Of a stretch of 64,000 bases of DNA, positions 1-64,000 are shown piece after piece (the first letter of the stretch is position 1; every line of letters starts with the position of its first letter). Both the position numbers and the translations under genes were made by a program. Source of the stretch: a virus; IMG/VR virus record IMGVR_UViG_3300032315_001401, positions 1-64,000 of that record. One strand, written 5' to 3'. The notes below the pieces were generated by a model, which searched no databases, had not been told where the DNA came from, and was given only the letters and a program-made list of their open reading frames with translations.

Positions 1-407
1 AATGTTGGTAATGATTCCTACTGTTGAATTGAAAGTAGTAATAGTACCAGCAACACCAGTAATGTTGGTAATGATTCCTACTGTTGAATTGAAAGTAGTA
101 ATAGTACCAGCAACACCAGTAATATTGGTGATAATACCTACAGTACTGTTAAAAGTAGTAATAGTACCGGCAACACCAGTCAGGTTGGTGATGATACCTA
201 CAGTACTATTAAGATTCGTTATAGTACCAGCAACACCAGTAATATTGGTGATAATACCTACTGTTGCATTTAGATTCGTTATAGTACCAGCAACACCAGT
301 AATATTGGTTATGATACCTACTGTTGCATTCAGATTCGTGATCGTACCAGCAACACCAGTAATATTGGTGATAATACCTACTGTTGCATTTAGATTCGTT
401 ATAGTAC
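1..407 (-). repeat. 60-bp tandem repeat inside the tail-fibre gene, about 6.8 copies
   Basis: Units start at 1, 61, 121, 181, 241, 301 and 361; the first two are identical. Each encodes 20 residues of the form GTITNLNATVGIITNITGVA, in frame, so copy number changes would lengthen or shorten the protein without a frameshift. Variation falls mainly at TTF/TNL and S/A positions. Confidence 0.9.
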
Positions 408-2106
408 CAACACCACTTGCATTAATGTTCCTTACAACTGCTAAATCATTTTCAGTAAATTGAACCGAACCCGCAGCAAGTCTTGTTCCATTAGGGAACT
501 GTGTTGATCCAATACCAACCGCATAGTTCATTAACCAAGCATCAGTACCAAGTCCTGCAAAGGTGCCTTCCTTGAACCACATAATTTTCTTATATGTGGC
601 AGGATTGGTTTCAATACCAGCAATGAATAATTGTACTAATGGACTACCTTCAGTCGATGCAAGAGCAACGCCACCGTGATTGGAGGTAGTATCATTAGAA
701 ACATCATTACCAAATGCATCAGTTCTAAATCCAAGAACAATATCAGGGTCAAAAACAGTTAGGGTAGGAACATTGATAAATGCGGTTGTTCCACCAATTG
801 TAACGTTTCCAGTTACATTTAAGTTGCGATTGACTTGAAGGTCTCTTGTAACTGTTACATCTTGTGGAAGAACTAAATTATTTGGAAGACTTAATGTTGG
901 TGTTGAACCCTCTCCAGTTCCAGAAGTAACTGTAATTTGATTTGAAGTTCCGGTGATGTTTGTTACATAATCGCCAGTTGTATCTGAACCTAATGCAACT
1001 GAATTTGGTTGAATAGTTGCTGCTAATGATACATTCCCAGTACCATCAAAACTAATTGCTGACGCAACAACATCACCAGTAATTTCAAAGGTTCTTGCGG
1101 TTTCAAGTTTTGTTGCTGTGGTAGCAGTACCTGTTAATGCTCCTATAAATGTAGTGGCAGTGACAACACCAGAAACTCTTACATCGCCAATAACATCAAG
1201 TTTTGCTCTAGGTGTTGTGGAACCAATACCCAAATTGGTTCCAGTATTAACTAAAACAGTACCAACACCAGCAGTTGGTCCTATATTGATTTGAGTAAAG
1301 GAACCAGAAAGACCACCAGTACCAAAGTTGATTGTCTTGGTTGTTCCTACACCAGAAGCACCAGTAGCAAGGTTAAGTGTTTGAGATGTTGTTGCTTGTC
1401 CTACAGTAATTGCACCAGTTTGCAATATACCACCAATTGTGACAGTACCTGTTGTATAAGAGGATGCAGTAAAACTTGCAGTAGTTGCAGAATGAGTTAA
1501 TGAACTTGAGAATGTTTGTGCTGCAGAGAATGTTTGAGTAAAATTAGTAATTGCAAGTGTTCCATCTGCAGTCATTAAAGGTATTGTAACCGCTCTATTT
1601 GCAGTAATTGCAGAACCAACAACAGAATATTCAAAAGTATTTGCTGGGTTTCTTATCTTTAAGTTGCTTGATAAGAAAGTAGAAACACCAGCAACATATA
1701 AGTTTGTTGCGGTAATAAATCCTACAGTTGTAACACCAGTTATATTCGCATTACGAGCAGTAAATTCATCAAAAACTAAATCATCTCTTACATATAAATC
1801 TCCACCAACATATAAATCACCACCAGTAGTAACAAAACCACTTACTGCAGCGAGAGTGGTAATACCCGAAACATATAAATTAGTTAGAGAAGTTGCAGAA
1901 CCAATTAAATCTCCATTGACAAAAAATCCTTTAGCAGTAACAACACCAACAAATTCACCATCCCCAATAACATATAAACTTCTTCCACCAGCGTTTGTTG
2001 TAGCAATACCAACCTTACCAATTACCTCTAAAGAAGTAAGATTTTCACTGTAAGATGAGATACCGACTTTTAGATTTTTCTGTCTGCCGCTGGTATATTT
2101 TGCCAT
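1..2106 (-). CDS. Tail-fibre-like virion protein, C-terminus beyond the window
   Basis: The frame is open from an ATG at 2106 to the left edge, so at least 702 residues are visible and the end is missing. It begins MAKYTSGRQKNLKVGISSYS and is rich in Gly, Thr, Val, Ile and Asn in short repeats such as GNVTIGGTTAFINVPTLTVF, typical of cyanophage tail fibres and adhesins with beta-rich repeats. The leftmost part is a run of 20-residue repeats. No transmembrane segment or enzyme motif is seen. It is followed upstream by two more virion-type genes in the same direction. Role in host attachment is inferred from this composition and context. Confidence 0.75.
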   Translation of the reverse strand, partial: MAKYTSGRQKNLKVGISSYSENLTSLEVIGKVGIATTNAGGRSLYVIGDGEFVGVVTAKGFFVNGDLIGSATSLTNLYVSGITTLAAVSGFVTTGGDLYVGGDLYVRDDLVFDEFTARNANITGVTTVGFITATNLYVAGVSTFLSSNLKIRNPANTFEYSVVGSAITANRAVTIPLMTADGTLAITNFTQTFSAAQTFSSSLTHSATTASFTASSYTTGTVTIGGILQTGAITVGQATTSQTLNLATGASGVGTTKTINFGTGGLSGSFTQINIGPTAGVGTVLVNTGTNLGIGSTTPRAKLDVIGDVRVSGVVTATTFIGALTGTATTATKLETARTFEITGDVVASAISFDGTGNVSLAATIQPNSVALGSDTTGDYVTNITGTSNQITVTSGTGEGSTPTLSLPNNLVLPQDVTVTRDLQVNRNLNVTGNVTIGGTTAFINVPTLTVFDPDIVLGFRTDAFGNDVSNDTTSNHGGVALASTEGSPLVQLFIAGIETNPATYKKIMWFKEGTFAGLGTDAWLMNYAVGIGSTQFPNGTRLAAGSVQFTENDLAVVRNINASGVGTITNLNATVGIITNITGVAGTITNLNATVGIITNITGVAGTITNLNATVGIITNITGVAGTITNLNSTVGIITNLTGVAGTITTFNSTVGIITNITGVAGTITTFNSTVGIITNITGVAGTITTFNSTVGIITNI

Positions 2107-2121
2107 TATGCGTTTAAGTTA

Positions 2122-2463
2122 TTAATTGAGGGTTTCTAAGATACTACCAATAAATTTAATATCAGTTCCATTACTTGCAGAAAAGACAAGAACATCGCCA
2201 GATTCCAATACTAATTTACCTGCAAGTAAGTTTGCACTATCATTTGCAGAAATTGGAAAATCTTTTAAAATTTCAGTTGTTACTGCAATTCCACTAGAAG
2301 TTCTTTTATGTGAAAATGAAACAGTGTGAGTTCCACTACCAATATTTGTTGCTTGCGCTAAAAGAATAACCCCAGTATATCCAACGGGTGCGGTATAAAT
2401 TCCAACCGCATTTGTAGTTGCAACCTTTGTAACAGTTTTAAATATGTTAAGTGCTAATGCCAT
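2122..2463 (-). CDS. Small virion-type protein, 113 aa
   Basis: Begins MALALNIFKTVTKVATTNAV; contains alternating beta-like segments (GYTGVILLAQATNIGSGTHT) and a Ser/Thr-rich middle, with no signal or membrane segment. Similar small proteins accompany tail-fibre genes in T4-like cyanophages, so a structural or fibre-accessory role is inferred. It sits 6 nt downstream of the 715-residue fibre gene and 15 nt upstream of the repeat-containing fibre gene, in one transcription unit. Confidence 0.65.
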   Translation of the reverse strand: MALALNIFKTVTKVATTNAVGIYTAPVGYTGVILLAQATNIGSGTHTVSFSHKRTSSGIAVTTEILKDFPISANDSANLLAGKLVLESGDVLVFSASNGTDIKFIGSILETLN

Positions 2464-2469
2464 TTTCCT

Positions 2470-4617
2470 TTATTCTCCTCCGAGTGCTAGAATGAATGGT
2501 GTCATTGTAGAGAACAAACTCTTTGAATAAAATCTACCGGAAATAGTTCCAGTTTGTTGATTAATTGCAACACCATCACCAATTCTAAAGTTTCCCGATT
2601 GGTCCGTGCTTGTGAAAACAACAAGACCACCATTTCTCATATCAACTTCATTATCTTGAATTGGAACTCCACCTTGAGCAGGAAGAGCAGCATTAATATT
2701 TGTACCAGAACCAATGTATTCAAAGGAATGCCCAGATGCTAATACCCTACTTTGCTTAAAGAATGGAGCAGTAGAACCAACACCAACTGCATAAGGAACA
2801 TTATCACCTACAGTAATTGTGCAAATACCAGAAGAAATCGGAGTTGAACTTAAAATAGAATAATAAGTGGGAAGTAATTCCAAAGTTGCTGTTGATGTAT
2901 TTATTCCAACATCAGGACCAGTAATTGTAATTGTCGGCGCCGTAGTATAACCTCTTCCACTTGAAACAATTTCAATTGCAGTTACACTTCCATTCGTCAC
3001 TTCTGCAACTGCTGTTGCCTGAACTCCCCAATCAGTTGAAGGTGGGGAAATAGTAACCACAGGAGTTGAGTTATATCCAGTGCCGCCAGCACTCACTCGA
3101 ATCTTATTGACTGTATAATATAAGTCATCAAAATAAACAACCTGACCATCAAAGGGTCTTACAACATTAATCTTTGCCGATCCTCCAGCAACATAAGTAT
3201 GGGCGAGAGTTGAAATGCCAGTATAGACTGTGAAAGAATTTGAAGTAGGAATCGATTGAATCTCAAAAACATATCCGTAATTGCCACTTGGAAACACATA
3301 CCCCATGAATGTTGCAGTTCCATCAGACACATAAGTATGTGGTAAAGTTGATGGTCCAACATTTACAGTAAATTGATTTGATGCTGGAATACTATCAACT
3401 CGGAAAACATATCCTTCTTTACCACTTGGATATGTTAGAGTTGCTGGACCAGAAGGGCAAGTAAATCCAAGTCCTGCAAGACTGACTCCCATTCCAACAC
3501 TAAATCGATGATTTGTAGAGACAGTCGTAATTGTAGCGATTCCACTTACATTATCATAAACTGCATTACTAATTGGTCTTACGGGTATATCAGGAGGATC
3601 TCCTGCTGATGGGCAAAGGAATGCAAGATTCTTAATCGTTACTCCCATTCCAACATTAAACCCGTGAGGAGTTGATGTTGTAATTGTTGTAAGACCTGTA
3701 ATATTTGAATATGATGCTGTTGAAATTGCTAAAGGTTGTGTAGAAACATTCAATACAAAAGTATCACTGTTTGCTTCTGCTGCAACTGTCACAATACCTG
3801 TATATTTTCTTGGTCCAATGCCATCAGCAACAAGACCATAATTACCAAACGATGCATTAGAGTTTGTTAGATCACAAGCAGCACCAGATCCACAGAAGAC
3901 TGCTGTGTCTGGGCAAATCGTGAAGAGTGAAACTAACTGAGCATATCCTTCGTTTGTGATTGAAACCCCAATACCACCTTGATTGTATTGGGTATAAGAG
4001 TCAAGAACCATTGACTTGGTTGGTCCAATTGAATATTGCCCATCGACTTTCATTCCAATACTGTCTGGAATAAAGTTAGTGCAGTTTTGAATATAAGGTG
4101 ACTGATTATTAAAGACTGGTTTGTTGGGATTAAACGCAAAAATAGCACCAGTATTTGCAGAACCTACAAATGCCATTTCGGCAATATAGTTTCCATTCCC
4201 AACATAAAAGAGGTCTCCTTGATTTTGTGGAGTAACTGAGACTTCTCTTAAACTATCACCGACAATACTTACTTGATCTGGTAGTGTAATTGGATTATTT
4301 TCTACATAAGATCCAGCACTAACTCTAATAACGGAACCTGATGTTGAGATTGCAACTGCTCCTGCGATGGTTGCTTTGGCATCTCCGAGTTTTCTTCCTG
4401 TGTTTGTGTCGCTTCCGTCTTTTGTGACATAGATAACATTTTTGACTTTTGCCCCCGATACTACTTTAACAACTTCCGATCCAATACCTACTCTATTTCT
4501 TACAGCAAAGATCTCGGCATCATGAATATTATAAGCCAATTCTCCATATTGGAGTACTCCTTGTGAAGGTACTGCACCTGGTACAGCAGAGCGTTTAATT
4601 CGGATCGGGGTTGCCAT
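2470..4617 (-). CDS. Tail-fibre/baseplate-associated virion protein, 715 aa
   Basis: Starts MATPIRIKRSAVPGAVPSQG, a cyanophage fibre-type N-terminus (a T-x-I-x-I-K-R-S leader followed by LQYGELAYNIHDAEIFAVRN). Residues about 75-260 (DGSDTNTGRKLGDAKATIAG, then GSYVENNPITLPDQVSIVGD) look like a right-handed beta-helix of the pectate-lyase-like type used in phage fibres. Internal duplications of a YDNVSGIATIT-like and HTYVSDGTATFMGYVFPSG-like unit follow. The C-terminus ends FILALGGE. Virion location and host-surface binding are inferred from this architecture. Confidence 0.75.
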   Translation of the reverse strand: MATPIRIKRSAVPGAVPSQGVLQYGELAYNIHDAEIFAVRNRVGIGSEVVKVVSGAKVKNVIYVTKDGSDTNTGRKLGDAKATIAGAVAISTSGSVIRVSAGSYVENNPITLPDQVSIVGDSLREVSVTPQNQGDLFYVGNGNYIAEMAFVGSANTGAIFAFNPNKPVFNNQSPYIQNCTNFIPDSIGMKVDGQYSIGPTKSMVLDSYTQYNQGGIGVSITNEGYAQLVSLFTICPDTAVFCGSGAACDLTNSNASFGNYGLVADGIGPRKYTGIVTVAAEANSDTFVLNVSTQPLAISTASYSNITGLTTITTSTPHGFNVGMGVTIKNLAFLCPSAGDPPDIPVRPISNAVYDNVSGIATITTVSTNHRFSVGMGVSLAGLGFTCPSGPATLTYPSGKEGYVFRVDSIPASNQFTVNVGPSTLPHTYVSDGTATFMGYVFPSGNYGYVFEIQSIPTSNSFTVYTGISTLAHTYVAGGSAKINVVRPFDGQVVYFDDLYYTVNKIRVSAGGTGYNSTPVVTISPPSTDWGVQATAVAEVTNGSVTAIEIVSSGRGYTTAPTITITGPDVGINTSTATLELLPTYYSILSSTPISSGICTITVGDNVPYAVGVGSTAPFFKQSRVLASGHSFEYIGSGTNINAALPAQGGVPIQDNEVDMRNGGLVVFTSTDQSGNFRIGDGVAINQQTGTISGRFYSKSLFSTMTPFILALGGE

Positions 4618-4666
4618 TTATAATATGCAGTGTCTACCATAAGGTCAGTATTTACTGCCTTTGATA

Positions 4667-4674
4667 TATTTATT
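4667..4674 (-). promoter_or_regulatory. Possible late promoter AATAAATA for the fibre genes
   Basis: Minus-strand AATAAATA about 50 nt before the ATG at 4617, overlapping the stop of the HNH gene. It differs from TATAAATA by the first base, so support is modest. Confidence 0.35.
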
Positions 4675-5045
4675 CAAGTTGCATTATTACGCCTTGGACG
4701 ATAAGAATAAAGATTTGTAGGTGCTTCAGGTTTCATCCATTCTTCTATCTTATTAAATTTTTCTTCACTATAAAAATCTTGTTGCACGTACCATAACTTC
4801 CAATGATCGTGCCCCTTTGACTGATTACAACTCTTACAGCAGCAAACTACATTTTTTGTAAAATCTGCTCCACCCTTACATTGAGGAATGACATGATCGA
4901 TTGTCAGATTTTCTTCAGATCCACAATACGCACATTTATTATCCCAACTATCTTTAATGTGTTTTCTCCAGATTCTCTTTGCATCTCCGCTACTTGTTAC
5001 ATGTAGATTAAACATGTAGTCTTGAGGCGAATGGAGAGGAACCAT
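4674..5045 (-). CDS. HNH endonuclease, 123 aa
   Basis: A compact HNH nuclease: CAYCGSEENLTIDHVIPQCK (residues about 38-57) supplies the first zinc cysteine pair and the catalytic DH, and CCCKSCNQSKG gives the second Cys pair and the Asn. Single-domain HNH proteins of this size are usually free-standing homing-type or repair nucleases in phages. It lies directly upstream of the tail-fibre operon, a common place for such mobile genes. No intron is evident nearby. Confidence 0.8.
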   Translation of the reverse strand: MVPLHSPQDYMFNLHVTSSGDAKRIWRKHIKDSWDNKCAYCGSEENLTIDHVIPQCKGGADFTKNVVCCCKSCNQSKGHDHWKLWYVQQDFYSEEKFNKIEEWMKPEAPTNLYSYRPRRNNAT

Positions 5046-5063
5046 AAAAACCTTTCTTTTCTT

Positions 5064-5192
5064 TTATTTATTTTTTCTTTTAATCACTTCTATAAGTTCT
5101 TTGAGAGTAATATAGATGTAATGAAACTCATCATAATAAGTAATATCTTGATCTCTTTCAAGAAGATTTTGAATTTCTTTTAGCACACGCAT
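5064..5192 (-). CDS. Possible small protein, 42 aa
   Basis: An ATG frame beginning MRVLKEIQNLLERDQDITYY and ending in a basic KRKNK tail. It overlaps the last 35 nt of the upstream zinc-finger-like gene. No strong ribosome-binding site is seen (only AAGAG abutting the ATG), so it may be spurious. Confidence 0.35.
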   Translation of the reverse strand: MRVLKEIQNLLERDQDITYYDEFHYIYITLKELIEVIKRKNK

Positions 5193-5355
5193 CTCTTGCC
5201 CAAGCACGACTTAAACTATTTACATAAGAACAAGATTTTCTAGATTCTCCGCAGTGTGGACATTTTGCATCTGGGGGGTCTCCAACATAACCCTCAGGTG
5301 TATACATCTTTTTCTTTTTGAGATTTTCAGATTGCTTATGTTTTTGGGGATTCAT
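5158..5355 (-). CDS. Small CxxC zinc-binding-like protein, 65 aa
   Basis: Contains CPHCGESRKSC in the middle and a second Cys near the C-terminus (ARDACAKRN), suggesting a small zinc site. Starts at an ATG overlapping the TGA of the upstream gene (ATGA), which supports translational coupling; an internal start at MYTPEGYVGD is possible. Function unknown. Confidence 0.55.
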   Translation of the reverse strand: MNPQKHKQSENLKKKKMYTPEGYVGDPPDAKCPHCGESRKSCSYVNSLSRAWARDACAKRNSKSS

Positions 5356-5624
5356 ACAATCACAGGTTTCCCTTGACCTTCCGGAAGTTTTTCCCTGACT
5401 TCATCTAAAACTAATGCCGGACCATGAGGTAGTCCAATCTGTCCCGGAAGTTGCTTATCAGTTTTAGAAGTTACATCAATCACCTGGTCCATTAGAAACC
5501 TATGGCGACTACAACTTCTATTTTGAGAATCAAATGCAACCATCATCATCGCATCATTAATATCAGCACAATGGCAGATGACTCTTCCAGTCTTATTATC
5601 TGTTACAATCCAATATTCATTCAT
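5352..5624 (-). CDS. Conserved-looking hypothetical protein, 90 aa
   Basis: Begins MNEYWIVTDNKTGRVICHCA. Soluble, with several Cys and His in the first half (ICHCAD, SCSRHRF). The ATG overlaps the end of the upstream gene, so the three small genes 5158-5892 form a coupled unit read from the promoter at 5891-5919. No family was recognised. Confidence 0.6.
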   Translation of the reverse strand: MNEYWIVTDNKTGRVICHCADINDAMMMVAFDSQNRSCSRHRFLMDQVIDVTSKTDKQLPGQIGLPHGPALVLDEVREKLPEGQGKPVIV

Positions 5625-5892
5625 TATCAGATGCCTTTGATGAAACTACTGGATTGCGAGTTGCATTCTTAATGACAATAAAAGCATCATTTTGGTAGGT
5701 GGTCGTTCCATAAGGTTTTGCCCACTTGGGATTTACACCTTCAGTTTGCTCAATGCCACTAAATGCAGCACCACCAATATTTACTTCCAGTTTATCTGCC
5801 CTATCCCATCCAAGTGTTTCAAGAGCAATCGCAAGTTGCCCCAACATATCAGGTGTTCCTTCTGTCATTTTGTTTTTCAGTCTTTGAATCAT
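5617..5892 (-). CDS. Hypothetical protein, 91 aa
   Basis: Begins MIQRLKNKMTEGTPDMLGQL and contains VNIGGAAFSGIEQTEGVNPK. First gene of a three-gene overlapping set. Its ATG lies at the -10 element, so a promoter here would give a leaderless or internally started message; the second Met (MTEGTPDM) may be the true start. Function unknown. Confidence 0.55.
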   Translation of the reverse strand: MIQRLKNKMTEGTPDMLGQLAIALETLGWDRADKLEVNIGGAAFSGIEQTEGVNPKWAKPYGTTTYQNDAFIVIKNATRNPVVSSKASDNE

Positions 5893-5980
5893 TATAGGAT
5901 ACTTTAGGTGGATTGTAAAGGTTTGGAAAAGTGCCCCTGATAATCTCTGCCAGTTTATATGGAGTTTCTGAAGTAATCAT
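5849..5980 (-). CDS. Small protein, 43 aa, coupled to the phosphatase gene
   Basis: ATG shares its A with the TAA of the metallophosphatase (TAATG). It begins MITSETPYKLAEIIRGTFPN and ends in a charged, Asn/Lys-rich tail, overlapping the next gene's start in another frame. The coupling is the main support; too short for family assignment. Confidence 0.45.
   Translation of the reverse strand: MITSETPYKLAEIIRGTFPNLYNPPKVSYNDSKTEKQNDRRNT
5891..5919 (-). promoter_or_regulatory. Sigma70-type promoter TTTACA-N17-TATAAT
   Basis: -35 TTTACA at 5914-5919 and -10 TATAAT at 5891-5896 with the 17-bp spacer seen throughout this window. Would drive the small genes at 5617 and below. Confidence 0.55.
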
Positions 5981-6684
5981 TAATATTTTTTAAGAGTATA
6001 AACTCCATCCTTTTCCACAATCGCAGAGCAAGTATCACACCAATCACCACAGCACATATACAAAAGTTTATTAAAGTATCTAACATTTCCATGATGAATA
6101 TGACCACAAATCACACCATCATACTTCTTATCTCTTTGAACACAATATGAAGCAATATCAGTCTCATATTGATTAATGTAATTCTTTCCCCTCACCGTAT
6201 TCTTCAAAGCATAAACCAAAGAGAACCGAAAGAATCTTTCCAACCAAAAACTTAATGGTGTAATAATCTCATATCCCCTATTAAACATCAACTGCTTCCA
6301 AGACCCAGAAGAATACTCTGAATATTTGTCGCCGTGAATACAAAGAAACTTATTTCCGTTTGAATCTTTATGAGTATATTCATCTACCATTTGGAAGTTC
6401 TTGTGCTCAAAGTTCGTATAACGACGAATCTGTGCCTCATGATTTCCAAGAATATAAACGACTTCTGTTCCCTTCTTTGCAAGGTTAAGAATCTGATGAA
6501 CACATTCCGTATGTTCTTTCTTCCAACGAGTATTATATTTTTCCATACAGGCAATATCAATAATATCACCAACTAAAACTAATTTCTTTGTCTTAAGTTC
6601 TTTGAGAAACTTTAAAAACTTTTGAGTATTACAACGAGGGGTTCCTAGATGAACATCAGAAATAAAAACTGTATCGTAAGTCAT
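5980..6684 (-). CDS. Metallophosphoesterase (calcineurin-like), 234 aa
   Basis: All five metal-binding blocks of the calcineurin-like fold are visible: SDVHLG (about 9-14), VGDIID, LGNHEAQ, CIHGDKYS and GHIHHGNVRYF. The size and the order of motifs resemble LpxH-type UDP-diacylglucosamine hydrolases, and such proteins occur in cyanophages, but the substrate cannot be told from sequence. Two metal ions in the active site are expected. It lies between small genes of unknown function. Confidence 0.85.
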   Translation of the reverse strand: MTYDTVFISDVHLGTPRCNTQKFLKFLKELKTKKLVLVGDIIDIACMEKYNTRWKKEHTECVHQILNLAKKGTEVVYILGNHEAQIRRYTNFEHKNFQMVDEYTHKDSNGNKFLCIHGDKYSEYSSGSWKQLMFNRGYEIITPLSFWLERFFRFSLVYALKNTVRGKNYINQYETDIASYCVQRDKKYDGVICGHIHHGNVRYFNKLLYMCCGDWCDTCSAIVEKDGVYTLKKY

Positions 6685-6686
6685 AA

Positions 6687-6848
6687 TCAGAATCTTGATG
6701 GGGTATATTCCATATCTTCAGTTAAATTATCTAACATTTTTCCATATTCTTTGAATCTTTTATCTCCAGCAATAAAACATCTTTGTCTCATCCATAATGC
6801 GTCTGCCAGAAGTTTAAGTTCTTCTTCTGTGAAAGTTATAGTTTTCAT
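6687..6848 (-). CDS. Small helical protein, 53 aa
   Basis: Begins MKTITFTEEELKLLADALWM and ends MEYTPSRF. A single ATG frame just upstream of the phosphatase gene, sharing only a 2-nt gap to its start. Predicted helical and acidic at the N-terminus; no family recognised. Confidence 0.6.
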   Translation of the reverse strand: MKTITFTEEELKLLADALWMRQRCFIAGDKRFKEYGKMLDNLTEDMEYTPSRF

Positions 6849-6873
6849 AGTTAAAAGGTAACTACTGTATGTA

Positions 6874-6954
6874 TTAAAGTTCTTGTGTGAGAGACATTAT
6901 GAACATGAAGAGTCCAAAGAGTTGGAAGAGGAGGAGGATAAGAAGGAAGGTCAT
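6874..6954 (-). CDS. Single-pass membrane peptide, 26 aa
   Basis: MTFLLILLLFQLFGLFMFIM followed by SLTQEL: essentially one transmembrane helix. Its ATG overlaps the TGA of the endonuclease gene (ATGA), supporting translation. One of several tiny membrane peptides in this window. Function unknown. Confidence 0.6.
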   Translation of the reverse strand: MTFLLILLLFQLFGLFMFIMSLTQEL

Positions 6955-7622
6955 TTTAGTTTTGAGAATACTTCTAAAAGATGAGGAATACCTTCTGGTT
7001 TTATAAGTTCAGTTGTAGAATGACTGGAATATCTCCAACCGTTTTCTTTTGCATATTTTAGTTGTTCTTGTTCTATATCAAAACATTCGCCCAATGTAGA
7101 TTTATAAACATCTACAATTGAAACCAAATGTTTTTTAAGTCTTTCTTGTAAATTGCGAACTGTTATGCCCAACTTAAAATGAGTTCCTTCATCATCAACA
7201 TAACGAACCAAATATAAAGAACAAGGAAGTTCTCTTTGCTCTTCTGTTGGCAATCTACCATATCCACCAAATCCATCCCAACCTTCTTCTAATTTCTTTT
7301 TCCAAGAATTGCTTATATTTTTTGCTCTTTCTGGAGAACAAGGAACTCTTGCGGATGGATTTGGTTTTCCTTTTCTTGAAGATGTGTAAATTCCCTTCAA
7401 TCCCCTATTCCAAGCAACTTGTGCTCCTTTTAATCCTTTATTCCAAGGTTCTTTTCCTTTTTGCCATTCAGACCAGTTGCGAGTAATACCACATTTTTGC
7501 AAATACTTATATACTGTTGGTTTAGGAATATTAAGTTGCCTTGCAATTTCGTGAGATGATAATCCAGAAATATACATTTCTTCCCAAATCTTTTTTTGCT
7601 CTTGTGTATATTTTTGATTCAT
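6951..7622 (-). CDS. HTH plus GIY-YIG-like (MUG113/T5orf172-type) endonuclease, 223 aa
   Basis: N-terminal helix-turn-helix (SGLSSHEIARQLNIPKPTVY), then NUMOD3-like DNA-binding repeats (PWNKGLKG, AWNRGLKG, SSRKGKPNP), then LYLVRYVDDEGTHFKLGITV, the core of the MUG113/T5orf172 branch of GIY-YIG nucleases. A GTG start four codons upstream is possible; the ATG at 7622 is chosen. It lies immediately downstream of psbA, behind a terminator and a TATAAATA promoter. A free-standing endonuclease downstream of psbA is known from cyanophage S-PM2, which makes a homing role toward psbA plausible; this is inference. Confidence 0.8.
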   Translation of the reverse strand: MNQKYTQEQKKIWEEMYISGLSSHEIARQLNIPKPTVYKYLQKCGITRNWSEWQKGKEPWNKGLKGAQVAWNRGLKGIYTSSRKGKPNPSARVPCSPERAKNISNSWKKKLEEGWDGFGGYGRLPTEEQRELPCSLYLVRYVDDEGTHFKLGITVRNLQERLKKHLVSIVDVYKSTLGECFDIEQEQLKYAKENGWRYSSHSTTELIKPEGIPHLLEVFSKLK

Positions 7623-7642
7623 TTTACTGCTCACGGTTACTT

Positions 7643-7650
7643 TATTTATA
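7643..7650 (-). promoter_or_regulatory. Late promoter TATAAATA
   Basis: Exact T4-type late motif 20 nt before the endonuclease ATG and 6 nt after the psbA terminator hairpin. Confidence 0.7.
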
Positions 7651-7656
7651 TTAAAA

Positions 7657-7677
7657 AGAGACCTTAAAAGGGTCTCT
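7657..7677 (-). terminator. psbA terminator
   Basis: Stem AGAGACC/GGTCTCT with a 7-nt loop, followed on the minus strand by TTTTT, 10 nt after the psbA stop. Confidence 0.85.
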
Positions 7678-7687
7678 CCTTATTATA

Positions 7688-8770
7688 TCACCCAATGGTT
7701 GGAGCAGTCAAAGCAACAGGAGTTGCTTCAATGGATGCTAAATCCAATGGAAAGTTATGTGCGTTCCGTTCGTGTTGAACTTCAATCCCCAAATTTGCCC
7801 TATTGAGCATATCTGCCCAAGTAGGAATTGGACGACCTTGATGGTCAAGAATTGATTCATTAAAATTTAGACCGTTCAAGTTAAAAGATGAAACTGCAAT
7901 ACCCATAGCAGCACACCAAATACCAAATACTGGAAGTGCAGCAAGGAAAAAGTGAAGACTACGGGAGTTATTAAAGGAAGCATATTGGAAAATAAGACGA
8001 CCGAAATACCCGTGTGCAGCAACTATTGAATAAGTTTCTTCTTCCTGTCCAAACTTATATCCATAATTTTGAGATACTTGTTCGGTAGTTTCACGAACAA
8101 TAGAAGAAGTCACGAGAGAACCGTGCATTGCCGATGCCAATGCACCACCAAAAACACCCGCAACACCTAACATATGAAACGGATTCATAAGAATATTGTG
8201 TTCAGCAGAAAATACAAGCATATAATTAAAGGTTCCAGAAATACCAAGAGGCATTCCATCACTAAAACTTCCTTGACCAAAAGGATAAATCAGGAATACA
8301 GCAGTTGCAGCAACCGCAGGAGCACTATAAGCAACTGCAATCCAAGGTCTCATACCCAAACGGTATGAAAGTTCCCATTCTCGACCAAGATAACACCAGA
8401 CACCAATCAAAAAGTGAAATACCACTGCTTGATATGCCCAACCATTATAAAGTGCTTCATCAATAGAAGCAGCATCCCAAAGATTATAGAGATGCAAACC
8501 AATAGCATTAGAAGAAGGAACAACAGCACCAGAGATGATATTGTTTCCCCACATTAAAGACCCAGCAACGGGTTCTCTTATGCCATCAATATCTACAGGT
8601 GGATTTGCAATAAAAGCAATAATAAAAACTGAAGTAGCAACGAGAAGGCAAGGAATCATCAGAACACCAAACCAACCAACATAAAGACGGTTATTGGTTG
8701 AAGTAACCCACTGGCAGAATTGTTCCCAGAGGTTTTCGCCAGAACGGCGTGTAGCGATTGTAGCAGTCAT
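7688..8770 (-). CDS. psbA: Photosystem II D1 protein
   Basis: Full-length 360-residue D1 reaction-centre subunit (thylakoid membrane; binds the Mn cluster, TyrZ, P680 and QB). Starts [20 protein letters not shown]; motifs [59 protein letters not shown] and [16 protein letters not shown] are all present. The tail after the processing region reads [11 protein letters not shown], longer than a minimal D1 tail. An in-frame ATG 24 codons upstream exists but lies in a leader hairpin, and family alignment favours 8770. No intron. Phage D1 replaces photodamaged host D1 during infection (established for cyanophages). Driven by a perfect sigma70 promoter at 8943-8971. Confidence 0.97.
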
Positions 8771-8936
8771 TTTTTCGTTAAAGGGTAAGTATAAGTCCAG
8801 GGGGAACTGAACAATTACAGTATATCCCACAACACCCTCCATTGTGGGTATGAGAGACTGTGTTTTACCTCCCCATAGGTCTCGGTTAGGTAGAGGAACA
8901 ACATTAAGGGTTTGTTACATTCCTTAACTTGTTGTT
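8771..8936 (-). promoter_or_regulatory. Structured psbA leader
   Basis: About 165 nt of untranslated leader between promoter and ATG. It holds a hairpin CCCACAA/TTGTGGG at 8826-8848 whose loop carries an in-frame upstream ATG (8842), a GAGAC/GTCTC stem upstream of it whose loop exposes GGGGAGG, and a possible 29-codon upstream ORF starting [13 protein letters not shown]. The last 14 nt around the ATG are shared with hli at 9630. Confidence 0.45.
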
Positions 8937-8942
8937 GTATTT

Positions 8943-8971
8943 ATTATAGCATTGTCAGGAAATCCTGTCAA
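8943..8971 (-). promoter_or_regulatory. psbA promoter, perfect TTGACA-N17-TATAAT
   Basis: -35 TTGACA at 8966-8971, -10 TATAAT at 8943-8948, 17-bp spacer. Matches the sigma70 consensus at all 12 positions, so host RNA polymerase should read psbA early. The -10 runs into AATAAATAC. Confidence 0.85.
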
Positions 8972-8984
8972 TAGGTCCAATTGC

Positions 8985-9146
8985 TCATCTGGCATACTCC
9001 TCAATTTTATCCAATACCTTGTTCAAATACTTATGAGCAAGTCCCTTTGGATCTGAAGTATATCCAATATTTTCTTCGTATAATTCGTTCTTATACATCA
9101 ACAATATTCTCTTCATTTCTTGCTTGGTCAGTTGTCCGCGTGGCAT
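8985..9146 (-). CDS. Conserved small cyanophage-type protein, 53 aa
   Basis: Begins MPRGQLTKQEMKRILLMYKN and ends DKIEEYAR; basic and helical. It ends 14 nt before the -35 box of psbA and begins just after the hli terminator, whose loop holds a CTAAATA late-type motif about 20 nt upstream. Seems familiar from marine cyanophages, function unknown. Confidence 0.65.
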   Translation of the reverse strand: MPRGQLTKQEMKRILLMYKNELYEENIGYTSDPKGLAHKYLNKVLDKIEEYAR

Positions 9147-9155
9147 ATACAAAAA

Positions 9156-9183
9156 AACTCTGCCTTATTTAGGGGGCAGAGTT
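9156..9183 (-). terminator. Terminator of the hli operon with a late-promoter motif in its loop
   Basis: Stem AACTCTGCC/GGCAGAGTT followed by a run of seven T on the minus strand. The loop contains CTAAATA (9166-9172), 20 nt before the ATG of the next gene. Confidence 0.8.
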
Positions 9184-9219
9184 AATATTCATTGCAAAGG
9201 TGTGTTGATTTTCTAATAC

Positions 9220-9339
9220 TCACCATACTCCAGGAATTACTTGCCCAGTGGTGAGATATGCGCCAACAGCAGCGACGAATCCAATCATCGCAAGTCTTCC
9301 ATTCAGACGCTCTGCTGCTTCAGTAAAGATTTTGTCCAT
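9220..9339 (-). CDS. hli: High-light-inducible protein, 39 aa
   Basis: Short Hli/one-helix protein: ERLNGRLAMIGFVAAVGAYL is the chlorophyll-binding helix (E-x-x-N-x-R-x-A-M). Ribosome-binding site AGGAG 6 nt before the ATG. Hli proteins bind chlorophyll and carotenoid in the thylakoid and protect photosystem II assembly under excess light. Last gene of a three-gene operon with two overlapping or abutting upstream genes. Confidence 0.92.
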   Translation of the reverse strand: MDKIFTEAAERLNGRLAMIGFVAAVGAYLTTGQVIPGVW

Positions 9340-9349
9340 GTTTTTCTCC

Positions 9350-9436
9350 TTAATAAGTTTCGGAAAGTTGATTAACAGCATGTGCAAGAAGCACAAAGAA
9401 AGTAATGCTTGTAAGAGTAAAAATTACTTCAGTCAT
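9350..9436 (-). CDS. Membrane peptide between two hli genes, 28 aa
   Basis: MTEVIFTLTSITFFVLLAHA followed by VNQLSETY, one transmembrane helix with a polar C-terminus. The ATG shares its A with the TGA of the upstream hli (TGATG) and the stop precedes the next gene's AGGAG, so it is embedded in the translation chain of the operon. Its size is like small photosystem subunits, but no known one is recognised. Confidence 0.65.
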   Translation of the reverse strand: MTEVIFTLTSITFFVLLAHAVNQLSETY

Positions 9437-9630
9437 CAGAAGATACCGAAGAAGAACTTACCCGTTGCTGCATAGGAAATAAATCCAGCAACAATTCCCA
9501 TCATTGCCCAGCGCCCATTGTACTTTTCCTTTATTTGATTGGGAGTATCCATCCCATAATTTTCATAATACATTTGAGGTTCTTTGGCAAACATATTCTG
9601 CTGCCCACGCTCATTGGTTGTAACCGTCAT
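9436..9630 (-). CDS. hli: High-light-inducible protein, 64 aa
   Basis: Begins MTVTTNERGQQNMFAKEPQM; the helix EKYNGRWAMMGIVAGFISYA carries the E-x-x-N-x-R-W-A-M chlorophyll-binding motif, followed by ATGK and a hydrophobic FFFGIF end. N-terminal extension of about 30 residues, as in cyanophage Hli. Its initiation region (AACGAAAAAATGAC) is identical to that of psbA. Promoter 9660-9688. Confidence 0.95.
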   Translation of the reverse strand: MTVTTNERGQQNMFAKEPQMYYENYGMDTPNQIKEKYNGRWAMMGIVAGFISYAATGKFFFGIF

Positions 9631-9659
9631 TTTTTCGTTTTATTACGAAGTATTGCACA

Positions 9660-9688
9660 ATTATATAGGAAATCTTAAGACCTGTCAA
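9660..9688 (-). promoter_or_regulatory. hli operon promoter, perfect TTGACA-N17-TATAAT
   Basis: -35 at 9683-9688, -10 at 9660-9665. All consensus positions match; about 30 nt from the hli ATG. It overlaps the end of the GT25 gene by context, separating the glycan operon from the photosynthesis operon. Confidence 0.85.
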
Positions 9689-9691
9689 GTC

Positions 9692-10486
9692 CTATTTGCC
9701 TTCAAAACCCGGTGGTAGTGTTCCAAAATAAGGATCATAATCAAAAATAGGATTCCAATCACTCACATTGGTAGCATCAACCTTCCAAAAATTCCACAGA
9801 CCTTCATAACTTGACTTATGAAATACATCAACATGCTCATCATGAATAGAAGATCCCAATTCAATCTTATAAAGAAACAAAGGAATTGCAAAGGTATTGC
9901 CAGAATTATAAATCAAATCATCGGCAACTGCACGCGGTTTGACTCCATTATCCAACTTATACTTATCTCCACGCACATGGAGATCTATAAGTTTTTGTGC
10001 ATGATGGCGAGTAATCAAATAGCAAGCAGTTGAGAAGTCATTGACAAACCTACGGTGTAGTTTTACATGAACCTGTGCCGGATTAATAATTGCAAGTTGA
10101 ACTACATCATAATCATAAGGAACTTTGCAGAAGAAGTCTTTCCAGGCAAAAGGCCAATATGTTACTGTAGAAATATCACAATCATCCTCCATGATAAGAG
10201 CACAAGGCGAATCTGAAGTCTCTAGGAAGTGCTTCAGTGCCTTTAGATGCGATGTTGTACAACCTACCTCACCAGAAGACATCATATCAGGATAGCGCCC
10301 TTTAAGAATGTCTCCAAGGTCTCTACCATCTCTTCCATCATAAGCAGAGATACGAGTATAATCTTCAATTTCCCAATACTTAAACTGACCTTCCATATAT
10401 TGTGCTCTTTCTGGTTGTTCATCCAGATTGAGATAATAGATGGGAGGAAGTCCTTTAAGTTTATATACCGCTTTGTTTTTATCCAT
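9692..10486 (-). CDS. Glycosyltransferase family 25 (LPS-type), 264 aa
   Basis: GT25 motifs: IYYLNLDEQPERAQYM near residue 17, SSGEVGCTTSHLKALKHF near 74, and ALIMEDDCD near 98, which supplies the acidic metal site. These enzymes add hexoses (often galactose) to lipooligosaccharide cores. Last gene of the overlapping glycan operon; overlaps the upstream gene by 8 nt. Acceptor and sugar are not deducible. Confidence 0.85.
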   Translation of the reverse strand: MDKNKAVYKLKGLPPIYYLNLDEQPERAQYMEGQFKYWEIEDYTRISAYDGRDGRDLGDILKGRYPDMMSSGEVGCTTSHLKALKHFLETSDSPCALIMEDDCDISTVTYWPFAWKDFFCKVPYDYDVVQLAIINPAQVHVKLHRRFVNDFSTACYLITRHHAQKLIDLHVRGDKYKLDNGVKPRAVADDLIYNSGNTFAIPLFLYKIELGSSIHDEHVDVFHKSSYEGLWNFWKVDATNVSDWNPIFDYDPYFGTLPPGFEGK

Positions 10487-11318
10487 GATTATAACACTTA
10501 TATTGATTAAGATATTCTTGAGAGTGATAATATTGTTTCAATTTTTGTTTATCTAAACTCTGCAGATATTCCCATAATTGATTATTTTTTTCAATATATG
10601 GATTTGCAAACCAAGAATTTTGACCACGATAATGCTCCAAATGATAAACAAATTCATCCTCCAATCTACCCACTTTATAACCTAATGTAGTAAATCTAAA
10701 ATATCTTTCTTTATCTTCTGGAGACCAAGAAATAAAATTTTCATTTTCCATTCCACCTTCAATATAAGAAGATGTTTTGAAAAATTGCACATGTCCAAAT
10801 TGTGAGATGTATGGTTTTTCTTTTTTTTCTAAAATTGAAAAATCAAAATTATTATTTAAAAAATAAGTTACCAATTCATCATTTGCATAAATTTGTTTTT
10901 GATAATTACCAAAACCGTATGGATATACTATATCATAATTTTCATTGAGAATCATTTTAACTGATTTTAAATATGCGTCAACTTTTAATAAAACATCAGA
11001 ATCATAATTAACAACAACTTTTGTATCAACTTGATTCAGCATTTCATTAATTATTTTCATTCTATGAAATTCTGAAAGATCAGATTTCTCAAATGAATAT
11101 GATAAATTTTCCAGTTCATCATCTTCCAAAAATTTTTCAATTTGAGAAAGAACATACTTTTTAAAAAACTGTTCCCTATCTACTTCTTTTACAATAATTT
11201 TAGTGTTAAATTGTTTTAATAAGAAACATAAAACCGTTATAAGATTTCTCGTTCTATCATCAGAATCAATTCTGACTGGAATAATAAAAGTACAATCCGA
11301 TAAATCTACTTTATTCAT
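10479..11318 (-). CDS. GT-A glycosyltransferase, galactosyltransferase (GT7 C-terminal)-like, 279 aa
   Basis: FIIPVRIDSDDRTRNL at the N-terminus, VVNYDSDVLL (DxD metal site, near 106) and GGMENENFISWSPEDKERYF near 197 followed by VYHLEHYRG. The last block matches the acceptor domain of beta-4-galactosyltransferase-like and chondroitin polymerase-like enzymes. ATG shares a base with the stop of the GT4-GT6-GT11 chain (TAATG). AT-rich. Confidence 0.75.
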   Translation of the reverse strand: MNKVDLSDCTFIIPVRIDSDDRTRNLITVLCFLLKQFNTKIIVKEVDREQFFKKYVLSQIEKFLEDDELENLSYSFEKSDLSEFHRMKIINEMLNQVDTKVVVNYDSDVLLKVDAYLKSVKMILNENYDIVYPYGFGNYQKQIYANDELVTYFLNNNFDFSILEKKEKPYISQFGHVQFFKTSSYIEGGMENENFISWSPEDKERYFRFTTLGYKVGRLEDEFVYHLEHYRGQNSWFANPYIEKNNQLWEYLQSLDKQKLKQYYHSQEYLNQYKCYNHG

Positions 11319-12100
11319 TATATTTTAATCCAATCATCCAAATAAAGATCTTGAGTTTGATTTTTAGCAGTATTTCCTTCAGTACCAAACCATTGTGATG
11401 GTGCAATTACTTTTTTAGATTTTGCCAACCAAGCACCCCACCAAGAAAATGATGAATTAGCAATAATATGATAATTACACATACTCATAAGACATAAATC
11501 AACTGCACCATCATTTGATTCTGATATCATAAATCTATCCGATTCAAATAAAGGTTGGTATTCACACCACCGAATATCGTCAGAAAAAATCATAACTGGA
11601 ATATTAGAATCAAAATAAGTTAATGCCTTTTCATAATAAGAAATGTCACATAGTGGGTGATTAGTAGAATTAGAAACATAATCAGATCTTCTAACATGCA
11701 AAGCAATAATTTCATCAAAATGAAAATTATTAACACATGGTTCTAAAATATAATCTTTAAATTTAAAATCTTTTCTTATACTTTCTTCAATGTGTTTAAA
11801 ATATTTTTCACTTTGATAATAACCATGTAGATTAACATTATCTGGACAATTTTCTACATATTCTGAATCATAATGAAATTGTTTTTCAGGGTAAAATTCA
11901 GCGGGCAAAAATCCAACATTTTCTACATTACCCAACTCAAATATATCAAAAAGATGATTATCTTTCCAAATATCGCCATAGTTTGTTTTAGGTATGCAAA
12001 ACTCATAGTTTTTTGTAGCAGCAATACCTCTCAATGAAGCATACTGAAACATTTGATTTGCTAACCTACCGTATTGCCCAAGATAATTAAATCCAATCAT
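11318..12100 (-). CDS. Alpha-1,2-fucosyltransferase family GT11, 260 aa
   Basis: Begins MIGFNYLGQYGRLANQMFQY; GRLANQMFQYASLRG, LHVRRSDYV (GDP-fucose binding, H-x-R-R-x-D) and NSSFSWWGAWLA near the C-terminus are the diagnostic GT11 blocks. It transfers fucose from GDP-L-fucose to a galactose in alpha-1,2 linkage. The GDP-mannose 4,6-dehydratase at 26059 supplies the donor precursor, and the adjacent GT6 gene is the enzyme type that acts on Fuc-alpha1,2-Gal. Start chosen at the ATG after the GT6 stop. Confidence 0.88.
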   Translation of the reverse strand: MIGFNYLGQYGRLANQMFQYASLRGIAATKNYEFCIPKTNYGDIWKDNHLFDIFELGNVENVGFLPAEFYPEKQFHYDSEYVENCPDNVNLHGYYQSEKYFKHIEESIRKDFKFKDYILEPCVNNFHFDEIIALHVRRSDYVSNSTNHPLCDISYYEKALTYFDSNIPVMIFSDDIRWCEYQPLFESDRFMISESNDGAVDLCLMSMCNYHIIANSSFSWWGAWLAKSKKVIAPSQWFGTEGNTAKNQTQDLYLDDWIKI

Positions 12101-12105
12101 TTTTA

Positions 12106-12894
12106 TTAAGAACAAAGAGTAATTTTTTTATCAGATGGAGAGTGAATCATTCTTGCAAAAAAATCAAATTCTTGATCAGGATAATCTCCTGGTTTTGCAA
12201 AAGATGGATGTAAAATATGGAAATCATCAAATCTTTCTATCCTATACTTATTTAAGTGACTTTCATCGTGTGCTTTAGCTAGAATATTATTTTCTAAATC
12301 TTTTTTAATTCTAGTATCCAACTCATCAATTAATTCAAAAACATCAGGAACTTTACCGCCCCAAATGCATCCTTGAAGATATACATCATCTCTTTCTTCT
12401 TCTTCCTTTACACAAGACAAAGATCTTTCATTTCTTTCAAATGGTAATGTTCCAATAAATTTACTCCAATGAGTACTAAATGTTGGATGTTGGACACCAA
12501 AAAATGATTTCTCATCATTAAAAAATTCTTGATATGTAATCACTTGATTGCAACAATACATATCAGCATCAAAATATACATACCAATCATAATTTTTTAA
12601 CTGTTCTTCAATTTTTTTAATTTCACCAAATCTCCTCAAACCACCAATACTATTGTACATCAAATTATACCAATTATCAGAGGAATAATCTGATGTTGTA
12701 ATCTCAACATCCTCAGATGCTTTTATAATTTCAATATTATCTGGGATATCATCACCCAGATCCCCATCAGTAAATACAAAAAAATCTTTATCACATTCTG
12801 GAATAAAATACTCCATTAATGTTTCATAATACTTTGGAAAGAATTTAAGATAATTTCCAGTACCAATAAAGTTAATAGCAATTTTTTTAGTCAT
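12106..12894 (-). CDS. Glycosyltransferase family GT6 (ABO/alpha-1,3-Gal(NAc) transferase type), 262 aa
   Basis: The GT6 core is clear: DWYVYFDADMYC (DxD donor site, near 105), YLQGCIWGGKVPDVFEL and LAKAHDESHLNKYRI, the last being the H-D-E-S-H-L-N-K-Y block of ABO transferases. Family members retain configuration while adding Gal or GalNAc alpha-1,3 to a galactose, often one carrying fucose. Few bacterial and phage GT6 are known; a marine cyanophage member has been described. Sits directly between GT4 and GT11 genes. Confidence 0.88.
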   Translation of the reverse strand: MTKKIAINFIGTGNYLKFFPKYYETLMEYFIPECDKDFFVFTDGDLGDDIPDNIEIIKASEDVEITTSDYSSDNWYNLMYNSIGGLRRFGEIKKIEEQLKNYDWYVYFDADMYCCNQVITYQEFFNDEKSFFGVQHPTFSTHWSKFIGTLPFERNERSLSCVKEEEERDDVYLQGCIWGGKVPDVFELIDELDTRIKKDLENNILAKAHDESHLNKYRIERFDDFHILHPSFAKPGDYPDQEFDFFARMIHSPSDKKITLCS

Positions 12895-12896
12895 GA

Positions 12897-13844
12897 TCAA
12901 CTATTTTTAATAATTGTTTCTACAGATGGAATATAGTATTTTTTCAAAACTTCTTTCCATTCAAACTGTTTTGAATATTCTAAAATTTCTTTTCTATGTT
13001 TAATAGAATATTCTCGATTTTCGATTATTTTTTCTTCAACGTAACTAATATCTGAAATTTTATTTTCAGGAATGATTGTAATAAATTCTTTAGATGCATC
13101 CAAATTAGCTCTTCCCCATTCACAAACAACTACCCCAAGTCCAGCAGCAAGTGCTTCCATACAAACAAGAGGATGTGCTTCACCATCAGATAAAAGAACT
13201 AAATTGCCATAATTAGTTAGATCATTATATAATGTATTCTTATCCCATTCTCCAAGATAATTTTTAGAAGTATTAAATCTATTATCTGCAATATTTCCAG
13301 CATACCACAAACTTTCAATACTTTGAAAAGAGTATTGTCTCTTTCTATAATCAATTTTAGCAAGATAAATTGATCTATCCAAATACTGAGGATTATCACT
13401 AACTCTAAACTGAGATAGGTTTACGCCATTTGGAGTTAAAAATAAATTATTTTCAGGAAGATTCAAAAGAACTTTATACATGTTTTGAATGCCTTCAGAC
13501 AAACAAAAAGTATTTGGTTTGAGGTTGGCAAACTCATTAGCGATGTATGCGTAACCACCAAAAAGTTCTGGTCTTTCTAGATATCCATAATGACTCGTAA
13601 TTGCCTTTGGATATTGAATATATGGATAAAGATTAATAAACTCATCATAATGAATATGAACAAAGTCTGGATTAAAAGAATTAATCTCTCTAATAATTTG
13701 ATTATAATCTTTAGTATTTGTAATTTGAACTTGATGTCCTAAAGACTCCAAAGAAATTTTAGTATCCCATATAAGGATTTCAACTGCACCCCACCCTAAT
13801 GGGGGAATTGGCATAATACCAGGACCAATTAGTGTAATTTTCAT
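12897..13844 (-). CDS. Glycosyltransferase family 4 (GT-B), 315 aa
   Basis: N-terminal IGPGIMPIPPLGWGAVE (donor loop), middle TPNGVNLSQF and C-terminal EAHPLVCMEALAAGLGVVV with the E-x7-E type sugar-nucleotide site. Slightly short for GT4 (usually about 350-400). Overlaps the upstream epimerase by 4 nt. Confidence 0.82.
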   Translation of the reverse strand: MKITLIGPGIMPIPPLGWGAVEILIWDTKISLESLGHQVQITNTKDYNQIIREINSFNPDFVHIHYDEFINLYPYIQYPKAITSHYGYLERPELFGGYAYIANEFANLKPNTFCLSEGIQNMYKVLLNLPENNLFLTPNGVNLSQFRVSDNPQYLDRSIYLAKIDYRKRQYSFQSIESLWYAGNIADNRFNTSKNYLGEWDKNTLYNDLTNYGNLVLLSDGEAHPLVCMEALAAGLGVVVCEWGRANLDASKEFITIIPENKISDISYVEEKIIENREYSIKHRKEILEYSKQFEWKEVLKKYYIPSVETIIKNS

Positions 13845-14737
13845 AGGTAATTTTTAATCCAGTCTTCCAATTTAACTTTAGGTTCCCATCCAAAAGTTTT
13901 TTTCGTTTTTTGAATATTTGCAAGAGTAACTCTAGACTCACCTGGTCTAGGGGGAAGATTAATTTTATTTTTTGATATCATTCCTGCAATTTGATTGATG
14001 GAATGATTTGTTCCTGTGCCAACATTAAATACTTGACCAAAAAATTCACTATCAATTGAAGAGGTTGCGGCAAGAACATTGGCACTTACTACATCAGAAA
14101 CGTGAGTAAAATCTCTACGTTGGTTTCCATCGCCAACGATCGTTAGTGGTTCTCCTGATGCACGTTGACGAAGGAAAATACCAATTACAGGAGCATATTG
14201 TCCACGTAAGGGTTGACGTTCCCCATAGACGTTAAAATACCTAAAGCAAATCGTGGGAAGACCATAAAGTCTTGTATACATCTTACAGAGTTTTTCACCA
14301 TTTACTTTGGAAACGGAATATGGATTGAGACAATCATCTGGTTGCGTCTCAACATTTGGGGACTCATTCATTCCATATGCAGAAGAGGTAGAAGAGTACA
14401 TCACTCTCCCCACTCCTGCTTCACGAGCACACTGCAGTACGGTACAAGTCCCCACAGAGTTAATACTCACTGCCTGAATGGGATTTTCAATAGCAGGTTG
14501 AATACGTGCCTCTGCAGCAATGTGAAAAACAAAATCTACGCCATCATAAAGAGGTCGTGTTTTTTCATAATCACGAATATCGTACTTATAATTTTGTGCT
14601 TCACGATTCCAATAAAATTGATCATGAACATCAGAGTATTCATTATCAATTACAATAACTTCATGCCCGATTTGAATGAGATGATCTACAAGATTTGATC
14701 CAATAAACCCAGCACCACCAGTAACTAAACTTTTCAT
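13841..14737 (-). CDS. NAD-dependent nucleotide-sugar epimerase/dehydratase, 298 aa
   Basis: Extended short-chain dehydrogenase: VTGGAGFIGSNLVDHL Rossmann loop at the N-terminus, YSSTSSAYG and catalytic YSVSK, and RRDFTHVSDVV near the middle. Closest by motif to UDP-glucose 4-epimerase-type enzymes. The start at 14737 is chosen because its ATG overlaps the upstream TGA (ATGA) and gives the canonical MKSLVTGGAG start. Confidence 0.85.
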   Translation of the reverse strand: MKSLVTGGAGFIGSNLVDHLIQIGHEVIVIDNEYSDVHDQFYWNREAQNYKYDIRDYEKTRPLYDGVDFVFHIAAEARIQPAIENPIQAVSINSVGTCTVLQCAREAGVGRVMYSSTSSAYGMNESPNVETQPDDCLNPYSVSKVNGEKLCKMYTRLYGLPTICFRYFNVYGERQPLRGQYAPVIGIFLRQRASGEPLTIVGDGNQRRDFTHVSDVVSANVLAATSSIDSEFFGQVFNVGTGTNHSINQIAGMISKNKINLPPRPGESRVTLANIQKTKKTFGWEPKVKLEDWIKNYL

Positions 14738-15540
14738 ACCATTTCTTGGAATAAACAAAGATGATTTTTACCATTAACTCGATGAAACCTAGTAAAAAGA
14801 TTCTCTTTTGTTTTGCAGAGATATCCAATTGCTATCTGTTCATTATTTACATTTTTATTTTGCAACATGCTTTGCATAAGATTGTCTAGTTCAATTGTGA
14901 TATTTTCAATGGCAACTTTATTACCACCAAACATACTACCACAAATGAATGAGCGATTATCCCACAAATACTTTTCGGTTAAAGTTTTGGAGTTTACAAG
15001 GTCAGAATAACACTCAGTATTATACTGTATCAGCATTGTATTGTCAATTGCTGCCAACTCTTTAAGCGCATCTTCACTAGGATATTCATTTGAAATGTCA
15101 CAATCATATAAAAATCTGCTTGCTCCAGCGTCTAACCAAAAGAAAAATTTTGACTTAAATGGATTAATTTCTGTTGCTTTTTTTAACCATTTAAACTTAG
15201 AATATTGAATGACAGAATACATTGAATTTTTACATTCTACTCTATTCAGATCTCCCATATTTTCCTTATAAAAATCGGAATCTAAAACATCTTGAATCGG
15301 TTGTTTTAGGTAGTAATATGGAATATTTTCTAATGATTCTACTACAATTTCCGTTGGTAAATCTTTTCTTACTTCCCTTATAGTATCAACCAAATCTTCT
15401 TCTGTAAAAATAATAAAAGGACATTTAACATTTAGTGTTTTGCAGAACCATTCAACATAATCTTCCCAACTTCTTCCATCTTCTCTTTGCAATTCTTTGA
15501 CATTATAAAGAGAAGTAACAATTACAAAATCAGTGTTCAT
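14734..15540 (-). CDS. HtrL/YibB-like putative glycosyltransferase, 268 aa
   Basis: Begins MNTDFVIVTSLYNVKELQRE; YVEWFCKTLNVKCPFIIFTE, FFFWLDAGASRF and FICGSMFGG match the general plan of HtrL/YibB (WbwX-like) LPS glycosyltransferases, with WLDAG in the DxD position. Weak similarity by eye. Start chosen at the second ATG. Confidence 0.6.
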   Translation of the reverse strand: MNTDFVIVTSLYNVKELQREDGRSWEDYVEWFCKTLNVKCPFIIFTEEDLVDTIREVRKDLPTEIVVESLENIPYYYLKQPIQDVLDSDFYKENMGDLNRVECKNSMYSVIQYSKFKWLKKATEINPFKSKFFFWLDAGASRFLYDCDISNEYPSEDALKELAAIDNTMLIQYNTECYSDLVNSKTLTEKYLWDNRSFICGSMFGGNKVAIENITIELDNLMQSMLQNKNVNNEQIAIGYLCKTKENLFTRFHRVNGKNHLCLFQEMV

Positions 15541-16102
15541 TGTGATACAGATAAACAATGTCGTCGTGTCTATTTTTATTTATTCTCAAATCCACAACTT
15601 CAAAAACATCAAGAAATTCGGGATTACTCCATCCTGGATTTGAATCTACATCTTCAATAATATAATAACCACCTTTTTTAAGTTTTGATTTAAGAATATT
15701 CCAGGTTTTTAAGGTTAGTCCTGGATCATGTGAGGCATCATCAATAATTAAATCAAATTCTGGACAGTTTTCGAAAATGCTTGGATTATCTTGAGATCCT
15801 TCTTCGAGAAAAATAAATCTTTCTTTTTCATGATCAGTAAGTTGAAGACGAGAATAATCTTTATCAAACCCATAAATTTTAGTTGATGATGAGAAAATAT
15901 CCCTCCACATTCTCAGACTGTATCCAGAAGAAACACCAACCTCCAATATACAAAGACCTTTATTGTCTTTGATCTTTTCAAAAACTTCAGGATAAAATAA
16001 TTCATATGAATGATCCGATCCCTTATCACTACATCCAGTCCATGGAGTAGAACTATAATGCTCAATAATCTCTTTTGCTTTTTGTTTAAATGATTTTGCC
16101 AT
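15530..16102 (-). CDS. Class I SAM methyltransferase, 190 aa
   Basis: CILEVGVSSGYSLRMWRDI (motif I), IYGFDKDYSRL, FDLIIDDASHDPG and KKGGYYIIEDVDS are SAM-binding motifs of the macrocin O-methyltransferase/CmcI-like group, which usually methylate sugar hydroxyls. Related by eye to the C-terminal half of the 19056 gene. Likely O-methylates a glycan residue. Confidence 0.8.
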   Translation of the reverse strand: MAKSFKQKAKEIIEHYSSTPWTGCSDKGSDHSYELFYPEVFEKIKDNKGLCILEVGVSSGYSLRMWRDIFSSSTKIYGFDKDYSRLQLTDHEKERFIFLEEGSQDNPSIFENCPEFDLIIDDASHDPGLTLKTWNILKSKLKKGGYYIIEDVDSNPGWSNPEFLDVFEVVDLRINKNRHDDIVYLYHNEH

Positions 16103-16103
16103 T

Positions 16104-16979
16104 TTAATTCATATTTTTAAAGTGTTCAAAATTAACATGCTCAACCCAATTTGGCCACATATTAATTTCTAAAGGTTTGCAAGATTCGTAATCAAAATGT
16201 GTAATATAAAATTTTGAATCAATTTTATATTTTTTGTACCAATCTGTTGCTTGTTTATATATAATTGCCCCAAAATCCACCAAATTAATATTTAAATTTT
16301 GTTTGGTACAAACATCGATGCAATGATCTCTAACATGTATTATTCCATTTTCATAACTGCTTGGAATAAAATTATACCATCCTGATAGAAATTTTTCCAT
16401 AGATTCAGTTTTTCCAAGAAAAAACCAATCACATGGATTGTTTGGAAATTCTCCAGCATACAAATGCCCACCACCCATCGAACTTTGAAAGTATAAAGTA
16501 TTATCCTCTAATTGTATTTGAGACAATATAGTTTTAAGTGGTTTAGTTAAAATAATATCTGGTCTTGTTTTTACGACAACATCAATATCATGTTCTTTAA
16601 CTTTTAAAAATGATTGATAATTTGAATAAGTTTGACTTAGTAAACCATATAACACTATGGGAGTAATTACTTTATAGTGTTCTATACTTTCATCTTTCCA
16701 AACATCAAAATTAAATTTTTTAAAGAATGAGATATCAAAGTCTTTATGAGGTTCAACAATAAAATCAGTTACATTATATTTTTCTATAAATTCTTTGTCT
16801 AAATTTTCACCATTAAAAGTATCAGTAAACCAAAGTTTATACATTTTTCCATTATAAGATTTGTCCCACCATAGATGAGAACAAACCTTATCATTCTTTT
16901 CTACTTGATAATTTGAAAAGTAATCGAGGGTTGTTTGATAAAAAATTGGTTGTCCAGAAAACAAATATGCACAATTCAT
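16104..16979 (-). CDS. LSGQP-type putative glycosyltransferase, 291 aa
   Basis: Starts MNCAYLFSGQPIFYQTTLDY; contains IDVVVKTRPDIILTKPLK in the position of a donor/metal loop (R-x-D). The same layout (SGQP near residue 8, then a V-V-x-T/K-x-R-x-D block) is found in the 21538 gene, so the two are distant paralogues. No enzyme family is assigned with confidence; glycan context suggests transferase activity. Confidence 0.55.
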   Translation of the reverse strand: MNCAYLFSGQPIFYQTTLDYFSNYQVEKNDKVCSHLWWDKSYNGKMYKLWFTDTFNGENLDKEFIEKYNVTDFIVEPHKDFDISFFKKFNFDVWKDESIEHYKVITPIVLYGLLSQTYSNYQSFLKVKEHDIDVVVKTRPDIILTKPLKTILSQIQLEDNTLYFQSSMGGGHLYAGEFPNNPCDWFFLGKTESMEKFLSGWYNFIPSSYENGIIHVRDHCIDVCTKQNLNINLVDFGAIIYKQATDWYKKYKIDSKFYITHFDYESCKPLEINMWPNWVEHVNFEHFKNMN

Positions 16980-17641
16980 TTTTCAAAAATAAACTTTGCC
17001 ACTTGTAATGTATATTCACCAACATGCATAGTAAAAGGATCTGGTTCAGAATAATCACAAGCACCCAATAATGTCAATCCAGAAGATTCAATCAATTTCA
17101 CAACTAATTCTGGTTTAATAAATTCACCAAACTCATTCTTAATATCCACATCGGAAACAATAATAAATTTTCCACCTGGTTTAAGAACTCTATAAATTTG
17201 TTCTGAAATATCTTTCCATCCTTGATTGTTAATCTTATCAGAGTGTGCTCTGTTAAAATGCGTTACTGCACAAGAATCTACAAAATAATCAACAGTATTA
17301 TCATCCATTTCTTTAACTTCTGCCAAAGCATCATTCAAAATCATTCTAACTAAACTTCCAGAAAAAGAATGACCCACATCACTAATATCAATTCCAGTAA
17401 CATCATGTCCCAATGAAGAAACAATATGAGGTAATGGTGAACTAGAACACCCAAGATCAACGACGATCTTATTTTCCTCATCTAATTCTTGAAAATAATT
17501 TGCGATGAAAGTCCATTTCATCAAAGCATCATCGTTAGTCCAAGTTATATGAGGAAACCTAGTTTGATATTCATATTGTTCTACTTTTTCTTTACAAAAA
17601 AGTAGATCATCATTGTTTAGCAATTTACTATCAAAATTCAT
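16976..17641 (-). CDS. Class I SAM methyltransferase, 221 aa
   Basis: IVVDLGCSSSPLPHIVSSLG (motif I), GIDISDVGHS, VDYFVDSCAVTHF and LKPGGKFIIVSDVD (motif post-III). Substrate unknown; probably a sugar or small molecule given its neighbours. ATG at 17641 chosen over an upstream TTG. Confidence 0.8.
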   Translation of the reverse strand: MNFDSKLLNNDDLLFCKEKVEQYEYQTRFPHITWTNDDALMKWTFIANYFQELDEENKIVVDLGCSSSPLPHIVSSLGHDVTGIDISDVGHSFSGSLVRMILNDALAEVKEMDDNTVDYFVDSCAVTHFNRAHSDKINNQGWKDISEQIYRVLKPGGKFIIVSDVDIKNEFGEFIKPELVVKLIESSGLTLLGACDYSEPDPFTMHVGEYTLQVAKFIFEK

Positions 17642-17642
17642 T

Positions 17643-18326
17643 TCAAACAACCTCTTTCCAATTTGCAGAGTTACTAATTACTTCCATATCAGTAATTAAA
17701 CCAATGCCTACGATATCTTCATGATACTCTGATGTAACATCAGTATAAGTTGGAACATATAATTTTGCACCATTCAAAGCCCCCACAACTTCTCCAGGTC
17801 CACAAATTTTTCCGCCACACACATCATACTTCACTTGAGGATTAAATGGATTTTGAAAATCATCAATAAAAATTGCAAAATTTTTAAGTTTAGTTGTTAC
17901 AAAACTAACCTCATCAAACAAAGGCCAAGAGTACATTCTCTGACCGTTTTCTTCCCATTCTCCATGCGCATCAAACCAAAATACACACTTTTTATTTTTT
18001 AGATCAGGTTCTTTTCCTAGAACATAATAGAGAATTTCGGGTGATGACATTTTTTGCATGTCAACATTATCCAGTTCTTTTAATATATCGTAAGAAACTG
18101 AAAAACGATAATCATCGATTTCGCAAGTATATACTTTTTTATCTGAAAAATTGTCTGCAATGAAATAAGAACTTTCTGCATAAGCAGTTCCAGTTTCAAT
18201 AAACAAATCAGAATTTTTCATGTAATCATATATTGTGTCAATAATATAAGTATCACCATGAAAAGGATTTCCATGAGTCCATCCAGCTGGATCTTTACTA
18301 AAATTTGCTATTTTGTACTTTGCCAT
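17643..18326 (-). CDS. Methyltransferase-like protein, 227 aa
   Basis: LFIETGTAYAESSYFIADNF resembles a SAM-binding loop, followed by KVYTCEIDDYRF and CVFWFDAHGEW in the places of motifs II and IV. The pattern (E-T-G-T-x-x-G/A-x-S-S) is that of FkbM-adjacent and capsule methyltransferase-like proteins. Catalytic competence is not certain. Confidence 0.6.
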   Translation of the reverse strand: MAKYKIANFSKDPAGWTHGNPFHGDTYIIDTIYDYMKNSDLFIETGTAYAESSYFIADNFSDKKVYTCEIDDYRFSVSYDILKELDNVDMQKMSSPEILYYVLGKEPDLKNKKCVFWFDAHGEWEENGQRMYSWPLFDEVSFVTTKLKNFAIFIDDFQNPFNPQVKYDVCGGKICGPGEVVGALNGAKLYVPTYTDVTSEYHEDIVGIGLITDMEVISNSANWKEVV

Positions 18327-19054
18327 TTTCCTCCGTAGTTACCTGAATAAAATTCTCTATGTTGATGTAGCAGTGGATGCCCAGAATATCTCCAATTTGG
18401 ATTTCTTATACACTCCGTTTGATCTGGATTTTCTTCATAAGTATACCCAAATAAAGAAAATAAAAATGCTAACAAATAATCATAACAAATCATTCGTGGA
18501 TCCAATTCCAATCCACCAGACAACTTATCAAGATTATTTGTAAGTTGTTCATACATTCCATAAAATGAAGATGTTTTCATAACACCTCCTGCAGGACCCC
18601 ATGTTCCGTTATTTTTACCACCATTCATTATAACATATCTTTGCACACTTTCTGGCATTATGTTTACTGTTGGACCAGCAAGATCAGATTTGATTGGATT
18701 TAATTTTCCTCGAACTAAAACATCAGGTTCCATTAAAACCATATACTCAGTATTGCAATAATCACATCCATTTTTAAGTCTTCTCAAAAATTCCATCGAT
18801 ATTCCCATGAAAAGATCAATGTTTCCAGAATTTTCTCTAACGTATTGATCAACATCTCTAGCAATACCAACTACTTCTGTAGTTTCTTTTATTGTTTCAA
18901 TATTTTCAAAATCTTCTTTTAGATATGAAAAATCTAATCCATTGTCCGATACAAGATAAATTGGATTATTTGGATAAAATTCTCTAAATTTAGATAAAGA
19001 ATATTCAATTGCAGACTGCTCTTTATAACAGATATAAAATACACCTAGATCCAT
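18308..19054 (-). CDS. Putative GT-A glycosyltransferase, 248 aa
   Basis: Starts MDLGVFYICYKEQSAIEYSL and carries YMVLMEPDVLVRGKLNPI, with E-P-D in the DxD position, then GPAGGVMKTSSFYGMYEQL resembling an acceptor loop. GT2-like fold suspected; no close family recognised. Overlaps its downstream neighbour by 19 nt. Confidence 0.6.
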   Translation of the reverse strand: MDLGVFYICYKEQSAIEYSLSKFREFYPNNPIYLVSDNGLDFSYLKEDFENIETIKETTEVVGIARDVDQYVRENSGNIDLFMGISMEFLRRLKNGCDYCNTEYMVLMEPDVLVRGKLNPIKSDLAGPTVNIMPESVQRYVIMNGGKNNGTWGPAGGVMKTSSFYGMYEQLTNNLDKLSGGLELDPRMICYDYLLAFLFSLFGYTYEENPDQTECIRNPNWRYSGHPLLHQHREFYSGNYGGKWQSTK

Positions 19055-19055
19055 A

Positions 19056-20537
19056 TTACTTAATAATTAAAAGAATGTTATTGTCAATTTTGTTATTTGG
19101 ATTTGGCAACTTTAGAAGTTTCATGTAATCTAAAGAATACTCACTTTCTAAACTTGAAAGAATATTCTCAAATGAATTGAATGTAGAAATTGTTAGATCC
19201 TCAATAATGAAGATGCCACCTTTTTTAAGTTTGTGAATTGATTCTTTTAAAAAATTCAAATTAGATATAAACTCATGTTTACCATCATCCATAATCACAT
19301 CAAAATGTAAATCTTTCAATTTATCATCATTCCACATATTTTGAATTGACGATACATCATCTTGATTGCAGTAAAAACATTCCACATCAAGATCTTGAAC
19401 CCTTAAAAAAGTTTCCTTATCAACATCGGCAGCAAAAATTTTAGCTTTTGAAAAATACTCTCTCCAACTATGAACTGATGCTCCATGATAAATTCCTACT
19501 TCCAAAAAATTAATTTCATCTTCTCGTAGATGTTGAAAGAAATAGTTGTAAAGAGGAGAATAATTATGCCAATCAGAACTTTTATCAGATCCGTGTTTTT
19601 TAAGTATCTTACACAAATCAGTTTCTTCAGATAATTTGACCGGATTCAAAAATGATATAATATCATTTTCAGTAATTTCAACTGATAAATTTTCCATATA
19701 AGTTAGTAACTCAGTATTTTTAAGTTCACTTATTCCAGTGAAATGATAGTTGTCGTTATTTACACCGCTCCAAAGAAATGGTCTATTTTCGTATCTTAAA
19801 ACTCTATATAAAAAAGAAAATCTTGGAAATGTTCTGGGTAACTTCCCATCCAATATGTATTTATAGACTAAACAATTGAGAACATCTTGGTCTCCACAAG
19901 ACCACTGAAATTCTGGATCTGGATTGTAATTGGGACTTTTGGCAATTAGATTTTTATTTTTACATAACTCAAGATACTCTGAAATAAATTTTCTACCAAA
20001 TTCATTGTTTCTTACTAACACTCTTGCTGCGTTAATAAGATGAGAATTTTTTACTATACGTTTTTCAGATTCAGTAAAGAAATAATCTAAAGTATATTCT
20101 TTTACACAAGACTTCACATAACAACCTTCCCGTTCCATCTGAAACCAAATATCTGTACCATTTTCAAATAATAAATTTTTTGACAATGATTCGATATTTT
20201 CCCAATCACTTTGCCAATACTGTTGATTTTTAATGAAGTTCCCATCATGATACAATAATAAGGAATCTTCTGGAATATTTTTTAATGTGTAATCAATTAA
20301 AAAAGGTTTAAAATCAAAGTATCCAAAATGATGAACATTTGCATTTTGATCTAATGGTTCATCATAACTATTGCAGATGTCTTCACTATTTGGAAGATCC
20401 TTCAAAGTTTTTTTGTTATAAAGAAAAATTTGATCAAAATATGGAGTCAAATTTTTTTGTATTTCTTCAGCAACTGAAGATAAGGAAAAACCTTCATCAT
20501 AAGGTTCTCCTTCAGAATAAAATGATAAAAAATACAT
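19056..20537 (-). CDS. Two-domain protein: unknown N-terminal domain plus SAM methyltransferase, 493 aa
   Basis: The first ~300 residues (MYFLSFYSEGEPYDEGFSLS onward; LLLYHDGNF, FQWSCGDQDVLNCLV) look like a glycosyltransferase-type domain with a D-Q-D-V-L acceptor motif. The last ~180 residues are a class I methyltransferase (INFLEVGIYHGASVHSWREY, DVIMDDGKHEF, KKGGIFIIEDL), related to the 15530 gene. A fusion of sugar transfer and methylation is inferred. Start at the ATG at 20537. Confidence 0.65.
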   Translation of the reverse strand: MYFLSFYSEGEPYDEGFSLSSVAEEIQKNLTPYFDQIFLYNKKTLKDLPNSEDICNSYDEPLDQNANVHHFGYFDFKPFLIDYTLKNIPEDSLLLYHDGNFIKNQQYWQSDWENIESLSKNLLFENGTDIWFQMEREGCYVKSCVKEYTLDYFFTESEKRIVKNSHLINAARVLVRNNEFGRKFISEYLELCKNKNLIAKSPNYNPDPEFQWSCGDQDVLNCLVYKYILDGKLPRTFPRFSFLYRVLRYENRPFLWSGVNNDNYHFTGISELKNTELLTYMENLSVEITENDIISFLNPVKLSEETDLCKILKKHGSDKSSDWHNYSPLYNYFFQHLREDEINFLEVGIYHGASVHSWREYFSKAKIFAADVDKETFLRVQDLDVECFYCNQDDVSSIQNMWNDDKLKDLHFDVIMDDGKHEFISNLNFLKESIHKLKKGGIFIIEDLTISTFNSFENILSSLESEYSLDYMKLLKLPNPNNKIDNNILLIIK

Positions 20538-20542
20538 AACTA

Positions 20543-21541
20543 TCAATAATTTACTACTTCAAGTAATTCTTTGACTCTATTTACATAAGTGTGATTATCT
20601 TTAACAAATAACATTTGAGATTTAATTAAGTCATAATTTTCTCTTTCTTTTTCGGCATCAAAAAAGAGTTGATAAGTGTCTTCATTATAAATGATATTAC
20701 CATCAAAAAATTCATAAACTGGTTTTGAATTAGTAATTCCTAGTTGACCATAACTGATATTTTTAAAATTCCTACATGGGATATACCCCCATTCTTTGAA
20801 TGCATTATGTCTAACATCTGGAGCAAGATATGACTTTTGAATTACAATCTTTTGATCTTCAAATGATTGGGGACTAATCCATGGACAATTATATTTGAAT
20901 TCAATTCCATTTTCCTCACATGCCCGAATAAAAGGATTCAGATAAATTAAATTATCATACTCTGGCGGTGCTGGTCTACAATCTTTTGGACCACCTTGAC
21001 CACCGCCAATTGTTCCTGCAAAGAAAACATAATTTTCTTTAGAAATGAATCGATCTTCAATATTAATTTGATCGGGTAATAAATCAGTTGCCCAAGTTGT
21101 ATATAAGCAATCATAATCTGATCCTTTTTCAAAGTAACAACCTGACCCAATTTTAGTTGCTTTAGTTCTATTTAGAGTGTAATTATAATTTTTATCAGTC
21201 CACTTATTTGCATTGTATCTTACATCAATCAATCTACCAACTTTACCAAGATAAGCAGCGGCACCAGGGTTACCTTCTACACGATTATCTTTATTGCCAA
21301 TATAATGTACTGCATAAGTGGAATTACTAAACAGTGGAATATTTGGATTTCCAATTACTGCCCATTGTTCCGTAAAAATTAATGCGTCATTAAACAATTG
21401 TGGATCAAAGTTATCTGTTCCATCAAGCCAATATGTTTCATATCCAAGTGCTTTAAAAGCATTAAAATACCCAGCATGGATATATGAATGTGTATGAGAA
21501 TATAATTTATATCCCCATATAATAACCCTCTTATGTTTCAA
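20543..21541 (-). CDS. Putative GT-B glycosyltransferase, 332 aa
   Basis: Begins MKHKRVIIWGYKLYSHTHSY; VFFAGTIGGGQGG at the middle and NSKPVYEFFDGNIIYN near the C-terminus fit a GT-B enzyme of the glycosyl transferases group 1-like kind. Sugar unknown. Overlaps both neighbours by a few bases. Confidence 0.55.
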   Translation of the reverse strand: MKHKRVIIWGYKLYSHTHSYIHAGYFNAFKALGYETYWLDGTDNFDPQLFNDALIFTEQWAVIGNPNIPLFSNSTYAVHYIGNKDNRVEGNPGAAAYLGKVGRLIDVRYNANKWTDKNYNYTLNRTKATKIGSGCYFEKGSDYDCLYTTWATDLLPDQINIEDRFISKENYVFFAGTIGGGQGGPKDCRPAPPEYDNLIYLNPFIRACEENGIEFKYNCPWISPQSFEDQKIVIQKSYLAPDVRHNAFKEWGYIPCRNFKNISYGQLGITNSKPVYEFFDGNIIYNEDTYQLFFDAEKERENYDLIKSQMLFVKDNHTYVNRVKELLEVVNY

Positions 21542-22281
21542 AATGATACTCCCAAATCAATTGATTTTGTTTTAATTTTATTGTTTTTTAGATGATCTCT
21601 AAGTAACAGTTCAACACACCAAATATTTTCTTTAGACATTACTTGGTGATAAACTGGTTCAAAATGATAATAAAGTGTGCTCCAAACATTCATGATTTTG
21701 GGAGATCCCATTCCAAACCAATCACTAATCATATCCAATGGTTGATTTAGATTTTGATGATATAAGACATTTGAATCAAACTCAAAATTTGAAAAGTCCA
21801 ATCTAATCGAAGGACTTACATCATATCTCATAGTAATGACTACATCATACTTTACATTATTCTCAATAGAATAATTTTCTCTGAGAAAATTAACCATCAT
21901 CTTACTGTAACATTGACTGTGACATCTGTCAACAGTATATTTCTCAAAAAACTCTATTCCATTTGGATCATTTAAACCATAATCAAAACACCTTTTAATA
22001 TTTTCCTCTGTAACTTTTATATTAGAATTTTCCCAATGTTTTGGTTTTTCAAAACAAAAACCTTTTGGATTATAAACATCTAAAAGTTTTTTATCAATAT
22101 CAATTTCAGAAGATCTTCCCCAATGACCAGGTGTTCTTTTACCAAAATCTAAATTAGCAGAATCATACCAACAATGTAAAAAAACATCTACATCGTTGCC
22201 ATTTATGGTAGTCTCTTTAACTCTTTGAGAAGTTTGTATAGCATTCCTTGGTTGACCAGACAAACATAATGCGATTTTCAT
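21538..22281 (-). CDS. LSGQPR-type putative glycosyltransferase, 247 aa
   Basis: MKIALCLSGQPRNAIQTSQR at the N-terminus and DVVITMRYDVSPSIRLDF in the middle. Paralogous layout to the 16104 gene. Such LSGQPR proteins occur in glycan clusters of algae-infecting viruses and cyanobacteria, function not established to my knowledge. Confidence 0.55.
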   Translation of the reverse strand: MKIALCLSGQPRNAIQTSQRVKETTINGNDVDVFLHCWYDSANLDFGKRTPGHWGRSSEIDIDKKLLDVYNPKGFCFEKPKHWENSNIKVTEENIKRCFDYGLNDPNGIEFFEKYTVDRCHSQCYSKMMVNFLRENYSIENNVKYDVVITMRYDVSPSIRLDFSNFEFDSNVLYHQNLNQPLDMISDWFGMGSPKIMNVWSTLYYHFEPVYHQVMSKENIWCVELLLRDHLKNNKIKTKSIDLGVSF

Positions 22282-23267
22282 AAAGAAATTTCCTTCACAA
22301 CTTTTTTAATTAAAGATTCAATGCTTGTATTAGGTTCCCACCCTAAAAGTTCTTTCGCTTTTTCATAGGATCCTTTAGAATATTTATTGGTTTCTTTAGC
22401 AACAATTTTTTTATCTAAAGGATATTCTCCAGTAAATAATTCCGGATAGTTGTCCCAAAGTTTTGAAGATTCTCTATAAACTGCTTTAATATCCGTATTA
22501 AAAACTTCGCAAATACAATTTGCAATTTGATTTACGGAAACAAGAGTCCCGGTACAAACATTAAAAGTATCATCGGGTTTTTTATCCAAACATATATCAA
22601 TCAATTTAACCACATCATCAACATGAATATAATCTCTCTTTTGTTCGCCATCAGAATGCAATATTGGAGAATTGTTGTTTAGAATTTCTCTGACAATGTA
22701 ATTAATAAGTGGTGGATGTTTTCTATGAATATCTTGTCTTGGACCAAATACATTAAAAAATCTAAGAGTACTAATAGGCATATTATAATTAATTCGATAT
22801 GATTCGCATACCTCTTCTGCCATCTTCTTAGATAAAGAGTACCATAATCTTGGATTTATTTCTAAATCTTCAGTAAATACTTTCTCTTTATTATTTTCAT
22901 AAACAGCACTGGTGCTGGCAAAAATTACATGCGGAACTTTCCACTTTCTTGCACACTCAAGAATGTTCATCGTTCCGGAGACATTCACATTGATTGTATC
23001 GACAGCGTTAGTTTCACAATCAGGAAGAGCAGTGATAGCGGCAAGATGAATAATACAGTCATATTCATCCTTAAGTAGTTCTACAATATTTAAATTGGAA
23101 ATACTTAGATTATAAAACTTTCCAAAAGTTTCACCATTAATCGTTAGATTTTCTAGATACCCATTTCTTAAATTATCAATAAGTGTAAGCGTATGACCTT
23201 TTTTAAAGAGATAATATCCTAAAGTAGATCCTATTCCACCAGCAGCACCAGTTAAAAGTATTTTCAA
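22278..23267 (-). CDS. NAD-dependent epimerase/dehydratase, 329 aa
   Basis: LTGAAGGIGSTLGYYLFKKG, FASTSAVYENN, catalytic YSLSK and KRDYIHVDDVVKL: an extended SDR acting on a nucleotide sugar. Second epimerase of the cluster, diverged from the 13841 gene. Product sugar not deducible. Confidence 0.83.
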   Translation of the reverse strand: MKILLTGAAGGIGSTLGYYLFKKGHTLTLIDNLRNGYLENLTINGETFGKFYNLSISNLNIVELLKDEYDCIIHLAAITALPDCETNAVDTINVNVSGTMNILECARKWKVPHVIFASTSAVYENNKEKVFTEDLEINPRLWYSLSKKMAEEVCESYRINYNMPISTLRFFNVFGPRQDIHRKHPPLINYIVREILNNNSPILHSDGEQKRDYIHVDDVVKLIDICLDKKPDDTFNVCTGTLVSVNQIANCICEVFNTDIKAVYRESSKLWDNYPELFTGEYPLDKKIVAKETNKYSKGSYEKAKELLGWEPNTSIESLIKKVVKEISL

Positions 23268-24322
23268 TGTAAAAACTCCTTTAAATTGTCACTATTTCTT
23301 GGCAAGTTAATCGCTTCACATGACGGATATGGATTACTTTTTGCAAAATCATTGATAATAACTCGCTTACAATGTGGCAAACCCATAATCAATTCATCAT
23401 ATAAAATCTTCTTGTCTTCTAATTCAGAAACTGTTATGTCTCTCATATTTTTAGGTCTACTTGTTGTCAAAACTATTTTGACTTTACCTGCTTGATGCAA
23501 TGAGTTTAAATAGTCAATATTATCCTGCAAAGCATCTGCATTACCAATATATGGTGGGAAATGAACTGAAGAGTTTGTGACTAGAGTACCATCAATATCA
23601 ACGAACAAACATTTGTATTGGGACTTGTATTTGTTCCAAGCATTAAGTGTTCCCCAATCTTTAAAATTTGATGTTTTAGTTCCATAAAATGTTGAACCAG
23701 ATAACATCATCTCAAAAATAATATAACTAATATAACACTCACCTTCCATATCTTGCAGTTTTTCATAAGTAGCACAAAACTCTCTTGTATCTGTAAATCC
23801 ATAACCACCGCTGGAAAAGGTAGAACTAACAACATGTTTTTCAACAATATTAGTTATCATTTGATTAATATCAAGCTCTATGTAACTTTTTGTACGAGCA
23901 TTAATATCATCCATATCATTTAAATCAAAATATGCAACTTGATTTTTTTCATTATTTAATTCACATTCATAATATCCATCAGAATCTTTGATGAATATAA
24001 ACCCCGACAATTGACTATTCTTCAAAAAATTATAAACGGTTTCAGATTGTGATTTAGTTTGTTCTGGTAACAAAACTATTTTTGACTTTTCATATAATCC
24101 AAGATTATTAAGTTCTGAAGTAAAACCTTTCATGAACTCATATTTATCTTCATGTTCTTGCAAACAAATAAAATAAATATGATCAAAAAAATTTAAGTTA
24201 AGACCAAGAATAGATTCTGTTACCATAAACCTATTAGTCATTGGATGTGTAAGCATCCACTTGGGTCTCATATTTGGGAAACGGCTAGACCGTCCCGCCA
24301 TAGGAATTATTAAAGTTCGCAT
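23264..24322 (-). CDS. Fusion: sugar/alcohol-phosphate nucleotidyltransferase plus HAD phosphatase, 352 aa
   Basis: N-terminal half: IIPMAGRSSRFPNMRPKWML is the G-x-S-S-R-F-x5-P-K-x-L nucleotide-binding loop of MobA-like/LicC-like nucleotidyltransferases. C-terminal half (from about 237): LFVDIDGTLVTNS (nucleophile DxDGT), VLTTSRPKNMR (motif II) and VIINDFAK (motif IV) form a HAD phosphatase. The gene overlaps by 38 nt a small-molecule kinase gene; together they could make and activate a phospho-headgroup for glycan decoration. That pathway is inference. Confidence 0.75.
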   Translation of the reverse strand: MRTLIIPMAGRSSRFPNMRPKWMLTHPMTNRFMVTESILGLNLNFFDHIYFICLQEHEDKYEFMKGFTSELNNLGLYEKSKIVLLPEQTKSQSETVYNFLKNSQLSGFIFIKDSDGYYECELNNEKNQVAYFDLNDMDDINARTKSYIELDINQMITNIVEKHVVSSTFSSGGYGFTDTREFCATYEKLQDMEGECYISYIIFEMMLSGSTFYGTKTSNFKDWGTLNAWNKYKSQYKCLFVDIDGTLVTNSSVHFPPYIGNADALQDNIDYLNSLHQAGKVKIVLTTSRPKNMRDITVSELEDKKILYDELIMGLPHCKRVIINDFAKSNPYPSCEAINLPRNSDNLKEFLH

Positions 24323-25112
24323 ATAACTTTGATGATTTTACCATTATATCAAGTATACTTCTTTGATGGGAAAAAGTCAAGTAGGGTTCAATTCTAAGAC
24401 TATTCAGTGCTTCCAAAATATCAAACTCATCAGTATCAATAAACTTAGAGTATCTACAATAAAGTTGATTCCAGATATGTTTATAAATTTGCTCTATCCT
24501 ATTTGATTGTATGTTTTGAGTTTTGATGCTCCAGAGATGATAAAGATCTTGTTTCAATTTAACAAGATCGGAAATAAAACTATCAACATAACAATCAAGA
24601 AAATCAATAAAAAATAATCTATTTTTATGAAAAATAATATTATTAAAGGTTAAATCTCCATGACAAAAAGTTTTAGGAACATAGACATTTTGCTTTTTAA
24701 TTAAAAGTTCAATGTATTCCAAATAATTTTCATAGCAAGTTTTATTTTTTAAAACTTTAATTTTTTCATCAATATTTGATTGAACATTAATCAATCGATA
24801 ATTTAAAATAAGAGAATCAAAATATTCAAATAAAGTATCAATAACAAATTCTATGTCCTTAATAGAAGATGTGGAAAAAAATTCCACAAAAGATTTTCCA
24901 GGAATGTATTCCATATCAAAATACTCATCCCGAATATTATGAACTTTGGGGGTATCTACATTCTTTAAAATTCTACGAGAAAATAAAACTTGTTTATTAA
25001 CCTGCAAAGAAAGTCTTGAGTTATAACTAATTGATGAAGAATACTTTCTAAGTACTCTACTATCAATTAATTCAAGTTTACATCCAGATAACCCTACAGA
25101 AAAATCTAACAT
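24285..25112 (-). CDS. APH/choline-kinase-like phosphotransferase, 275 aa
   Basis: FCHGDLTFNNIIF (Brenner motif H-x-D-x4-N) and LFFIDFLDCYVDSFISDLVK (metal-binding D) place it in the aminoglycoside/choline kinase fold. Upstream of the nucleotidyltransferase-HAD fusion, so a LicA/LicC-like couple is possible. Substrate unknown. Confidence 0.72.
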   Translation of the reverse strand: MLDFSVGLSGCKLELIDSRVLRKYSSSISYNSRLSLQVNKQVLFSRRILKNVDTPKVHNIRDEYFDMEYIPGKSFVEFFSTSSIKDIEFVIDTLFEYFDSLILNYRLINVQSNIDEKIKVLKNKTCYENYLEYIELLIKKQNVYVPKTFCHGDLTFNNIIFHKNRLFFIDFLDCYVDSFISDLVKLKQDLYHLWSIKTQNIQSNRIEQIYKHIWNQLYCRYSKFIDTDEFDILEALNSLRIEPYLTFSHQRSILDIMVKSSKLYANFNNSYGGTV

Positions 25113-25894
25113 TAAAAATATTGCTGTATTTTAAAAAGATTATGATCTATACCATGAGTAAATAACAATCTATAAAATCTCCCAAAATTATCAGCAAAAT
25201 GATTACCAACATCTTGGATGGTTTTCTTTTCATCATTATCTAAAAGATAATCCCAAGATTTTGAACTTGGATGAAATCTTTCTAACAAATACTTATAAAC
25301 ATCTATTGGATGTCTTTGTATTAAGTTTTTACTTACAGAAAAGCAATGTGCATGGTCGAAGGCATAAACTTTTCCAGGAAGATTGCTCCTATCTGGAAAA
25401 ATATGGTTGTACCAATCTTCAAATACTTCCCATCTCTTTGCTCTGCCATCAAAATTAAATGGATTGCCAGTTACATATGGACTATCTACATTAATATAAG
25501 TATCTCCCAATATTTCTTTTAAATGCAAATTGTCATTATTGTACCAAATATATGATCGCAATCCAGATCCAACTTCGCAATAGTCGTAATTTGCACAATT
25601 ATCAAGTAAGTAATAAAAATTTATACCTTGCTCTTTCCAATTAATTTTTGTAAATAGTGTATGGTCAGGAAGAATAGAATAATTATCTACAATATAACTT
25701 AAAAAAGCATAATCAGATTTCCCATAATTTGGTATTAAAATTTGATTTTCAACTATTTTATTCTCACCTATTTTTAGATCATCAGATTTTTTATAAACGA
25801 CTAAATTATAATTTTTTTGATGGACCAGATTATCCCAATCCAATTTATAAAAATCATTATAATAAGAAGTTATTACATTTATATTATTTTTCAT
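25112..25894 (-). CDS. DUF3431-like protein, 260 aa
   Basis: VVYKKSDDLK, ILIPNYGKSDYAFLSYIVDN and SILPDHTLFTKINWKE match the general plan of DUF3431 proteins (N-x-G-x-x-x-x-x-x-L-x-x-I-x-x-x-Y), found in capsule and cell-surface clusters. Molecular function unknown. ATG 5 nt from the broken fucose synthase stop. Confidence 0.55.
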   Translation of the reverse strand: MKNNINVITSYYNDFYKLDWDNLVHQKNYNLVVYKKSDDLKIGENKIVENQILIPNYGKSDYAFLSYIVDNYSILPDHTLFTKINWKEQGINFYYLLDNCANYDYCEVGSGLRSYIWYNNDNLHLKEILGDTYINVDSPYVTGNPFNFDGRAKRWEVFEDWYNHIFPDRSNLPGKVYAFDHAHCFSVSKNLIQRHPIDVYKYLLERFHPSSKSWDYLLDNDEKKTIQDVGNHFADNFGRFYRLLFTHGIDHNLFKIQQYF

Positions 25895-25898
25895 TAGA

Positions 25899-26069
25899 TT
25901 AGAAATTATCTAAATTATATTTTTCAACATCACTCTGATCTCTCAAATCAAAATGAGTTCTTGGGGCAGAATAGATATTTTTATATCCTTTAGCAATTAA
26001 ATTTCTTACAATCGCAGATCCTACAAGACCTCGATTACCCGCAACAAATATTTTACTATCACTGTCCAT
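25899..26069 (-). pseudogene. N-terminal remnant of GDP-L-fucose synthase, 56 codons
   Basis: [20 protein letters not shown] begins a typical Fcl/WcaG Rossmann fold (G-x-x-G-L-V-G-S-A-I), followed by THFDLRDQSDVEKY; then a stop after LDNF. Full enzymes are about 310 residues, so only the first sixth remains and the catalytic Y-x-x-x-K is lost. Directly downstream of GDP-mannose dehydratase (overlap 11 nt), the usual gmd-fcl order. Whether the short peptide is made is unknown. Confidence 0.8.
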
Positions 26070-27063
26070 AAATGCACATGTCCTCAATCAATTGGTCAAA
26101 TGTAATTTTAGGTTCCCATCCTAATTGTGTTTTTGCCTTCGTGGCATCCCCTAATAAGGTTTCTACTTCAGCGGGTCGAAAATATTTAGGGTCAACCATT
26201 ACACGCACTAAACCAGTATTCTTATCAACTCCAACTTCTTCTCCAGCGTCAGTAAACTGCCATTCAATATTCATTCCAAAGTAAGGTGCTGCTTTTTCAA
26301 CAAACTCACGCACAGAGTATTGCTCTCCAGTAGCAATCACGTAATCTTCTGGAGTTTCCTGCTGCAACATCAACCACATTGCTTCAGCGTAATCTTTTGC
26401 GTGACCCCAGTCTCTTTTGGCATTTAGATTGCCAAGTTTGAGGACATTCTGAAGTCCAACTGACATTCTTGAGAGACCTCTTACAATTTTTCTGGTAACA
26501 AAAGTTTCACCACGACGGGGAGATTCATGATTAAAAAGAATTCCTGTGCAGGCATACATTCCATATGCTTCACGATAGTTTTTAGTAATCCAGTAGGCAT
26601 AGAGTTTTGCTACCCCATAAGGAGAACGGGGATAAAAGGGCGTAGTCTCCTTTTGTGGTGTCTCCTGAACTAATCCGTAGAGTTCGCTTGTAGATGCTTG
26701 ATAAATTCTTACCTTATCTTCCATACCCAAGAGACGAACTGCCTCAAGAATACGGAGAGTTCCAACAGCATCAACATCAGCAGTGTATTCAGGCATCTCA
26801 AAGGATACCTTTACATGACTTTGAGCACCTAGATTATAAATCTCATCTGGTTGAACTTGCTGAATCACTCTTACAAGGTTTGTAGCGTCAGTAAGATCCC
26901 CATAATGAAGATGAAGTTGGGAATAGATATGATCAATTCTATGAGTATTAATGAGTGAGGCACGACGAATAATTCCATGCACTTCATATCCTTTTTCTAA
27001 AAGAAGTTCGGCAAGATATGATCCATCTTGACCAGTAATTCCAGTAATTAAAGCAACTTTCAT
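26059..27063 (-). CDS. gmd: GDP-mannose 4,6-dehydratase
   Basis: 334 residues, full length. [39 protein letters not shown], catalytic [20 protein letters not shown] and [18 protein letters not shown] are hallmark GMD motifs. It converts GDP-mannose to GDP-4-keto-6-deoxymannose, precursor of GDP-fucose, GDP-rhamnose or GDP-perosamine. First gene of the long glycan operon, after a terminator-promoter composite at 27084-27118. Confidence 0.95.
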
Positions 27064-27083
27064 ATATCAAAGTCTTTTATACT

Positions 27084-27118
27084 ATTATACCAAAAAAGGA
27101 GAGTTTATGCAACTCTCC
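27084..27118 (-). promoter_or_regulatory. Terminator with an overlapping possible promoter upstream of gmd
   Basis: Perfect 8-bp stem GGAGAGTT/AACTCTCC (27098-27118) plus TTTTTT terminates upstream transcripts. TTGCAT (27107-27112), 17 bp, then TATAAT (27084-27089) could start the gmd operon; the -35 matches only 3 of 6, the -10 all 6. The same nested layout recurs at 30635 and 59212. Confidence 0.6.
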
Positions 27119-27120
27119 CA

Positions 27121-27253
27121 TTAGGTCTTTCATGCACGCCACTTGCCCTTTGACTGGAGGCAAGAAACCAGGCGGGAGTAACCTCCATCCGCACCAGTCG
27201 GCATATTTAATGTCCAATCCGACGAGGACAAAATGGGTCATTGGCTCCACCAC
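27121..27253 (-). ncRNA. Candidate structured RNA upstream of the gmd terminator
   Basis: 133 nt with no convincing gene. On the minus strand it can form GTCGG/CCGAC, an overlapping GGAGG/CCTCC and CTTGCC-N11-GGCAAG helices, then runs into the terminator at 27098-27118. GC content is visibly higher than in the flanking glycan genes. A weak 54-codon frame (start MTHFVLVGLDIKYADW) crosses it. Could be a leader-attenuator for gmd or a free small RNA. Confidence 0.4.
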
Positions 27254-27487
27254 CTAGTTTGTCTTAACTAGGAAAAGATGTACAACTTTTGATATCTCAG
27301 AAATACCAAAGAATGCACAAAGGAATAAAACATCCCAGAGTTTAAGTTTAATTGCAAAAGGTACTGTGAGTAATCCCCCAATACTTTTTAAAATTAAACC
27401 ATATTTAAAATCTCCCCACAACATAGTTTGATAACCAATAATGAGAAGAAAGTTGCCAAGATATCTTAAGACACTTGTTTTAGACAT
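27254..27487 (-). CDS. Small membrane protein, 77 aa
   Basis: Begins MSKTSVLRYLGNFLLIIGYQ and has three hydrophobic stretches (YLGNFLLIIGYQTMLW, LILKSIGGLLTVPFAI, LWDVLFLCAFFGISEI), so two to three membrane helices. Conserved-looking in cyanophages; function unknown. Confidence 0.65.
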   Translation of the reverse strand: MSKTSVLRYLGNFLLIIGYQTMLWGDFKYGLILKSIGGLLTVPFAIKLKLWDVLFLCAFFGISEISKVVHLFLVKTN

Positions 27488-27532
27488 AAGGGGTTTGCTC
27501 CCGACCAGTGCGCGTTTATAGTCATCCCGAGA

Positions 27533-27781
27533 CTAATCATCTCCTTTCACATAAGCAGGAACCGTATCAGGATCTAACCAGCAAGTGTAGTTATGGTCCT
27601 CCATTGCAGTCATAAGTTGCATTTCATTATCCAAAAGATACATATCTCGGTATCTTCCAGTATAAGAATCTACTTTTTGAATACGATAGTCAGGTTTGCC
27701 ATTGATTTCTAGGATGCCACATTGAATATAGCGATATGGAAACCGCTCCAGAAGAACGGTTGGTTTCCTAATAACTTTCAT
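27533..27781 (-). CDS. Hypothetical protein, 82 aa
   Basis: Starts MKVIRKPTVLLERFPYRYIQ (second of two adjacent Met codons). Soluble, ends AYVKGDD. Its ATG is adjacent to the stop of the upstream gene, indicating coupling. No family recognised. Confidence 0.65.
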   Translation of the reverse strand: MKVIRKPTVLLERFPYRYIQCGILEINGKPDYRIQKVDSYTGRYRDMYLLDNEMQLMTAMEDHNYTCWLDPDTVPAYVKGDD

Positions 27782-27996
27782 CAAGCAACCTCTACGGTTT
27801 CAAGATCTTGAGCAACATACTCCATAAGCATTTCATAGTCGTCAAGGGGGTCACCCGAAAATACAACCCCTACATTTTCATAGTAACGGCGCACCTTTTT
27901 ATAAAGTTTCGGATTCTTTACATCAAGGTAGATTTCCCCGTTAGCAGCAAGACGAAGAGTGCTAACATCTTTCTTGAATTTTGAGATCAGAGACAT
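27781..27996 (-). CDS. Conserved small cyanophage-type protein, 71 aa
   Basis: MSLISKFKKDVSTLRLAANG followed by EIYLDVKNPKLYKKVRRYYE; familiar from T4-like cyanophages, function unknown. First gene behind a perfect sigma70 promoter (28020-28048), which marks it as early. Confidence 0.7.
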   Translation of the reverse strand: MSLISKFKKDVSTLRLAANGEIYLDVKNPKLYKKVRRYYENVGVVFSGDPLDDYEMLMEYVAQDLETVEVA

Positions 27997-28019
27997 TGTT
28001 TTGTTTTGTTTGCTCTAGT

Positions 28020-28048
28020 ATTATAAGGTGTTTGAGACTTTATGTCAA
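28020..28048 (-). promoter_or_regulatory. Perfect sigma70 promoter TTGACA-N17-TATAAT
   Basis: -35 at 28043-28048 and -10 at 28020-28025, directly after the tRNA-Pro gene and a GCCAGT/ACTGGC hairpin. Confidence 0.82.
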
Positions 28049-28072
28049 GTGTGCCAGTGAAGAAACTGGCAA

Positions 28073-28144
28073 TCCAGAAGGTTGGGATCGAACCAACGTC
28101 TTCACCGCCCCAAACGGTGCCGTCTACCGCTGACTTACTCCTGG
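28073..28144 (-). tRNA. tRNA-Pro(TGG), copy 1
   Basis: CCAGGAG/CTTCTGG acceptor with one G-T pair, anticodon arm CACCG-TTTGGGG-CGGTG, T-arm GTTGG-TTCGATC-CCAAC. A second copy differing at a few positions lies at 34265. Confidence 0.88.
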
Positions 28145-28152
28145 TTACACCG

Positions 28153-28269
28153 TTATTTAGTTCGGTGTATAAGCATTATACCCATAATCGGGGCAACTGT
28201 CAACCCTGCCCCACAAATACCTAACCATATAGGACTTGCTGCCAGTGTCTCTACAATATGAAAAATCAT
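28153..28269 (-). CDS. Membrane peptide, 38 aa
   Basis: MIFHIVETLAASPIWLGICG, then a hydrophobic AGLTVAPIMGIMLI and basic HRTK. The ATG overlaps the TGA of the upstream gene (ATGA). One helix, function unknown. Confidence 0.6.
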   Translation of the reverse strand: MIFHIVETLAASPIWLGICGAGLTVAPIMGIMLIHRTK

Positions 28270-28451
28270 ATTCCTCTCCAATTCTTATATTCATAATGGA
28301 AGTATTGATCAACAGTATCGTCTAATGGGGCATCCACTCCCCATTCAGACCATTCTCTACAAAACTGTTTGATGTGATTATCATTCAAGACATGTCTGCC
28401 ATAAGACCTTACAAAGCAAGTCATAGCAAAACTATATCTTTGCTTATCCAT
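28266..28451 (-). CDS. Hypothetical protein, 61 aa
   Basis: Starts MDKQRYSFAMTCFVRSYGRH and is rich in Trp, Tyr and Asp at the end (DQYFHYEYKNWRGI). Overlaps both neighbours. Function unknown. Confidence 0.6.
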   Translation of the reverse strand: MDKQRYSFAMTCFVRSYGRHVLNDNHIKQFCREWSEWGVDAPLDDTVDQYFHYEYKNWRGI

Positions 28452-28530
28452 ATGCGTGTGTAAGACTCCACTGAATGAAGAATGAAATTAGTCCAAAAAG
28501 AACACAGGCAACTATAAGTGTGTTAGTCAT
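28444..28530 (-). CDS. Membrane peptide, 28 aa
   Basis: MTNTLIVACVLFGLISFFIQ and WSLTHAYG: a single transmembrane helix. GGAG sits 10 nt before the ATG. Overlaps the downstream start by 8 nt and the upstream stop by 8 nt. Confidence 0.6.
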   Translation of the reverse strand: MTNTLIVACVLFGLISFFIQWSLTHAYG

Positions 28531-28675
28531 TCTTATCTCCAAGATACTTTGCGAGAGGATCTTTTTTGGTTTTGACTATTTCACACGATCTTCGGTAAAA
28601 CGTATTATCAGTATTACCGGACTTTTCAAAGGTTGCTTTAATTTTCACCCAATTCTGGTAAGTGTGGTCATCCAT
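28523..28675 (-). CDS. Conserved small cyanophage-type protein, 50 aa
   Basis: MDDHTYQNWVKIKATFEKSG then SCEIVKTKKDPLAKYLGDKN. Soluble, basic; seems conserved in cyanophages, function unknown. First gene of a four-gene overlapping set. Confidence 0.65.
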   Translation of the reverse strand: MDDHTYQNWVKIKATFEKSGNTDNTFYRRSCEIVKTKKDPLAKYLGDKND

Positions 28676-28702
28676 TGGGAATTTAGTTTGATACTACTAG
28701 TT

Positions 28703-28730
28703 ATGCTAGTAAGTATTTTGGGAATGTCAA
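28703..28730 (-). promoter_or_regulatory. Possible sigma70 promoter
   Basis: TTGACA at 28725-28730 is perfect; the best -10 is TAGCAT with a 16-bp spacer. Weaker than the other promoters here. Confidence 0.4.
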
Positions 28731-28771
28731 GTTTGTGTGGATTTGATGATAGTGTTTAAGAAAATATTAAA

Positions 28772-28854
28772 CGGAGAGAACAGGAATCGAACCTGCGAAG
28801 CTTTTACACCCAGCCGCTTTCAAGGCGGTGTCCTCGACCAACCGGACTCTCTCC
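28772..28854 (-). tRNA. tRNA-Ser(TGA)
   Basis: Class II tRNA with a long variable arm; GGAGAGA/TCTCTCC acceptor, discriminator G, anticodon loop CTTGAAA, T-arm with TTCGATT. Preceded by TTGACA-N17-TATATT (28864-28892). Confidence 0.92.
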
Positions 28855-28863
28855 ATGTGTTAT

Positions 28864-28892
28864 AATATACTATATGTATTTGATTTTGTCAA
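28864..28892 (-). promoter_or_regulatory. Promoter of tRNA-Ser, TTGACA-N17-TATATT
   Basis: -35 at 28887-28892, -10 at 28864-28869. Its -10 region overlaps a plus-strand TATAAT, so divergent transcription toward the 28893 gene is possible. Confidence 0.6.
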
Positions 28893-29501
28893 GTGTTTAT
28901 CAAACCATCACAAAAAAGAATTGAATTTGAAAGACTTCTACACCAACTTGGATATAAAGACCGACTACCAGTCTATCCAAAAGAAAATAAGAGATATCAA
29001 CAAGTCAATTTCAAATGCTCTGATGGAGCAATGGCAATTTATACCTTTATTATACTCTATCAAACTAAAAAAAGTTACTTGTATTTAGAGTTTAAAGACC
29101 ATTATAAGTCACCAAATCTGAAAGAAAAGATTCAATTCCTTGCAGAAAAGATTCACTTTCACGAAAAAACCAGAGTTGCTGAAGTTGGTTGGGAAGTCAA
29201 ATATACAAAGCAACCGGATGAGTTTTCATTAGAAGAAAGAAAACAAATCTTCTATCACTTTATGAAATACACATATCAAAATCTTGAAGAAGGTATGGTA
29301 AAACTTTCACCAAGACCCGGTGATATTTTAGCAGCAAAACCTCACGGTCCAAAAATCAATGAAGGATTTACAGAATCTTCACTGGTGATTGGGAAGCATC
29401 AGAGGTCTTTGGTTGCCCGCAAATTTGGATTTGGTGAATTGCAAGAAGATGGATTTCAATACGCTCGTTATGATGAAAACTGCGTATTGAAACCTATCTG
29501 A
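28893..29501 (+). CDS. Hypothetical protein, 202 aa, plus strand, GTG start
   Basis: Begins MFIKPSQKRIEFERLLHQLG at a GTG; no ATG is in frame nearby. Contains SPRPGDILAAKPHGPKINEG and ends ENCVLKPI. Soluble. One of only four plus-strand genes in the window and convergent with the 29494 gene (8-nt overlap). Similar proteins seem to exist in cyanophages, function unknown. Confidence 0.65.
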   Translation: MFIKPSQKRIEFERLLHQLGYKDRLPVYPKENKRYQQVNFKCSDGAMAIYTFIILYQTKKSYLYLEFKDHYKSPNLKEKIQFLAEKIHFHEKTRVAEVGWEVKYTKQPDEFSLEERKQIFYHFMKYTYQNLEEGMVKLSPRPGDILAAKPHGPKINEGFTESSLVIGKHQRSLVARKFGFGELQEDGFQYARYDENCVLKPI

Positions 29502-29751
29502 CTTCAAAGTCAAGTCGCCTTACTTTACGTTGCCTTCTTTCCTCTTGCCACATAATATCAGCATTTGACAAAACATTATTTTTTTGTTTTGCTTGTGGAG
29601 AATTAATCATCACCACTTGGTCTAAATCAAGTGCTGAAATGACTCCATTACGAATGGTTGCCATATTCGAACAACCACAAGATACTGTTTTTCCAGAGAT
29701 GCCTTCTAACTCCTTACCACAGGAGCGGCATCTGATTTTAATGTTTTCCAT
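29494..29751 (-). CDS. Small zinc-ribbon-like protein, 85 aa
   Basis: MENIKIRCRSCGKELEGISG and VSCGCSNMATIRNG give two Cys pairs (C-x2-C, C-x-C) like a short zinc ribbon. Seems conserved in cyanophages. Co-transcribed with the Dps gene, 6 nt downstream of it. Confidence 0.65.
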   Translation of the reverse strand: MENIKIRCRSCGKELEGISGKTVSCGCSNMATIRNGVISALDLDQVVMINSPQAKQKNNVLSNADIMWQEERRQRKVRRLDFEVR

Positions 29752-29757
29752 AGTTAA

Positions 29758-30195
29758 TTATTTTTCAGTAAATGAACGAAGCATCCAAACGAACTTACCG
29801 TGTGCTTCATTTAAATCATCAAGAAGATTGACTGTGCCTCTTGACTTTTGCTCATCCGCTTCTACAGCAGCATCTGAAAGCATTGTGATTATTTTTTGAT
29901 GACCTTCCATCAAATCACGAATCATTTCCATTTCGGAAATATTAGATTTTGCTTCACCGATACCAGAAACTTCTACTACTCTGGTCAGAGAACTAACTGG
30001 TTTAATTTCAAGAAATCTCATGTGCTCTGCAATACGATCAACTTCTTCCTGAATTGCAAGATACTGCTCACCAAATAAATCGTGAATCTGCTTAAAGTCA
30101 GGTCCAACAATATGCCAGTGATAGACCCAAGTCTTTTGGAACAATACAAAAAGACTTGCTTGAGTATCAGAAAGTAATTTATATAGTTTTTCCAT
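29758..30195 (-). CDS. Dps-family ferritin (DNA-binding protein from starved cells), 145 aa
   Basis: HWHIVGPDFKQIHDLFGEQY followed by EEVDRIAEHMRFL contains the intersubunit ferroxidase residues of Dps (His, His, Asp, Glu in the H-W-x-V-x-G ... H ... D-x-I-A-E pattern). Dps forms 12-mers that oxidise Fe(II) with H2O2 and can bind DNA. It follows tRNA-Val and a TATAAATA late promoter, so it is probably made late and could protect phage DNA or store iron. Dps is a host-type gene, rare in phages. Confidence 0.88.
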   Translation of the reverse strand: MEKLYKLLSDTQASLFVLFQKTWVYHWHIVGPDFKQIHDLFGEQYLAIQEEVDRIAEHMRFLEIKPVSSLTRVVEVSGIGEAKSNISEMEMIRDLMEGHQKIITMLSDAAVEADEQKSRGTVNLLDDLNEAHGKFVWMLRSFTEK

Positions 30196-30212
30196 TATAC
30201 CTGTTTTTTAGG

Positions 30213-30220
30213 TATTTATA
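30213..30220 (-). promoter_or_regulatory. Late promoter TATAAATA of dps
   Basis: Exact motif 18 nt before the ATG at 30195 and 2 nt after the 3' end of tRNA-Val. Confidence 0.7.
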
Positions 30221-30222
30221 AT

Positions 30223-30293
30223 GGGCGATACTGGATTCGAACCAGTGACCATCTCCGTGTAAAGGAGGCACTCTACCGCTGAGTTAATCGCCC
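30223..30293 (-). tRNA. tRNA-Val(TAC)
   Basis: GGGCGAT/ATCGCCC acceptor, anticodon loop TTTACAC, T-arm ACTGG-TTCGAAT-CCAGT. Confidence 0.92.
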
Positions 30294-30300
30294 AAAAAAG

Positions 30301-30465
30301 TCAAGATTGACTTAACATATATTCTACAGTGTTTGCTATATCACTCATAGCATCACGAAGATTTTCTCTTTGACCTGACTCTTGTTTAATGATTGGTCGA
30401 TGGTCGTCAGTTAAGGTCCACCGCCACTGATTCATTTCTTTACAATACCAAAGATTAATTTTCAT
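30301..30465 (-). CDS. Conserved small cyanophage-type protein, 54 aa
   Basis: MKINLWYCKEMNQWRWTLTD and DAMSDIANTVEYMLSQS at the end. Overlaps its upstream neighbour by 11 nt. Trp-rich N-terminus; function unknown. Confidence 0.65.
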   Translation of the reverse strand: MKINLWYCKEMNQWRWTLTDDHRPIIKQESGQRENLRDAMSDIANTVEYMLSQS

Positions 30466-30613
30466 TCTTAAAATGCTCTAGTTCAATCCAACGAAGAAGA
30501 GTATTAAACGCTGTAATAGATGCTTGAGTACAATTATCTTCTTTTAATTTACGAATATAATACTCAAGTGCTTCGATGACCATTTCACGGTCCATTTGAG
30601 AAATAAGAGACAT
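30455..30613 (-). CDS. Small helical protein, 52 aa
   Basis: MSLISQMDREMVIEALEYYI onward, with a strong AGGAGG ribosome-binding site 5 nt before the ATG. Early gene behind the composite promoter at 30635. Function unknown. Confidence 0.68.
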   Translation of the reverse strand: MSLISQMDREMVIEALEYYIRKLKEDNCTQASITAFNTLLRWIELEHFKNEN

Positions 30614-30634
30614 AACCCTCCTGATTCATTTCCT

Positions 30635-30669
30635 ATTATACTGAAAAGGGGAGTCGTTGTCAACTCCCC
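30635..30669 (-). promoter_or_regulatory. Terminator-embedded perfect promoter
   Basis: The stem GGGGAGT/ACTCCCC (30648-30669) plus TTTT terminates the porin transcript. The loop carries TTGACA (30658-30663); 17 bp later is TATAAT (30635-30640). All 12 consensus bases match, so one short element ends one unit and starts the next. Confidence 0.82.
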
Positions 30670-30692
30670 AATTCACACTATGTATTCAAATA

Positions 30693-31577
30693 TCAGAACT
30701 TGAAACCAAGACCAGTAGTGAAGACTGGCGAATAAGTTCCATTGGTAGCACCGTAACTGTTAGCAGCATTGGTGGTAGGGAACTTCAGGTCAGCAAAACC
30801 AACGAGTGAATTGCTGATGCGACCTTCGACTCCAAGAGCAAGAACAAATTGACCACGATTGCCAACTGCCGACTGATAGTTGGAAGTAGTATTGTTCACG
30901 AAGGGAATCTGATAACCAACACCAGCATACACATTGGCACGACTCACACCACTCTTGGCACGGGAAACGCTCCAGTCATAAGAAACCAGAGCACCACCAC
31001 CCGCGCCGATTTGACCAGCAGGACTACCGACAAGGTTGGCATAGGGACGAACTGAAACAGCATTCAGATTGGTGAAGTTCTTCACAGCATAACGTGCTTG
31101 AATCGTGGCACCGGAGACAGTTTTTTGAGCACTGAATCCATTACCAGCAACACCTTGCTGATCGAGAAGCACACCAACACCCAGATAATTACCAACACCT
31201 TGTGCCTTTTGAGCAGCAGCGACTTCAAGTGCAGTCACACGAGTATTGGTAGCAGCAATCTCCTTTGCAAACTCTGCACGAAGGGCAGCAGCAAGAGCAG
31301 CATCAGCGGCACTTTGATACTCACTAATGCGGTCGAGGCAAGCATTAGTCAGAGCAGCAAGTTCAGCACGGGTCGCAGGTTGACCAGGACGGAAGGTGCC
31401 ATTGGGATAACCAGCAACACAACCGTAACGCTCTACCAGATTAGTGATTGCTTGATAAGACCACTGGGTAGGTTGAACATCACGCAGTTGAGAAGCACTG
31501 GTGACTTGTGCCATAGCAGGAGCAGCAATAGAAGTTGCAGCAACTACGCCAGCAGCAATAATATTTTGAAAAGTCAT
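30693..31577 (-). CDS. SLH-domain outer-membrane porin of cyanobacterial (Som) type, 294 aa
   Basis: N-terminal signal peptide MTFQNIIAAGVVAATSIAAP cleaved after AMA. Next an SLH domain (LRDVQPTQWSYQAITNLVER, GYPNGTFRPGQPATRAELAA), then a short coiled coil (about 90-125), then a Gly-rich beta-barrel ending GLGFKF with the terminal Phe needed for outer-membrane assembly. Cyanobacterial Som/iron-type porins have this order but are about 500 residues, so the barrel here is short (probably 8-10 strands). Expected in the host outer membrane, anchored to peptidoglycan polymer. Preceded by CTAAATA and tRNA-Gly. Confidence 0.88.
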   Translation of the reverse strand: MTFQNIIAAGVVAATSIAAPAMAQVTSASQLRDVQPTQWSYQAITNLVERYGCVAGYPNGTFRPGQPATRAELAALTNACLDRISEYQSAADAALAAALRAEFAKEIAATNTRVTALEVAAAQKAQGVGNYLGVGVLLDQQGVAGNGFSAQKTVSGATIQARYAVKNFTNLNAVSVRPYANLVGSPAGQIGAGGGALVSYDWSVSRAKSGVSRANVYAGVGYQIPFVNNTTSNYQSAVGNRGQFVLALGVEGRISNSLVGFADLKFPTTNAANSYGATNGTYSPVFTTGLGFKF

Positions 31578-31606
31578 ATTGTATTAAGATTTACAACTAC
31601 GATGGT

Positions 31607-31613
31607 TATTTAG
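31607..31613 (-). promoter_or_regulatory. Possible late promoter CTAAATA of the porin gene
   Basis: CTAAATA 30 nt before the ATG at 31577; a TATAAATT variant lies 12 nt further upstream. Confidence 0.45.
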
Positions 31614-31635
31614 ACGCCCCGAATTTATAGGGCAA

Positions 31636-31706
31636 GCGGAGTATCGGATTCGAACCGACGACATCTAACTTGGAAGGATAGCGTTCTACCACTGAACTAA
31701 CTCCGC
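31636..31706 (-). tRNA. tRNA-Gly(TCC)
   Basis: GCGGAGT/ACTCCGC acceptor, anticodon loop CTTCCAA, T-loop TTCGAAT. Confidence 0.93.
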
Positions 31707-31756
31707 AATGTGGGAGATTTGACTCTCCCGGCACTTGCCTTCACACGGACATATGA

Positions 31757-31785
31757 AGTATATGACATAATGAGTATTATGTCAA
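31757..31785 (-). promoter_or_regulatory. Promoter TTGACA-N17-TATACT upstream of tRNA-Gly
   Basis: -35 at 31780-31785, -10 at 31757-31762. Between it and the tRNA lies a GGGAGA/TCTCCC hairpin. Confidence 0.7.
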
Positions 31786-31856
31786 GCCCCCGACCGGATT
31801 TGAACCAGCGACCAATGGTTTACAAAACCATTGCTCTACCACTGAGCTACAAGGGC
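31786..31856 (-). tRNA. tRNA-Thr(TGT)
   Basis: GCCCTTG/CGGGGGC acceptor with G-T pairs, anticodon loop TTTGTAA, T-loop TTCAAAT. Confidence 0.9.
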
Positions 31857-31936
31857 AACACGGGGGTGATCAAGTCCCCGACCTAACAAAGTTAGGATTT
31901 AGAAAGGAAGACCCGGACATTTCCAGTTCTTCCAAC
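31857..31936 (-). other. Hairpin-rich spacer between tRNA-Thr and tRNA-Asn
   Basis: On the minus strand GGAAGA/TCTTCC, CCTAAC-TTT-GTTAGG and GGGG/CCCC helices can form. No gene seen; may be a degenerate tRNA or processing signal. Confidence 0.35.
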
Positions 31937-32008
31937 TGGGGCGGCAGGGATCGAACCTGCGACCTAGATGTTAACAGCATCCCGCTACTACCGCTGAGCT
32001 ACACCCCA
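31937..32008 (-). tRNA. tRNA-Asn(GTT)
   Basis: TGGGGTG/CGCCCCA acceptor with one G-T pair, discriminator G, anticodon loop CTGTTAA, T-loop TTCGATC. Confidence 0.92.
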
Positions 32009-32019
32009 ATATTTGTTTT

Positions 32020-32027
32020 TATAAATA
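32020..32027 (+). promoter_or_regulatory. Late promoter TATAAATA, plus strand
   Basis: Exact motif 25 nt before the plus-strand HNH gene and 11 nt from tRNA-Asn. Confidence 0.7.
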
Positions 32028-32051
32028 AGATTAGCACCTAATGTTAATCTT

Positions 32052-32396
32052 ATGAAATGTGTTTGGCATCTATGTTTAGAAGAAGCAGTGCTCTACAATG
32101 GTAGAGGTAAGTTTTGTTCTAAGCAATGTAAGAACAAATACTATGTAGACCAGAAAAGAAAGAAACTCAAGCAAGACAGTATAGCATATAAAGGTGGTGC
32201 TTGTCAATGCTGTGGTTACAATCGCTCACATTGGGCTTTAGAGTTTCACCATTTGGACCCCAAAGAAAAAGATTTTCATCTGTCTAAAGGTGGTCATACT
32301 AGAAGTTGGGAAAAAGTCAAAGAAGAATTAAACAAATGCATTCTAGTATGCTCTAACTGCCATTCTGAAATTCATCACGGAATTCGCAATGTATAA
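32052..32396 (+). CDS. HNH endonuclease inside the tRNA array, 114 aa, plus strand
   Basis: Two Cys pairs: CVWHLCLEEAVLYNGRGKFC at the N-terminus and CQCCGYNRSHWALEFHHLDP with the catalytic HH, then CILVCSNCHSEIHHG closing the HNH zinc site. Opposite in direction to the tRNAs on both sides and with its own TATAAATA promoter, so it behaves as an inserted unit. tRNA clusters of T4-like phages commonly carry such homing genes. Confidence 0.85.
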   Translation: MKCVWHLCLEEAVLYNGRGKFCSKQCKNKYYVDQKRKKLKQDSIAYKGGACQCCGYNRSHWALEFHHLDPKEKDFHLSKGGHTRSWEKVKEELNKCILVCSNCHSEIHHGIRNV

Positions 32397-32441
32397 GGAG
32401 AAGGAGAGCTCTTGGACGAATCCGCAGGATCACTTCCCCAG

Positions 32442-32512
32442 TGGAGAATAGCAGAATCGAACTGCTAATAAGTGCTTGCAAAGCACCCGTTATACCGTTT
32501 AACTAATTCCCC
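32442..32512 (-). tRNA. tRNA-Ala(TGC), copy 1
   Basis: GGGGAAT/ATTCTCC acceptor with one G-T pair, anticodon loop TTTGCAA, T-arm AGCAG-TTCGATT-CTGCT. Second copy at 52734 differs only in the T-stem. Confidence 0.92.
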
Positions 32513-32520
32513 AAATTGGA

Positions 32521-32591
32521 GGCGGGGGGTGGAGTTGAACCACCTACCTGAAGCTTATGAGACTTCTGTGCAACCATTACACTTCCCCACG
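32521..32591 (-). tRNA. tRNA with CAT anticodon (Met or Ile2), copy 1
   Basis: Anticodon arm GAAGT-CTCATAA-GCTTC, T-arm GGTGG-TTCAACT-CCACC. Acceptor CGTGGGG/CCCCGCC with a C1-C72 mismatch resembling an initiator feature, but without the GGG-CCC initiator anticodon stem. Amino-acid identity cannot be settled by eye. Confidence 0.75.
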
Positions 32592-32652
32592 ATGAAGGGT
32601 TAAGTGTGGTATGCCTTAAGGACATATCAGGGACTTAACCTCTGTCTTTTAT

Positions 32653-32681
32653 ATATTAGGGTATTTTCAAAAATTTGTCAA
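32653..32681 (-). promoter_or_regulatory. Promoter TTGACA-N17-TAATAT
   Basis: -35 at 32676-32681, -10 at 32653-32658; would read tRNA-Met/Ile and tRNA-Ala. Confidence 0.6.
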
Positions 32682-32685
32682 CCCC

Positions 32686-33156
32686 CTACTGAAACAAATA
32701 GTCCTTCCATTCAAAAACTTTTGTTTTCTGAATATCAAGTATCACTCTACTAATTGGTGCTTGTGGAATACTCTTTAAGACCATATTAGTCTCTTTAAGA
32801 AGTTTATTTCCTTTTTTAAGATTACAAGATGTGCAACAAGCAACTAAATTATCCCAAGTATCTTGACCACCTTTTGATCGGGGAATTATGTGGTCAATTG
32901 TAAGGTCATTTTTAGACCCACAATACTGACATTCATAATCATCCCGTTTATAGATGAGAGCTCTCGTTGGGTAATCTGATCTTCCATAGGAAAATGGAAT
33001 TTTCACATAATTCACCAAACGAATAATTCTCTTGGAGATAAGTTTTGCTTTCTGTTTAAAAAGTAAAACAATTGCACGTTTCCAATTAGTGAAGTGTAGT
33101 GGCTCGTAAGAACTATTCAAAACTAGTATAGTTGAGTATGGTTCTACTAATTCCAT
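32686..33156 (-). CDS. HNH endonuclease of cyanobacterial type, 156 aa
   Basis: Starts MELVEPYSTILVLNSSYEPL; LNSSYEPLHFTNWKRAIVLL is the N-terminal block of common cyanobacterial HNH proteins, then CQYCGSKNDLTIDHIIPRSK and CCTSCNLKKGNKLL form the HNH site. Located between tRNA genes. The longer frame upstream crosses tRNA-Arg and is rejected as the start. Confidence 0.85.
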   Translation of the reverse strand: MELVEPYSTILVLNSSYEPLHFTNWKRAIVLLFKQKAKLISKRIIRLVNYVKIPFSYGRSDYPTRALIYKRDDYECQYCGSKNDLTIDHIIPRSKGGQDTWDNLVACCTSCNLKKGNKLLKETNMVLKSIPQAPISRVILDIQKTKVFEWKDYLFQ

Positions 33157-33179
33157 TTTCCTATCACACCTCTCGTTGC

Positions 33180-33186
33180 TATTTAG
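33180..33186 (-). promoter_or_regulatory. Possible late promoter CTAAATA of the HNH gene
   Basis: 24 nt before the ATG at 33156 and 11 nt after the tRNA-Arg 3' end. Confidence 0.4.
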
Positions 33187-33197
33187 ATTTAAATGGC

Positions 33198-33270
33198 ACC
33201 CTCTGCAAGATTCGAACTTGCGACTTCTTGGTTCGTAGCCAAGCACTCTGGTCCACTGAGTTAAGAGGGC
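33198..33270 (-). tRNA. tRNA-Arg(ACG)
   Basis: GCCCTCT/AGAGGGT acceptor, anticodon arm CTTGG-CTACGAA-CCAAG, T-loop TTCGAAT. Confidence 0.92.
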
Positions 33271-33274
33271 AGGC

Positions 33275-33345
33275 GAAGGATGAGGGACTTGAACCCCCAC
33301 TAACGGTTTTGGAGACCGTCGTGCTACCAATTACACCAATCCAAC
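33275..33345 (-). tRNA. tRNA-Trp(CCA)
   Basis: Anticodon arm ACGGT-CTCCAAA-ACCGT, T-arm GGGGG-TTCAAGT-CCCTC. The acceptor GTTGGAT/ATCCTTC has two mismatches, so maturation may be poor. Confidence 0.82.
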
Positions 33346-33349
33346 AAGG

Positions 33350-33423
33350 TGTCCGTGAGAGGACTCGAACCTCCAACAAATAGATCCTTAGTCTATTGCC
33401 TCTTCCAATTGGGCTACACGGAC
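33350..33423 (-). tRNA. tRNA with AAG anticodon (nominally Leu), short variable arm
   Basis: GTCCGTG/CACGGAC acceptor, anticodon arm ATAGA-CTAAGGA-TCTAT, 5-nt variable loop, T-loop TTCGAGT, discriminator A. Bacterial tRNA-Leu normally has a long variable arm and no A34, so identity is doubtful. Confidence 0.7.
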
Positions 33424-33426
33424 GAG

Positions 33427-33498
33427 TTCCAGAACTAGGATTCGAACCTAGATAAACTCCTTCAAAGGGAGGTGTCCTGCCAGTTAGACGATTCTGGA
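33427..33498 (-). tRNA. tRNA-Gln(TTG)
   Basis: TCCAGAA/TTCTGGA acceptor, anticodon loop CTTTGAA, T-loop TTCGAAT. Confidence 0.92.
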
Positions 33499-33503
33499 TT
33501 AGG

Positions 33504-33577
33504 AGTTCAGGGTGGGATTCGAACCCACGATAAGAAGTTTTGCAGACTTCCGCATTCGACCACTCTGCCACCTGAAC
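33504..33577 (-). tRNA. tRNA-Cys(GCA)
   Basis: GTTCAGG/CCTGAAC acceptor, anticodon loop CTGCAAA, discriminator T. Confidence 0.92.
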
Positions 33578-33579
33578 GG

Positions 33580-33651
33580 GGTGTCGTATGAGAATTGAAC
33601 TCATCTCCTCTGTTTCACAAACAGATGCCTTGACCACTAGGCTAACGACAC
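33580..33651 (-). tRNA. tRNA-His(GTG)
   Basis: GTGTCGT/ACGACAC acceptor, anticodon loop TTGTGAA, discriminator C as expected for bacterial tRNA-His. Confidence 0.92.
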
Positions 33652-33652
33652 A

Positions 33653-33724
33653 AGGCAGTAGGTAGAATTGAACTACCGACATAGAGGGTATGAATCTCTT
33701 GTTCTACCACTGAACTACACTGCC
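33653..33724 (-). tRNA. tRNA with CAT anticodon (Met or Ile2), copy 2
   Basis: GGCAGTG/TACTGCC acceptor, anticodon loop TTCATAC, T-loop TTCAATT. Two CAT tRNAs in one array suggest one is the lysidine-modified Ile tRNA. Confidence 0.8.
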
Positions 33725-33726
33725 AA

Positions 33727-33811
33727 CGGAGAGTAGAGGATTCGAACCTCTGGTGCTGTTACACACAAGACCTTTCCAAGATCTCACCATAAACCACTCG
33801 GACAACTCTCC
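33727..33811 (-). tRNA. tRNA-Ser(GGA)
   Basis: Class II, GGAGAGT/ACTCTCC acceptor, discriminator G, anticodon loop CTTGGAAAG region with GGA, long variable arm. Confidence 0.9.
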
Positions 33812-33815
33812 AAGG

Positions 33816-33898
33816 CGGAAGATGTTGGATTCGAACCAACGGAGGTTTTATCCTCACGGTTTAGCAAACCGCTGCATTAACCGCTCTGCCAATCTTCC
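33816..33898 (-). tRNA. tRNA-Ser(GCT)
   Basis: Class II, GGAAGAT/ATCTTCC acceptor, discriminator G, anticodon loop TTTGCTAAA region with GCT, long variable arm. Confidence 0.9.
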
Positions 33899-33903
33899 AA
33901 GTA

Positions 33904-33992
33904 GGGAGAGGGTGGAATCGAACCACCATTGCCAATGGACGGAATCGAACCGTCTCTGATACCGTCGTATCCACCATCCAAGGTGCTCTCCC
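33904..33992 (-). tRNA. tRNA-like chimera with two T-arm-like hairpins; possibly tRNA-Ser(CGA)
   Basis: 89 nt: GGGAGAG/CTCTCCC acceptor closes CACC-TTGGAT-GGTG, GATAC-GACG-GTATC, GACGG-TTCGATT-CCGTC, the palindrome CCATTGCCAATGG, and GGTGG-TTCGATT-CCACC. If the first TTCGATT arm serves as anticodon arm the anticodon is CGA (Ser) and a 14-nt hairpin is inserted between D-arm and anticodon arm; otherwise it is a fusion of two tRNA 3' halves. Confidence 0.6.
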
Positions 33993-33995
33993 AAG

Positions 33996-34067
33996 TGGAA
34001 CCGACAAGATTTGAACTTGTGACCGCTCGGTTATCAGCCGAGTGCTCTACCACTGAGCTACGGTTCC
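33996..34067 (-). tRNA. tRNA-Ile(GAT)
   Basis: GGAACCG/CGGTTCC acceptor, anticodon arm CTCGG-CTGATAA-CCGAG, T-loop TTCAAAT. Confidence 0.92.
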
Positions 34068-34187
34068 ATCAAGGTAGGGGTCGATATCAACAACCTACCA
34101 GTTTCAGTTTTCGGACTGAAAAACCTATCACTAACCAACCGAAGTTTCATAACGGAGGAAGTGAATCTCCGTGACCATAAGGTCAAG
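34068..34187 (-). other. Spacer with a degenerate tRNA-like fold
   Basis: 120 nt, no gene. Minus strand shows a T-arm-like GGTTG-TTGATAT-CGACC, a TTCAG/CTGAA stem and CGGAG/CTCCG and GACC/GGTC hairpins. The acceptor is imperfect, so this looks like a decayed tRNA plus hairpins. Confidence 0.35.
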
Positions 34188-34261
34188 AGGGAACAATCGG
34201 ATTTGAACCGATAACACCTTGATCTTCAATCAAGTGCTCTACCAATTGGAGCTATGTTCCC
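34188..34261 (-). tRNA. tRNA-Phe(GAA)
   Basis: GGGAACA/TGTTCCC acceptor, anticodon arm CTTGA-TTGAAGA-TCAAG, T-loop TTCAAAT. Confidence 0.92.
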
Positions 34262-34264
34262 AAG

Positions 34265-34336
34265 TCCAGAAGGTTGGATTTGAACCAACGTCCTCACCGC
34301 CCCAAACGGTGCCGTCTACCGCTGACTTACTCCTGG
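34265..34336 (-). tRNA. tRNA-Pro(TGG), copy 2
   Basis: Same acceptor, D-arm and anticodon arm as the copy at 28073; differs in the variable loop and T-loop (TTCAAAT instead of TTCGATC). Confidence 0.9.
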
Positions 34337-34340
34337 ATGG

Positions 34341-34412
34341 TAGTCTCGAAGGGATTTGAACCCTCGTTTTTGCTGTGAAAGAGCAACGTCCTAACCATTA
34401 GACGACGAGACC
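34341..34412 (-). tRNA. tRNA-Glu(TTC)
   Basis: GGTCTCG/CGAGACT acceptor, anticodon arm TTGCT-CTTTCAC-AGCAA, T-loop TTCAAAT. Confidence 0.92.
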
Positions 34413-34460
34413 TTGATGCTACAACCACCAAGGAGGGACACTCCATCGGCAGCGTAGCAA
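34413..34460 (-). other. Hairpin spacer between tRNA-Glu and tRNA-Asp
   Basis: 48 nt able to form TGCTAC/GTAGCA enclosing GGAG/CTCC. No gene seen. Confidence 0.3.
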
Positions 34461-34533
34461 CGACCCTAACGGGATTCGAACCCGTGATACCACCGTGACA
34501 GGGTAGCGTGATAGACCACTTCACTATAGGGTC
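34461..34533 (-). tRNA. tRNA-Asp(GTC)
   Basis: GACCCTA/TAGGGTC acceptor, anticodon loop CTGTCAC, T-loop TTCGAAT. Confidence 0.92.
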
Positions 34534-34550
34534 AAGAGCACAATCCACTA

Positions 34551-34566
34551 CCAATGGTATCATTGG
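34551..34566 (-). repeat. Perfect 16-nt hairpin between tRNA-Asp and tRNA-Tyr
   Basis: CCAATG-GTAT-CATTGG; the CCAATG/CATTGG arms also occur in the palindrome inside the 33904 tRNA-like element. Confidence 0.5.
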
Positions 34567-34579
34567 GCAGATCATGCAG

Positions 34580-34670
34580 TGGGAGAGGAGGGAATTGAAC
34601 CCCCGATGGTTCCGATGTAACGGTTTTACAGACCGCAGCCACACATATTGCCAACAGTAGCCACTCTCCC
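34580..34670 (-). tRNA. tRNA-Tyr(GTA) with an expanded D-arm
   Basis: GGGAGAG/CTCTCCC acceptor, anticodon arm GCGGT-CTGTAAA-ACCGT, long variable arm as in bacterial Tyr, T-loop TTCAATT. The stretch between acceptor and anticodon stem is about 27 nt instead of about 20 and contains TTGGCAAT, also found in the 33904 element. Confidence 0.82.
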
Positions 34671-34673
34671 AGA

Positions 34674-34742
34674 TAGGTTCAATTGAGTTACGGCACTGAG
34701 AAGCATTAGATCTCCCCCAAGAGTCCGTTTCAAGAGAACCTA
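34674..34742 (-). ncRNA. Candidate small stable RNA between tRNA-Tyr and tRNA-Lys
   Basis: 69 nt closed by a perfect 7-bp helix TAGGTTC/GAACCTA, with inner ACGG/CCGT, CTC/GAG and GAGA/TCTC stems but no T-arm or anticodon arm. Its tRNA-like size and closing stem without tRNA interior recall the stable RNAs C and D of the T4 tRNA cluster. Confidence 0.45.
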
Positions 34743-34743
34743 A

Positions 34744-34815
34744 TGGGACATCTCGGATTCGAACCGAGGACTAACCGGTTAAAAGCCGGATACTCTACCG
34801 CTGAGTTAATGTCCC
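34744..34815 (-). tRNA. tRNA-Lys(TTT)
   Basis: GGGACAT/ATGTCCC acceptor, anticodon loop CTTTTAA, T-loop TTCGAAT. Confidence 0.93.
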
Positions 34816-34948
34816 ACATAATATGGATAAATATTCGGTTGTCTAGGTTCGGTGTGGTCTCTCTCGACCACTTGATTAGAATACCACCGTTTGGTCTCTG
34901 GGGGGAGATTGGTGGACACTTAGGAAACTGTCACAAGCAACAAAAAAG
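34816..34948 (-). other. Structured leader of the tRNA array
   Basis: No gene. Minus strand carries the hairpin GTGGTC-GAGAGA-GACCAC and a CCACC/GGTGG helix. Lies between the terminator at 34949-34976 and tRNA-Lys, where the array transcript should begin; no clear promoter was found. Confidence 0.35.
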
Positions 34949-34976
34949 GGGAGGAAACTTTTGGTTTCTCTCCCCT
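34949..34976 (-). terminator. Strong terminator, usable on both strands
   Basis: GGGGAG-x-GAAAC / GTTTC-CTCCCC stem with one bulge; minus strand continues TTTTTT. Ends the 33-residue gene. Confidence 0.8.
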
Positions 34977-35002
34977 GTCTTTTTGCTTTTATGGATTACA
35001 TC

Positions 35003-35104
35003 TTACATAAGACTTTCCATATCCGCAAACAGGGGAGCACCCTCAATATGCCAATAGCGGCAATCGAGAATACTAAACTGTTTTGTGGGCATTGGGAAAG
35101 TCAT
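35003..35104 (-). CDS. Autonomous 33-residue protein
   Basis: MTFPMPTKQFSILDCRYWHI followed by EGAPLFADMESLM. It has its own promoter (TTGACT-N17-TATAAA that also reads TATAAATA, 35126-35156) and its own terminator, isolated within the tRNA array. Function unknown. Confidence 0.6.
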   Translation of the reverse strand: MTFPMPTKQFSILDCRYWHIEGAPLFADMESLM

Positions 35105-35125
35105 TGTTTTCGACCTAAGTGTTTT

Positions 35126-35156
35126 TATTTATAAGACTTTTTTTTCAAAAAGTCAA
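35126..35156 (-). promoter_or_regulatory. Dual promoter: TTGACT-N17-TATAAA overlapping TATAAATA, with hairpin
   Basis: TATAAATA at 35126-35133 coincides with the -10; -35 TTGACT at 35151-35156. The spacer is a hairpin GACTTTTT-GAAA-AAAAAGTC (35135-35154). Confidence 0.6.
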
Positions 35157-35157
35157 G

Positions 35158-35231
35158 CGTCTCAGGTTGGATTCGAACCAACGGCTAACCGCTTAGAAGG
35201 CGGATACTCTTGTCCACTGAGTTACTGAGAC
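35158..35231 (-). tRNA. tRNA-Arg(TCT)
   Basis: GTCTCAG/CTGAGAC acceptor, anticodon arm ending CTTCTAA loop, T-loop TTCGAAT. Confidence 0.92.
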
Positions 35232-35306
35232 ATAAAGTAGGTTCCTATCGCCGCCACTCCTGAACCTACCGAAGGGGAGTGTCGCAGTTGATTTCTCAAC
35301 CCTGAT

Positions 35307-35335
35307 ATTATAAGGTATTAAGGGTCGCTCGTCAA
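35307..35335 (-). promoter_or_regulatory. Promoter TTGACG-N17-TATAAT of tRNA-Arg(TCT)
   Basis: -35 at 35330-35335, just inside the histone-like gene's end; -10 at 35307-35312. Confidence 0.72.
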
Positions 35336-35520
35336 GCCTTTTCTTCCTTACGGGCGTTCTTTTCTTCAGTGATTTCGGTTCTACGGGCTTTGACCAGTTT
35401 GGCGACTTCCTGAAGTGCTTTACGAGCACGAGTGCCTGCTGCATTGTTTCCAGCAACAAACTTTTCGTCTTCTACTTTCCACGCTTCAACAGCATTCAGT
35501 AGTTCTTGTGATACGGACAT
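35332..35520 (-). CDS. Histone H1-like (Hc1-type) small basic protein, 62 aa
   Basis: MSVSQELLNAVEAWKVEDEK leads into GNNAAGTRARKALQEVAKLV and a basic KARRTEITEEKNARKEEKA tail. The G-N-x-A-A-x-R-x-R-K-A-L block is the signature of bacterial Hc1-like nucleoid proteins. ATG at 35520 chosen: GGAG lies 8 nt upstream. Probably binds DNA; could condense host or phage DNA. Confidence 0.72.
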   Translation of the reverse strand: MSVSQELLNAVEAWKVEDEKFVAGNNAAGTRARKALQEVAKLVKARRTEITEEKNARKEEKA

Positions 35521-35553
35521 AATAATCTCCAAAAATAAGATATGTTTATATAG

Positions 35554-35961
35554 TTAATTTTTAGGGCAATCATCAACCCAAGGAGCACAGATTCTCATTT
35601 CTCCTCCTAAAAGTCTTGATTCTCCTGTTTGAAGATTTGGATCAATTGGTTTTTCAGAATATCTTGGTCGATATTTTTGATCCGCTTCTTGAATAATTCT
35701 ATCATACTCTGGAGTTACATCACGAATTGCTTTGTCTACATCTCTTACAATTCTTCGATTCAACTTTTCAGGGTCCTTGATAATAAACTCATTTAAAATA
35801 GTTTGCGGAAAATATTTTCTTTGAATTTCATCTAGTAAATCCCAAAGACCATTTTCCGACACTCCAGTGCATTGTGAGAGTGCTGCAATAATAGAAGATA
35901 ATGCAATTCCTATAATTGCATATTGCTTTATATCCGGTTTCTTTTTACCAAACTTAAACAT
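35554..35961 (-). CDS. Membrane-anchored hypothetical protein, 135 aa
   Basis: Basic N-terminus MFKFGKKKPDIK then one hydrophobic helix YAIIGIALSSIIAALSQCTG, then a soluble domain with Cys near the end (MRICAPWVDDCPKN). Topology like an inner-membrane-anchored spanin or a minor virion protein; the nearby lysozymes make a lysis role possible but unproven. Confidence 0.6.
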   Translation of the reverse strand: MFKFGKKKPDIKQYAIIGIALSSIIAALSQCTGVSENGLWDLLDEIQRKYFPQTILNEFIIKDPEKLNRRIVRDVDKAIRDVTPEYDRIIQEADQKYRPRYSEKPIDPNLQTGESRLLGGEMRICAPWVDDCPKN

Positions 35962-35967
35962 AAAAGA

Positions 35968-36174
35968 TTAAAATGACAAATCACTTCTCTTTACTCTGGA
36001 TTTCATTGCTCGTTGTCTTTGATTATGCCTTGTAGATGCTTCAAAATCTCCTTTCTGCGATGCTTCCTTTTCTGACTTTTTAGCAGCAGTCATTTGTTTT
36101 TTGATGCGGTTTTCTTTTTCCTTACTCATTCCTTGATAGGACATTTCTGAAATAAAATCTTTAAAAGTTTTCAT
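35968..36174 (-). CDS. Capsid-targeted internal-head-like basic protein, 68 aa
   Basis: N-terminus MKTFKDFISEMSYQGMSKEK closely matches the capsid-targeting sequence of T4 internal proteins (MKTYQEFIAE), including I-x-E where the T4 gp21 protease cuts. The rest is very basic (ENRIKKQMTAAKKSEKEASQ ... RVKRSDLSF), as expected of a DNA-associated packaged protein. Behind an AATAAATA late-type motif. Function as an injected internal protein is inferred. Confidence 0.72.
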   Translation of the reverse strand: MKTFKDFISEMSYQGMSKEKENRIKKQMTAAKKSEKEASQKGDFEASTRHNQRQRAMKSRVKRSDLSF

Positions 36175-36208
36175 TTGAATAAAAAGAGGAGGTTTATGGC
36201 ACTCCCCC

Positions 36209-36216
36209 TATTTATT
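36209..36216 (-). promoter_or_regulatory. Late-type promoter AATAAATA
   Basis: 35 nt before the ATG at 36174; followed by an imperfect G/C-rich hairpin and a T-run. Confidence 0.45.
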
Positions 36217-36224
36217 CTATTGTA

Positions 36225-36305
36225 TCAAACTTCTACCTTGATCAGACGGGATGCATAATCATAAGCATAAGATGTGCGAGCACCATGATATCCCCAACCA
36301 ATTAT
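36225..36305 (-). pseudogene. Tail of a lysozyme gene, 26 codons, detached
   Basis: Reads IIGWGYHGARTSYAYDYASR plus LIKVEV and stop, against ISWGHHGARTDYAYNYANK plus LVLADA and stop at the end of the lysozyme gene at 37450. No start and in a different frame from the preceding gene, so it is a duplicated or displaced 3' end. Confidence 0.8.
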
Positions 36306-36673
36306 CCAAGAATACTTTCTCTCCAATCTTCACTCATATTCACCATAATGACTTCTGCTTGTTCTTGTGTTTCAGCATAACCTTCATCAAGGAGATGTGA
36401 GAGGATGATGTCGTAAATATCTACTTGTTCTTGAGTTTTTTTCATATTTCTTTCACTTTTAGACATTTTTCCAGTCATACTACCAAAATTTGTAGTGCCC
36501 AACATTCCATATTGTTTATTACCAAAAAATGAGGGATTTTGTTTTGCTTTTCTTACTGTTGGTTTTTCCTGTCCCACTTTTTCAGGATTTATTTTCTTTT
36601 TGTAATCATTCCCTTCTTTCATAACAACTTCCATATATGCTTCTTGAAGATTGCGAAGTTCTTGTGAGTTCAT
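36302..36673 (-). CDS. Head-associated-type protein with L-x-E-A-Y N-terminus, 123 aa
   Basis: Begins MNSQELRNLQEAYMEVVMKE; NLQEAY parallels NLMEAY of the 40433 gene and presents an L-x-E-A site like those cut by the T4 prohead protease. The C-terminal 40 residues (DIILSHLLDEGYAETQEQAE ... SEDWRESIL) are homologous to the end of the 40433 protein. Late promoter TATAAATA at 36693. Virion or prohead role inferred. Confidence 0.65.
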   Translation of the reverse strand: MNSQELRNLQEAYMEVVMKEGNDYKKKINPEKVGQEKPTVRKAKQNPSFFGNKQYGMLGTTNFGSMTGKMSKSERNMKKTQEQVDIYDIILSHLLDEGYAETQEQAEVIMVNMSEDWRESILG

Positions 36674-36692
36674 CTTAAAACTACTTTTTTAG

Positions 36693-36700
36693 TATTTATA
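36693..36700 (-). promoter_or_regulatory. Late promoter TATAAATA over the endonuclease stop
   Basis: The motif contains the TAA stop of the 36696 endonuclease gene; 20 nt before the ATG at 36673. Confidence 0.7.
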
Positions 36701-37346
36701 AAACTCTACCATACCGAAAACCATCTGGAACCTTATCAGTAGCATTTATATATTTATTTTCATTTCCATTCGTAATCCATTTTTTACCATAACAAGGATT
36801 TTTCTCACCAAGTTTTGCCTCAATATGTTTCCTTTTTGTCCCCGGATTTTGATGGGATTTGATTGCTGCCTGTCTATGTTTCTCAATTACTTCTGGTTGA
36901 TTGTGTGATAGTTTTCCACTTATACTTTTTTTCTTTTTAATTTCTGGATTACTCAAAGTCTTAATCAAGTTTTTTCTTGCTTTCTCTTTGAGTTCTGGAT
37001 TACTCATAGGATTATATTCTGTTTTCATCAACTCACTTCTTTTTTTGTTTGCTTCTTTACTTGGTCCTTTATTACAATAAAATCCAGTAGAAGTTTGTTT
37101 TGCTCTATTAGCAAAGTGTGGATTTTTATCTACCTCATAAAAATTATGAAGAGCACATTCTGCTTCAAGTGCCTCTTCTACACTATCAAAAGTTTCTAAA
37201 ATAATTTTTTGAGTTGGATTGAAAATTTTATCGTGAAAACTTCCAAAATAACTTACATCTTCCTCTGGAAGACAACTGCATTCTCTTTTTCCAATATAAC
37301 CTCTTCCATACTCCTCATAGGAATAATACACATAAAAGTGTTTCAT
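36696..37346 (-). CDS. GIY-YIG homing-type endonuclease with NUMOD3 repeats, 216 aa
   Basis: FYVYYSYEEYGRGYIGKREC begins a GIY-YIG-like domain (YIG present), followed by LPEEDVSYFGS, then repeated basic units (NPMSNPELKEKARKNLIKTL, SNPEIKKKKSISGKL, NPGTKRKHIEAKLG) of the NUMOD3 kind and a C-terminal WITNGNENKYI block typical of phage homing proteins. Related in its N-terminal part to the 63292 gene. Inserted between a lysozyme gene and a head-type gene; own TATAAATA promoter. Confidence 0.85.
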   Translation of the reverse strand: MKHFYVYYSYEEYGRGYIGKRECSCLPEEDVSYFGSFHDKIFNPTQKIILETFDSVEEALEAECALHNFYEVDKNPHFANRAKQTSTGFYCNKGPSKEANKKRSELMKTEYNPMSNPELKEKARKNLIKTLSNPEIKKKKSISGKLSHNQPEVIEKHRQAAIKSHQNPGTKRKHIEAKLGEKNPCYGKKWITNGNENKYINATDKVPDGFRYGRVL

Positions 37347-37374
37347 AGTTCTACTCTAACTTGTGTGGTATTAC

Positions 37375-37382
37375 TATTTATA
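37375..37382 (-). promoter_or_regulatory. Late promoter TATAAATA of the endonuclease
   Basis: 29 nt before the ATG, 7 nt after the hairpin at 37390-37407. Confidence 0.7.
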
Positions 37383-37389
37383 CAAGAAA

Positions 37390-37407
37390 GGAGTGCCGAA
37401 GCACTCC
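37390..37407 (-). terminator. Terminator of the lysozyme gene
   Basis: GGAGTGC-TTCG-GCACTCC stem with a UUCG tetraloop, then TTTCTTG on the minus strand. Confidence 0.78.
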
Positions 37408-37449
37408 AATCATACCTGAAAAGTTACCACACAAGTCAGGTAAAATTAT

Positions 37450-38091
37450 TTAGGCATCAGCAAGAACCAATTTGTTAGCATAGTTATAAGCATAATCAGT
37501 TCTCGCACCATGATGTCCCCAAGAAATCCATTTGTAGGCATAACTCATATACCTATTAATTGATTTTCCTGGAACTTTCATTTTACTTTCAATACTCTTC
37601 CACTGCGGTTCAGTAACAATATACCGAAGTTGAGTATCAAGTGTTGAAGGATTACCTCCTATTTTTTTGGCAAAATCACCCAATCCATAATAACGAGAAG
37701 CAGAAGTAAATTGAATTAGACCATAACCGCCGTAGCAATTACGATAATTCGTTCTGCTACCACCTTCGCAAATGTTAGGAACAAATGTTGATTCCTGACG
37801 AATATTGCCCATGATGGTAGCAAGGGCGTTTCTGTCTTTAATACCAAGACTCTGGAAATGTGCCAGAGCAGCATTTTCATATTCATTACACCCTTTACAA
37901 ATTAACCTTGACTCTTTAGGTTTTTCGGGAGCAACCTCGCGGATTGCTGTCTTTGATGTAGGCTCCTCTTGAACAATTGCGAAAGGTGGAGGACCATTCA
38001 CAGGTGGAGGAGGAAACACTGAAGGCAGTGATGCCGTTGTGGTTGTAACCGTTGCCAAAAGAGGCAGGGTTACTGTAAAGAAATTTTGCAT
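37450..38091 (-). CDS. Exported lysozyme/transglycosylase-like protein (phage tail lysozyme type), 213 aa
   Basis: N-terminal hydrophobic segment FTVTLPLLATVTTTTASLPS and a Pro-rich linker, then HFQSLGIKDRNALATIMGNI, RQESTFVPNICEG and YGGYGLIQFTSASRYYGLGD, the layout of the phage tail lysozyme 2 family (catalytic Glu in R-Q-E-S). Ends SWGHHGARTDYAYNYANKLV. Cuts peptidoglycan, either in the virion or exported. Promoter at 38223-38251. Confidence 0.8.
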   Translation of the reverse strand: MQNFFTVTLPLLATVTTTTASLPSVFPPPPVNGPPPFAIVQEEPTSKTAIREVAPEKPKESRLICKGCNEYENAALAHFQSLGIKDRNALATIMGNIRQESTFVPNICEGGSRTNYRNCYGGYGLIQFTSASRYYGLGDFAKKIGGNPSTLDTQLRYIVTEPQWKSIESKMKVPGKSINRYMSYAYKWISWGHHGARTDYAYNYANKLVLADA

Positions 38092-38222
38092 TTAAATTAA
38101 TTGAACTCTACATCCGTATAGAAGGGGGGGTACACCTTTTTCTCAAAAGGCACCTTCCACGGCTCTAATTGTCACGATCAAAAACTCATAATAATTACCC
38201 TGCTCATAACAGGGATTTCTTC

Positions 38223-38251
38223 ATAATAAGTTAATATTTAGTGTTTGTCAA
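38223..38251 (-). promoter_or_regulatory. Promoter TTGACA-N17-TATTAT of the lysozyme gene
   Basis: -35 at 38246-38251, -10 at 38223-38228; the spacer includes CTAAATA. Confidence 0.55.
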
Positions 38252-38274
38252 GTATGACAGTTTGTAAAGTGTCC

Positions 38275-38282
38275 CATAAATA
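38275..38282 (+). promoter_or_regulatory. Late-type promoter CATAAATA, plus strand
   Basis: 20 nt before the ATG at 38303. Confidence 0.5.
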
Positions 38283-38302
38283 CAGAGTTCGCATTATTTC
38301 CA

Positions 38303-38494
38303 ATGCCCAGAGAGTGGAACACTCCAATTAGAGAACCATGGAATCCTGTCATTAAAAAATGCCTTGATGCTGTTGACGAGCACATCAAGACATATATTAA
38401 AACAGGGGATGAATGGCACTTAATGCAAGCAGAAATATTACGGAAGTATGTAAAAGACTTAAAGATTTGGATTCATAATCAAGAAAAAAGTTAA
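38303..38494 (+). CDS. Small plus-strand protein, 63 aa
   Basis: MPREWNTPIREPWNPVIKKC onward, helical, ends IWIHNQEKS. Convergent with the lysozyme at 38491 (4-nt overlap). Looks conserved in cyanophages; function unknown. Confidence 0.65.
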   Translation: MPREWNTPIREPWNPVIKKCLDAVDEHIKTYIKTGDEWHLMQAEILRKYVKDLKIWIHNQEKS

Positions 38495-38955
38495 GACACC
38501 CAGAGTTTTCCTTCTGCAATTCTTCTTCTTCTCAATCCTGCTTCGACTTTACTACCAGGATTTCGATACATTTCAAGAGTCGCAGGAATTCCTTTCCAAT
38601 CTTTTTCTTTTAACTTTCGGGTAATTGAATTAAAACCCGGAGCATTGTAAAAATCAGCACCAAGATTATAAGCAAAAGAGAGCAATGCCCCCCTTTGATT
38701 ATCATTCATCTCACCCCAATAAGTAATCTTTGATAATTTGGGAAGAAAACGATTCAATACATCGTGCTCCAAAAGACGATCAGCATACTCTTGAGTAATG
38801 ACTCGATCTCTTTTAAATGGAGTATAATTAAAGTCTCTTGTGCTTCCCCATCCAATCGTAATTGGAAGTCCTCCAGTTAAAGGATCTGGATATGCCTTTA
38901 AATGACATCCTTCAAATTCTTTGATTAATTTAATTCCCGGAGTTGGAATATTCAC
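38491..38955 (-). CDS. Glycoside hydrolase 24 (T4-type) lysozyme, 154 aa
   Basis: IKEFEGCHLKAYPDPLTGGL followed by TIGWGST gives the catalytic triad layout E-x8-D-x-T of GH24; GALLSFAYNLGADFYNAPG and GLRRRRIAEGKLW complete the domain. Hydrolyses peptidoglycan. No signal peptide visible, so it would need a holin or virion location. Overlaps the C39-like gene by 4 nt. Confidence 0.9.
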   Translation of the reverse strand: MNIPTPGIKLIKEFEGCHLKAYPDPLTGGLPITIGWGSTRDFNYTPFKRDRVITQEYADRLLEHDVLNRFLPKLSKITYWGEMNDNQRGALLSFAYNLGADFYNAPGFNSITRKLKEKDWKGIPATLEMYRNPGSKVEAGLRRRRIAEGKLWVS

Positions 38956-39656
38956 GACTTTGCTGCATCAAATACTCTTCCCCACCCATCATTTCCTGCA
39001 GGACACCAACGTCTGGAAAGATCTGATTTCTTATATACAGCACCTTTGCCATTGGTTACGGGTCCAGTATAACCATCATTCAAACTACCATAAGGGTCAT
39101 TTACAACATAATCACCAGAAGGTGTCTTTCCAATTACTACAACCATGTGCCCGCCAGTAGGTGCAGATAAAGAACCCCTATGAAGAATCCCGATAACAAC
39201 AGGTCTCCCAGCAGCAATCTCCCGATCAAGATCAGCAAAAGACAAATTGTAACTAAATTGTGAAGAAACACCATAAGACGCAAGAACTTTGGTTTGAACT
39301 GCGTGATCTGTTGTATCGCCAACTGCGAATACTTTGCGAACGTATGCATCATCACCCTTTGATCCTACAAGTGTTCCTGGTTTAAAATACTCAAGACACA
39401 TTGCACAGGAAGATGAATTACAGGTGCGATCAGCATCTCTGTAATTATCTGTTTGTGGAAAATAAGGAACTTGAAGAATTCCTGGAGTTTTTGGTGCTTC
39501 TACTTTAGTTCTAAAAATACGCACCCAATTTGCATCATCAACCATTAAGTCTGATGCTTTTGCAAGAAGATCCTTTTCAAATTGCTCTACTGCTGCAATG
39601 TGTTTTGGATTCTTCTCATCAAAATGTTTAAAAAAGTTATGAAGATCAATTTGCAT
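38952..39656 (-). CDS. C39-like cysteine peptidase, 234 aa
   Basis: LQVPYFPQTDNYRDADRTCN followed by SSCAMCLEYF provides the Q-x6-C catalytic Cys region; TGGHMVVVIGKTPSGDYVVN gives the catalytic His, and NDPYG the Asn/Asp. Peptidase_C39_2 proteins in phages often act on peptidoglycan crossbridges. With the lysozymes on either side this is a cell-wall degradation module. Confidence 0.8.
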   Translation of the reverse strand: MQIDLHNFFKHFDEKNPKHIAAVEQFEKDLLAKASDLMVDDANWVRIFRTKVEAPKTPGILQVPYFPQTDNYRDADRTCNSSSCAMCLEYFKPGTLVGSKGDDAYVRKVFAVGDTTDHAVQTKVLASYGVSSQFSYNLSFADLDREIAAGRPVVIGILHRGSLSAPTGGHMVVVIGKTPSGDYVVNDPYGSLNDGYTGPVTNGKGAVYKKSDLSRRWCPAGNDGWGRVFDAAKS

Positions 39657-39657
39657 T

Positions 39658-39855
39658 TTATTCTCCGATGTATTCTAATGAAAAAATATCATGCTCTGGA
39701 ATATCAGGATTCAACCATTCACTAAACTCAGATTGAATTGCATATGCATCTTCAATATTTTCTTTACTTAGATAATGAATACGATCAATTGCCCAGTCAT
39801 GAGAAGTCCTCAGGGTTTGTTCCAAAGTGACCATAGTATTTAGAGTTTGATTCAT
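39658..39855 (-). CDS. Hypothetical protein, 65 aa
   Basis: MNQTLNTMVTLEQTLRTSHD and an acidic end (PEHDIFSLEYIGE). The longer frame upstream is antisense to the GIY-YIG gene and rejected. One nt upstream of the C39-like gene, likely same transcript. Confidence 0.55.
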   Translation of the reverse strand: MNQTLNTMVTLEQTLRTSHDWAIDRIHYLSKENIEDAYAIQSEFSEWLNPDIPEHDIFSLEYIGE

Positions 39856-39893
39856 TTTTTCAAGTCTATCATTTTTGGGTATGAAAGGCAAGT

Positions 39894-39900
39894 CTAAATA
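39894..39900 (+). promoter_or_regulatory. Late-type promoter CTAAATA, plus strand
   Basis: 19 nt before the ATG at 39919. Confidence 0.45.
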
Positions 39901-39918
39901 AGCAAATAAGGTATGCTT

Positions 39919-40344
39919 ATGAATTGGCAATATAATGGTGAGGTCTTTACCGATGTTCCCAAAGGAATGGAGGGATTTGTTTACATAATTACGAATCTTA
40001 CGAATAATAAAAAATATATTGGCAAAAAACATTTCTGGACAAGGCAAAAGGATAGAAAGACTGGACGAAGAAAAACTTTAGAAAGTGATTGGAAAAATTA
40101 CTTTGGTTCTTGTGATGAATTAAATGAAGATGTAAAGACTTTAGGTAAAGAACATTTTCTTCGAGAAATCCTATATCTTTGCCCTCATAAGAAGTCAATG
40201 AGTTATTATGAAACCTATGAACAGTTCAAAAGAAATGTTTTGTTAAGTGAAGACTATTATAATACGAATATTGGTGGCACTTTCTATATGAGTGAGTCTG
40301 AAAGGATTTATGGTGTGGTCCTTAAGAGCTCAAAGTATTATTAA
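39919..40344 (+). CDS. GIY-YIG endonuclease, 141 aa, plus strand
   Basis: GFVYIITNLTNNKKYIGKKH is a textbook GIY-YIG start (V-Y-I, Y-I-G), then KTLESDWKNYFGSCDELNED and a conserved E in YYETYEQF. ATG at 39919 chosen because AAGG lies 7 nt upstream. Convergent with the 40433 gene across a terminator. Resembles short cyanophage endonucleases. Confidence 0.85.
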   Translation: MNWQYNGEVFTDVPKGMEGFVYIITNLTNNKKYIGKKHFWTRQKDRKTGRRKTLESDWKNYFGSCDELNEDVKTLGKEHFLREILYLCPHKKSMSYYETYEQFKRNVLLSEDYYNTNIGGTFYMSESERIYGVVLKSSKYY

Positions 40345-40374
40345 ATATAACTTATCTTCAACGGAGACAAACCT

Positions 40375-40412
40375 AGTCTAGCAATAAAAAAGCACCCTGT
40401 CAAGAGGGTGCT
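40375..40412 (-). terminator. Bidirectional terminator with a promoter-like TTGACA in its loop
   Basis: Stem AGCACCCT/AGGGTGCT (40391-40412), loop GTCAAG, T-run on both sides (better on minus). Minus strand: TTGACA (40398-40403), 17 bp, TAGACT (40375-40380). Confidence 0.72.
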
Positions 40413-40432
40413 TTGAATTATGTTAGGATTTA

Positions 40433-41740
40433 TCAATCCTTCTTTGGCATTCTAGCGCCAGTTTTGTGTCTTTCAACACCTGCAGAATCCCTATAGGTTT
40501 CACTTTCTCTTCTTGGTGTTACATAACCAACTCCGGGAACTGCACCAGTTTGTCCAGCATCTCTAGCAGCATTTCTTGCTGCTGCTCTTTGTGCTGCTCT
40601 CCTACGATTTTTATCGTAGTTTGCACCTTCATTGATAACTTCTTCGACAATATCACGGATGACTTCTGCATCCATTTCCATCATTACATAAAGTGCTTCA
40701 TCTACGGTCTCTACGTGCCCGTTGTCGATGAGATACTCAAGAACTAAATCAAAAGCATCATACTCATAAGACTGGTTTAGCATCTTCTCTCTAGCGGTCT
40801 GTCTGGGTGCTACAGGGGTTGGTTTAGGGGTTGCAGCAAGGGCAGCGGTCTGCTTAACTTCAGGTGCTTTAAATGCTTTTGCACCAGCTTCCTGACCCGC
40901 TGATTGAATTTTAGCAGTGGTGCCAGCAGCCTTTGCCGCCTGAAGTGCTTTTTCTGGAGAAGCACCAGAAGCTCTTGCTGCTTGTGCTGCTTTTAATTCT
41001 GCAGAAGTTGGGGTTCTTCTTTCAAATGAAGTATTTCCTAATTTTCCAATTGCCGGTGCTGGAGGTTTTGGAGATGCTGTAGGTTGAGATGGTCTTAATT
41101 TATTAAGATCGGCAGTTCCACCACCGCCGGTGCCACTACCACCACCGCCAGTGCCACTACCACCACCGCCAGTGCCGCCGGTGGATCCAAGACGGGATTT
41201 TCTTGCTGCGAGAGCATCGTTATAATTTGCGTATGTTTTTCCATCAGATGATGAATAATATTTCCCTTTTGATTTTGCAAAATCTTGTTTTGCTTTCAAA
41301 GAAGGTTGATTACCTGCTGTATTATCAGGTTTTGAATTATCAGGTTTTGAATTATCAGGTTTTGGACCTTTTAGGGCAAGTTGTCCCCTTTTAATTACTT
41401 CATCTCTAGATAGATTTTCTCTTCTACCTCTTGCAGCATTTAAAGCTGCTTCTCCACCGCCAGCTTTGAATTCTTTTTGTGATTGATTAAGTTGTTTTTG
41501 TCTTGCTTCTTGTTCTGCCTTTGCCCTTAAAGCTCTTACATCTCCTACTACTTCCTCAATATAATTCTCATACATCTCTTCCCAAGTATAATCACTCAAG
41601 TCATAACCTTCTTCTAAAAGTGAGTTAACCCAGTTTTCAACTTCTTCCCAAATTTGCTCTTCAGTGAGTTCTTGTGGGGCATAAACTGATGCATACGCTT
41701 CCATCAAGTTTTTTGCATCACTTCCAGTAAGTCTAGACAT
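40433..41740 (-). CDS. Head-associated-type protein with low-complexity linkers, 435 aa
   Basis: N-terminus MSRLTGSDAKNLMEAYASVY (L-x-E-A-Y site, as in the 36302 gene), acidic block to about 80, triple KPDNS repeat, a GTGGGGSGTGGGG linker, Ala/Pro-rich core, then a C-terminal domain YDAFDLVLEYLIDNGHVETV shared with the 36302 protein and a basic tail. Virion or scaffold protein is inferred. Late promoter at 41765. Confidence 0.65.
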   Translation of the reverse strand: MSRLTGSDAKNLMEAYASVYAPQELTEEQIWEEVENWVNSLLEEGYDLSDYTWEEMYENYIEEVVGDVRALRAKAEQEARQKQLNQSQKEFKAGGGEAALNAARGRRENLSRDEVIKRGQLALKGPKPDNSKPDNSKPDNTAGNQPSLKAKQDFAKSKGKYYSSSDGKTYANYNDALAARKSRLGSTGGTGGGGSGTGGGGSGTGGGGTADLNKLRPSQPTASPKPPAPAIGKLGNTSFERRTPTSAELKAAQAARASGASPEKALQAAKAAGTTAKIQSAGQEAGAKAFKAPEVKQTAALAATPKPTPVAPRQTAREKMLNQSYEYDAFDLVLEYLIDNGHVETVDEALYVMMEMDAEVIRDIVEEVINEGANYDKNRRRAAQRAAARNAARDAGQTGAVPGVGYVTPRRESETYRDSAGVERHKTGARMPKKD

Positions 41741-41764
41741 TTTTTACTTTTAATTCTTTAATTT

Positions 41765-41772
41765 TATTTATA
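41765..41772 (-). promoter_or_regulatory. Late promoter TATAAATA
   Basis: 24 nt before the ATG at 41740, fused to the T-run of the terminator at 41779-41797. Confidence 0.72.
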
Positions 41773-41778
41773 AAAAAA

Positions 41779-41797
41779 GAGGGTCTTAACGACCCTC
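41779..41797 (-). terminator. Terminator of the nrd operon
   Basis: GAGGGTC-N5-GACCCTC stem then TTTTTTT; it contains the stop codon of the 47-residue gene. Confidence 0.85.
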
Positions 41798-41929
41798 AAC
41801 ATTATCTTCTAACCAAACATAAGAATAATCAAAGTCTCCAAATAAAAACTTATCTGATTCTGCTGCTTCCTTATAAGAGTTTTTCATTTCTTCAATATCC
41901 CACTCTATGTTGGGACTTTCAGTATTCAT
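41786..41929 (-). CDS. Acidic 47-residue protein after nrdB
   Basis: MNTESPNIEWDIEEMKNSYK onward; pI clearly acidic. ATG overlaps the nrdB TGA (ATGA). Occupies the place where many cyanophages have a glutaredoxin, but no C-x-x-C is present. Function unknown. Confidence 0.65.
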   Translation of the reverse strand: MNTESPNIEWDIEEMKNSYKEAAESDKFLFGDFDYSYVWLEDNVEGR

Positions 41930-43107
41930 AGTTTAAATCCGGCAAAAGTATCATTCTTCATATCTTGCTTAATGCCGCCAATCAAATATTGCTCAATTTC
42001 TACTTCTTGAGGAGCATTTTGAAGACTTCTGGAATTTAACCAATGGTCAGTCCAAGGAAGTGGATTATTCTTTGCAGAAACATCATAAAGTGGGCGAAGT
42101 CCAATTGCTTTCATTCTGCGATTAGCAACCCACTCAACATATTGCTGAAGAAGTTTATCATTTAAACCAATCATTGATCCGTTTTTAAACAGATATTCTG
42201 CCCAAAGTTTTTCTTGATTGACTGCCTTCTCAAAGGTCTTGTAAACCCACTGTTCCTCTTCTTGTGAGATTTTCTTCATATCAGGGTCATCACCCTCTTT
42301 CCACTTGTTTAGAATGTTTTGGGTGATGACCAAATGCTGACTTTCATCACGAGCAATCAATGAGATGATCTTTGCACTTCCTTCCATAAGCTTGAGTTCG
42401 CCAAATGCAAAACTGCAAGCGAAACTGACATAAAAGCGAATACCTTCAAGAATATTAACGTTTGCAACTGCTCTGAACAATTTTCTTTTAAGTTCATATC
42501 TTGTATCTTGTGCGGTGGGAACTTGTTCTAACGCATGAATCCAATCATTAGATGTTCCATAATGTTGAGCACCATTAATAAAATCATTGTATGATTCAGT
42601 AACACTAACAGCACGTTCCATAATACGATCATCATTTAGAATCGTATCGAAAACTTCAGAGGGATCCGAATACACATTTTTTATAATGTATGTATAAGAT
42701 CTGGAATGAATCATTTCCATGAATTCCCAGACTTTCATACACGCTTCCAATTCGGGAAGAGAACAATATGGAGCAAATGCCATACCAGGACCACGACCTT
42801 GAACTGAATCAAGCATAATCTGATATTTCAAGTTACTAGTAAAAATATGTTTCTGCTCAGGACGAAGAGTTTGATAGTCTCCTCTGTCCTTTTGTAACGA
42901 AATTTCTTCAGGTCTCCAAAAGTAACTTAATTGTTGTTGAGTTAATTTATCAAAAACTGGATACTTGTATTGGTCATAACGCTGTAGACCTAATGGTTGT
43001 CCAAAAAACATTGGTTGCTTTTTAGTATCTACCTCTTGAGAATTGAAAACGGTCATTGATTCGACCATGTTTTTTTCCTCTGAATTTTTTTTGAAATTAA
43101 AAACCAT
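41926..43107 (-). CDS. nrdB: Ribonucleotide reductase class Ia beta subunit
   Basis: 393 residues. FFGQPLGLQRYDQYKYPVFD, the iron-binding EFMEMIHSRSYTYI (E-x-x-H) and ISLIARDESQHLVITQNIL (E-x-x-H) motifs of NrdB are present. Houses the di-iron tyrosyl radical cofactor and pairs with NrdA upstream. Supplies dNTPs for phage replication. Confidence 0.95.
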   Translation of the reverse strand: MVFNFKKNSEEKNMVESMTVFNSQEVDTKKQPMFFGQPLGLQRYDQYKYPVFDKLTQQQLSYFWRPEEISLQKDRGDYQTLRPEQKHIFTSNLKYQIMLDSVQGRGPGMAFAPYCSLPELEACMKVWEFMEMIHSRSYTYIIKNVYSDPSEVFDTILNDDRIMERAVSVTESYNDFINGAQHYGTSNDWIHALEQVPTAQDTRYELKRKLFRAVANVNILEGIRFYVSFACSFAFGELKLMEGSAKIISLIARDESQHLVITQNILNKWKEGDDPDMKKISQEEEQWVYKTFEKAVNQEKLWAEYLFKNGSMIGLNDKLLQQYVEWVANRRMKAIGLRPLYDVSAKNNPLPWTDHWLNSRSLQNAPQEVEIEQYLIGGIKQDMKNDTFAGFKL

Positions 43108-43156
43108 ACTTCCCTCAATAAATTAACTTTAACTCACACTGTAATATTTAACTGAA

Positions 43157-45457
43157 TCAGATTTTGCAACTTTCACAATCTTCTTCACTACTTCCCATAA
43201 TATCATCAAGAAGAGATTGCAGTTCTTGTTTTGGTTCTTCAACTACTTCATCGGTCTTAATGTCGTAGGTATTCTGATAATATGAAGTCTTCCAACCGTA
43301 ACGGTAAGTAGTCAACAGGTCATTCGCCATTACGCTAACAGGGACTTCATTATCTGGATAATTCTGCGGGTTATAGGACCAGTTTCCACTAATCGCTTGA
43401 TCGAAGAATTTTTGCATAACAGCAACAATATTGATGTAACCACTATTGCTAGGCATATCCCACAGAAGCGTATAATTGTTCTTAAGTGTTTGATACTGGG
43501 GAACAATTTGCTTAAGTGGACCCTTCTTCGATTTCTTAACGGACAGGTATCCTCTAGGTGGTTCGATTCCATTGGTTGCATTTGACACAACGGAACTGCT
43601 CTCCGATGGCATCTGTGCGGACAATGTTGAGTTCCGTACCCCATACTTCTTGACACGCTGCCGTAATGTCTCCCAATCATATTTAAGTTCGTTAGGTACA
43701 ATCTCATCTACATCTTTCTTGTAAGTATCTATAGGAAGAATTCCTTGAGCATATTTTGTTCGGTGAGAATATTCACAAGGTCCTTTTTCTCTAGCAAGTC
43801 TTACAGTTGCCCGAATCAGATAATACTGGAATGCTTCGGTAAGATCATGAACCAGTTTCCAAGCGCCAGGATTGCCGTAATGCTCCCCGTGCTTGGCGAG
43901 ATAATGTGCTAGACCAATGTAACCCACCCCAAGAGAACGACGTGCTCTGGTGGCGATTTCCGCTGCTTTGACGGGATATCCCTGAAAATCGATAAGTTCG
44001 TCAAGACTCCTAACGGTAAGGTCACAGAGACTCTCCAATTCATCATTTGACTTCAATTTACCAACATTAATTGCAGAAAGAATGCAAAGGGCAATTTCAC
44101 CATCGGGATCGTCAATATGCTGAATGGGTTTGGTTGGTAGAGTAATTTCCTGGCAGAGATTACTCATCTCAATCTTATCGATAAAGGAAGAGTGGGAGTT
44201 GCAATGGTCGATATTCATAATGTAGATACGACCAGTTTCGGCACGTTCTTTCAGGAGGTCCAAAAAGAGTTCTTGAGCGCCGATAGTTTTTCTTGGAATA
44301 GACTCATCTCGTTCATAACGAAGATATAACTCGTCAAATCCATCAGTGCCAAAAGCATCATACAGACCAGGAACAAGATGTGGAGAGAAGAGTGTGATCT
44401 CTTCGTTATGGATGAATCGTTCATAGAAGAGTTTGGAGATTTGAATAGAGTAGTCTAGTTTACGAACACGATTATCTTCTGTTCCTTTATTATTTTTTAG
44501 TACTAGGATATCCTCTATTTCTTGATGCCAGATTGGAAAGTGTACAGTAGCACTTCCACCACGAATCCCGTTTTGTGTACAACTTCGGACAGTTGCCTCA
44601 AATTTTTTGAGGAATGGGACAACGCCCGTATGCATAACTTCTCCGCCTCTGATTTTAGCGTTGATGCCCCTGATGCGACCTGCGTTGATACCAATTCCTG
44701 CTCTTTGAGCAACATACCTAAAAATTGCAGCATCACTAGACTCGATACTGCGCATGGTGTCATCAACATCAACAAGAACGCAACTTGCATATTGACGAAG
44801 TGGGGTTCTAACACCTGCCATGATTGGCGTGGGAATGTTGATTTTGTGCTTTGAGATTGCGTCATAATACTTCCTAACGTAATCTAGACGGGTTTCTTTA
44901 GGATACTTTGAAAAGATAGTCGCCGCAATCAAAAGATACATGAATTGTGGCGTTTCATAAAGATTGCCAGTGCTTCTATCTTGCACAAGATACTTATCCA
45001 CAACCTGACGAAGACCGGCATAAGTAAACAGATAATCGCGTCCATGATCTATAAAACTCTCAAGTTTTTCAAATTCTTCTTCAGAATAAAGATCTAGAAT
45101 TTCAGCGTCATAGACTCCTTTCTCAACACACCTCTTCGTATGCTCCAATACAGTTGAGTTGTCATACATTCTTCCAAAAATTTGTTTGCGAATCGCAAAT
45201 AAAAGAAGACGAGCAGCAACAAACTGATAATTGGGATGCTCAAGGTCAATCAAATCAGAAGCAGAACGAATCAGAATCTCTTGAATCTCTGCAGTAGTAA
45301 TTCCATTATAAAATTGAATTCCAGACTGCATTTCAACCTGCGAAGCAGAAACTCCAGCAAGATCTTTACACGCCTCTTCAACCATTACATGAAGTTTGTT
45401 CAGATTGAGAGATTCTGTATCACCACTTCTTTTAACAACTTTTGTTCCGTTACTCAT
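43157..45457 (-). CDS. nrdA: Ribonucleotide reductase class Ia alpha subunit
   Basis: 766 residues. RYASCVLVDVDDTM carries an active-site Cys, RAGIGINAGRIRG, NLCQEITLPTKP the thiyl-radical Cys block, SAQMPSESSSVVSNATNGIE the substrate loop, and C-terminal EEDCESCKI the redox-shuttle C-x-x-C. ATG at 45457 overlaps the primase stop (ATGA) and has AAAGG upstream; the TTG four codons earlier is rejected. ATP-cone-like N-terminus (VKRSGDTESLNLNKLHVMVE). Confidence 0.96.
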   Translation of the reverse strand: MSNGTKVVKRSGDTESLNLNKLHVMVEEACKDLAGVSASQVEMQSGIQFYNGITTAEIQEILIRSASDLIDLEHPNYQFVAARLLLFAIRKQIFGRMYDNSTVLEHTKRCVEKGVYDAEILDLYSEEEFEKLESFIDHGRDYLFTYAGLRQVVDKYLVQDRSTGNLYETPQFMYLLIAATIFSKYPKETRLDYVRKYYDAISKHKINIPTPIMAGVRTPLRQYASCVLVDVDDTMRSIESSDAAIFRYVAQRAGIGINAGRIRGINAKIRGGEVMHTGVVPFLKKFEATVRSCTQNGIRGGSATVHFPIWHQEIEDILVLKNNKGTEDNRVRKLDYSIQISKLFYERFIHNEEITLFSPHLVPGLYDAFGTDGFDELYLRYERDESIPRKTIGAQELFLDLLKERAETGRIYIMNIDHCNSHSSFIDKIEMSNLCQEITLPTKPIQHIDDPDGEIALCILSAINVGKLKSNDELESLCDLTVRSLDELIDFQGYPVKAAEIATRARRSLGVGYIGLAHYLAKHGEHYGNPGAWKLVHDLTEAFQYYLIRATVRLAREKGPCEYSHRTKYAQGILPIDTYKKDVDEIVPNELKYDWETLRQRVKKYGVRNSTLSAQMPSESSSVVSNATNGIEPPRGYLSVKKSKKGPLKQIVPQYQTLKNNYTLLWDMPSNSGYINIVAVMQKFFDQAISGNWSYNPQNYPDNEVPVSVMANDLLTTYRYGWKTSYYQNTYDIKTDEVVEEPKQELQSLLDDIMGSSEEDCESCKI

Positions 45458-46425
45458 ACCTTTTTCCAATTGTTGAATTTAATTTTTGCTTCTAAGCCTG
45501 CATATGTATTTGATTTTAACATATCCATAACATTATGTCCAGCAAGGATCATGTCGTTTATATCCTTCTCTAAAATAGTTGTTGGCCAGATGACGACTGT
45601 TTCACCTCTTCGGATACACTTTTCAATACGACTAACAATTTCTCTATTACGGGGTTCATTATCATAAACAAAAATGAGATCATTTCCCTCAAGACAACTA
45701 ACATCACCATCACTGCCACACAGAGCGACACTATTGTCGATGAAAGTGCTGTCAAAGGGTCCTTCGACCACATAGATTGGTAATTTCTCATTGACTGTGT
45801 TAAGTCCATAAATTTTTGGTGCTCCCTCATTAAGCATCACGGTAATGTATTTAACAGAATTAGGAACTAAAGATCTTCCCTGAAATCCTATCAAGTTAGA
45901 GTCTTTATCATACATTGGTATAATAATGCGACTCTCATCCCTAGTGATAGTGTCAAAAGTTTGTTTTTGTGTATTTACCCACTCTTTAAATTTATCAGCG
46001 AAATAAAACTTTTCTGGATTTACCTTCCGTCTTTCCAGATATTCTTTAGCAATTGGAATTTCTGATGCTTTAGGTAAATCAAGTTTCTTTTTAAAGACCG
46101 GTTTAACAAAATCAAACTTGGGTTCTTCAACCACAAAGTTCTTTCCGGTATGACCCTCCTTAAACTTCTCCATTATATACTGTTTATGGAGGGATGGGTC
46201 TAATTCTTTAAGAAAATTATTGAAGGACAAACTTGCCCCACAGTTGTGGCACTTAAAGTTTGTATTATTTTTTACTGTGTAAATGTATCCCCTTGTCTTG
46301 TTTTTATTCTTTTGAGAGTCGCCACACAGAGGACACCGGAAATTGTAGAGATCTGCCTTAACTCTTTTAAATTTCTGTAAGCGCGACGAAACTAGTCCAA
46401 TATACTTGGAGTCAATCAAATCCAT
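45454..46425 (-). CDS. 61: DNA primase, T4 gp61-like
   Basis: 323 residues. N-terminal zinc finger CPLCGDSQ ... FKCHNCG, then a Toprim-type core with YVVEGPFDSTFID (catalytic Glu) and LIFVYDNEPRNREIVSR (D-x-D-like). Makes RNA primers for lagging-strand synthesis with the gp41 helicase. Confidence 0.9.
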   Translation of the reverse strand: MDLIDSKYIGLVSSRLQKFKRVKADLYNFRCPLCGDSQKNKNKTRGYIYTVKNNTNFKCHNCGASLSFNNFLKELDPSLHKQYIMEKFKEGHTGKNFVVEEPKFDFVKPVFKKKLDLPKASEIPIAKEYLERRKVNPEKFYFADKFKEWVNTQKQTFDTITRDESRIIIPMYDKDSNLIGFQGRSLVPNSVKYITVMLNEGAPKIYGLNTVNEKLPIYVVEGPFDSTFIDNSVALCGSDGDVSCLEGNDLIFVYDNEPRNREIVSRIEKCIRRGETVVIWPTTILEKDINDMILAGHNVMDMLKSNTYAGLEAKIKFNNWKKV

Positions 46426-46438
46426 TATAAAGAGGTTA

Positions 46439-46858
46439 CTACTTCGTGCTCTCTATCCTAACAGGTTGTGAGTCTGGTGTCAATATATCTACAACCATAT
46501 GGGATTGTGAAACTGCAAAAGAAACTACAACGGCAATTCCAACAATAATCCAACGAAACTTTGCAATATCTTCAACTTTCATTTCCAACGCTTTAATTCT
46601 ATCCGTTACGCCCTTATGTTGATCTCTATTTTCGTCCTTTAATTCTCCAATCATTCTAGAAATCATCTCATCCGTTTTAACAGACTGCTCAATTTTTTCA
46701 TCATGGACTGCCAGCATCTTACTGATGTTTTGACTGGTCTTGCCCATAATTTGAATTGCTTCATCAATCTTTTTTAACAAAAGTTCGTATGATGAAAGAC
46801 GCTCTTCTAAAACTGCGATCTTGGTGTCTGGTGATGGTGTGGTATTTTGGTTAAACAT
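46439..46858 (-). CDS. Coiled-coil protein with C-terminal membrane helix, 139 aa
   Basis: Residues 10-85 are heptad-rich (VLEERLSSYELLLKKIDEAI), then FRWIIVGIAVVVSFAVSQSH is a membrane helix followed by a short tail. Conserved-looking next to gp61 in cyanophages. Role unknown; may be membrane-anchored replication or lysis factor. Confidence 0.65.
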   Translation of the reverse strand: MFNQNTTPSPDTKIAVLEERLSSYELLLKKIDEAIQIMGKTSQNISKMLAVHDEKIEQSVKTDEMISRMIGELKDENRDQHKGVTDRIKALEMKVEDIAKFRWIIVGIAVVVSFAVSQSHMVVDILTPDSQPVRIESTK

Positions 46859-46898
46859 TTTTCTTTCCGGTAAGATTTGCTCATAACAAACCCATTAC

Positions 46899-46906
46899 TA
46901 TTTATT
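46899..46906 (-). promoter_or_regulatory. Late-type motif AATAAATA
   Basis: 41 nt before the ATG at 46858. Confidence 0.35.
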
Positions 46907-47111
46907 CACCCTTCAAATACTGCAACCACCACTTACGCGATCTCCTTCCACCCTTCGCATATGTCTTTTTTTTCTTTGAAGGAAATACTGGAGGAGTGCC
47001 AGTGTTGATATTATATCCAAGAGATTTTTCACCATCACCAACCACGTTTGCAATCTCACCTTCTTCTTTAAGATTATGAATAATTTGGATTAGTCTATCT
47101 AGTTTATTCAT
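46902..47111 (-). CDS. Small basic protein, 69 aa
   Basis: MNKLDRLIQIIHNLKEEGEI then a basic tail KKKKTYAKGGRRSRKWWLQY. Start at 47111 chosen because the ATG shares a base with the upstream TAA (TAATG). Function unknown. Confidence 0.62.
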   Translation of the reverse strand: MNKLDRLIQIIHNLKEEGEIANVVGDGEKSLGYNINTGTPPVFPSKKKKTYAKGGRRSRKWWLQYLKGE

Positions 47112-47482
47112 TAGATTGTTTGCAAATGTGCCAGACACTCTTCATCTTCTTTAATATTATGCATCTGCGTTTTGGGATATTCCGGAAACCGATTCAAAAA
47201 TAAAAGAAAACTTTTTATCGCTGGCCAAAGGTCACTATCTAAATTATAAAATAGTAATGGTACAGCAGCGTCATTAAAGACATTAAAAAGTATTGTCAAG
47301 TGATTCAAAATAAGGTGAGTTCTTAGCTCACCTGTATTTTTATATTTTTTCAATAACCTTTTTACATATCGTATTCGTTTCAAATCAGATTGAAAATCCT
47401 CCATCGTGAGTGCTTGAGGATTATCATAGAATTTTATAGCAAATAACAGATAGTTATCCTCATTCAACTCATCAAATCTCAT
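47111..47482 (-). CDS. Conserved hypothetical cyanophage-type protein, 123 aa
   Basis: MRFDELNEDNYLLFAIKFYD, then KRIRYVKRLLKKYKNTGELR and HLILNHLTILFNVFNDAAVP. All-helical; familiar from T4-like cyanophages but no function assigned. Confidence 0.68.
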   Translation of the reverse strand: MRFDELNEDNYLLFAIKFYDNPQALTMEDFQSDLKRIRYVKRLLKKYKNTGELRTHLILNHLTILFNVFNDAAVPLLFYNLDSDLWPAIKSFLLFLNRFPEYPKTQMHNIKEDEECLAHLQTI

Positions 47483-47490
47483 ACTATATT

Positions 47491-48516
47491 TTATCTAACG
47501 GTTAACGTAGTAGTACCGAGACCAACTGAACCTGTAGTTCCTGCACCACCGACATTACGAAGAAGAACATCTCCGAATTGTGAAGTGAATGAACTGATTA
47601 CGCCAACACCGTTTGAACCATCGGTAATAACACCAACAAACCCACGAGATAAATCAATTTTGAGTTTTGTTGCATTTGTACGGGTACTAAATGTGGCAGC
47701 AGTACCTGCTATAATTGTTGACCCAATTGTACTTGCAGACCCAATCTGAATAAAAGTATTTCCAACTGCAACTACAGGAACATTTGTGAGTTTTCCAGTA
47801 ATTGTCAATGAACTTCCGACAGAAACATTTGAAACAGAATCAACGAAAATATTAGTTCCGCCAATTGCAACGGTTTGACCAGAGGTTGTTTGAGTGGTTA
47901 GAAAATTGACATTTGCAGTCAGGACAGTGCTTGGTGAAGTGAATGCAAATGCTACTCTGTTGGTAATCTGACCGTTGAAATTTGCATATACATCTGGAGA
48001 ACCGTGAGCAACTGCTGTACCTGACCAAGCATATTGAGTTCCGCCATTTGATACTGCAGTACCAACGATTGCTGTAGATTCGTTAGCATCATTTGCATCA
48101 AATGTACGAATACGAACCGTTGCTCCAGCACCAGCAAAAACAAGTTCATTAAACACAACATGAACATAACCAGTAGTATTTGTAGCAATACCAGTTGTTC
48201 CACCACCACCAACAGAAATTGGTGATGCTTGGTTAGGATCTTCAAAGAACACTGCAACTGGTCCGGCAGTTCCAATACCAATAGTTCCGCCAACATTAGT
48301 ACTATTAATCCCAGTAACAGGAACTAAAACTTCATCAAAATAACGAGTAGAAAGTCCAGAATTTTCTTTAGTTTTATATCTTCTTTGAATCCAACCACGA
48401 ACATCTGCGAAAGTATTCCAAGGACTCCTATTACGATCCGTTTCTTTTTGAAATTTTGGAATAGCGTAATTATTTGCTGCGGTTTCGCTAGTTGATGAAA
48501 TGCCCCAAAGAGCCAT
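47491..48516 (-). CDS. Virion structural protein, 341 aa
   Basis: Begins MALWGISSTSETAANNYAIP, then GWIQRRYKTKENSGLSTRYF and Gly/Thr/Val-rich beta repeats (TVAIGGTNIFVDSVSNVSVG, SGSLTITGKL-like). Ends TTTLTVR. A decorated virion surface or tail protein is inferred from composition and its late promoter. Confidence 0.7.
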   Translation of the reverse strand: MALWGISSTSETAANNYAIPKFQKETDRNRSPWNTFADVRGWIQRRYKTKENSGLSTRYFDEVLVPVTGINSTNVGGTIGIGTAGPVAVFFEDPNQASPISVGGGGTTGIATNTTGYVHVVFNELVFAGAGATVRIRTFDANDANESTAIVGTAVSNGGTQYAWSGTAVAHGSPDVYANFNGQITNRVAFAFTSPSTVLTANVNFLTTQTTSGQTVAIGGTNIFVDSVSNVSVGSSLTITGKLTNVPVVAVGNTFIQIGSASTIGSTIIAGTAATFSTRTNATKLKIDLSRGFVGVITDGSNGVGVISSFTSQFGDVLLRNVGGAGTTGSVGLGTTTLTVR

Positions 48517-48546
48517 GTTTCTTACCTATAGTTCTTTTTCTAGTAA

Positions 48547-48554
48547 TATTTATA
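48547..48554 (-). promoter_or_regulatory. Late promoter TATAAATA of the 47491 gene
   Basis: 30 nt before the ATG and directly joined to the T-run of the terminator at 48561-48585. Confidence 0.75.
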
Positions 48555-48560
48555 AAAAAA

Positions 48561-48585
48561 GGAGACCTTTACTTTATAGGTCTCC
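48561..48585 (-). terminator. Terminator after the 59-residue membrane protein
   Basis: GGAGACCT/AGGTCTCC stem, 9-nt loop, TTTTTTT on the minus strand. Confidence 0.85.
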
Positions 48586-48605
48586 TTAACATTTTTGATT
48601 AACTC

Positions 48606-48785
48606 TCAAGGAGTAATATCTTTTGCACCTTTTGCTTTAAGAGCATTTTGTGCCTGAATAAGAATGAGTGAAAGAATACCGTTTGCTTTGATTTTTGGGT
48701 TTGCTCCAAGTGCTTCCGAAACTGCAAAAAGAACAGTTGCGATAAGTGCTTGATTAGCAAATGCCCATGCGATTAATGCTGACAT
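48606..48785 (-). CDS. Small hydrophobic protein, 59 aa
   Basis: MSALIAWAFANQALIATVLF then AVSEALGANPKIKANGILSL and IQAQNALKAKGAKDITP: one to two amphipathic or membrane helices. GAGG upstream of ATG and a CTAAATA late motif at 48814-48820. Could be a small virion membrane-active or holin-like protein; unproven. Confidence 0.68.
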   Translation of the reverse strand: MSALIAWAFANQALIATVLFAVSEALGANPKIKANGILSLILIQAQNALKAKGAKDITP

Positions 48786-48813
48786 AATAACCTCGTGTGA
48801 ATGAAACCTGGAT

Positions 48814-48820
48814 TATTTAG
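48814..48820 (-). promoter_or_regulatory. Late promoter CTAAATA
   Basis: 29 nt before the ATG at 48785. Confidence 0.5.
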
Positions 48821-48828
48821 GATTTAAT

Positions 48829-50337
48829 TTAATCAGATTCGCCTGCTCTTGGTTTGTACATATCCTGTGATCTTTGAGCAGCAGCGGATTGTTGTGCTTT
48901 TTTCTTGGCAAGTCTATCGGCAGTTGTCTGTTCCGATCTTTTAGGACGGTCACGTTCCGAAACACCTCTTTCACCTTCATGTTGAGCAACAGTTTTTCCA
49001 CTTCTAGTCATCAATCCCTGACGGGCATTTGGCATTGACCTTAACATTTCTATGGCACGATCACGGGGTTTTCTTGGAGTGCCTTTTTCTTCACGTCTTC
49101 TTTCGTCAAGAATTTCAGTTTCTTCTGTCGAAACCATCACAATAGGATTCTTGGCACCCATCGCTCTTGCATAATTTTTAGCAAGATTAACTGCGGTTGG
49201 AAGAGATCTAGGATCCTTTTCTTCCATTTCCTTTTTTGCTTTCTTATCTGTTTCTTCCTTCATAGGAGTTTTCTTTTCAGGAAGACCTTTATGAGAAGTT
49301 GTAGCAAACTTCTTAGCTTCCTTTTTACTCATTCCAGAAGCTGCCTTTGCCACCTCTGGAGACGCTGGCATTTCACCTTTCTTTGCAGCATAAACCATTC
49401 CCATAAACTTTTGTTGCGCTTTGCTTACTGCTTTCTCCACAACAAAAGATCCTTCCATATCATAATGTGCTAATTGCATACCATAATTAGATTTTCCACT
49501 GGTTGATCCAGGAGCTTCGGGATTAACCTTTACTTTATTTTTCCCCTTCATTACATCAATCTTTTCTGCGTTTGCATCGGGGTTGGATGATTCATCATTA
49601 GCATCAGTAAGAAACTCTTCCTTTACACTGGAAGTATCTTGACCGTCTGGTTTTCCGCCCGTTTTACGCTGGATGGCATTATGAACTGCACCGCGATATT
49701 CTTTAGCGCCAGATTCAACTTTACCATCACCATCATAATCTTTTCCTGCCTTTGCTGCTGCAGTCTGCTCACCTTTCTTCTTTTCGCCCTCATAAGGTTC
49801 ACCATAACCAGTCATTTCAACTGATTCAATGTTTGAATTTGCACGAAGTTCACTAATCTTTTGGCGGTCTGCATATCTCACATAAGAGCGACCATCTTTT
49901 CCAGTGACTCTAACCTTATATTTCTTATGCTCGGATGTTTCTAACTTCTCCATATAAGTTAGACGAATTGGTTCTTCTTCTTTTTGAACCCCTTCTACAA
50001 ATACTTTAAAGAGTGCATTTGCCACACTAGAAGATGCCAAATCCTCAATATTAAAATCTTCTGCTTGAATTCCACCCTTTCCAAAAAGTTTTTGCTTTAC
50101 CATTGTTTTTTCCTGCTGACTCATGCTGCTATTTTGCATATATTGCGAATATGCCTGGCGAAGAGGAAGTTCTTCTCTTCTAGCTCTATATCGTATATCA
50201 TAAATTGCTTGCTTGGCTCTCTTTTCTGGAGTTTTACCACCCTCCTTCTTATCTCCCCCACCACCTTTCCCTGATGAAGGTGCCTCAGCAGGTGCGTGCT
50301 TTCTTGCTGGAAGCTCTTCAGCAATATGTTTTTTCAT
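48829..50337 (-). CDS. DUF3008-containing virion-type protein, 502 aa
   Basis: N-terminus MKKHIAEELPARKHAPAEAP has an I-A-E site; a Gly/Lys-rich linker follows. Around 205 GKDYDGDGKVESGAKEYRGA is an EF-hand-like calcium loop. Around 325, SKAQQKFMGMVYAAKKGEMP and GMSKKEAKKFATTSHKGLPE form the DUF3008 domain found in cyanophage structural proteins. C-terminus highly charged. Packaged-head location is inferred. Late promoter CATAAATA at 50370. Confidence 0.75.
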   Translation of the reverse strand: MKKHIAEELPARKHAPAEAPSSGKGGGGDKKEGGKTPEKRAKQAIYDIRYRARREELPLRQAYSQYMQNSSMSQQEKTMVKQKLFGKGGIQAEDFNIEDLASSSVANALFKVFVEGVQKEEEPIRLTYMEKLETSEHKKYKVRVTGKDGRSYVRYADRQKISELRANSNIESVEMTGYGEPYEGEKKKGEQTAAAKAGKDYDGDGKVESGAKEYRGAVHNAIQRKTGGKPDGQDTSSVKEEFLTDANDESSNPDANAEKIDVMKGKNKVKVNPEAPGSTSGKSNYGMQLAHYDMEGSFVVEKAVSKAQQKFMGMVYAAKKGEMPASPEVAKAASGMSKKEAKKFATTSHKGLPEKKTPMKEETDKKAKKEMEEKDPRSLPTAVNLAKNYARAMGAKNPIVMVSTEETEILDERRREEKGTPRKPRDRAIEMLRSMPNARQGLMTRSGKTVAQHEGERGVSERDRPKRSEQTTADRLAKKKAQQSAAAQRSQDMYKPRAGESD

Positions 50338-50346
50338 GAGAAAACT

Positions 50347-51660
50347 TTACTTCTTATTTTTTCTATACTTATTTATGAAATCAAGACCGTATGCTCTCCC
50401 ACCCGGTTGAAGATTTTCCTTTCCGGTGCCAATTGCTCCCGGAGTTTGTTTTGCAGCATACTTAAAGTATCCCAAAGTGCCAACTAAAGTATTTGGTTTT
50501 CCCGGTTGACGATATTCTTTATCCATCTTAACTTCAGTATATTCGCGCAAGTCTTTAATCCAAGATTTAAACATTTGACCAGATTCTGTGACACAAATCA
50601 AATAATTAGTGCCCCTGCGAATAATACGACCTACTAATCCAGTATTTAAATTTTCAACAACTTCACCAATTCTAAAAATAGTCTCTGTAATATAATTTTC
50701 ACGAAGGGATTGAAAATCAAGTTTTGGTGCAATCTCCCAAATATCCCAACCTTCCTTCACATTCATCGCACCACGAAGAATATTGAATAATTCCTTCGCT
50801 TCTGCTGGTTTGACTTCTGGAGGAAGACCTGAACGGAAAGTTTTAAAATCTCCTTCTGCAGCAGCAAGTCTCATTCTTGATGCAGACATACCCTCAACAC
50901 CCTTTGCATCAGGGTCTCTATCACCTGCGGAAACTACTTCTATATTATCAAAGTTATAAAGTTGCCCATTATACTGGGTGGAAAGTTTTTCAAATTCCTT
51001 AACTCTATCAGCACCACCAATAATTCTTACACCAGCATATCCATTATTATGTGCCATTTTTAAGACATCAAAAATTGTCTTTGTATTGGCATCATTGACT
51101 ATATTTCCTGCGTGCTGTGGATAAAACTTCTGCATATAAGCAATTTTTGTGTCCGGATCAAGAGGATTCTTTTTCTTATCCTGACTTCTTGATGGGAAAA
51201 TTAAATACTCACCACCATCTTCTTGTGCCGCAGATTGTGCTGCAACATCCATTAATTGTTGGTGTCCAATTGTAGGAGGATTAAAACGACCAAATGCAAT
51301 TGTCAAAGTGCCTTTGGTTTTTGGAACTGGAAGATATCGTGCCGGTGGTTGCTCTTGTGCCGCTGCTTGCTGCTCTGGTGCTGGAGGTTGCTCTGTAGGT
51401 GCCTGTTGTTGGGCAGTTTGTTGAGCGGTTGCTGGATCTTGATATCCGGGAGAGGCGATTGTTTTTTCCTTTTCTGTTTGCTTTGGATCTTTTCCAACTC
51501 GTTGACGCTTATTATAAAACTTGAGTTTGCCACCTTCTGTTTTTGCAACAAACTCACCTTGACGATCATACCAACCGCCGTGACCGTCTCCAACAAGACC
51601 AAGACGCTGTGCTTGCTGTGAGGCAGATGCTTCTGTTATGAATTGGAAAAAACTTTTCAT
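50347..51660 (-). CDS. Capsid-targeted nucleotidyltransferase, 437 aa
   Basis: N-terminus MKSFFQFITEASASQQAQRL matches the T4 capsid-targeting sequence with an I-T-E cleavage site. A Gln/Pro-rich linker (60-110) leads to TIAFGRFNPPTIGHQQLMDV (about 121-140), the H-x-G-H nucleotidyltransferase motif, and GVEGMSASRMRLAAAEGD, the I-S-S-T-x-x-R equivalent of the NMN/pantetheine adenylyltransferase family. The C-terminal ~130 residues include an unknown beta-rich domain (FRIGEVVENLNTGLVGRIIR). An enzyme packaged in the head is inferred. Confidence 0.8.
   Translation of the reverse strand: MKSFFQFITEASASQQAQRLGLVGDGHGGWYDRQGEFVAKTEGGKLKFYNKRQRVGKDPKQTEKEKTIASPGYQDPATAQQTAQQQAPTEQPPAPEQQAAAQEQPPARYLPVPKTKGTLTIAFGRFNPPTIGHQQLMDVAAQSAAQEDGGEYLIFPSRSQDKKKNPLDPDTKIAYMQKFYPQHAGNIVNDANTKTIFDVLKMAHNNGYAGVRIIGGADRVKEFEKLSTQYNGQLYNFDNIEVVSAGDRDPDAKGVEGMSASRMRLAAAEGDFKTFRSGLPPEVKPAEAKELFNILRGAMNVKEGWDIWEIAPKLDFQSLRENYITETIFRIGEVVENLNTGLVGRIIRRGTNYLICVTESGQMFKSWIKDLREYTEVKMDKEYRQPGKPNTLVGTLGYFKYAAKQTPGAIGTGKENLQPGGRAYGLDFINKYRKNKK
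50370..50377 (-). promoter_or_regulatory. Late promoter CATAAATA of the DUF3008 gene
   Basis: 33 nt before the ATG at 50337, inside the end of the upstream gene. Confidence 0.5.
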
Positions 51661-51701
51661 TACTTACTTTGAATTATGTATCCAGTTACTCTAATATTAT
51701 G

Positions 51702-51709
51702 TATTTATT
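51702..51709 (-). promoter_or_regulatory. Late-type promoter AATAAATA
   Basis: 42 nt before the ATG at 51660. Confidence 0.45.
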
Positions 51710-52636
51710 CTAGACATATCTTTGTATTGTTCTTCCACCAATTGGTTGAATAACCACTCTGGCATTTTTAATTCTATGATCATCCCTATCACCCTTATAA
51801 ACTGCTAGAAAGACTGGTTCATAAGATCCAGCAATTCTATCACCATTATTCAATTTATGACCACTACAAGTTAATTCATAATATGTTCCACGATTACGAA
51901 TATCTAATATTCCTTGCATTGTGGCATCAACATTATTTTCTCCCATCACGCCAGTTCCATATCCACTCCCATATACCGACATTTTTTGGAGATTTTGATC
52001 CTGCATTCTTCTACCAACAGTTGTTGCTGGAGGAATGCCATTAGGAAACATATCTTGCAACGTAGATATAAATGCTTGTGTTTCCGGATGTGCATATATC
52101 AATGGTTCAGATCTTTGCGATGTCCCGGACCATTGTTGAAATGCTCTAGCACCATCACCAGCTTTATGAGATACATGCCCAACATATCCAGAAACTCCTC
52201 TAAAATGGAAATCACATTTAGGAGTTCCGGGCGTACTTTCGCAAAGTCCAACATCATAAATTGTCTTTCCTACTTTTAATCTAATAAAATCTTTACCTAA
52301 TTTATCAAAAATTCGAGTAAGTTGTTGATTAATACGGATAACTTGAGCATCTTCTTGAGCAGTTGTTGCTTGAGTTCTTCCAGAAAATTCAGAGTCTTTA
52401 TAAATTTCAGTTAGTCTAACTGATTGACCTGTAGAAGTTGGCAAAACAATAGATGGACCAACTTTAAATTTATTAAAATGGATAATAGAGGTCAACTGTT
52501 TTAAAATAGATTTATCTAGTTTAACTTTTGCACCGTTTGACTCATTTAGAGTAAACTCTTTTCCAGTCCTAATTCTGTTTAAAAAAATATTAAAATTATT
52601 CCTCTTTGCAAGATGTTGCGGATTAAGAGTTGCCAT
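51710..52636 (-). CDS. Hypothetical protein, 308 aa
   Basis: Begins MATLNPQHLAKRNNFNIFLN; contains CESTPGTPKCDFHFRGVSGY, SGTSQRSEPLIYAHPETQAF and QPIGGRTIQRYV. Soluble, basic. No family recognised. Its late motif CTAAATA (52646-52652) and position among head-type genes suggest a late virion or enzyme role. Confidence 0.6.
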   Translation of the reverse strand: MATLNPQHLAKRNNFNIFLNRIRTGKEFTLNESNGAKVKLDKSILKQLTSIIHFNKFKVGPSIVLPTSTGQSVRLTEIYKDSEFSGRTQATTAQEDAQVIRINQQLTRIFDKLGKDFIRLKVGKTIYDVGLCESTPGTPKCDFHFRGVSGYVGHVSHKAGDGARAFQQWSGTSQRSEPLIYAHPETQAFISTLQDMFPNGIPPATTVGRRMQDQNLQKMSVYGSGYGTGVMGENNVDATMQGILDIRNRGTYYELTCSGHKLNNGDRIAGSYEPVFLAVYKGDRDDHRIKNARVVIQPIGGRTIQRYV

Positions 52637-52645
52637 TTTTATTTT

Positions 52646-52652
52646 TATTTAG
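52646..52652 (-). promoter_or_regulatory. Late promoter CTAAATA
   Basis: 10 nt before the ATG at 52636 and 3 nt after the tRNA-Leu 3' end. Confidence 0.5.
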
Positions 52653-52655
52653 AAA

Positions 52656-52728
52656 TGCCCGTGAGAAGATTCGAACTTCCACTGTATGGATTCTAAGTCC
52701 ACCCTCTCTACCATTGGAGTACACGGGC
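52656..52728 (-). tRNA. tRNA with TAG anticodon (Leu) and short variable arm
   Basis: GCCCGTG/CACGGGC acceptor, anticodon arm GTGGA-CTTAGAA-TCCAT, 5-nt variable loop, T-loop TTCGAAT, discriminator A. Leu anticodon in a class I body. Confidence 0.82.
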
Positions 52729-52733
52729 ATAAA

Positions 52734-52804
52734 TGGAGAATAGGAGAATCGAACTCCTAATAAGTGCTTGCAAAGCACCCGTTATACCGTTTAACTAATT
52801 CCCC
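52734..52804 (-). tRNA. tRNA-Ala(TGC), copy 2
   Basis: Identical to the copy at 32442 except for a C-G to G-C swap in the T-stem (AGGAG/CTCCT). Confidence 0.92.
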
Positions 52805-52813
52805 AGTAAAACC

Positions 52814-52842
52814 ATTATATCACCGAAGTGGCATAAGGTCAA
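52814..52842 (-). promoter_or_regulatory. Promoter TTGACC-N17-TATAAT of the tRNA pair
   Basis: -35 at 52837-52842 lies inside the end of the metallopeptidase gene, -10 at 52814-52819. Confidence 0.72.
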
Positions 52843-53218
52843 ATAGTTCTGGATGAAGTCTTCCATACTTCCTCATAATTTCACCCGCTTTAGCATTTGC
52901 CTCATTTTCAGCAGGACTTCCCGGATGTGATGTAATTTTTTTACCATCCACCACTTGCTTATAATGTATAAACTCGTGAGATACGGTCCTTAAAATATCA
53001 ATGGGATGACGATTAACAATGCTAATATAGAGAATGTTTTTCTTCATCATCCCAAATGTCATATTATCTTTGGCAAAGTCAGAATCGTCTATTAAAACAT
53101 ATGGAATATCATATGTCAAACGAAGTTCTCTTTTAAGGAAGACTAAAAATGTTTTAAGAAGAGCATCAAACTGCATTCTTGTAGTTGGTCTTCCTTTTCT
53201 TTTGCCAATCAAAGACAT
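52820..53218 (-). CDS. HExxH metallopeptidase-like protein, 132 aa
   Basis: TVSHEFIHYKQVVDGKKITS contains H-E-F-I-H, and NEANAKAGEIMRKYGRLHPE supplies a downstream Glu that could be the third zinc ligand. SprT-like or phage-specific peptidase; similar proteins are common in cyanophages. Substrate unknown. Confidence 0.72.
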   Translation of the reverse strand: MSLIGKRKGRPTTRMQFDALLKTFLVFLKRELRLTYDIPYVLIDDSDFAKDNMTFGMMKKNILYISIVNRHPIDILRTVSHEFIHYKQVVDGKKITSHPGSPAENEANAKAGEIMRKYGRLHPELFDLMPLR

Positions 53219-53233
53219 TTTTTAAAATATTTA

Positions 53234-53650
53234 TTATCGGTCATCGGCAGCACGGTTTTCAGAAAAATAAACATCGAACGCACCTTCAGGATAACGCTTG
53301 AGAAGTTTCTGCACATTGCGAGCAACAACTTCATCAAGAGTGATATCAAGTGCAATACATGCTTGAGCAACGTACCACATAATATCACCCAGTTCAATAA
53401 TTAGGTGCTCACGATTGTCCTCATTATATGGTTTGCCTTGAAAGATCATTTTTTTAACAATCTCAAGGAATTCTCCGCCTTCGGCATTAATTCCAACACC
53501 GGCAGTAAGAAGTCGTTCAATATTAGCACCCTTTTCATCCAATTGAACCAGACGATCGGAGAGAGCAAGAAAATCTTTAGATGCATCAGAAGTGACTACA
53601 TCCACAAACTCAGCGTACTTATCAAAATTAACGTGTTTTGCGTTTTCCAT
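53234..53650 (-). CDS. mazG: MazG-like nucleoside triphosphate pyrophosphohydrolase, 138 aa
   Basis: INAEGGEFLEIVKKMIFQGK (E-x-x-E) and LIIELGDIMWYVAQACIALD (E-x-x-D) are the metal sites of all-alpha NTP-PPases. Hydrolyses (d)NTPs or affects ppGpp; MazG is typical of cyanophages. ATG shares a base with the gp41 TAA (TAATG). Confidence 0.88.
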   Translation of the reverse strand: MENAKHVNFDKYAEFVDVVTSDASKDFLALSDRLVQLDEKGANIERLLTAGVGINAEGGEFLEIVKKMIFQGKPYNEDNREHLIIELGDIMWYVAQACIALDITLDEVVARNVQKLLKRYPEGAFDVYFSENRAADDR

Positions 53651-55029
53651 TAAAATTTAAATCCTTCAAATGATTTTTTAGGTTTTTTGTCTTCATTATC
53701 ATTATACTCGTCTTCGTTTCCGGAGTCAAGTATGTCTTTTTGTGCTGTTTGTTCGCAGTCATAAAGACGCATTTTAGCACGATCAATTCCTACAATAAAT
53801 CTTTTATAAACTGTAGGGTCATTATATCTATTTTTAAGTTGTTTCACCATAATCTGCCCCAACCCCTCCAACTCTTCTGTACTAATAAGGGCAAACATAA
53901 GATCAGCAGTAGCAGGAAGACCAAAGGACTCACTAGTATCAGTAAGTTCAACATCAGAAGAACCAAAACCTGAACGAGTGGTCTGAGTGGCGGATACAAT
54001 TGGGACATTAAACTCAACGGCGAGTCCGCGCAATTCCTCAGCAATTGACTTGATATACGAATAAGAATTGATAGAGCTGTTTGCCTTATGCCTAGAGGAA
54101 GCACAAATATTAAGGTAGTCAATGAAAATAATATCAGGTCTAAATGATTTCTTGAGAGCAAGTTCATTGAGAAGTGCCTTGAAATGTCCTGAATGTGCCG
54201 AAGCAGTCGGATACTCTTTAATTATAAGAGTTCCTTGAGTTTTTTTGGAAAGACTCGTCACTTTATTCTCAAACATCTGACGAGGAAGATCTACCAGTTG
54301 CTGAATTGGGACATTTAATAAGTTTGCATCAATTCTTTCAGCAATGCGTTCTTCTGCCATTTCCATCGTAATGTACAAAACGTTCCGTCCTTGGAGCAAG
54401 ACGGAGCTAGCCACATGGCACATGAATAAAGATTTCCCGACACCCGTACCAGCAAGAGCGATATTAAGAGTTTTGTTAGGGATCCCACCTTTGGTAATTT
54501 TGTTAAAATATTCAAGATCAAATTCAATCCGGTCTTCTTTTCTGTGATAAAACTCATATCGTTCTTCATAATTTTGTAGGTAATCGTGCCCAATATTATT
54601 GTCAAAAGATACTGCCAATGCATCAGAAAGAATACTAGGAATAGCGTCCCTATTCTTTTTTTCATTATTTCCATCGGCAATATGAATTGACTCCATAAGT
54701 GCCAGATAAATCGCACGGTCACGACACCACTTTTCAGTGGTATCAAGTAACCATTGTTTTTCTACAGGAGCATCATTTAGAGATTTATTAATTTCTCTTA
54801 CTTCTTTTATCTGTTCTTCTGTTAAGTCTGTGCGATTTTCTATTTCAATGCTGAGTGCTTCAATGGTGATTGCTGAACCATACTTAACAATAAATTGGAC
54901 AACCTCTTCAAAAATGACCTTTTCGGTCTTTTTCTCAAAATAATCTGGTTGTATGAAAGGAATAACTTTGCGTGAGTAGTCTTCATTGAATACTAGATTT
55001 CTGAGAATTGTGGTCTCAATTCGTTCCAT
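53650..55029 (-). CDS. 41: Replicative DNA helicase, T4 gp41-like
   Basis: 459 residues from MERIETTILRNLVFNEDYSR. IALAGTGVGKSLFMCHVASS is Walker A of the DnaB/RecA-like domain; PDIIFIDYLNICASSRHKAN is Walker B; VPIVSATQTTRSGFGSSDVE sensor region. Loads on lagging strand with gp61. The extension upstream starts with TTG and overlaps uvsX; the ATG at 55029 is chosen. Confidence 0.93.
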   Translation of the reverse strand: MERIETTILRNLVFNEDYSRKVIPFIQPDYFEKKTEKVIFEEVVQFIVKYGSAITIEALSIEIENRTDLTEEQIKEVREINKSLNDAPVEKQWLLDTTEKWCRDRAIYLALMESIHIADGNNEKKNRDAIPSILSDALAVSFDNNIGHDYLQNYEERYEFYHRKEDRIEFDLEYFNKITKGGIPNKTLNIALAGTGVGKSLFMCHVASSVLLQGRNVLYITMEMAEERIAERIDANLLNVPIQQLVDLPRQMFENKVTSLSKKTQGTLIIKEYPTASAHSGHFKALLNELALKKSFRPDIIFIDYLNICASSRHKANSSINSYSYIKSIAEELRGLAVEFNVPIVSATQTTRSGFGSSDVELTDTSESFGLPATADLMFALISTEELEGLGQIMVKQLKNRYNDPTVYKRFIVGIDRAKMRLYDCEQTAQKDILDSGNEDEYNDNEDKKPKKSFEGFKF

Positions 55030-56023
55030 AACTAAATTGTTTTCTTGCAATTTCATCAAGTGCCTGCATTACTTCCGGAGTGAAATACTTCTCAGGACTT
55101 TTCAATATTTCTTTTGCATAGAGTTTTTTACCATCCATTTCATAACGACCAGCAACATTCTTCCAAATTTCACCAAGTTCTCCAAGTTCAAGAAGACCAT
55201 AATATCTGTCAAGTCCTCTCTCATCATAATAGAGACGAACTTCAACATCTTGGTTTTCTTTACTTAATCGGGATTTGGCAGTTTTACACTTGATAATATT
55301 TCCAATGATTTCTGTACCATCCTTTTCCTTTTTCTTTGAAAGATGTATGATGGTAGAAGCAGCGTACTTAAGACCACTACCGCCACCCATTTCTTTTGTT
55401 GGAACATAGGCACCGATAACATCGTATGTGTGATTTGTCACAATCATTGGAATATTTGCTTGACCCAATTTCAAAGTAAGCATACGGAATGCACCTTTGA
55501 TAAGTTGAGATTTGGTCATATCTCTAGTCTCTTTATCATTTAGAGCATCATTAATCTCCTTACTCGTAGAAAGCATCCCCAAAGAGTCTAGTACAAACAT
55601 ACAAGGATTGCGCTCACCTTCAGGCTTTTTCATATACAAATCTACTGCCTTGAGTGCCTTTCCACGAAACTCTTCCACAGTAACGACATTAACAACCACA
55701 AGACGAGTAGTATCAATTCCGCGAGATTCTAAAAGAGATTTAGTGATAGCAGCCTCAGTGTCAAAGTAGAGACAGTAACCATTGGGATTAGAATTAAGAA
55801 AGTTCTTAACAACGGCGAGAGAGAAAAAAGTCTTTCCAGTAGAAGACTCTCCAGCAATAGCAGTAATCTTATTCCCAGAGACACCACCAAAAATGCTACC
55901 TGAAACCAGTGCATTAAAAATGTATGAACCCGTATCAACATAAGTTTCTTTTTCTTCAATATCAGAAGCAAGTTGCGTATAGTCGCCACCGATTTCTTTT
56001 ACAATATCTTTAAGAAAGTCCAT
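55016..56023 (-). CDS. uvsX: Recombinase UvsX (RecA-like)
   Basis: 335 residues. AIAGESSTGKTFFSLAVVKN Walker A, CMFVLDSLGMLSTSKEINDA Walker B, IPMIVTNHTYDVIGAYVPTK loop region and GGGSGLKYAASTIIHLSKKK. Promotes strand exchange and recombination-dependent replication. Confidence 0.94.
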   Translation of the reverse strand: MDFLKDIVKEIGGDYTQLASDIEEKETYVDTGSYIFNALVSGSIFGGVSGNKITAIAGESSTGKTFFSLAVVKNFLNSNPNGYCLYFDTEAAITKSLLESRGIDTTRLVVVNVVTVEEFRGKALKAVDLYMKKPEGERNPCMFVLDSLGMLSTSKEINDALNDKETRDMTKSQLIKGAFRMLTLKLGQANIPMIVTNHTYDVIGAYVPTKEMGGGSGLKYAASTIIHLSKKKEKDGTEIIGNIIKCKTAKSRLSKENQDVEVRLYYDERGLDRYYGLLELGELGEIWKNVAGRYEMDGKKLYAKEILKSPEKYFTPEVMQALDEIARKQFSYGTN

Positions 56024-56025
56024 AG

Positions 56026-56142
56026 TTATTTGTTCCTGTTAAAATTAAAGGTCCACAATTTATTATACAACTGCTTTTCATCAGTTCTTTTAAGTAATTC
56101 TAGAATTTTTTTAAATTCTAGTTCAGTAATCGGTAAATTCAT
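56026..56142 (-). CDS. Small protein between gp43 and UvsX, 38 aa
   Basis: MNLPITELEFKKILELLKRT then a Lys/Asn-rich end. ATG shares a base with the gp43 TAA (TAATG). A small ORF at this place seems conserved in cyanophages. Function unknown. Confidence 0.65.
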   Translation of the reverse strand: MNLPITELEFKKILELLKRTDEKQLYNKLWTFNFNRNK

Positions 56143-58643
56143 TAGATAAAAAATGAATCAAGACTTGTTGTTTTTTCTACTTTCCACCCAATTGAATCGA
56201 GAATGGACTTAAGAGGGTCAATAAAACTCTTTTCAAATTGTAGGTCATAGTCTATGTATTTGTCAAGATCAAGTTCTTTGGGAAAATCTTGAATGAATGC
56301 TATTACATTTTCCTGAATAATATTGGGTTTTTTCAAGAAAATAAACTTAACTTTTTCACCATTGGCAATCAAAGAATATTTGTGGGTCAATTTCTTTTCC
56401 TTTATATAATGATTAAAAAGAAGCGCTCCACGAATATGAATGGGAGTTTTTGAAGCGTAGATCGTTGAATGGGAATAATACTTACGAACATCAGAAGCAG
56501 TTCTTGGAAATGCAATTTGTTCTGGTGGAAGTTTTTTGAAGGCATTGCGGCACTTATCAATAAACTCAATCACCTCCCCTTCAGTCCCACTCATCATCAA
56601 CTTAAGTCCGTCCTTAATCATCTGACGACACGGAGCAGGTGTAGAAGATTTAACTGCCTCAATGCCCATCATTTTAAGTTTAGGTTCTTCATAACGAACA
56701 CCTTCACTATCCCAGACATTAAGAATATAACGCTTTTTGGCAGTCCAGATTCCACGCTCGGCAATGTTCTCACGCTTCATCTGCATCTTCTGGTCGTAAG
56801 CATTTACATACTGAGCCAGTTCTTGGTAGCAACCTTCAATATACTTTTCAAGTTCCACTTTACAGATCTTATCAAGGAATGAAACAATGCCTTCAGTAGT
56901 TTTCTCTCTTCCCTTGTATACAGTCTCAACCAAAGGACCCATATTAAGATAAACAGAGTCAGTATCGGAAGCAATAACATAATCCACCTCTTCAGTTTTC
57001 AGAACTTTATTCAAATACTTATTAAGTTTATTTTCAATCCAACGAATTGCAACTTGCCCAGAAAGTGTAATTGCTTCAGCGTTTGCTAGTTTATAATAGC
57101 GGAAGTACTGATTACCAATGGCACCATAAGCACTATTAAGTTGAATCTTCCTTGCCATTTGAATGTTATTACACCTTGCAATCTCCTTTTCCAGTTCTTT
57201 TGTTGGAGTTTTTTCATACTGTTGCTTTGCCAAAAGCATTTTCTTTTTATAGATGGTGCGGTCCTCATAGATTTTCTCCATCAATTCTGGAAGAAACCCA
57301 CGAACATCTTTGCGATACATTGCACCGTTAGCACAGACTGCATAATCCTTATAAAGTTCAAATGTCAATTCTTGATTGAGAATTTTATCAACAGTCACTG
57401 TGGGGTGTCTATCATCAACAAGAGTTTCGGGACTTACATTAAATTGCATAATCAAATGTGGATATAGACTATTCAAGTCAAAACTCACCACCCAGTCATA
57501 CATTCCTGGAATAGGTTCCTTAACATAAGCGCCGGCATATTTTGAATCTTTATCGGAACGTTCTTTGGGGGGGATAACAATATCCCGCTTTTTCAAATAG
57601 TTGTAGATGATTGTATCCCACATTCTAACTTGAGAAAAAACATCAGCATAGTTTGCTTTAGCATCATATGCCATTGTAATTGCAAGTTCAATTAGTTTCA
57701 TCTTGTCTTCCATTCGGTCAACAAGTTCCACGTCGATAATGTTGTATTCTACAAATTTCTGCCACCCTTTAGTGTAGAAATCTTTAAAAGTATCAAATTC
57801 AGAGTGATCTAATTTTTTCTGACCAAGTTCAACATTTGCAATATAATCTAGGCGATAAGATTCCTGTGCTTTATAAGTAAACTTCTTATAAAGATTAAGG
57901 TAGTCAAGTTGAGTAATGCCACCAACATCATAGGAAATGTGCTTACGTCCAGCAATATAAATTTCACTTTCAGTTACAAGTCCCCATGGAGACATTCTTT
58001 TCATTAACTTTTCACCAAGAATTCTATCAAGGCGACGAACAAGATATGGAATATCATATAACTCAATATTCCAACCAGTTACAACTTCTGGCGTATTGTC
58101 TTCCGTCATCCACCAAGCAATAAAATCGTTTAATAGGTCTCTTTCAGTTGCAAAAGATTTATACATCACATTCTTTTGCTTGTTTTCAAAAGGACCAACG
58201 CCCCAAGTGCGAATTTGCTTTGAAGCATAATCTTGAATTGTAATCAAAAGAACTTCCTCAGCCGCAGATTCTACATCAGGAAATCCATTTTCCGATGCAA
58301 CCTCAATATCAAGAGTAGTTAATTTAATTTTATTGATGTCAAACTTGATTTCCTCTTCAGAATACATTTCAGAAATATACTGATAAATGTATCCCGTATT
58401 TCCATAAATGTTAAAGTTCTCTACACCATCGTATTTTTTAACAAAGTCGCGACACTCTCTTACAGATCCGGGTTGAACTTCTTCTACATAGTCTCCCGTC
58501 AAAGTTTGATATTTTGTTTTCTTTTTTGAAGGGACAAAAAGGGTCGGGTAAAACTTCTCACGGGTCATAAAATGCTTACCATTTTCATAACCACGGACCA
58601 AGAAGTGATCCCCGACCATTTGAACGTTTGTATAAAATCTCAT
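56142..58643 (-). CDS. 43: DNA polymerase family B, T4 gp43-like
   Basis: 833 residues. Exonuclease motifs LTTLDIEVASENGFPDVESA (D-x-E), VVTGWNIELYDIPYL and YNIIDVELVDRM; polymerase motifs VVSFDLNSLYPHLIMQFNV (A), RKIQLNSAYGAIGNQYFRYY (B) and YVIASDTDSVYLNMG (C). All catalytic carboxylates are present, so it should be an active proofreading polymerase. Slightly shorter than T4 gp43 (898). Confidence 0.97.
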   Translation of the reverse strand: MRFYTNVQMVGDHFLVRGYENGKHFMTREKFYPTLFVPSKKKTKYQTLTGDYVEEVQPGSVRECRDFVKKYDGVENFNIYGNTGYIYQYISEMYSEEEIKFDINKIKLTTLDIEVASENGFPDVESAAEEVLLITIQDYASKQIRTWGVGPFENKQKNVMYKSFATERDLLNDFIAWWMTEDNTPEVVTGWNIELYDIPYLVRRLDRILGEKLMKRMSPWGLVTESEIYIAGRKHISYDVGGITQLDYLNLYKKFTYKAQESYRLDYIANVELGQKKLDHSEFDTFKDFYTKGWQKFVEYNIIDVELVDRMEDKMKLIELAITMAYDAKANYADVFSQVRMWDTIIYNYLKKRDIVIPPKERSDKDSKYAGAYVKEPIPGMYDWVVSFDLNSLYPHLIMQFNVSPETLVDDRHPTVTVDKILNQELTFELYKDYAVCANGAMYRKDVRGFLPELMEKIYEDRTIYKKKMLLAKQQYEKTPTKELEKEIARCNNIQMARKIQLNSAYGAIGNQYFRYYKLANAEAITLSGQVAIRWIENKLNKYLNKVLKTEEVDYVIASDTDSVYLNMGPLVETVYKGREKTTEGIVSFLDKICKVELEKYIEGCYQELAQYVNAYDQKMQMKRENIAERGIWTAKKRYILNVWDSEGVRYEEPKLKMMGIEAVKSSTPAPCRQMIKDGLKLMMSGTEGEVIEFIDKCRNAFKKLPPEQIAFPRTASDVRKYYSHSTIYASKTPIHIRGALLFNHYIKEKKLTHKYSLIANGEKVKFIFLKKPNIIQENVIAFIQDFPKELDLDKYIDYDLQFEKSFIDPLKSILDSIGWKVEKTTSLDSFFI

Positions 58644-58897
58644 CAGGCAGTTAATTCAAGATACTTTTCAATAATTTCTTCTTTTGGATCTACAATTGTA
58701 AGAATACTATCGGAATGAATCATCATTTCTCTTTGGTCAGTTACATCTGGCCAAGGAGTAAGATTTCCTTCAGCATCAATACGATATGGATTAATCAATC
58801 TACAATCAGGTTCTCCAAGTTCAGATCCAACTTCCACAATTTCCGTAACAATTACGTTATCAACTTTCAACAAAAGACATTTAACTGTTTTTTCCAT
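58643..58897 (-). CDS. Small beta-rich protein, 84 aa
   Basis: MEKTVKCLLLKVDNVIVTEI then VEVGSELGEPDCRLINPYRI and SILTIVDPKEEIIEKYLELT. Layout resembles the 102-residue neighbour (both end with a T-I-V-(E/D)-P block), suggesting tandem paralogues of an Sm/Lsm-like barrel. Overlaps gp43 start by 1 nt. Confidence 0.68.
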   Translation of the reverse strand: MEKTVKCLLLKVDNVIVTEIVEVGSELGEPDCRLINPYRIDAEGNLTPWPDVTDQREMMIHSDSILTIVDPKEEIIEKYLELTA

Positions 58898-59189
58898 TTA
58901 CTCTCCCCTCATAAAGATCTTTAACTGAATTAAGTGGTTCTACAATCGTCACAACCCAATCTAACGGAACTAAAATCTGATCATCCTGCGTAAGAAGTAT
59001 CCAAGCAGACAAAGATACTTGAATTTTTGCATCATAATCTACTTCTTCCGTCAAAAGAATGGACCTTTCTGTAAGAACCTTATATGGTTTATTAAAGATG
59101 TATCCGCAAGGTTTTTCATCAGAGACAATTTCCTTAAGATCGGAAATAACCGTCTCTCCAGATTTTAATAGTGCAAGTTTAATTGACAT
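58881..59189 (-). CDS. Small beta-rich protein, 102 aa
   Basis: MSIKLALLKSGETVISDLKE, FNKPYKVL and LVPLDWVVTIVEPLNSVKDL. Same plan as the 58643 product; Lsm/Sm-like folds of this type are frequent in cyanophages and could bind RNA. Early promoter at 59212-59240. Confidence 0.68.
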   Translation of the reverse strand: MSIKLALLKSGETVISDLKEIVSDEKPCGYIFNKPYKVLTERSILLTEEVDYDAKIQVSLSAWILLTQDDQILVPLDWVVTIVEPLNSVKDLYEGRVNGKNS

Positions 59190-59211
59190 TTTTATCTTTC
59201 TCCTTCAACTT

Positions 59212-59264
59212 ATTATAGCAAAAAAATGGGGGAGTGTCAAACTGGATTTTGCCAGTTGCTCCCC
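59212..59264 (-). promoter_or_regulatory. Terminator-embedded perfect promoter
   Basis: Branched stem GGGGAG/CTCCCC with inner AACTGG/CCAGTT (59229-59264) and a run of seven T; TTGACA (59235-59240), 17 bp, TATAAT (59212-59217). Ends the hsp20 unit and starts the 59189 gene. Confidence 0.82.
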
Positions 59265-59288
59265 TGCGGCGACGATATTCACTAGTAT

Positions 59289-59405
59289 TTATTCTTCTTC
59301 ACATCCACGCCCACCTCCTCCAGGATTAAATGGAACTGCCTTTCCCTTTGGAACTCTTTGTTTTTTATGAGTTTTTGGATCAATCACCATGTGTGCTTGA
59401 GCCAT
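59289..59405 (-). CDS. Small Gly-rich protein after hsp20, 38 aa
   Basis: MAQAHMVIDPKTHKKQRVPK then GKAVPFNPGGGGRGCEEE. Overlaps the end of hsp20 by 26 nt. Seems conserved in cyanophages; function unknown. Confidence 0.65.
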   Translation of the reverse strand: MAQAHMVIDPKTHKKQRVPKGKAVPFNPGGGGRGCEEE

Positions 59406-59886
59406 CGGATAAGAGATCGTTTTGGTCTCTTGCATGAACTTCTGAAAAGATTTCATATACCTTTCTCTTCTGATGCTCTGGAATAACTCTATTTAGTTTG
59501 ACGGTAAGTAATCCATCAACATATGAAACATCTTTAACTTCAACATCATCAGAAAGAGTCCATGTACGAGTGAATGCTCTTTTTGCCAATCCCTGATGTA
59601 GATATTCATCACTAGAATCACCCGATTTCTTTGCTTCCACAAAGAGTTTATTCCATTCCGTAGTGACTTCGATATCTTCTTTTTTATATCCAGCAAGTGC
59701 AATTTCCAATCTGAAATCAACACTACTTTCTTTAATTAGATTATATGGGGGATAATTTGTGTGCGTTTCAAACGCCGTATCAAACCTTTTAAACCACTCA
59801 TCCATCCCAATACTATTTCTCCGAATATCCATCAGATATTTTGCAGTTTCTGGTACTGTTAGAGTAAGAGAACTTGTTCCAAACAT
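59380..59886 (-). CDS. hsp20: Small heat-shock protein (Hsp20/alpha-crystallin)
   Basis: 168 residues. FRLEIALAGYKKEDIEVTTE, KRAFTRTWTLSDDVEVKDVS and DGLLTVKLNRVIPEHQKRKV form the alpha-crystallin domain including the I-x-V-type end (V-K-L-N). Strong AAGGAGG ribosome-binding site. Phage Hsp20 may aid virion assembly or protect photosystems. Preceded by TATAAT at 59943 and the regA terminator. Confidence 0.92.
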   Translation of the reverse strand: MFGTSSLTLTVPETAKYLMDIRRNSIGMDEWFKRFDTAFETHTNYPPYNLIKESSVDFRLEIALAGYKKEDIEVTTEWNKLFVEAKKSGDSSDEYLHQGLAKRAFTRTWTLSDDVEVKDVSYVDGLLTVKLNRVIPEHQKRKVYEIFSEVHARDQNDLLSDGSSTHGD

Positions 59887-59967
59887 AATAGACCTCCTTA
59901 AAGCGTCTGTAAGTTAATAATGTCCCCGAAGGCAACATCATTATTATATATTTGAAACATAAAAAAT

Positions 59968-59986
59968 GGGGAGTGTTGTTATCCCC
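59968..59986 (-). terminator. Terminator after regA
   Basis: GGGGA/TCCCC stem followed by ATTTTTT on the minus strand. Confidence 0.7.
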
Positions 59987-59992
59987 ACTTTT

Positions 59993-60436
59993 TTATTCGG
60001 TTTCCTCTTCTGTGCGCTTTTTCTTGGCGCCAATATTATATTTGGTCTCTAGAATCCAATCTCCTTTGTCCTTGTAAGCAAGAACTTTGATTTGATTGAG
60101 TGGTGCAATATCTTGCACTTGTTGGGCATTTACAATTGTAACCAATCCCCAATCAGCAATAAGTTGCACAATTCGATTACGACGCTGAACATCATTCACG
60201 GTAAGATTTGCATGTTTGCCATCCAGAGCAAACAATTCCTTAAAATGAACGAGATAATATCTACCTTGCTTATGAAGAATATGGCAAGATTGATAAAGTT
60301 TTTTCTCCTTTCTTGATGCAACTCCGATACGAGTCAAAGTTTCACGAACCTTAAGAAAATCATCAGGTTCATTCAGCAAAACTTCAATCATCATATTAGG
60401 CGTCCAGTTTACTACAGGTTCTTGAACGACACTCAT
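59993..60436 (-). CDS. regA: Translational repressor RegA
   Basis: 147 residues. MIEVLLNEPDDFLKVRETLT, RKEKKLYQSCHILHKQGRYY and YLVHFKELFALDGK align with T4 RegA, which binds early mRNA start regions. It has a 14-15-residue extension before the T4 start, supported by GGAGG 6 nt before the ATG and ATGA overlap with gene 62. Confidence 0.93.
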   Translation of the reverse strand: MSVVQEPVVNWTPNMMIEVLLNEPDDFLKVRETLTRIGVASRKEKKLYQSCHILHKQGRYYLVHFKELFALDGKHANLTVNDVQRRNRIVQLIADWGLVTIVNAQQVQDIAPLNQIKVLAYKDKGDWILETKYNIGAKKKRTEEETE

Positions 60437-60813
60437 TTTTTTCCTCCAGTTTCAAATTTCGATTTTATAAAAGTAAGTTGTTCTTTAGTAAGAATCCTCA
60501 AAGCCTGTTTTGCCTTTTCATTATTAAAACCATAATATTGTTTGACATAATCAAGATCTTTGATTTTATCTTGTCGGAGCCAGGGAGAAAATCTCTTCTT
60601 TTTCCTCAGACTATTTATAAAAAAGTCATACTGCATCTTCTTTGGAAGAAAATGATAGCGATTCATTTCATTCGCAAACATAATACAATCAATGTGCCCA
60701 GAAAAGCAACGATTGATGATATAAGGGGCGTATTCCTTCTCAAGTGAAGGATCTTCATCAATTAGATTCTGCTTCGTTTGATTGATCGAGTTTAACCAGT
60801 CCTTCAATTCCAT
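60433..60813 (-). CDS. 62: Clamp-loader small subunit, T4 gp62-like
   Basis: 126 residues from MELKDWLNSINQTKQNLIDE. All-helical, with YAPYIINRCFSGHIDCIMFA and KKKRFSPWLRQDKIKDLDYV as in cyanophage gp62. Position between gp44 and RegA matches the T4 order. Pairs with gp44 to load the sliding clamp. Start at 60813 overlaps the Dam gene's end. Confidence 0.85.
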   Translation of the reverse strand: MELKDWLNSINQTKQNLIDEDPSLEKEYAPYIINRCFSGHIDCIMFANEMNRYHFLPKKMQYDFFINSLRKKKRFSPWLRQDKIKDLDYVKQYYGFNNEKAKQALRILTKEQLTFIKSKFETGGKK

Positions 60814-61630
60814 AATTAAAAAGCAATAGTTCTTTTCTTTGTTTTTGCTCACGCATATATTCACCAACAGAACGCATCGTATAAGTCAAATCAAACTCGG
60901 CAGCGTTCCAGTCCTTAAACCTATCTTTTACAAGTTGGTCAGAATTATAACTAATCAACTGATCCATATTGTTAGAGTCGCAATCAGCAGCAAACTTATC
61001 GTGATCGAATCCTTTATGCATTGATCCCTTTCTCCCATAGAGATTATCCTTAATGTCATAAGGAGGATCGAGATACATAAAAGCACCTTTGTTTCCATCC
61101 ATCAGATAATCGTAAGAGTAATTAGTTATGCGCCAATGAGCAATTAACTTGGAATATTCGGGCAGTTTATAGATTCCTCGCAGGGAGAAATTGGAGTTAC
61201 TTGCTTGCTCTGAAAAAGATGAACTTTCGGTAAGACCACTAAAAGAACATTTATTAACAATATAGAAAGCGACAGCACGATTAAAGTTCGATTCAGACTC
61301 ATTATTGATATGCTCCTTTGACTTCGCAAATAACTCTCTTGCCAATTCTGGGGTATTATATGCTGTTTTCAAATCCACCAATTCACTTTTTAAATCATAT
61401 CCAAACATCTGGAGTTGTTGCCAGAAGTTTACAAGAGGTTCGTAAAGGTCATTGACCCATATATCTAGGTTGGGATATTTTTTAGTAATATAAATCGCAA
61501 CGCTTCCACCACCAAGAAATGGTTCTCGGAACTCATCATAATTGCGAAGGTCTGTAAAATAAGGTCCCATCTTTTCGCAAGCACGGGACTTACCGCCAGG
61601 ATAACGAAGAGGTGTCTTGAGTGATTTCAT
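60758..61630 (-). CDS. dam: Dam-type N6-adenine DNA methyltransferase (D12 class)
   Basis: 290 residues. TPLRYPGGKSRACEKMGPYF, FREPFLGGGSVAIYITKKYP (SAM loop) and FMYLDPPYDIKDNLYGRKGS (D-P-P-Y catalytic loop) are all present. Methylates adenine, target site not deducible. It is inserted between gp44-side genes and gp62. ATG overlaps the upstream stop (ATGA). Confidence 0.93.
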   Translation of the reverse strand: MKSLKTPLRYPGGKSRACEKMGPYFTDLRNYDEFREPFLGGGSVAIYITKKYPNLDIWVNDLYEPLVNFWQQLQMFGYDLKSELVDLKTAYNTPELARELFAKSKEHINNESESNFNRAVAFYIVNKCSFSGLTESSSFSEQASNSNFSLRGIYKLPEYSKLIAHWRITNYSYDYLMDGNKGAFMYLDPPYDIKDNLYGRKGSMHKGFDHDKFAADCDSNNMDQLISYNSDQLVKDRFKDWNAAEFDLTYTMRSVGEYMREQKQRKELLLFNYGIEGLVKLDQSNEAESN

Positions 61631-62151
61631 TCTTCAATTTCCCTAATATAATTCAAATAAAAATCAACTTTTTTCTGGAAAAAGTTTTCCTGCAAAGTTG
61701 GACCACCATTTAGAAAAAAATGTTCTGGTTCGGGATTACAGGAAGCAGTAATAGTTGTTCCACTAATCTTGACATTATAAAGCATTTCTCCAGGAACACA
61801 ACAAGCTTTGAGTTTATCTGGATCAGTAAAAATATAATAATCTGCAGGACTAAATCGAGATAAATCTGGTGTGCTACGTCCGTTCATAACAACTACGCCA
61901 CGAACAGCGGTTTCACTTTTATTTGCAAATTTTATTTTTTTACTCTCATACGTCTTACCAAAATTATCAATCAAATCCTTACCGATCAAATTGATACGCT
62001 TGAGTTGCCCCTTACCATACTCTTGATAGGCATATTCGATAACTTTCCCCACCTCAAAATACTCTGTTGGATCAGTATTTCCAGAAAGAGTGGAAAGGAA
62101 TTTTGAAAGTTTGTTCAATTCAATGGTAGAAAAATCAATCATTGGTTTCAT
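61627..62151 (-). CDS. Hypothetical protein upstream of Dam, 174 aa
   Basis: MKPMIDFSTIELNKLSKFLS, INLIGKDLIDNFGKTYESKK, VRGVVVMNGRSTPDLSRFSP and ADYYIFTDPDKLKACC. The D-N-F-G-K-T-Y-E-S-K run is a loose D-x-(E-x-K) match, so a nuclease paired with the methylase is possible but weak. Unknown otherwise. Overlaps Dam by 4 nt. Confidence 0.62.
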   Translation of the reverse strand: MKPMIDFSTIELNKLSKFLSTLSGNTDPTEYFEVGKVIEYAYQEYGKGQLKRINLIGKDLIDNFGKTYESKKIKFANKSETAVRGVVVMNGRSTPDLSRFSPADYYIFTDPDKLKACCVPGEMLYNVKISGTTITASCNPEPEHFFLNGGPTLQENFFQKKVDFYLNYIREIEE

Positions 62152-62347
62152 AATCAATAGGGTGATACTTCAAATACTCTCTAAAAGTGAGTTTCATTTC
62201 TTTCTGCGTCATACCACAGTGCCTGGCAGCATCGGGAAGATTCATTATAGCGCGAAAGAGACCTTCATTTGCCTCTTGGACATTTTCGGGAGTTGTTTTA
62301 ACTGGCAATTCATACAATTCCCACTTATTGATTTTAAATGGATTCAT
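62135..62347 (-). CDS. Conserved small protein after gp44, 70 aa
   Basis: MNPFKINKWELYELPVKTTP, then AARHCGMTQKEMKLTFREYL, which looks helix-turn-helix-like. ATG overlaps gp44 TGA (ATGA). Function unknown. Confidence 0.68.
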   Translation of the reverse strand: MNPFKINKWELYELPVKTTPENVQEANEGLFRAIMNLPDAARHCGMTQKEMKLTFREYLKYHPIDYETND

Positions 62348-63288
62348 CGAAACTCACACTCCACCATTATTTCTGTAAGAGCGGCAAGAAGGTTGATTTC
62401 CTGATCGGCAACAAACGACCCCTGATACATATACTTTGCAATGATAAGAATTGCTGCAGGAATTGTAGAAGGTGTGAGAGATTCATAGCAAGAGTCATAA
62501 AGACGACGCAAAATGAGATTTGCATCATTATCAAGATTTGCTACTACCCATTTACGAACTTCAGCAAAATTCTTATCTTTCATATTTTTGATAAGACCAT
62601 TTACTGCAATGTCTGTGAAGGATGCAAGAATTGCTGCGTCAATTTTTCCTCCTGTTGCATACCTTTGACATTCGTTGAGGACTCTTCGAAAATCTGGGAA
62701 GTGCTTGGAGATAATTTCAACAAGAACTTTTTGATCATACTCGATCCTTTCCTCATCCAAAATGTTTTGTAGGCGCTTGAAAAAGGATCCTGCCAACTGC
62801 GCCTTTTGTTTGCCCTTGATGGTGAAATCAATGACGGCACATCGGGAATGAAGAGGTTCGATGATTTTGTTTTTGTAGTTGCAGGTGAAAATGAATCTGC
62901 AGTTGTTATAAAATGTCTCAATATTTGCCCGTAGAAGGAGTTGTACATCTGCGGTCGTGTTGTCACTTTCATCCACAATGATGACTTTGTGTTTAGAAGA
63001 TCCCGTAAGTGAGACGGTCGAAGCGAAGTTCTTTGCTTGGTTCCGTACAGTATCCAAGAAACGCCCTTCGTCGGATCCATTGATGACATAATAGTCTGCC
63101 CCTAACTCATTACACAGTGCTTTTGCAATCGTGGTTTTACCAATACCAGGAGGTCCAGAAAGAAGAAGATTTGGAATCTCCCCTTTTTCCACAAACTCCT
63201 TAAATGTTTTTTTAATTTCATCAGGAAGAATACAGTCCTCAATCACTTGAGGACGATATTTTTCCGTTAGAAGGAATTCACTTGTCAT
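62344..63288 (-). CDS. 44: Clamp-loader large subunit, T4 gp44-like
   Basis: 314 residues. LLLSGPPGIGKTTIAKALCN Walker A, KVIIVDESDNTTADVQLLLR Walker B, FIFTCNYKNKIIEPLHSRCA (sensor 1 and SRC arginine-finger motif). AAA+ ATPase that loads gp45 with gp62. Its initiation region is duplicated around the neighbouring endonuclease. Confidence 0.95.
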   Translation of the reverse strand: MTSEFLLTEKYRPQVIEDCILPDEIKKTFKEFVEKGEIPNLLLSGPPGIGKTTIAKALCNELGADYYVINGSDEGRFLDTVRNQAKNFASTVSLTGSSKHKVIIVDESDNTTADVQLLLRANIETFYNNCRFIFTCNYKNKIIEPLHSRCAVIDFTIKGKQKAQLAGSFFKRLQNILDEERIEYDQKVLVEIISKHFPDFRRVLNECQRYATGGKIDAAILASFTDIAVNGLIKNMKDKNFAEVRKWVVANLDNDANLILRRLYDSCYESLTPSTIPAAILIIAKYMYQGSFVADQEINLLAALTEIMVECEFR

Positions 63289-63297
63289 AATTTAATT
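63285..63297 (-). repeat. 13-nt direct repeat, copy at the gp44 start
   Basis: AATTAAATTATGA on the minus strand, spanning the endonuclease stop and the gp44 ATG. Identical to 63912-63924. Confidence 0.85.
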
Positions 63298-63915
63298 TAC
63301 ACCCTTAACTTTCCTTAACTTTTGTTTTGAAACAATGCCAGTAATTTCTTCTTTTGTTTTACCTTTAGATTTAAGATAATCCTCGTAAGTATATCCAGAT
63401 TTAATAAAATTGGATAACTCATCAAGTTTTAATTTATCTTCATTACTCACATAAAAGTATTTTCCTTGCCTAAATCTATTAATTTCGGCAATTATACACC
63501 AATTGGAAAGTGTTGTTGGACTTGTATATCCATAAATCTGCTTTAAATCGGTTGTCTTAAAAATTTTACTATTTAACTTATTATTGCCACAAACTCTTGG
63601 GGACGAATTTATATTAATACAATTTAAGTGTAATTTAAATTTTTGAATTAAATTTGTCTCATAAAAAATCATTTCATTTTCATTAGAAAAAATTTTTAAA
63701 ATGACCTTCTTACCATCACCATTAGTTTTATCTGTATAAGAACCAGTGTATTTTTTATCTTCATCTGGTTTGCAGTCACACTGACGAGACCCTATGTAAA
63801 AATTACCATTTGGAAAGAAAATTACATAAACATAATAATACATTATTTGCTTATATTCTTCCTGAATGTTGTTAATTTCAGTTAAAATTTCATTCAAAAT
63901 TTCAATCTCTTTCAT
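63292..63915 (-). CDS. GIY-YIG homing-type endonuclease upstream of gene 44, 207 aa
   Basis: A 24-residue leader, then YYYVYVIFFPNGNFYIGSRQ with CDCKPDEDKKYTGSYTDKTN, a GIY-YIG-like start parallel to the 36696 protein (YIG-x-R-x-C-x-C-x-P-x-E-D). C-terminal half is basic (KGKTKEEITGIVSKQKLRKV). Inserted between the preceding gene and gp44, with both borders carrying the same 13 nt. Confidence 0.82.
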   Translation of the reverse strand: MKEIEILNEILTEINNIQEEYKQIMYYYVYVIFFPNGNFYIGSRQCDCKPDEDKKYTGSYTDKTNGDGKKVILKIFSNENEMIFYETNLIQKFKLHLNCININSSPRVCGNNKLNSKIFKTTDLKQIYGYTSPTTLSNWCIIAEINRFRQGKYFYVSNEDKLKLDELSNFIKSGYTYEDYLKSKGKTKEEITGIVSKQKLRKVKGVN

Positions 63916-63924
63916 AATTTAATT
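63912..63924 (-). repeat. 13-nt direct repeat, copy at the endonuclease start
   Basis: AATTAAATTATGA, spanning the stop of the preceding gene and the endonuclease ATG. Confidence 0.85.
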
Positions 63925-63999
63925 CACCCATTCTGGTTTTCTTTCTGGCATACGAAGATAATTAGATGCAACCCAAGGTTTGGATGCGATATACATCTT
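63919..63999 (-). CDS. End of a gene entering from the right edge
   Basis: Minus-strand frame open to the edge, last residues ASKPWVASNYLRMPERKPEW then VN and stop. Not recognisable from 26 residues; position upstream of gp44 would suit a replication gene but the sequence does not resemble the end of T4 gp45. Confidence 0.5.
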   Translation of the reverse strand, partial: KMYIASKPWVASNYLRMPERKPEWVN

Positions 64000-64000
64000 G

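Follow-up and report, generated by a model that had tools for sequence, protein, structure and literature searches.

Control of the host envelope by cyanophages has been little explored next to their photosynthesis genes. The DNA considered here is a stretch of 64,000 nucleotides (the window; positions 1 to 64,000 of IMG/VR record IMGVR_UViG_3300032315_001401) from a virus of picocyanobacteria, which, as in many cyanophages, carries a psbA gene for the photosystem II D1 protein (7688-8842). It also carries a gene for a secreted protein with an SLH domain and a predicted outer-membrane beta-barrel. What would a phage do with such a protein? The initial annotation described it as a miniature Som-type cyanobacterial porin, considered outer-membrane porins non-standard among phage genes, and offered superinfection blocking or altered nutrient or iron uptake as possible roles.

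Architecture of the protein and origins of its parts

The ORF is complete, begins with ATG and encodes 294 amino acids (Table 1). Its Sec signal peptide, already described as complete in the initial annotation, can be read directly in the sequence (MTFQNIIAAGVVAATSIAAPAMA followed by Q), and P20 and A23 are conserved in the family alignment. The single SLH domain reported earlier is likewise confirmed by Pfam (E 1.9e-11); the alignment shows an invariant Cys53 inside it and an invariant Cys80 just C-terminal of it. The N-terminal part also matches the solved SLH domain of OmpM1 (8bz2), both in structure (VIA-align, Z 9.7) and in sequence (E 1.6e-8).

Table 1. Positions of the SLH-barrel gene, its parts and its neighbours in the window
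Feature	Positions	Strand	Basis
SLH-stalk-barrel ORF, 294 aa	30693..31577	minus	signal peptide, SLH, AlphaFold2, homologues
Signal peptide, residues 1-23, predicted cleavage between AMA and Q	31509..31577	minus	direct from sequence
SLH domain, residues 32-74	31356..31484	minus	Pfam PF00395, invariant columns, 8bz2 match
Helical stalk, about residues 90-125	31203..31310	minus	AlphaFold2 helix 90-125
Eight-stranded outer-membrane beta-barrel, residues 131-294	30696..31187	minus	AlphaFold2, structural matches, remote homology to PF13505 proteins
Late-promoter motif CTAAATA, 36 nt upstream of ATG	31607..31613	minus	motif scan
tRNA-Gly, directly upstream of the gene	31635..31706	minus	tRNA search
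Two small conserved ORFs (52 and 54 aa), downstream	30301..30613	minus	syntenic in S-SRM01 and many contigs
Dps-like ferritin gene, same locus	29758..30195	minus	family match; own late-type motif TATAAATA at 30213-30220
Conserved 85-aa ORF of the locus	29494..29751	minus	ORF list, synteny
Conserved 202-aa ORF, closes the shared syntenic block	28893..29501	plus	ORF list, synteny

AlphaFold2 was run twice, on the full sequence with 57 phage rows and on the mature sequence with host SLH rows added. Each run predicted a helical stalk followed by eight strands, at residues 131-293 (mean pLDDT 61) in the first and at residues 108-270 of the mature chain (mean pLDDT 69) in the second. At these values overall confidence is moderate and side-chain detail is not trusted. 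In the run with the mature protein, pLDDT was 74-91 in strand-rich blocks and 48-63 in loop-rich ones. The barrel is modelled better than the SLH region. The short barrel ending in Phe that the initial annotation had recognised is thus predicted to be closed and eight-stranded, with GFKF as its last residues, and the earlier "coiled coil" corresponds to the predicted helix of the stalk. The top structural matches by VIA-align are eight-stranded barrels (OmpW, Z 15.2; OmpA, 14.8; NspA, 14.5). Among viral structures, the top match is the homologue from phage S-PM2. Many contigs encode the gene intact, and it is under purifying selection, with a mean pN/pS of 0.17 in the SLH domain (the lowest of four regions), 0.30 in the stalk and 0.21 in the barrel. 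By its signal peptide, SLH domain, stalk and closed, Phe-ending barrel, the product of this real ORF is clearly an outer-membrane protein, a location that we infer from these features.

The relationship to Som porins is confined to one part of the chain. The NCBIfam model por_somb (NF033921) matches residues 25-123 only, of 294, at 101.1 bits against a cutoff of 100. The complete Som-type ORFs that were fetched, like the Som/SLH-OprB porins of cyanobacteria in general, have the SLH domain and stalk in common with the window protein; however, they are mostly 480-650 aa long with a large barrel that has no detectable relation to the small one. A barrel profile built from 29 rows found nothing better than E 0.04 among the barrels of the fetched cyanobacterial Som proteins, and a truncated Som barrel was rejected on this result. 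Across 386 genomes of the cyanobacterial phylum, the profile gave weak but consistent matches (E down to 1.6e-8), most of them to proteins only some 176-181 aa long, and both of those tested match PF13505 (OMP_b-brl), although the window barrel itself has no direct Pfam match. OMP_b-brl proteins, at about 180 aa, share the eight-stranded barrel but lack an SLH domain. In fold class the barrel is like OmpA, OmpW and OmpX, and its closest relatives in cells are the small, stand-alone OMP_b-brl proteins that other cyanobacteria encode.

Because a Som-like N-terminus is followed by a barrel with non-Som matches, the protein is best described, on sequence grounds, as a chimera of two origins in which a Som-type SLH domain and stalk are joined to a different small barrel. 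The label "miniature Som-type porin" accordingly holds for the SLH domain and stalk and fails for the barrel. In 400 genomes from the family of a Cyanobium genome, the profile had one weak match, in an interrupted frame, and neither these family-level genomes nor a barrel scan of genome contigs (a pattern scan, which can miss distant relatives) contained a cellular gene combining SLH domain, stalk and small barrel. A cellular source of the whole chimera was rejected on these searches.

Among annotated phages, the whole protein is found only in S-CREM1 and S-PM2; S-SRM01 matches in the SLH domain only. The S-PM2 homologue (p168, CAF34233) is called a "putative S-layer protein" and that of S-CREM1 (SCREM1_199, UYA57656) an "iron uptake porin". 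Both have the same architecture, belong to the same family and are about 75% identical to the window protein over 90-92% of the length, but their loci and neighbours differ from those in the window. The two annotations appear to name the SLH part only, and the present analysis corrects both as misleading. S-PM2 and S-CREM1 alike have hosts in culture. In IMG/VR, relatives are encoded in 138 stretches and the barrel in 151. The gene family was thus already known from S-PM2 and S-CREM1; its chimeric make-up, its alternation with full-length phage porins in one slot, its promoter pattern and its environmental spread appear to be new as far as the literature found shows. A literature search for SLH or S-layer homology in cyanophages found only one review (PMC2984593), and the S-PM2 infection literature that was found does not mention the SLH-barrel gene. 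A table in PMC3037559 lists a separate "S-layer domain protein" cluster, T4-GC 425, of about 573 bp and present in 6 of 16 cyanomyoviruses.

A genome slot shared with full-length porins

The gene lies inside a tRNA cluster on the minus strand (28073-35231) that holds 26 of the 28 tRNA genes of the window. Two HNH/homing-type endonuclease-like ORFs, named by eye, are found in the same cluster at 32052-32396 (plus) and 32686-33330 (minus), and relatives of them recur near the slot in other contigs.

In S-SRM01, the corresponding position is occupied by a full-length porin (QPX48248, read as 492 aa) with a full barrel of a phage-lineage Som type. It is followed by the two small ORFs, Dps, the 85-aa gene and the opposite-strand 202-aa gene, which is the order in the window. 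The same order recurs in many contigs with the small-barrel (mini) form and in many with the full-length form, and the sequences on the 5' side of the two forms are similar. No record among 25 large ones encodes both forms (13 mini only, 12 full-length only), which is a pattern and not proof of exclusivity, as large records may be fragments. Relatives of the S-SRM01 porin were matched in 400 IMG/VR stretches, the best 80 of which were fetched; full-length phage porins of the Som type are common in that database, and one contig (IMGVR_UViG_3300044631_000905) carries two copies. The view that porins are not standard phage genes was therefore too strong, given the family in S-PM2 and S-CREM1, the full-length porins in the best 80 of 400 viral loci, and the small outer-membrane barrels that structure matches place in many phages.

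In a tree, a branch with support 100/99 sets 31 viral full-length rows apart from the other sequences, and their neighbour is a porin of Synechococcus CS-1330, although their selection by similarity to one phage porin overstates their unity. Host contamination is, on this placement, an unlikely source of the porins on viral contigs. Separately, a contig titled as a Bifidobacterium breve MAG encodes a cyanobacterial SLH porin and is probably mislabelled or from a mixed bin.

The SLH domains of the mini form have a mean identity of 0.66 to phage full-length SLH domains and 0.67 to those of hosts. Mini and full-length SLH sequences form separate groups, in a short and poorly resolved tree, and the two mean identities are nearly the same; these comparisons favour replacement of the whole gene over a recent exchange of barrels between the forms. 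Among the mini genes themselves, similarity of the SLH domain and similarity of the barrel are uncorrelated (r 0.01), which suggests internal recombination.

The initial annotation saw a possible link to iron in the nearby Dps gene. Among testable loci, Dps comes after the mini gene in 19 of 61 and after the full-length gene in 29 of 59. Because it follows both forms, it is part of the shared locus, with no tie to the SLH-barrel gene. The iron link is weak, Dps having a late-type motif of its own, and as a general rule it was rejected, since Dps was not found beside the mini gene in 42 of 61 loci.

The recurrence of a phage slot for SLH-anchored outer-membrane proteins, whether porin or small barrel, speaks for a function in the envelope that is under selection in common viruses, and the exchange of the two forms suggests that cyanophages manage how the host outer membrane is held to the wall. 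It is possible, though we offer it tentatively, that the slot is dedicated to taking over outer-membrane tethering, either with a full-length SLH porin or with a chimera of SLH domain and pore-less small barrel, so that the phage would determine, while it infects, both how the host outer membrane is attached and how permeable it is.

Promoter motifs and timing

The only motif within 160 nt upstream of the window gene is a late-promoter motif of the T4 type. In the phage's own 188 kb, 44 of 80 NATAAATA or CTAAATA sites lie 15-70 nt before ORF starts, compared with 2 of 80 for the reverse complement, and genes for the scaffold, tail tube, baseplate and tail fibre are also preceded by this motif class. 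For S-PM2, NATAAATA has been reported as the late promoter (PMC2984593), and we infer that CTAAATA acts in the same way. Judged by its motif, the window gene is probably expressed late. CTAAATA also precedes an ORF at L248:14685-15638 with a weak match to a galactose-3-O-sulfotransferase family.

Among 46 distinct upstream regions, a late motif occurs in 36, where shuffled sequences gave 2.9, and a sigma-70-type site in 16, where they gave 0.03; both are present in 13. According to the review (PMC2984593), the S-PM2 homologue is one of the first genes to be transcribed, which would not be expected of a purely late role.

A proposed tether and its alternatives

The best reading of the protein, to which we assign a probability of roughly 45%, is a phage-made tether between outer membrane and wall that stabilises the envelope during infection. 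The protein would be secreted and its eight-stranded barrel inserted into the host outer membrane, with the SLH domain and helical stalk extending into the periplasm, where they would bind the cell wall; a Som-type tethering module would thus be carried by a small non-Som barrel. Late expression, in some relatives early expression too, would hold the outer membrane in place and whole during the shut-off of porin synthesis in the host. In diderm Terrabacteria, proteins built of SLH domain, stalk and barrel have been demonstrated to tether the outer membrane, and in cyanobacterial proteins of the OmpM type the SLH domains bind wall polymers that are pyruvylated (PMC10628300). Further, a Synechocystis SLH/OprB mutant hypervesiculates (PMC8707739). 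The closest parallel in design is Veillonella OmpM, both tether and porin, which has the same order of SLH domain, stalk and outer-membrane barrel and whose solved SLH domain matches. However, the barrel of OmpM is larger and serves as a general porin (PMC10628300), whereas both predictions for the window protein gave eight strands and no large porin barrel behind the stalk.

As the SLH module is constant in the slot while the type of barrel varies, tethering fits better than any given pore, and the low pN/pS of the SLH domain together with this constancy points to tethering as the shared function. The same arrangement could also reflect selection for differences in the part exposed at the surface.

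The main alternative is superinfection exclusion or receptor masking, in which the barrel would block, displace or mask the receptor of competitors, or stop progeny from binding debris, and the SLH domain would only fix it in place. Lom, the phage PA-2 Lc porin and T5 Llp are phage-borne outer-membrane proteins, and roles of the exclusion or masking type are known for T5 Llp and PA-2 Lc. Like the window protein, they are phage products of the host outer membrane, but they lack an SLH wall tether, and the Pfam search listed no Ail/Lom family match for the window protein. A function in exclusion would suit the strong sigma-70-type promoters of 16 of the 46 upstream regions, and a protective role has been proposed in print for the S-PM2 protein (PMC2984593). 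The window gene, however, has only its late-type motif, no receptor is known for these phages, and masking needs no SLH anchor. Further, the loops between strands vary, by eye, only slightly more than the strands themselves, which is not the pattern of a surface that selection diversifies. On this evidence exclusion is a somewhat unlikely explanation.

Eight-stranded barrels of the OmpA/OmpW/OmpX class usually lack a wide pore. This argues against the uptake role raised in the initial annotation and implied by the name "iron uptake porin", in which a channel added by the phage would sustain nutrient or iron uptake during infection. The idea draws on the por_somb match just above its cutoff, on the Dps gene in the locus, on the full-length porins that occupy the same slot in other phages, and on the effect of the Synechocystis SLH/OprB protein Slr1908 on iron uptake (PMC8707739). 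The por_somb match, however, covers the SLH domain and stalk only, and Dps is not found beside most testable mini genes. Uptake through this barrel is therefore poorly supported and improbable. We consider it equally doubtful that a late, overproduced barrel destabilises or remodels the outer membrane to time lysis and release: the late-type motif and the putative envelope location would agree with such a role, but an SLH tether should strengthen outer-membrane attachment. A virion protein, such as a fibre or tail component holding the host wall through its SLH domain, would explain a late-type motif common to structural genes and a domain class that binds cell walls, but is very improbable in view of the Sec signal peptide (T4-like virions assemble in the cytoplasm), the position in a tRNA cluster and not in a structural block, the lack of a PHROG match and the 14 virion proteins counted in the S-CREM1 paper (four structural, nine unknown, one orphan), which do not obviously include the porin-annotated ORF.

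Elsewhere in the window, a dense block of minus-strand ORFs spans 9692-27063; the ORF at 26059-27063 matches a nucleotide-sugar epimerase family, and the other ORFs of this block may be surface-sugar genes.

Follow-up and report, generated by a model that had tools for sequence, protein, structure and literature searches.

The window, which is the whole stretch of 64,000 nucleotides that was analyzed, comes from a cyanophage and carries a gene for a 437 amino acid protein whose N-terminus is MKSFFQFITEASASQQAQRLGL. The protein matches the PHROG 395 profile (2.7e-102) and contains a CTP_transf_like domain at residues 121–224 (Pfam, E 1.2e-5). A tblastn search with this protein found 535 phage records, cyanophages being in the majority, of which 331 cover at least 80% of its length; the best relatives are S-SRM01 (66%) and P-SSM2 (58%), both over the full length. 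The orthologues in S-SM1 (SSM1_190) and P-SSM2 (PSSM2_194) are annotated as T4-GC190, and full-length homology together with synteny near gp41 and gp61 place our protein in the same family (T4-GC190/PHROG 395), whose members commonly bear the label 'cytitidyltransferase'. T4-GC190 belongs to the core set of 25 cyanophage genes (PMC3037559).

The domain layout was taken from an AlphaFold2 model built with 61 sequences from the window and IMG/VR (Table 1). Residues 1–19 are helical in part and residues ~12–50 form a small β fold. The earlier note had placed a disordered linker directly after an N-terminal tag, followed by a nucleotidyltransferase (NTase) domain; linker and NTase domain are confirmed, but the folded module lies between the tag and the linker. 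The same module is found in S-CREM2 gp12, another tagged virion protein (7e-8 against the 437 amino acid protein), and the module of the S-SM1 orthologue is common to gp14, also a tagged S-CREM2 virion protein (3e-7). The NTase domain contains the motifs GRFNPPTIGH (residues 124–133) and SASRMR (259–264). The C-terminal domain exists as a stand-alone gene in some phages (phrog_4808; T4-GC534, S-PM2p141 in S-PM2), and the label 'ribonucleotide reductase' that the family of this region bears in several cyanophages looks propagated and was treated as a misannotation.

Table 1. Features of the NTase gene and of related open reading frames in the window.
Feature	Position	Strand	Details
Whole gene, T4-GC190 nucleotidyltransferase with putative N-terminal capsid-targeting sequence	50347..51660	-	437 aa, ATG start
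Putative capsid-targeting sequence, residues 1–10, MKSFFQFITE	51631..51660	-	comparison with T4 ipII/ipIII
Small folded module, residues 12–56 (LGLVGDGHGGWYDRQGEFVAKTEGGKLKFY)	51493..51627	-	pLDDT 84–89 to ~residue 50; phrog_3561
Disordered Q/P/A-rich linker, residues 57–112	51325..51492	-	pLDDT mostly <50
HIGH-type nucleotidyltransferase domain, residues 113–300	50761..51324	-	pLDDT mostly >90; motifs, Pfam, fold search
C-terminal β-rich domain, residues 313–411	50428..50724	-	model and phrog_4808
Second tagged ORF of the phage's own genome, 55 aa, MKSFQKFMQETKTISYP...	59289..59456	-	start within the 3' end of hsp20
Downstream neighbor, DUF3008 region at residues 303–356	48829..50337	-	Pfam; homologue SSCSM1_93

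The likeness of the N-terminus to the T4 internal proteins, noticed from the sequence at the outset, was verified: the ORF starts with MKSFFQFITE/ASAS and T4 ipII and ipIII both start with MKTYQEFIAE/A (NC_000866), the slash marking the cleavage position; T4 ipI starts with MKTFKEFTSTTTPVSTITEA (NC_000866). Ten N-terminal residues of T4 IPIII are enough for incorporation into the head, and mutagenesis assigned residues 4 and 7 to targeting and residues 8 and 10 to processing, cleavage by gp21 following L/I-X-E (PMC9026906). When homologous loci from IMG/VR and phage genomes were gathered without the use of the motif, the tag was present in 40 of 41, and the one exception (L073) looks frameshifted. 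We compared 30 N-termini of the family, namely 25 distinct ones from this motif-independent set together with S-SM1, P-SSM7, S-RIM2, S-CREM2 and S-SCSM1 (S-SM1 occurs in both parts). M1, K2, F4, F7 and E10 are invariant, position 8 holds either L or I, and positions 3, 5, 6 and 9 are free. Positions 4, 7, 8 and 10 coincide with the key residues of the T4 capsid-targeting sequence (CTS), so the conservation pattern is the one that T4 genetics predicts: the targeting residues F4 and F7 are kept in homologues collected independently of the motif, and the L/I-X-E cleavage form is found at residues 8–10 on sequence alone, as ITE/A here, in agreement with the I-x-E first pointed out at the prohead-protease position.

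The machinery that would read such a signal is encoded in the phage's own genome, which has an ORF for gp21 (G000 80897–81547) and also encodes gp22. Its gp23 has a maturation-like site, REFLYE/AP, the T4 counterpart being SFLTE/A, and thus a gp21-type protease occurs together with a matching site. Cleavage of the NTase by gp21 is predicted between E10 and A11, which would leave a mature N-terminus ASASQQ. The tag is missing in some orthologues (S-PM2, S-RIM44 and HTVC008M). An internal MKRFTNTYVKEG in S-PM2 was considered as an alternative tag and ruled out, as it lies inside the DUF6267 domain that is fused before the NTase.

A regular expression for the CTS was scored at the first ATGs of ORFs of at least 90 amino acids and at internal Met residues. 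At ORF starts it was found once among 78 in the window (the NTase gene), once among 217 in S-SM1 (the orthologue) and twice among 53 in 46 kb of T4 (ipII and ipIII), and at internal Met residues not once in 967. The phage's own 188-kb genome holds only two tag sites. In 13 complete phage records the DNA pattern occurs at 21 sites and the reversed pattern at none. The strict pattern was found in at least 120 stretches of IMG/VR, with 121 of 122 at ORF starts among the matches listed, and a control with the codons permuted, composed of identical letters, matched 11 times and never at an ORF start. A cellular collection of 257 Gb gave 32 matches, 10 of them at plausible ORF starts; one (L234), whose contig had been binned with a bacterium, is an N-terminus of the phage family studied here. 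The internal-Met, reversed, permuted and cellular-genome controls rule out a chance origin of the motif.

About half of the IMG/VR matches listed (62–63 of 122) belong to the NTase family, and the other tagged proteins among them form ~33 further clusters. Pfam supports DUF6267 (1.5e-102), DPBB (4.7e-11), AAA_33 (1.6e-10) and glucosaminidase (3.8e-13) among these clusters, HAD-like assignments were made by eye, and one cluster is weakly ADP-ribosyltransferase (ART)-like (Pfam PARP, 3.9e-4). For this ART-like cargo the best Foldseek E is 0.014 with a model pLDDT of 56, which is no firm demonstration of a PARP-like fold; short ART-like proteins with the tag MKTFQEFIAEA, recalling T4 Alt, occur in L114, L143, L202 and L298–L321, with weak fold support. 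An S77 (gp21-type) protease was found in 6 of 15 tested records of all sizes with tagged ORFs, a count over records of which some may be fragments; five of the six exceed 100 kb and the other is a 49.5-kb record.

The second tagged ORF of the phage's own genome, which was not listed among the ORFs, starts with MKSFQKFMQET. Conserved counterparts occur at 24 loci of IMG/VR, and each of the 11 that were read retains the tag; the collection of named phages gave no match. Another recurrent tagged family, of ~105 amino acids (MKSFKSFLSESVNISGDFNGNLY...), occurs in several cyanophages (L270, L272, L276, L282 and L186), and its S-SCSM1 member (SSCSM1_30) adjoins terminase and virion genes. In T4, gene 61.1 (L278; NC_000866 18966–19130), which encodes 54 amino acids and has an unknown function, has the CTS-like start MKTFKEFIKED and sits in the gp61–gp41 region, as does the cyanophage NTase. 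DUF6267, with a KWDG/KxDG motif and ligase-like by eye, was found in L093 (47295–48269), in L085 (1871–3043) and in the phage's own genome (G000 127935–128804); in several cyanophages it is the gene preceding the NTase, and in L100 it is tagged. Next to the NTase, the downstream neighbor starts with MKKHIAEELPARKH, and its DUF3008 segment is 75% identical over 55 amino acids to S-SCSM1 SSCSM1_93, annotated as a virion protein; this neighbor may be packaged too.

Members of the T4-GC190 family were detected by mass spectrometry in purified virions of S-SM1 (PMC3037559) and in virions of S-SCSM1 (PMC9602691, whose authors also cite S-CBWM1), S-SZBM1 (PMC9146016) and S-CREM2 (PMC10665884). All four homologues have the tag (MKKFSAFLNEA, MKSFLQFLKEA, MRFRQFIIEA and MKNFSSFLTEA, respectively), and a tag on the enzyme would account for its relatives in purified virus particles. 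The S-PM2 homologue, tagless and fused behind DUF6267, was not detected in virions; the bare homologues of the jumbo phages PA5oct and fENko-Kae01 have no CTS and no mass spectrometry note in their records, where some nearby genes have one. Detection is thus 4/4 for tagged and 0/3 for CTS-less homologues (Fisher p=0.029), in a small sample and with non-detection in the two jumbo phages meaning the absence of record notes.

In S-CREM2 the tagged ORFs are the SAM hydrolase gp6, the 'Cas9' gp12, gp13, the kinase-like gp14 and the cytidylyltransferase gp154, and 5/5 are in the list of 52 virion proteins (Fisher p=6.5e-4, with gp86, which is on that list, scored as untagged with its sequence unread). 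The tag of gp12 begins 16 residues in. With the strict anchored motif the figure is 3/3 (p=0.013), which is the safer one because the relaxed motif was settled after the sequences had been seen. S-SCSM1 has two tagged ORFs, of which the small SSCSM1_30 is without a virion-protein annotation and is a counter-example. S-CREM2 gp12 (L263 7704–10313) has both the tag and the GDGHG module; its Cas9 label is doubtful because a Pfam match is absent at E 0.05.

That an enzyme is packaged in the head, as the earlier note proposed, is well supported by the conserved T4 residues, the gp21 gene and gp23 site, the homologues in virions and the tag shared with other virion cargo. We find it very probable that the NTase is a virion-packaged enzyme, loaded by a T4-type CTS and predicted to be cut by gp21, to be ejected with the DNA and to act early. 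Targeting in cyanophages is inferred from the conservation, the controls and the co-occurrence with virion detection. Residues 1–10 would draw the protein into the prohead core, gp21 would cut after ITE10 and leave the ASASQQ form inside the head, and the mature enzyme would exit together with the DNA and work as infection begins; injection into the host is suggested by the likeness to the T4 internal proteins and Alt.

One other option is that the gene encodes an ordinary auxiliary metabolic enzyme (an NMNAT or cytidylyltransferase) made in the cell, with an N-terminus that arose by chance or serves stability, and that the virion detections are carry-over. The gene does sit close to gp41 and gp61 in the replication region, outside the head genes, and authors of a virion study raised the possibility that detected enzymes are carried over after CsCl (PMC10665884). 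Yet invariance exactly at the T4 CTS positions, the same N-terminus on unrelated proteins, the 5/5 of S-CREM2 and the repeated detection in virions of four phages make this option highly unlikely. It is also unlikely that the protein is packaged by its tag as an assembly or DNA-condensing component of the head, its NTase activity being of little weight. Such components are known among the T4 core and internal proteins, and the basic, disordered neighbor is annotated as a virion protein in S-SCSM1 as well. Against this, the catalytic motifs (GRFNPP..GH and SxSxxR) are conserved throughout, the tag is carried by other enzymes too, and the NTase is kept without a tag in S-PM2 and the jumbo-phage relatives.

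Another question is which substrate the packaged NTase uses. Its HIGH-type domain would most likely adenylylate a small mononucleotide. The (H/T)xGH and SxTxxR-type motifs and the NTase fold are present, yet they fit phosphopantetheine adenylyltransferase (PPAT) as well and are not diagnostic. Sequence profiles lean weakly to NadM/NadR/NadD, and the curated NCBIfam models of NMN/NaMN adenylyltransferases score far under their cut-offs (TIGR00482, 16.3 against 112). In the fold search PPAT ranked highest (2.6e-6), followed by human NMNAT (2.1e-5), and UPF0348/TmcAL-like proteins are also among the matches. In L101 and L134 the tagged NTase is joined at its C-terminal side to a P-loop kinase of the AAA_33/zeta type, which resembles the architecture of NadR (compared from PMC9503650); further tagged NTases were recognized by eye in L108, L128, L179 and L208. 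Adenylylation of NMN/NaMN is our leading candidate, held tentatively and at somewhat under even chances, the substrate evidence being in conflict. The NAD role suggested by the earlier note is accordingly a tentative candidate, with the weak lean of the sequence in its favor and PPAT first in the fold search against it. A quite possible option, to which we give a good but lesser chance, is that the enzyme is packaged and injected but acts on a substrate other than a pyridine nucleotide, such as phosphopantetheine or, together with DUF6267 in repair, a nucleic-acid end or tRNA. This would fit the PPAT and UPF0348/TmcAL-like matches and the position of the NTase next to DUF6267 (KWDG, predicted to be KxDG ligase-like), to which it is fused in S-PM2. 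It fits less well with the weak sequence matches, mostly of NadD, NadM and NadR types, and with the NadR-like kinase fusion of some tagged members, although the kinase type differs. A virion-carried NMNAT that enters the cell and alters NAD was already proposed for S-SCSM1 (PMC9602691), and an effect on NAD was proposed in PMC10665884 as well; if adenylylation of NMN/NaMN is correct, an enzyme that arrives with the DNA could maintain or restore NAD soon after infection starts.

These phages probably use the same tag generally, to load a variety of unrelated cargo. It is likely, in our judgment, that T4-like phages of aquatic habitats fill their heads with a large and exchangeable range of effectors by means of a single portable tag that is N-terminal and cleavable (MK-x-F-x-x-F-[IL]-x-E/A), a range that would probably include NTases, SAM lyase, kinase-like, ART-like, HAD, P-loop and DUF6267 proteins and small basic proteins. 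The use of the CTS for various cargo in T4-like phages was suggested earlier as a general device (PMC9026906), and in the literature searched no cyanophage protein was described as carrying a CTS. What was known before comprises the T4 CTS, the T4-GC190 family as a core gene family with members in virions, and the suggestion of an NAD role; the tag on T4-GC190 and its generality are new. Cyanophage papers reported an NTase, kinases, a SAM hydrolase and 'Cas9' in virions and could not decide between cargo and contamination, and a cleavable tag offers a mechanism. If the reading of a portable tag is true, the genome of an uncultured phage could reveal the proteins that it injects, and mining of abundant marine viruses for head-carried effectors becomes a simple motif search. 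Our results suggest that the T4 CTS is in use far outside the T-even phages.

Among known systems, the S-SCSM1 NMNAT is of the same family and 46% identical over the full length. The NadM/NadR/NadD NMN adenylyltransferases and CoaD (PPAT) share the fold and the HIGH-type motifs with weak sequence similarity. The phage head-packaged polyvalent effectors and ARTs are likewise virion-carried enzymes with a predicted early action, but they were inferred via head-protein fusions or gene context (PMC9503650), whereas the NTase is recognized by a cleavable N-terminal tag. T4 Alt, a packaged and injected ADP-ribosyltransferase, similarly travels in the head and serves at the very beginning of infection (PMC9026906), with a different fold and chemistry and a short propeptide of its own. 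With T4 IPII/IPIII, which are CTS-targeted, gp21-processed and ejected, the NTase shares the 10-residue N-terminal signal, the key residues and the form of the cleavage site. Yet the mature T4 proteins are small, basic and accessory, whereas the mature part of the NTase is a multidomain enzyme that is widely conserved in cyanophages.
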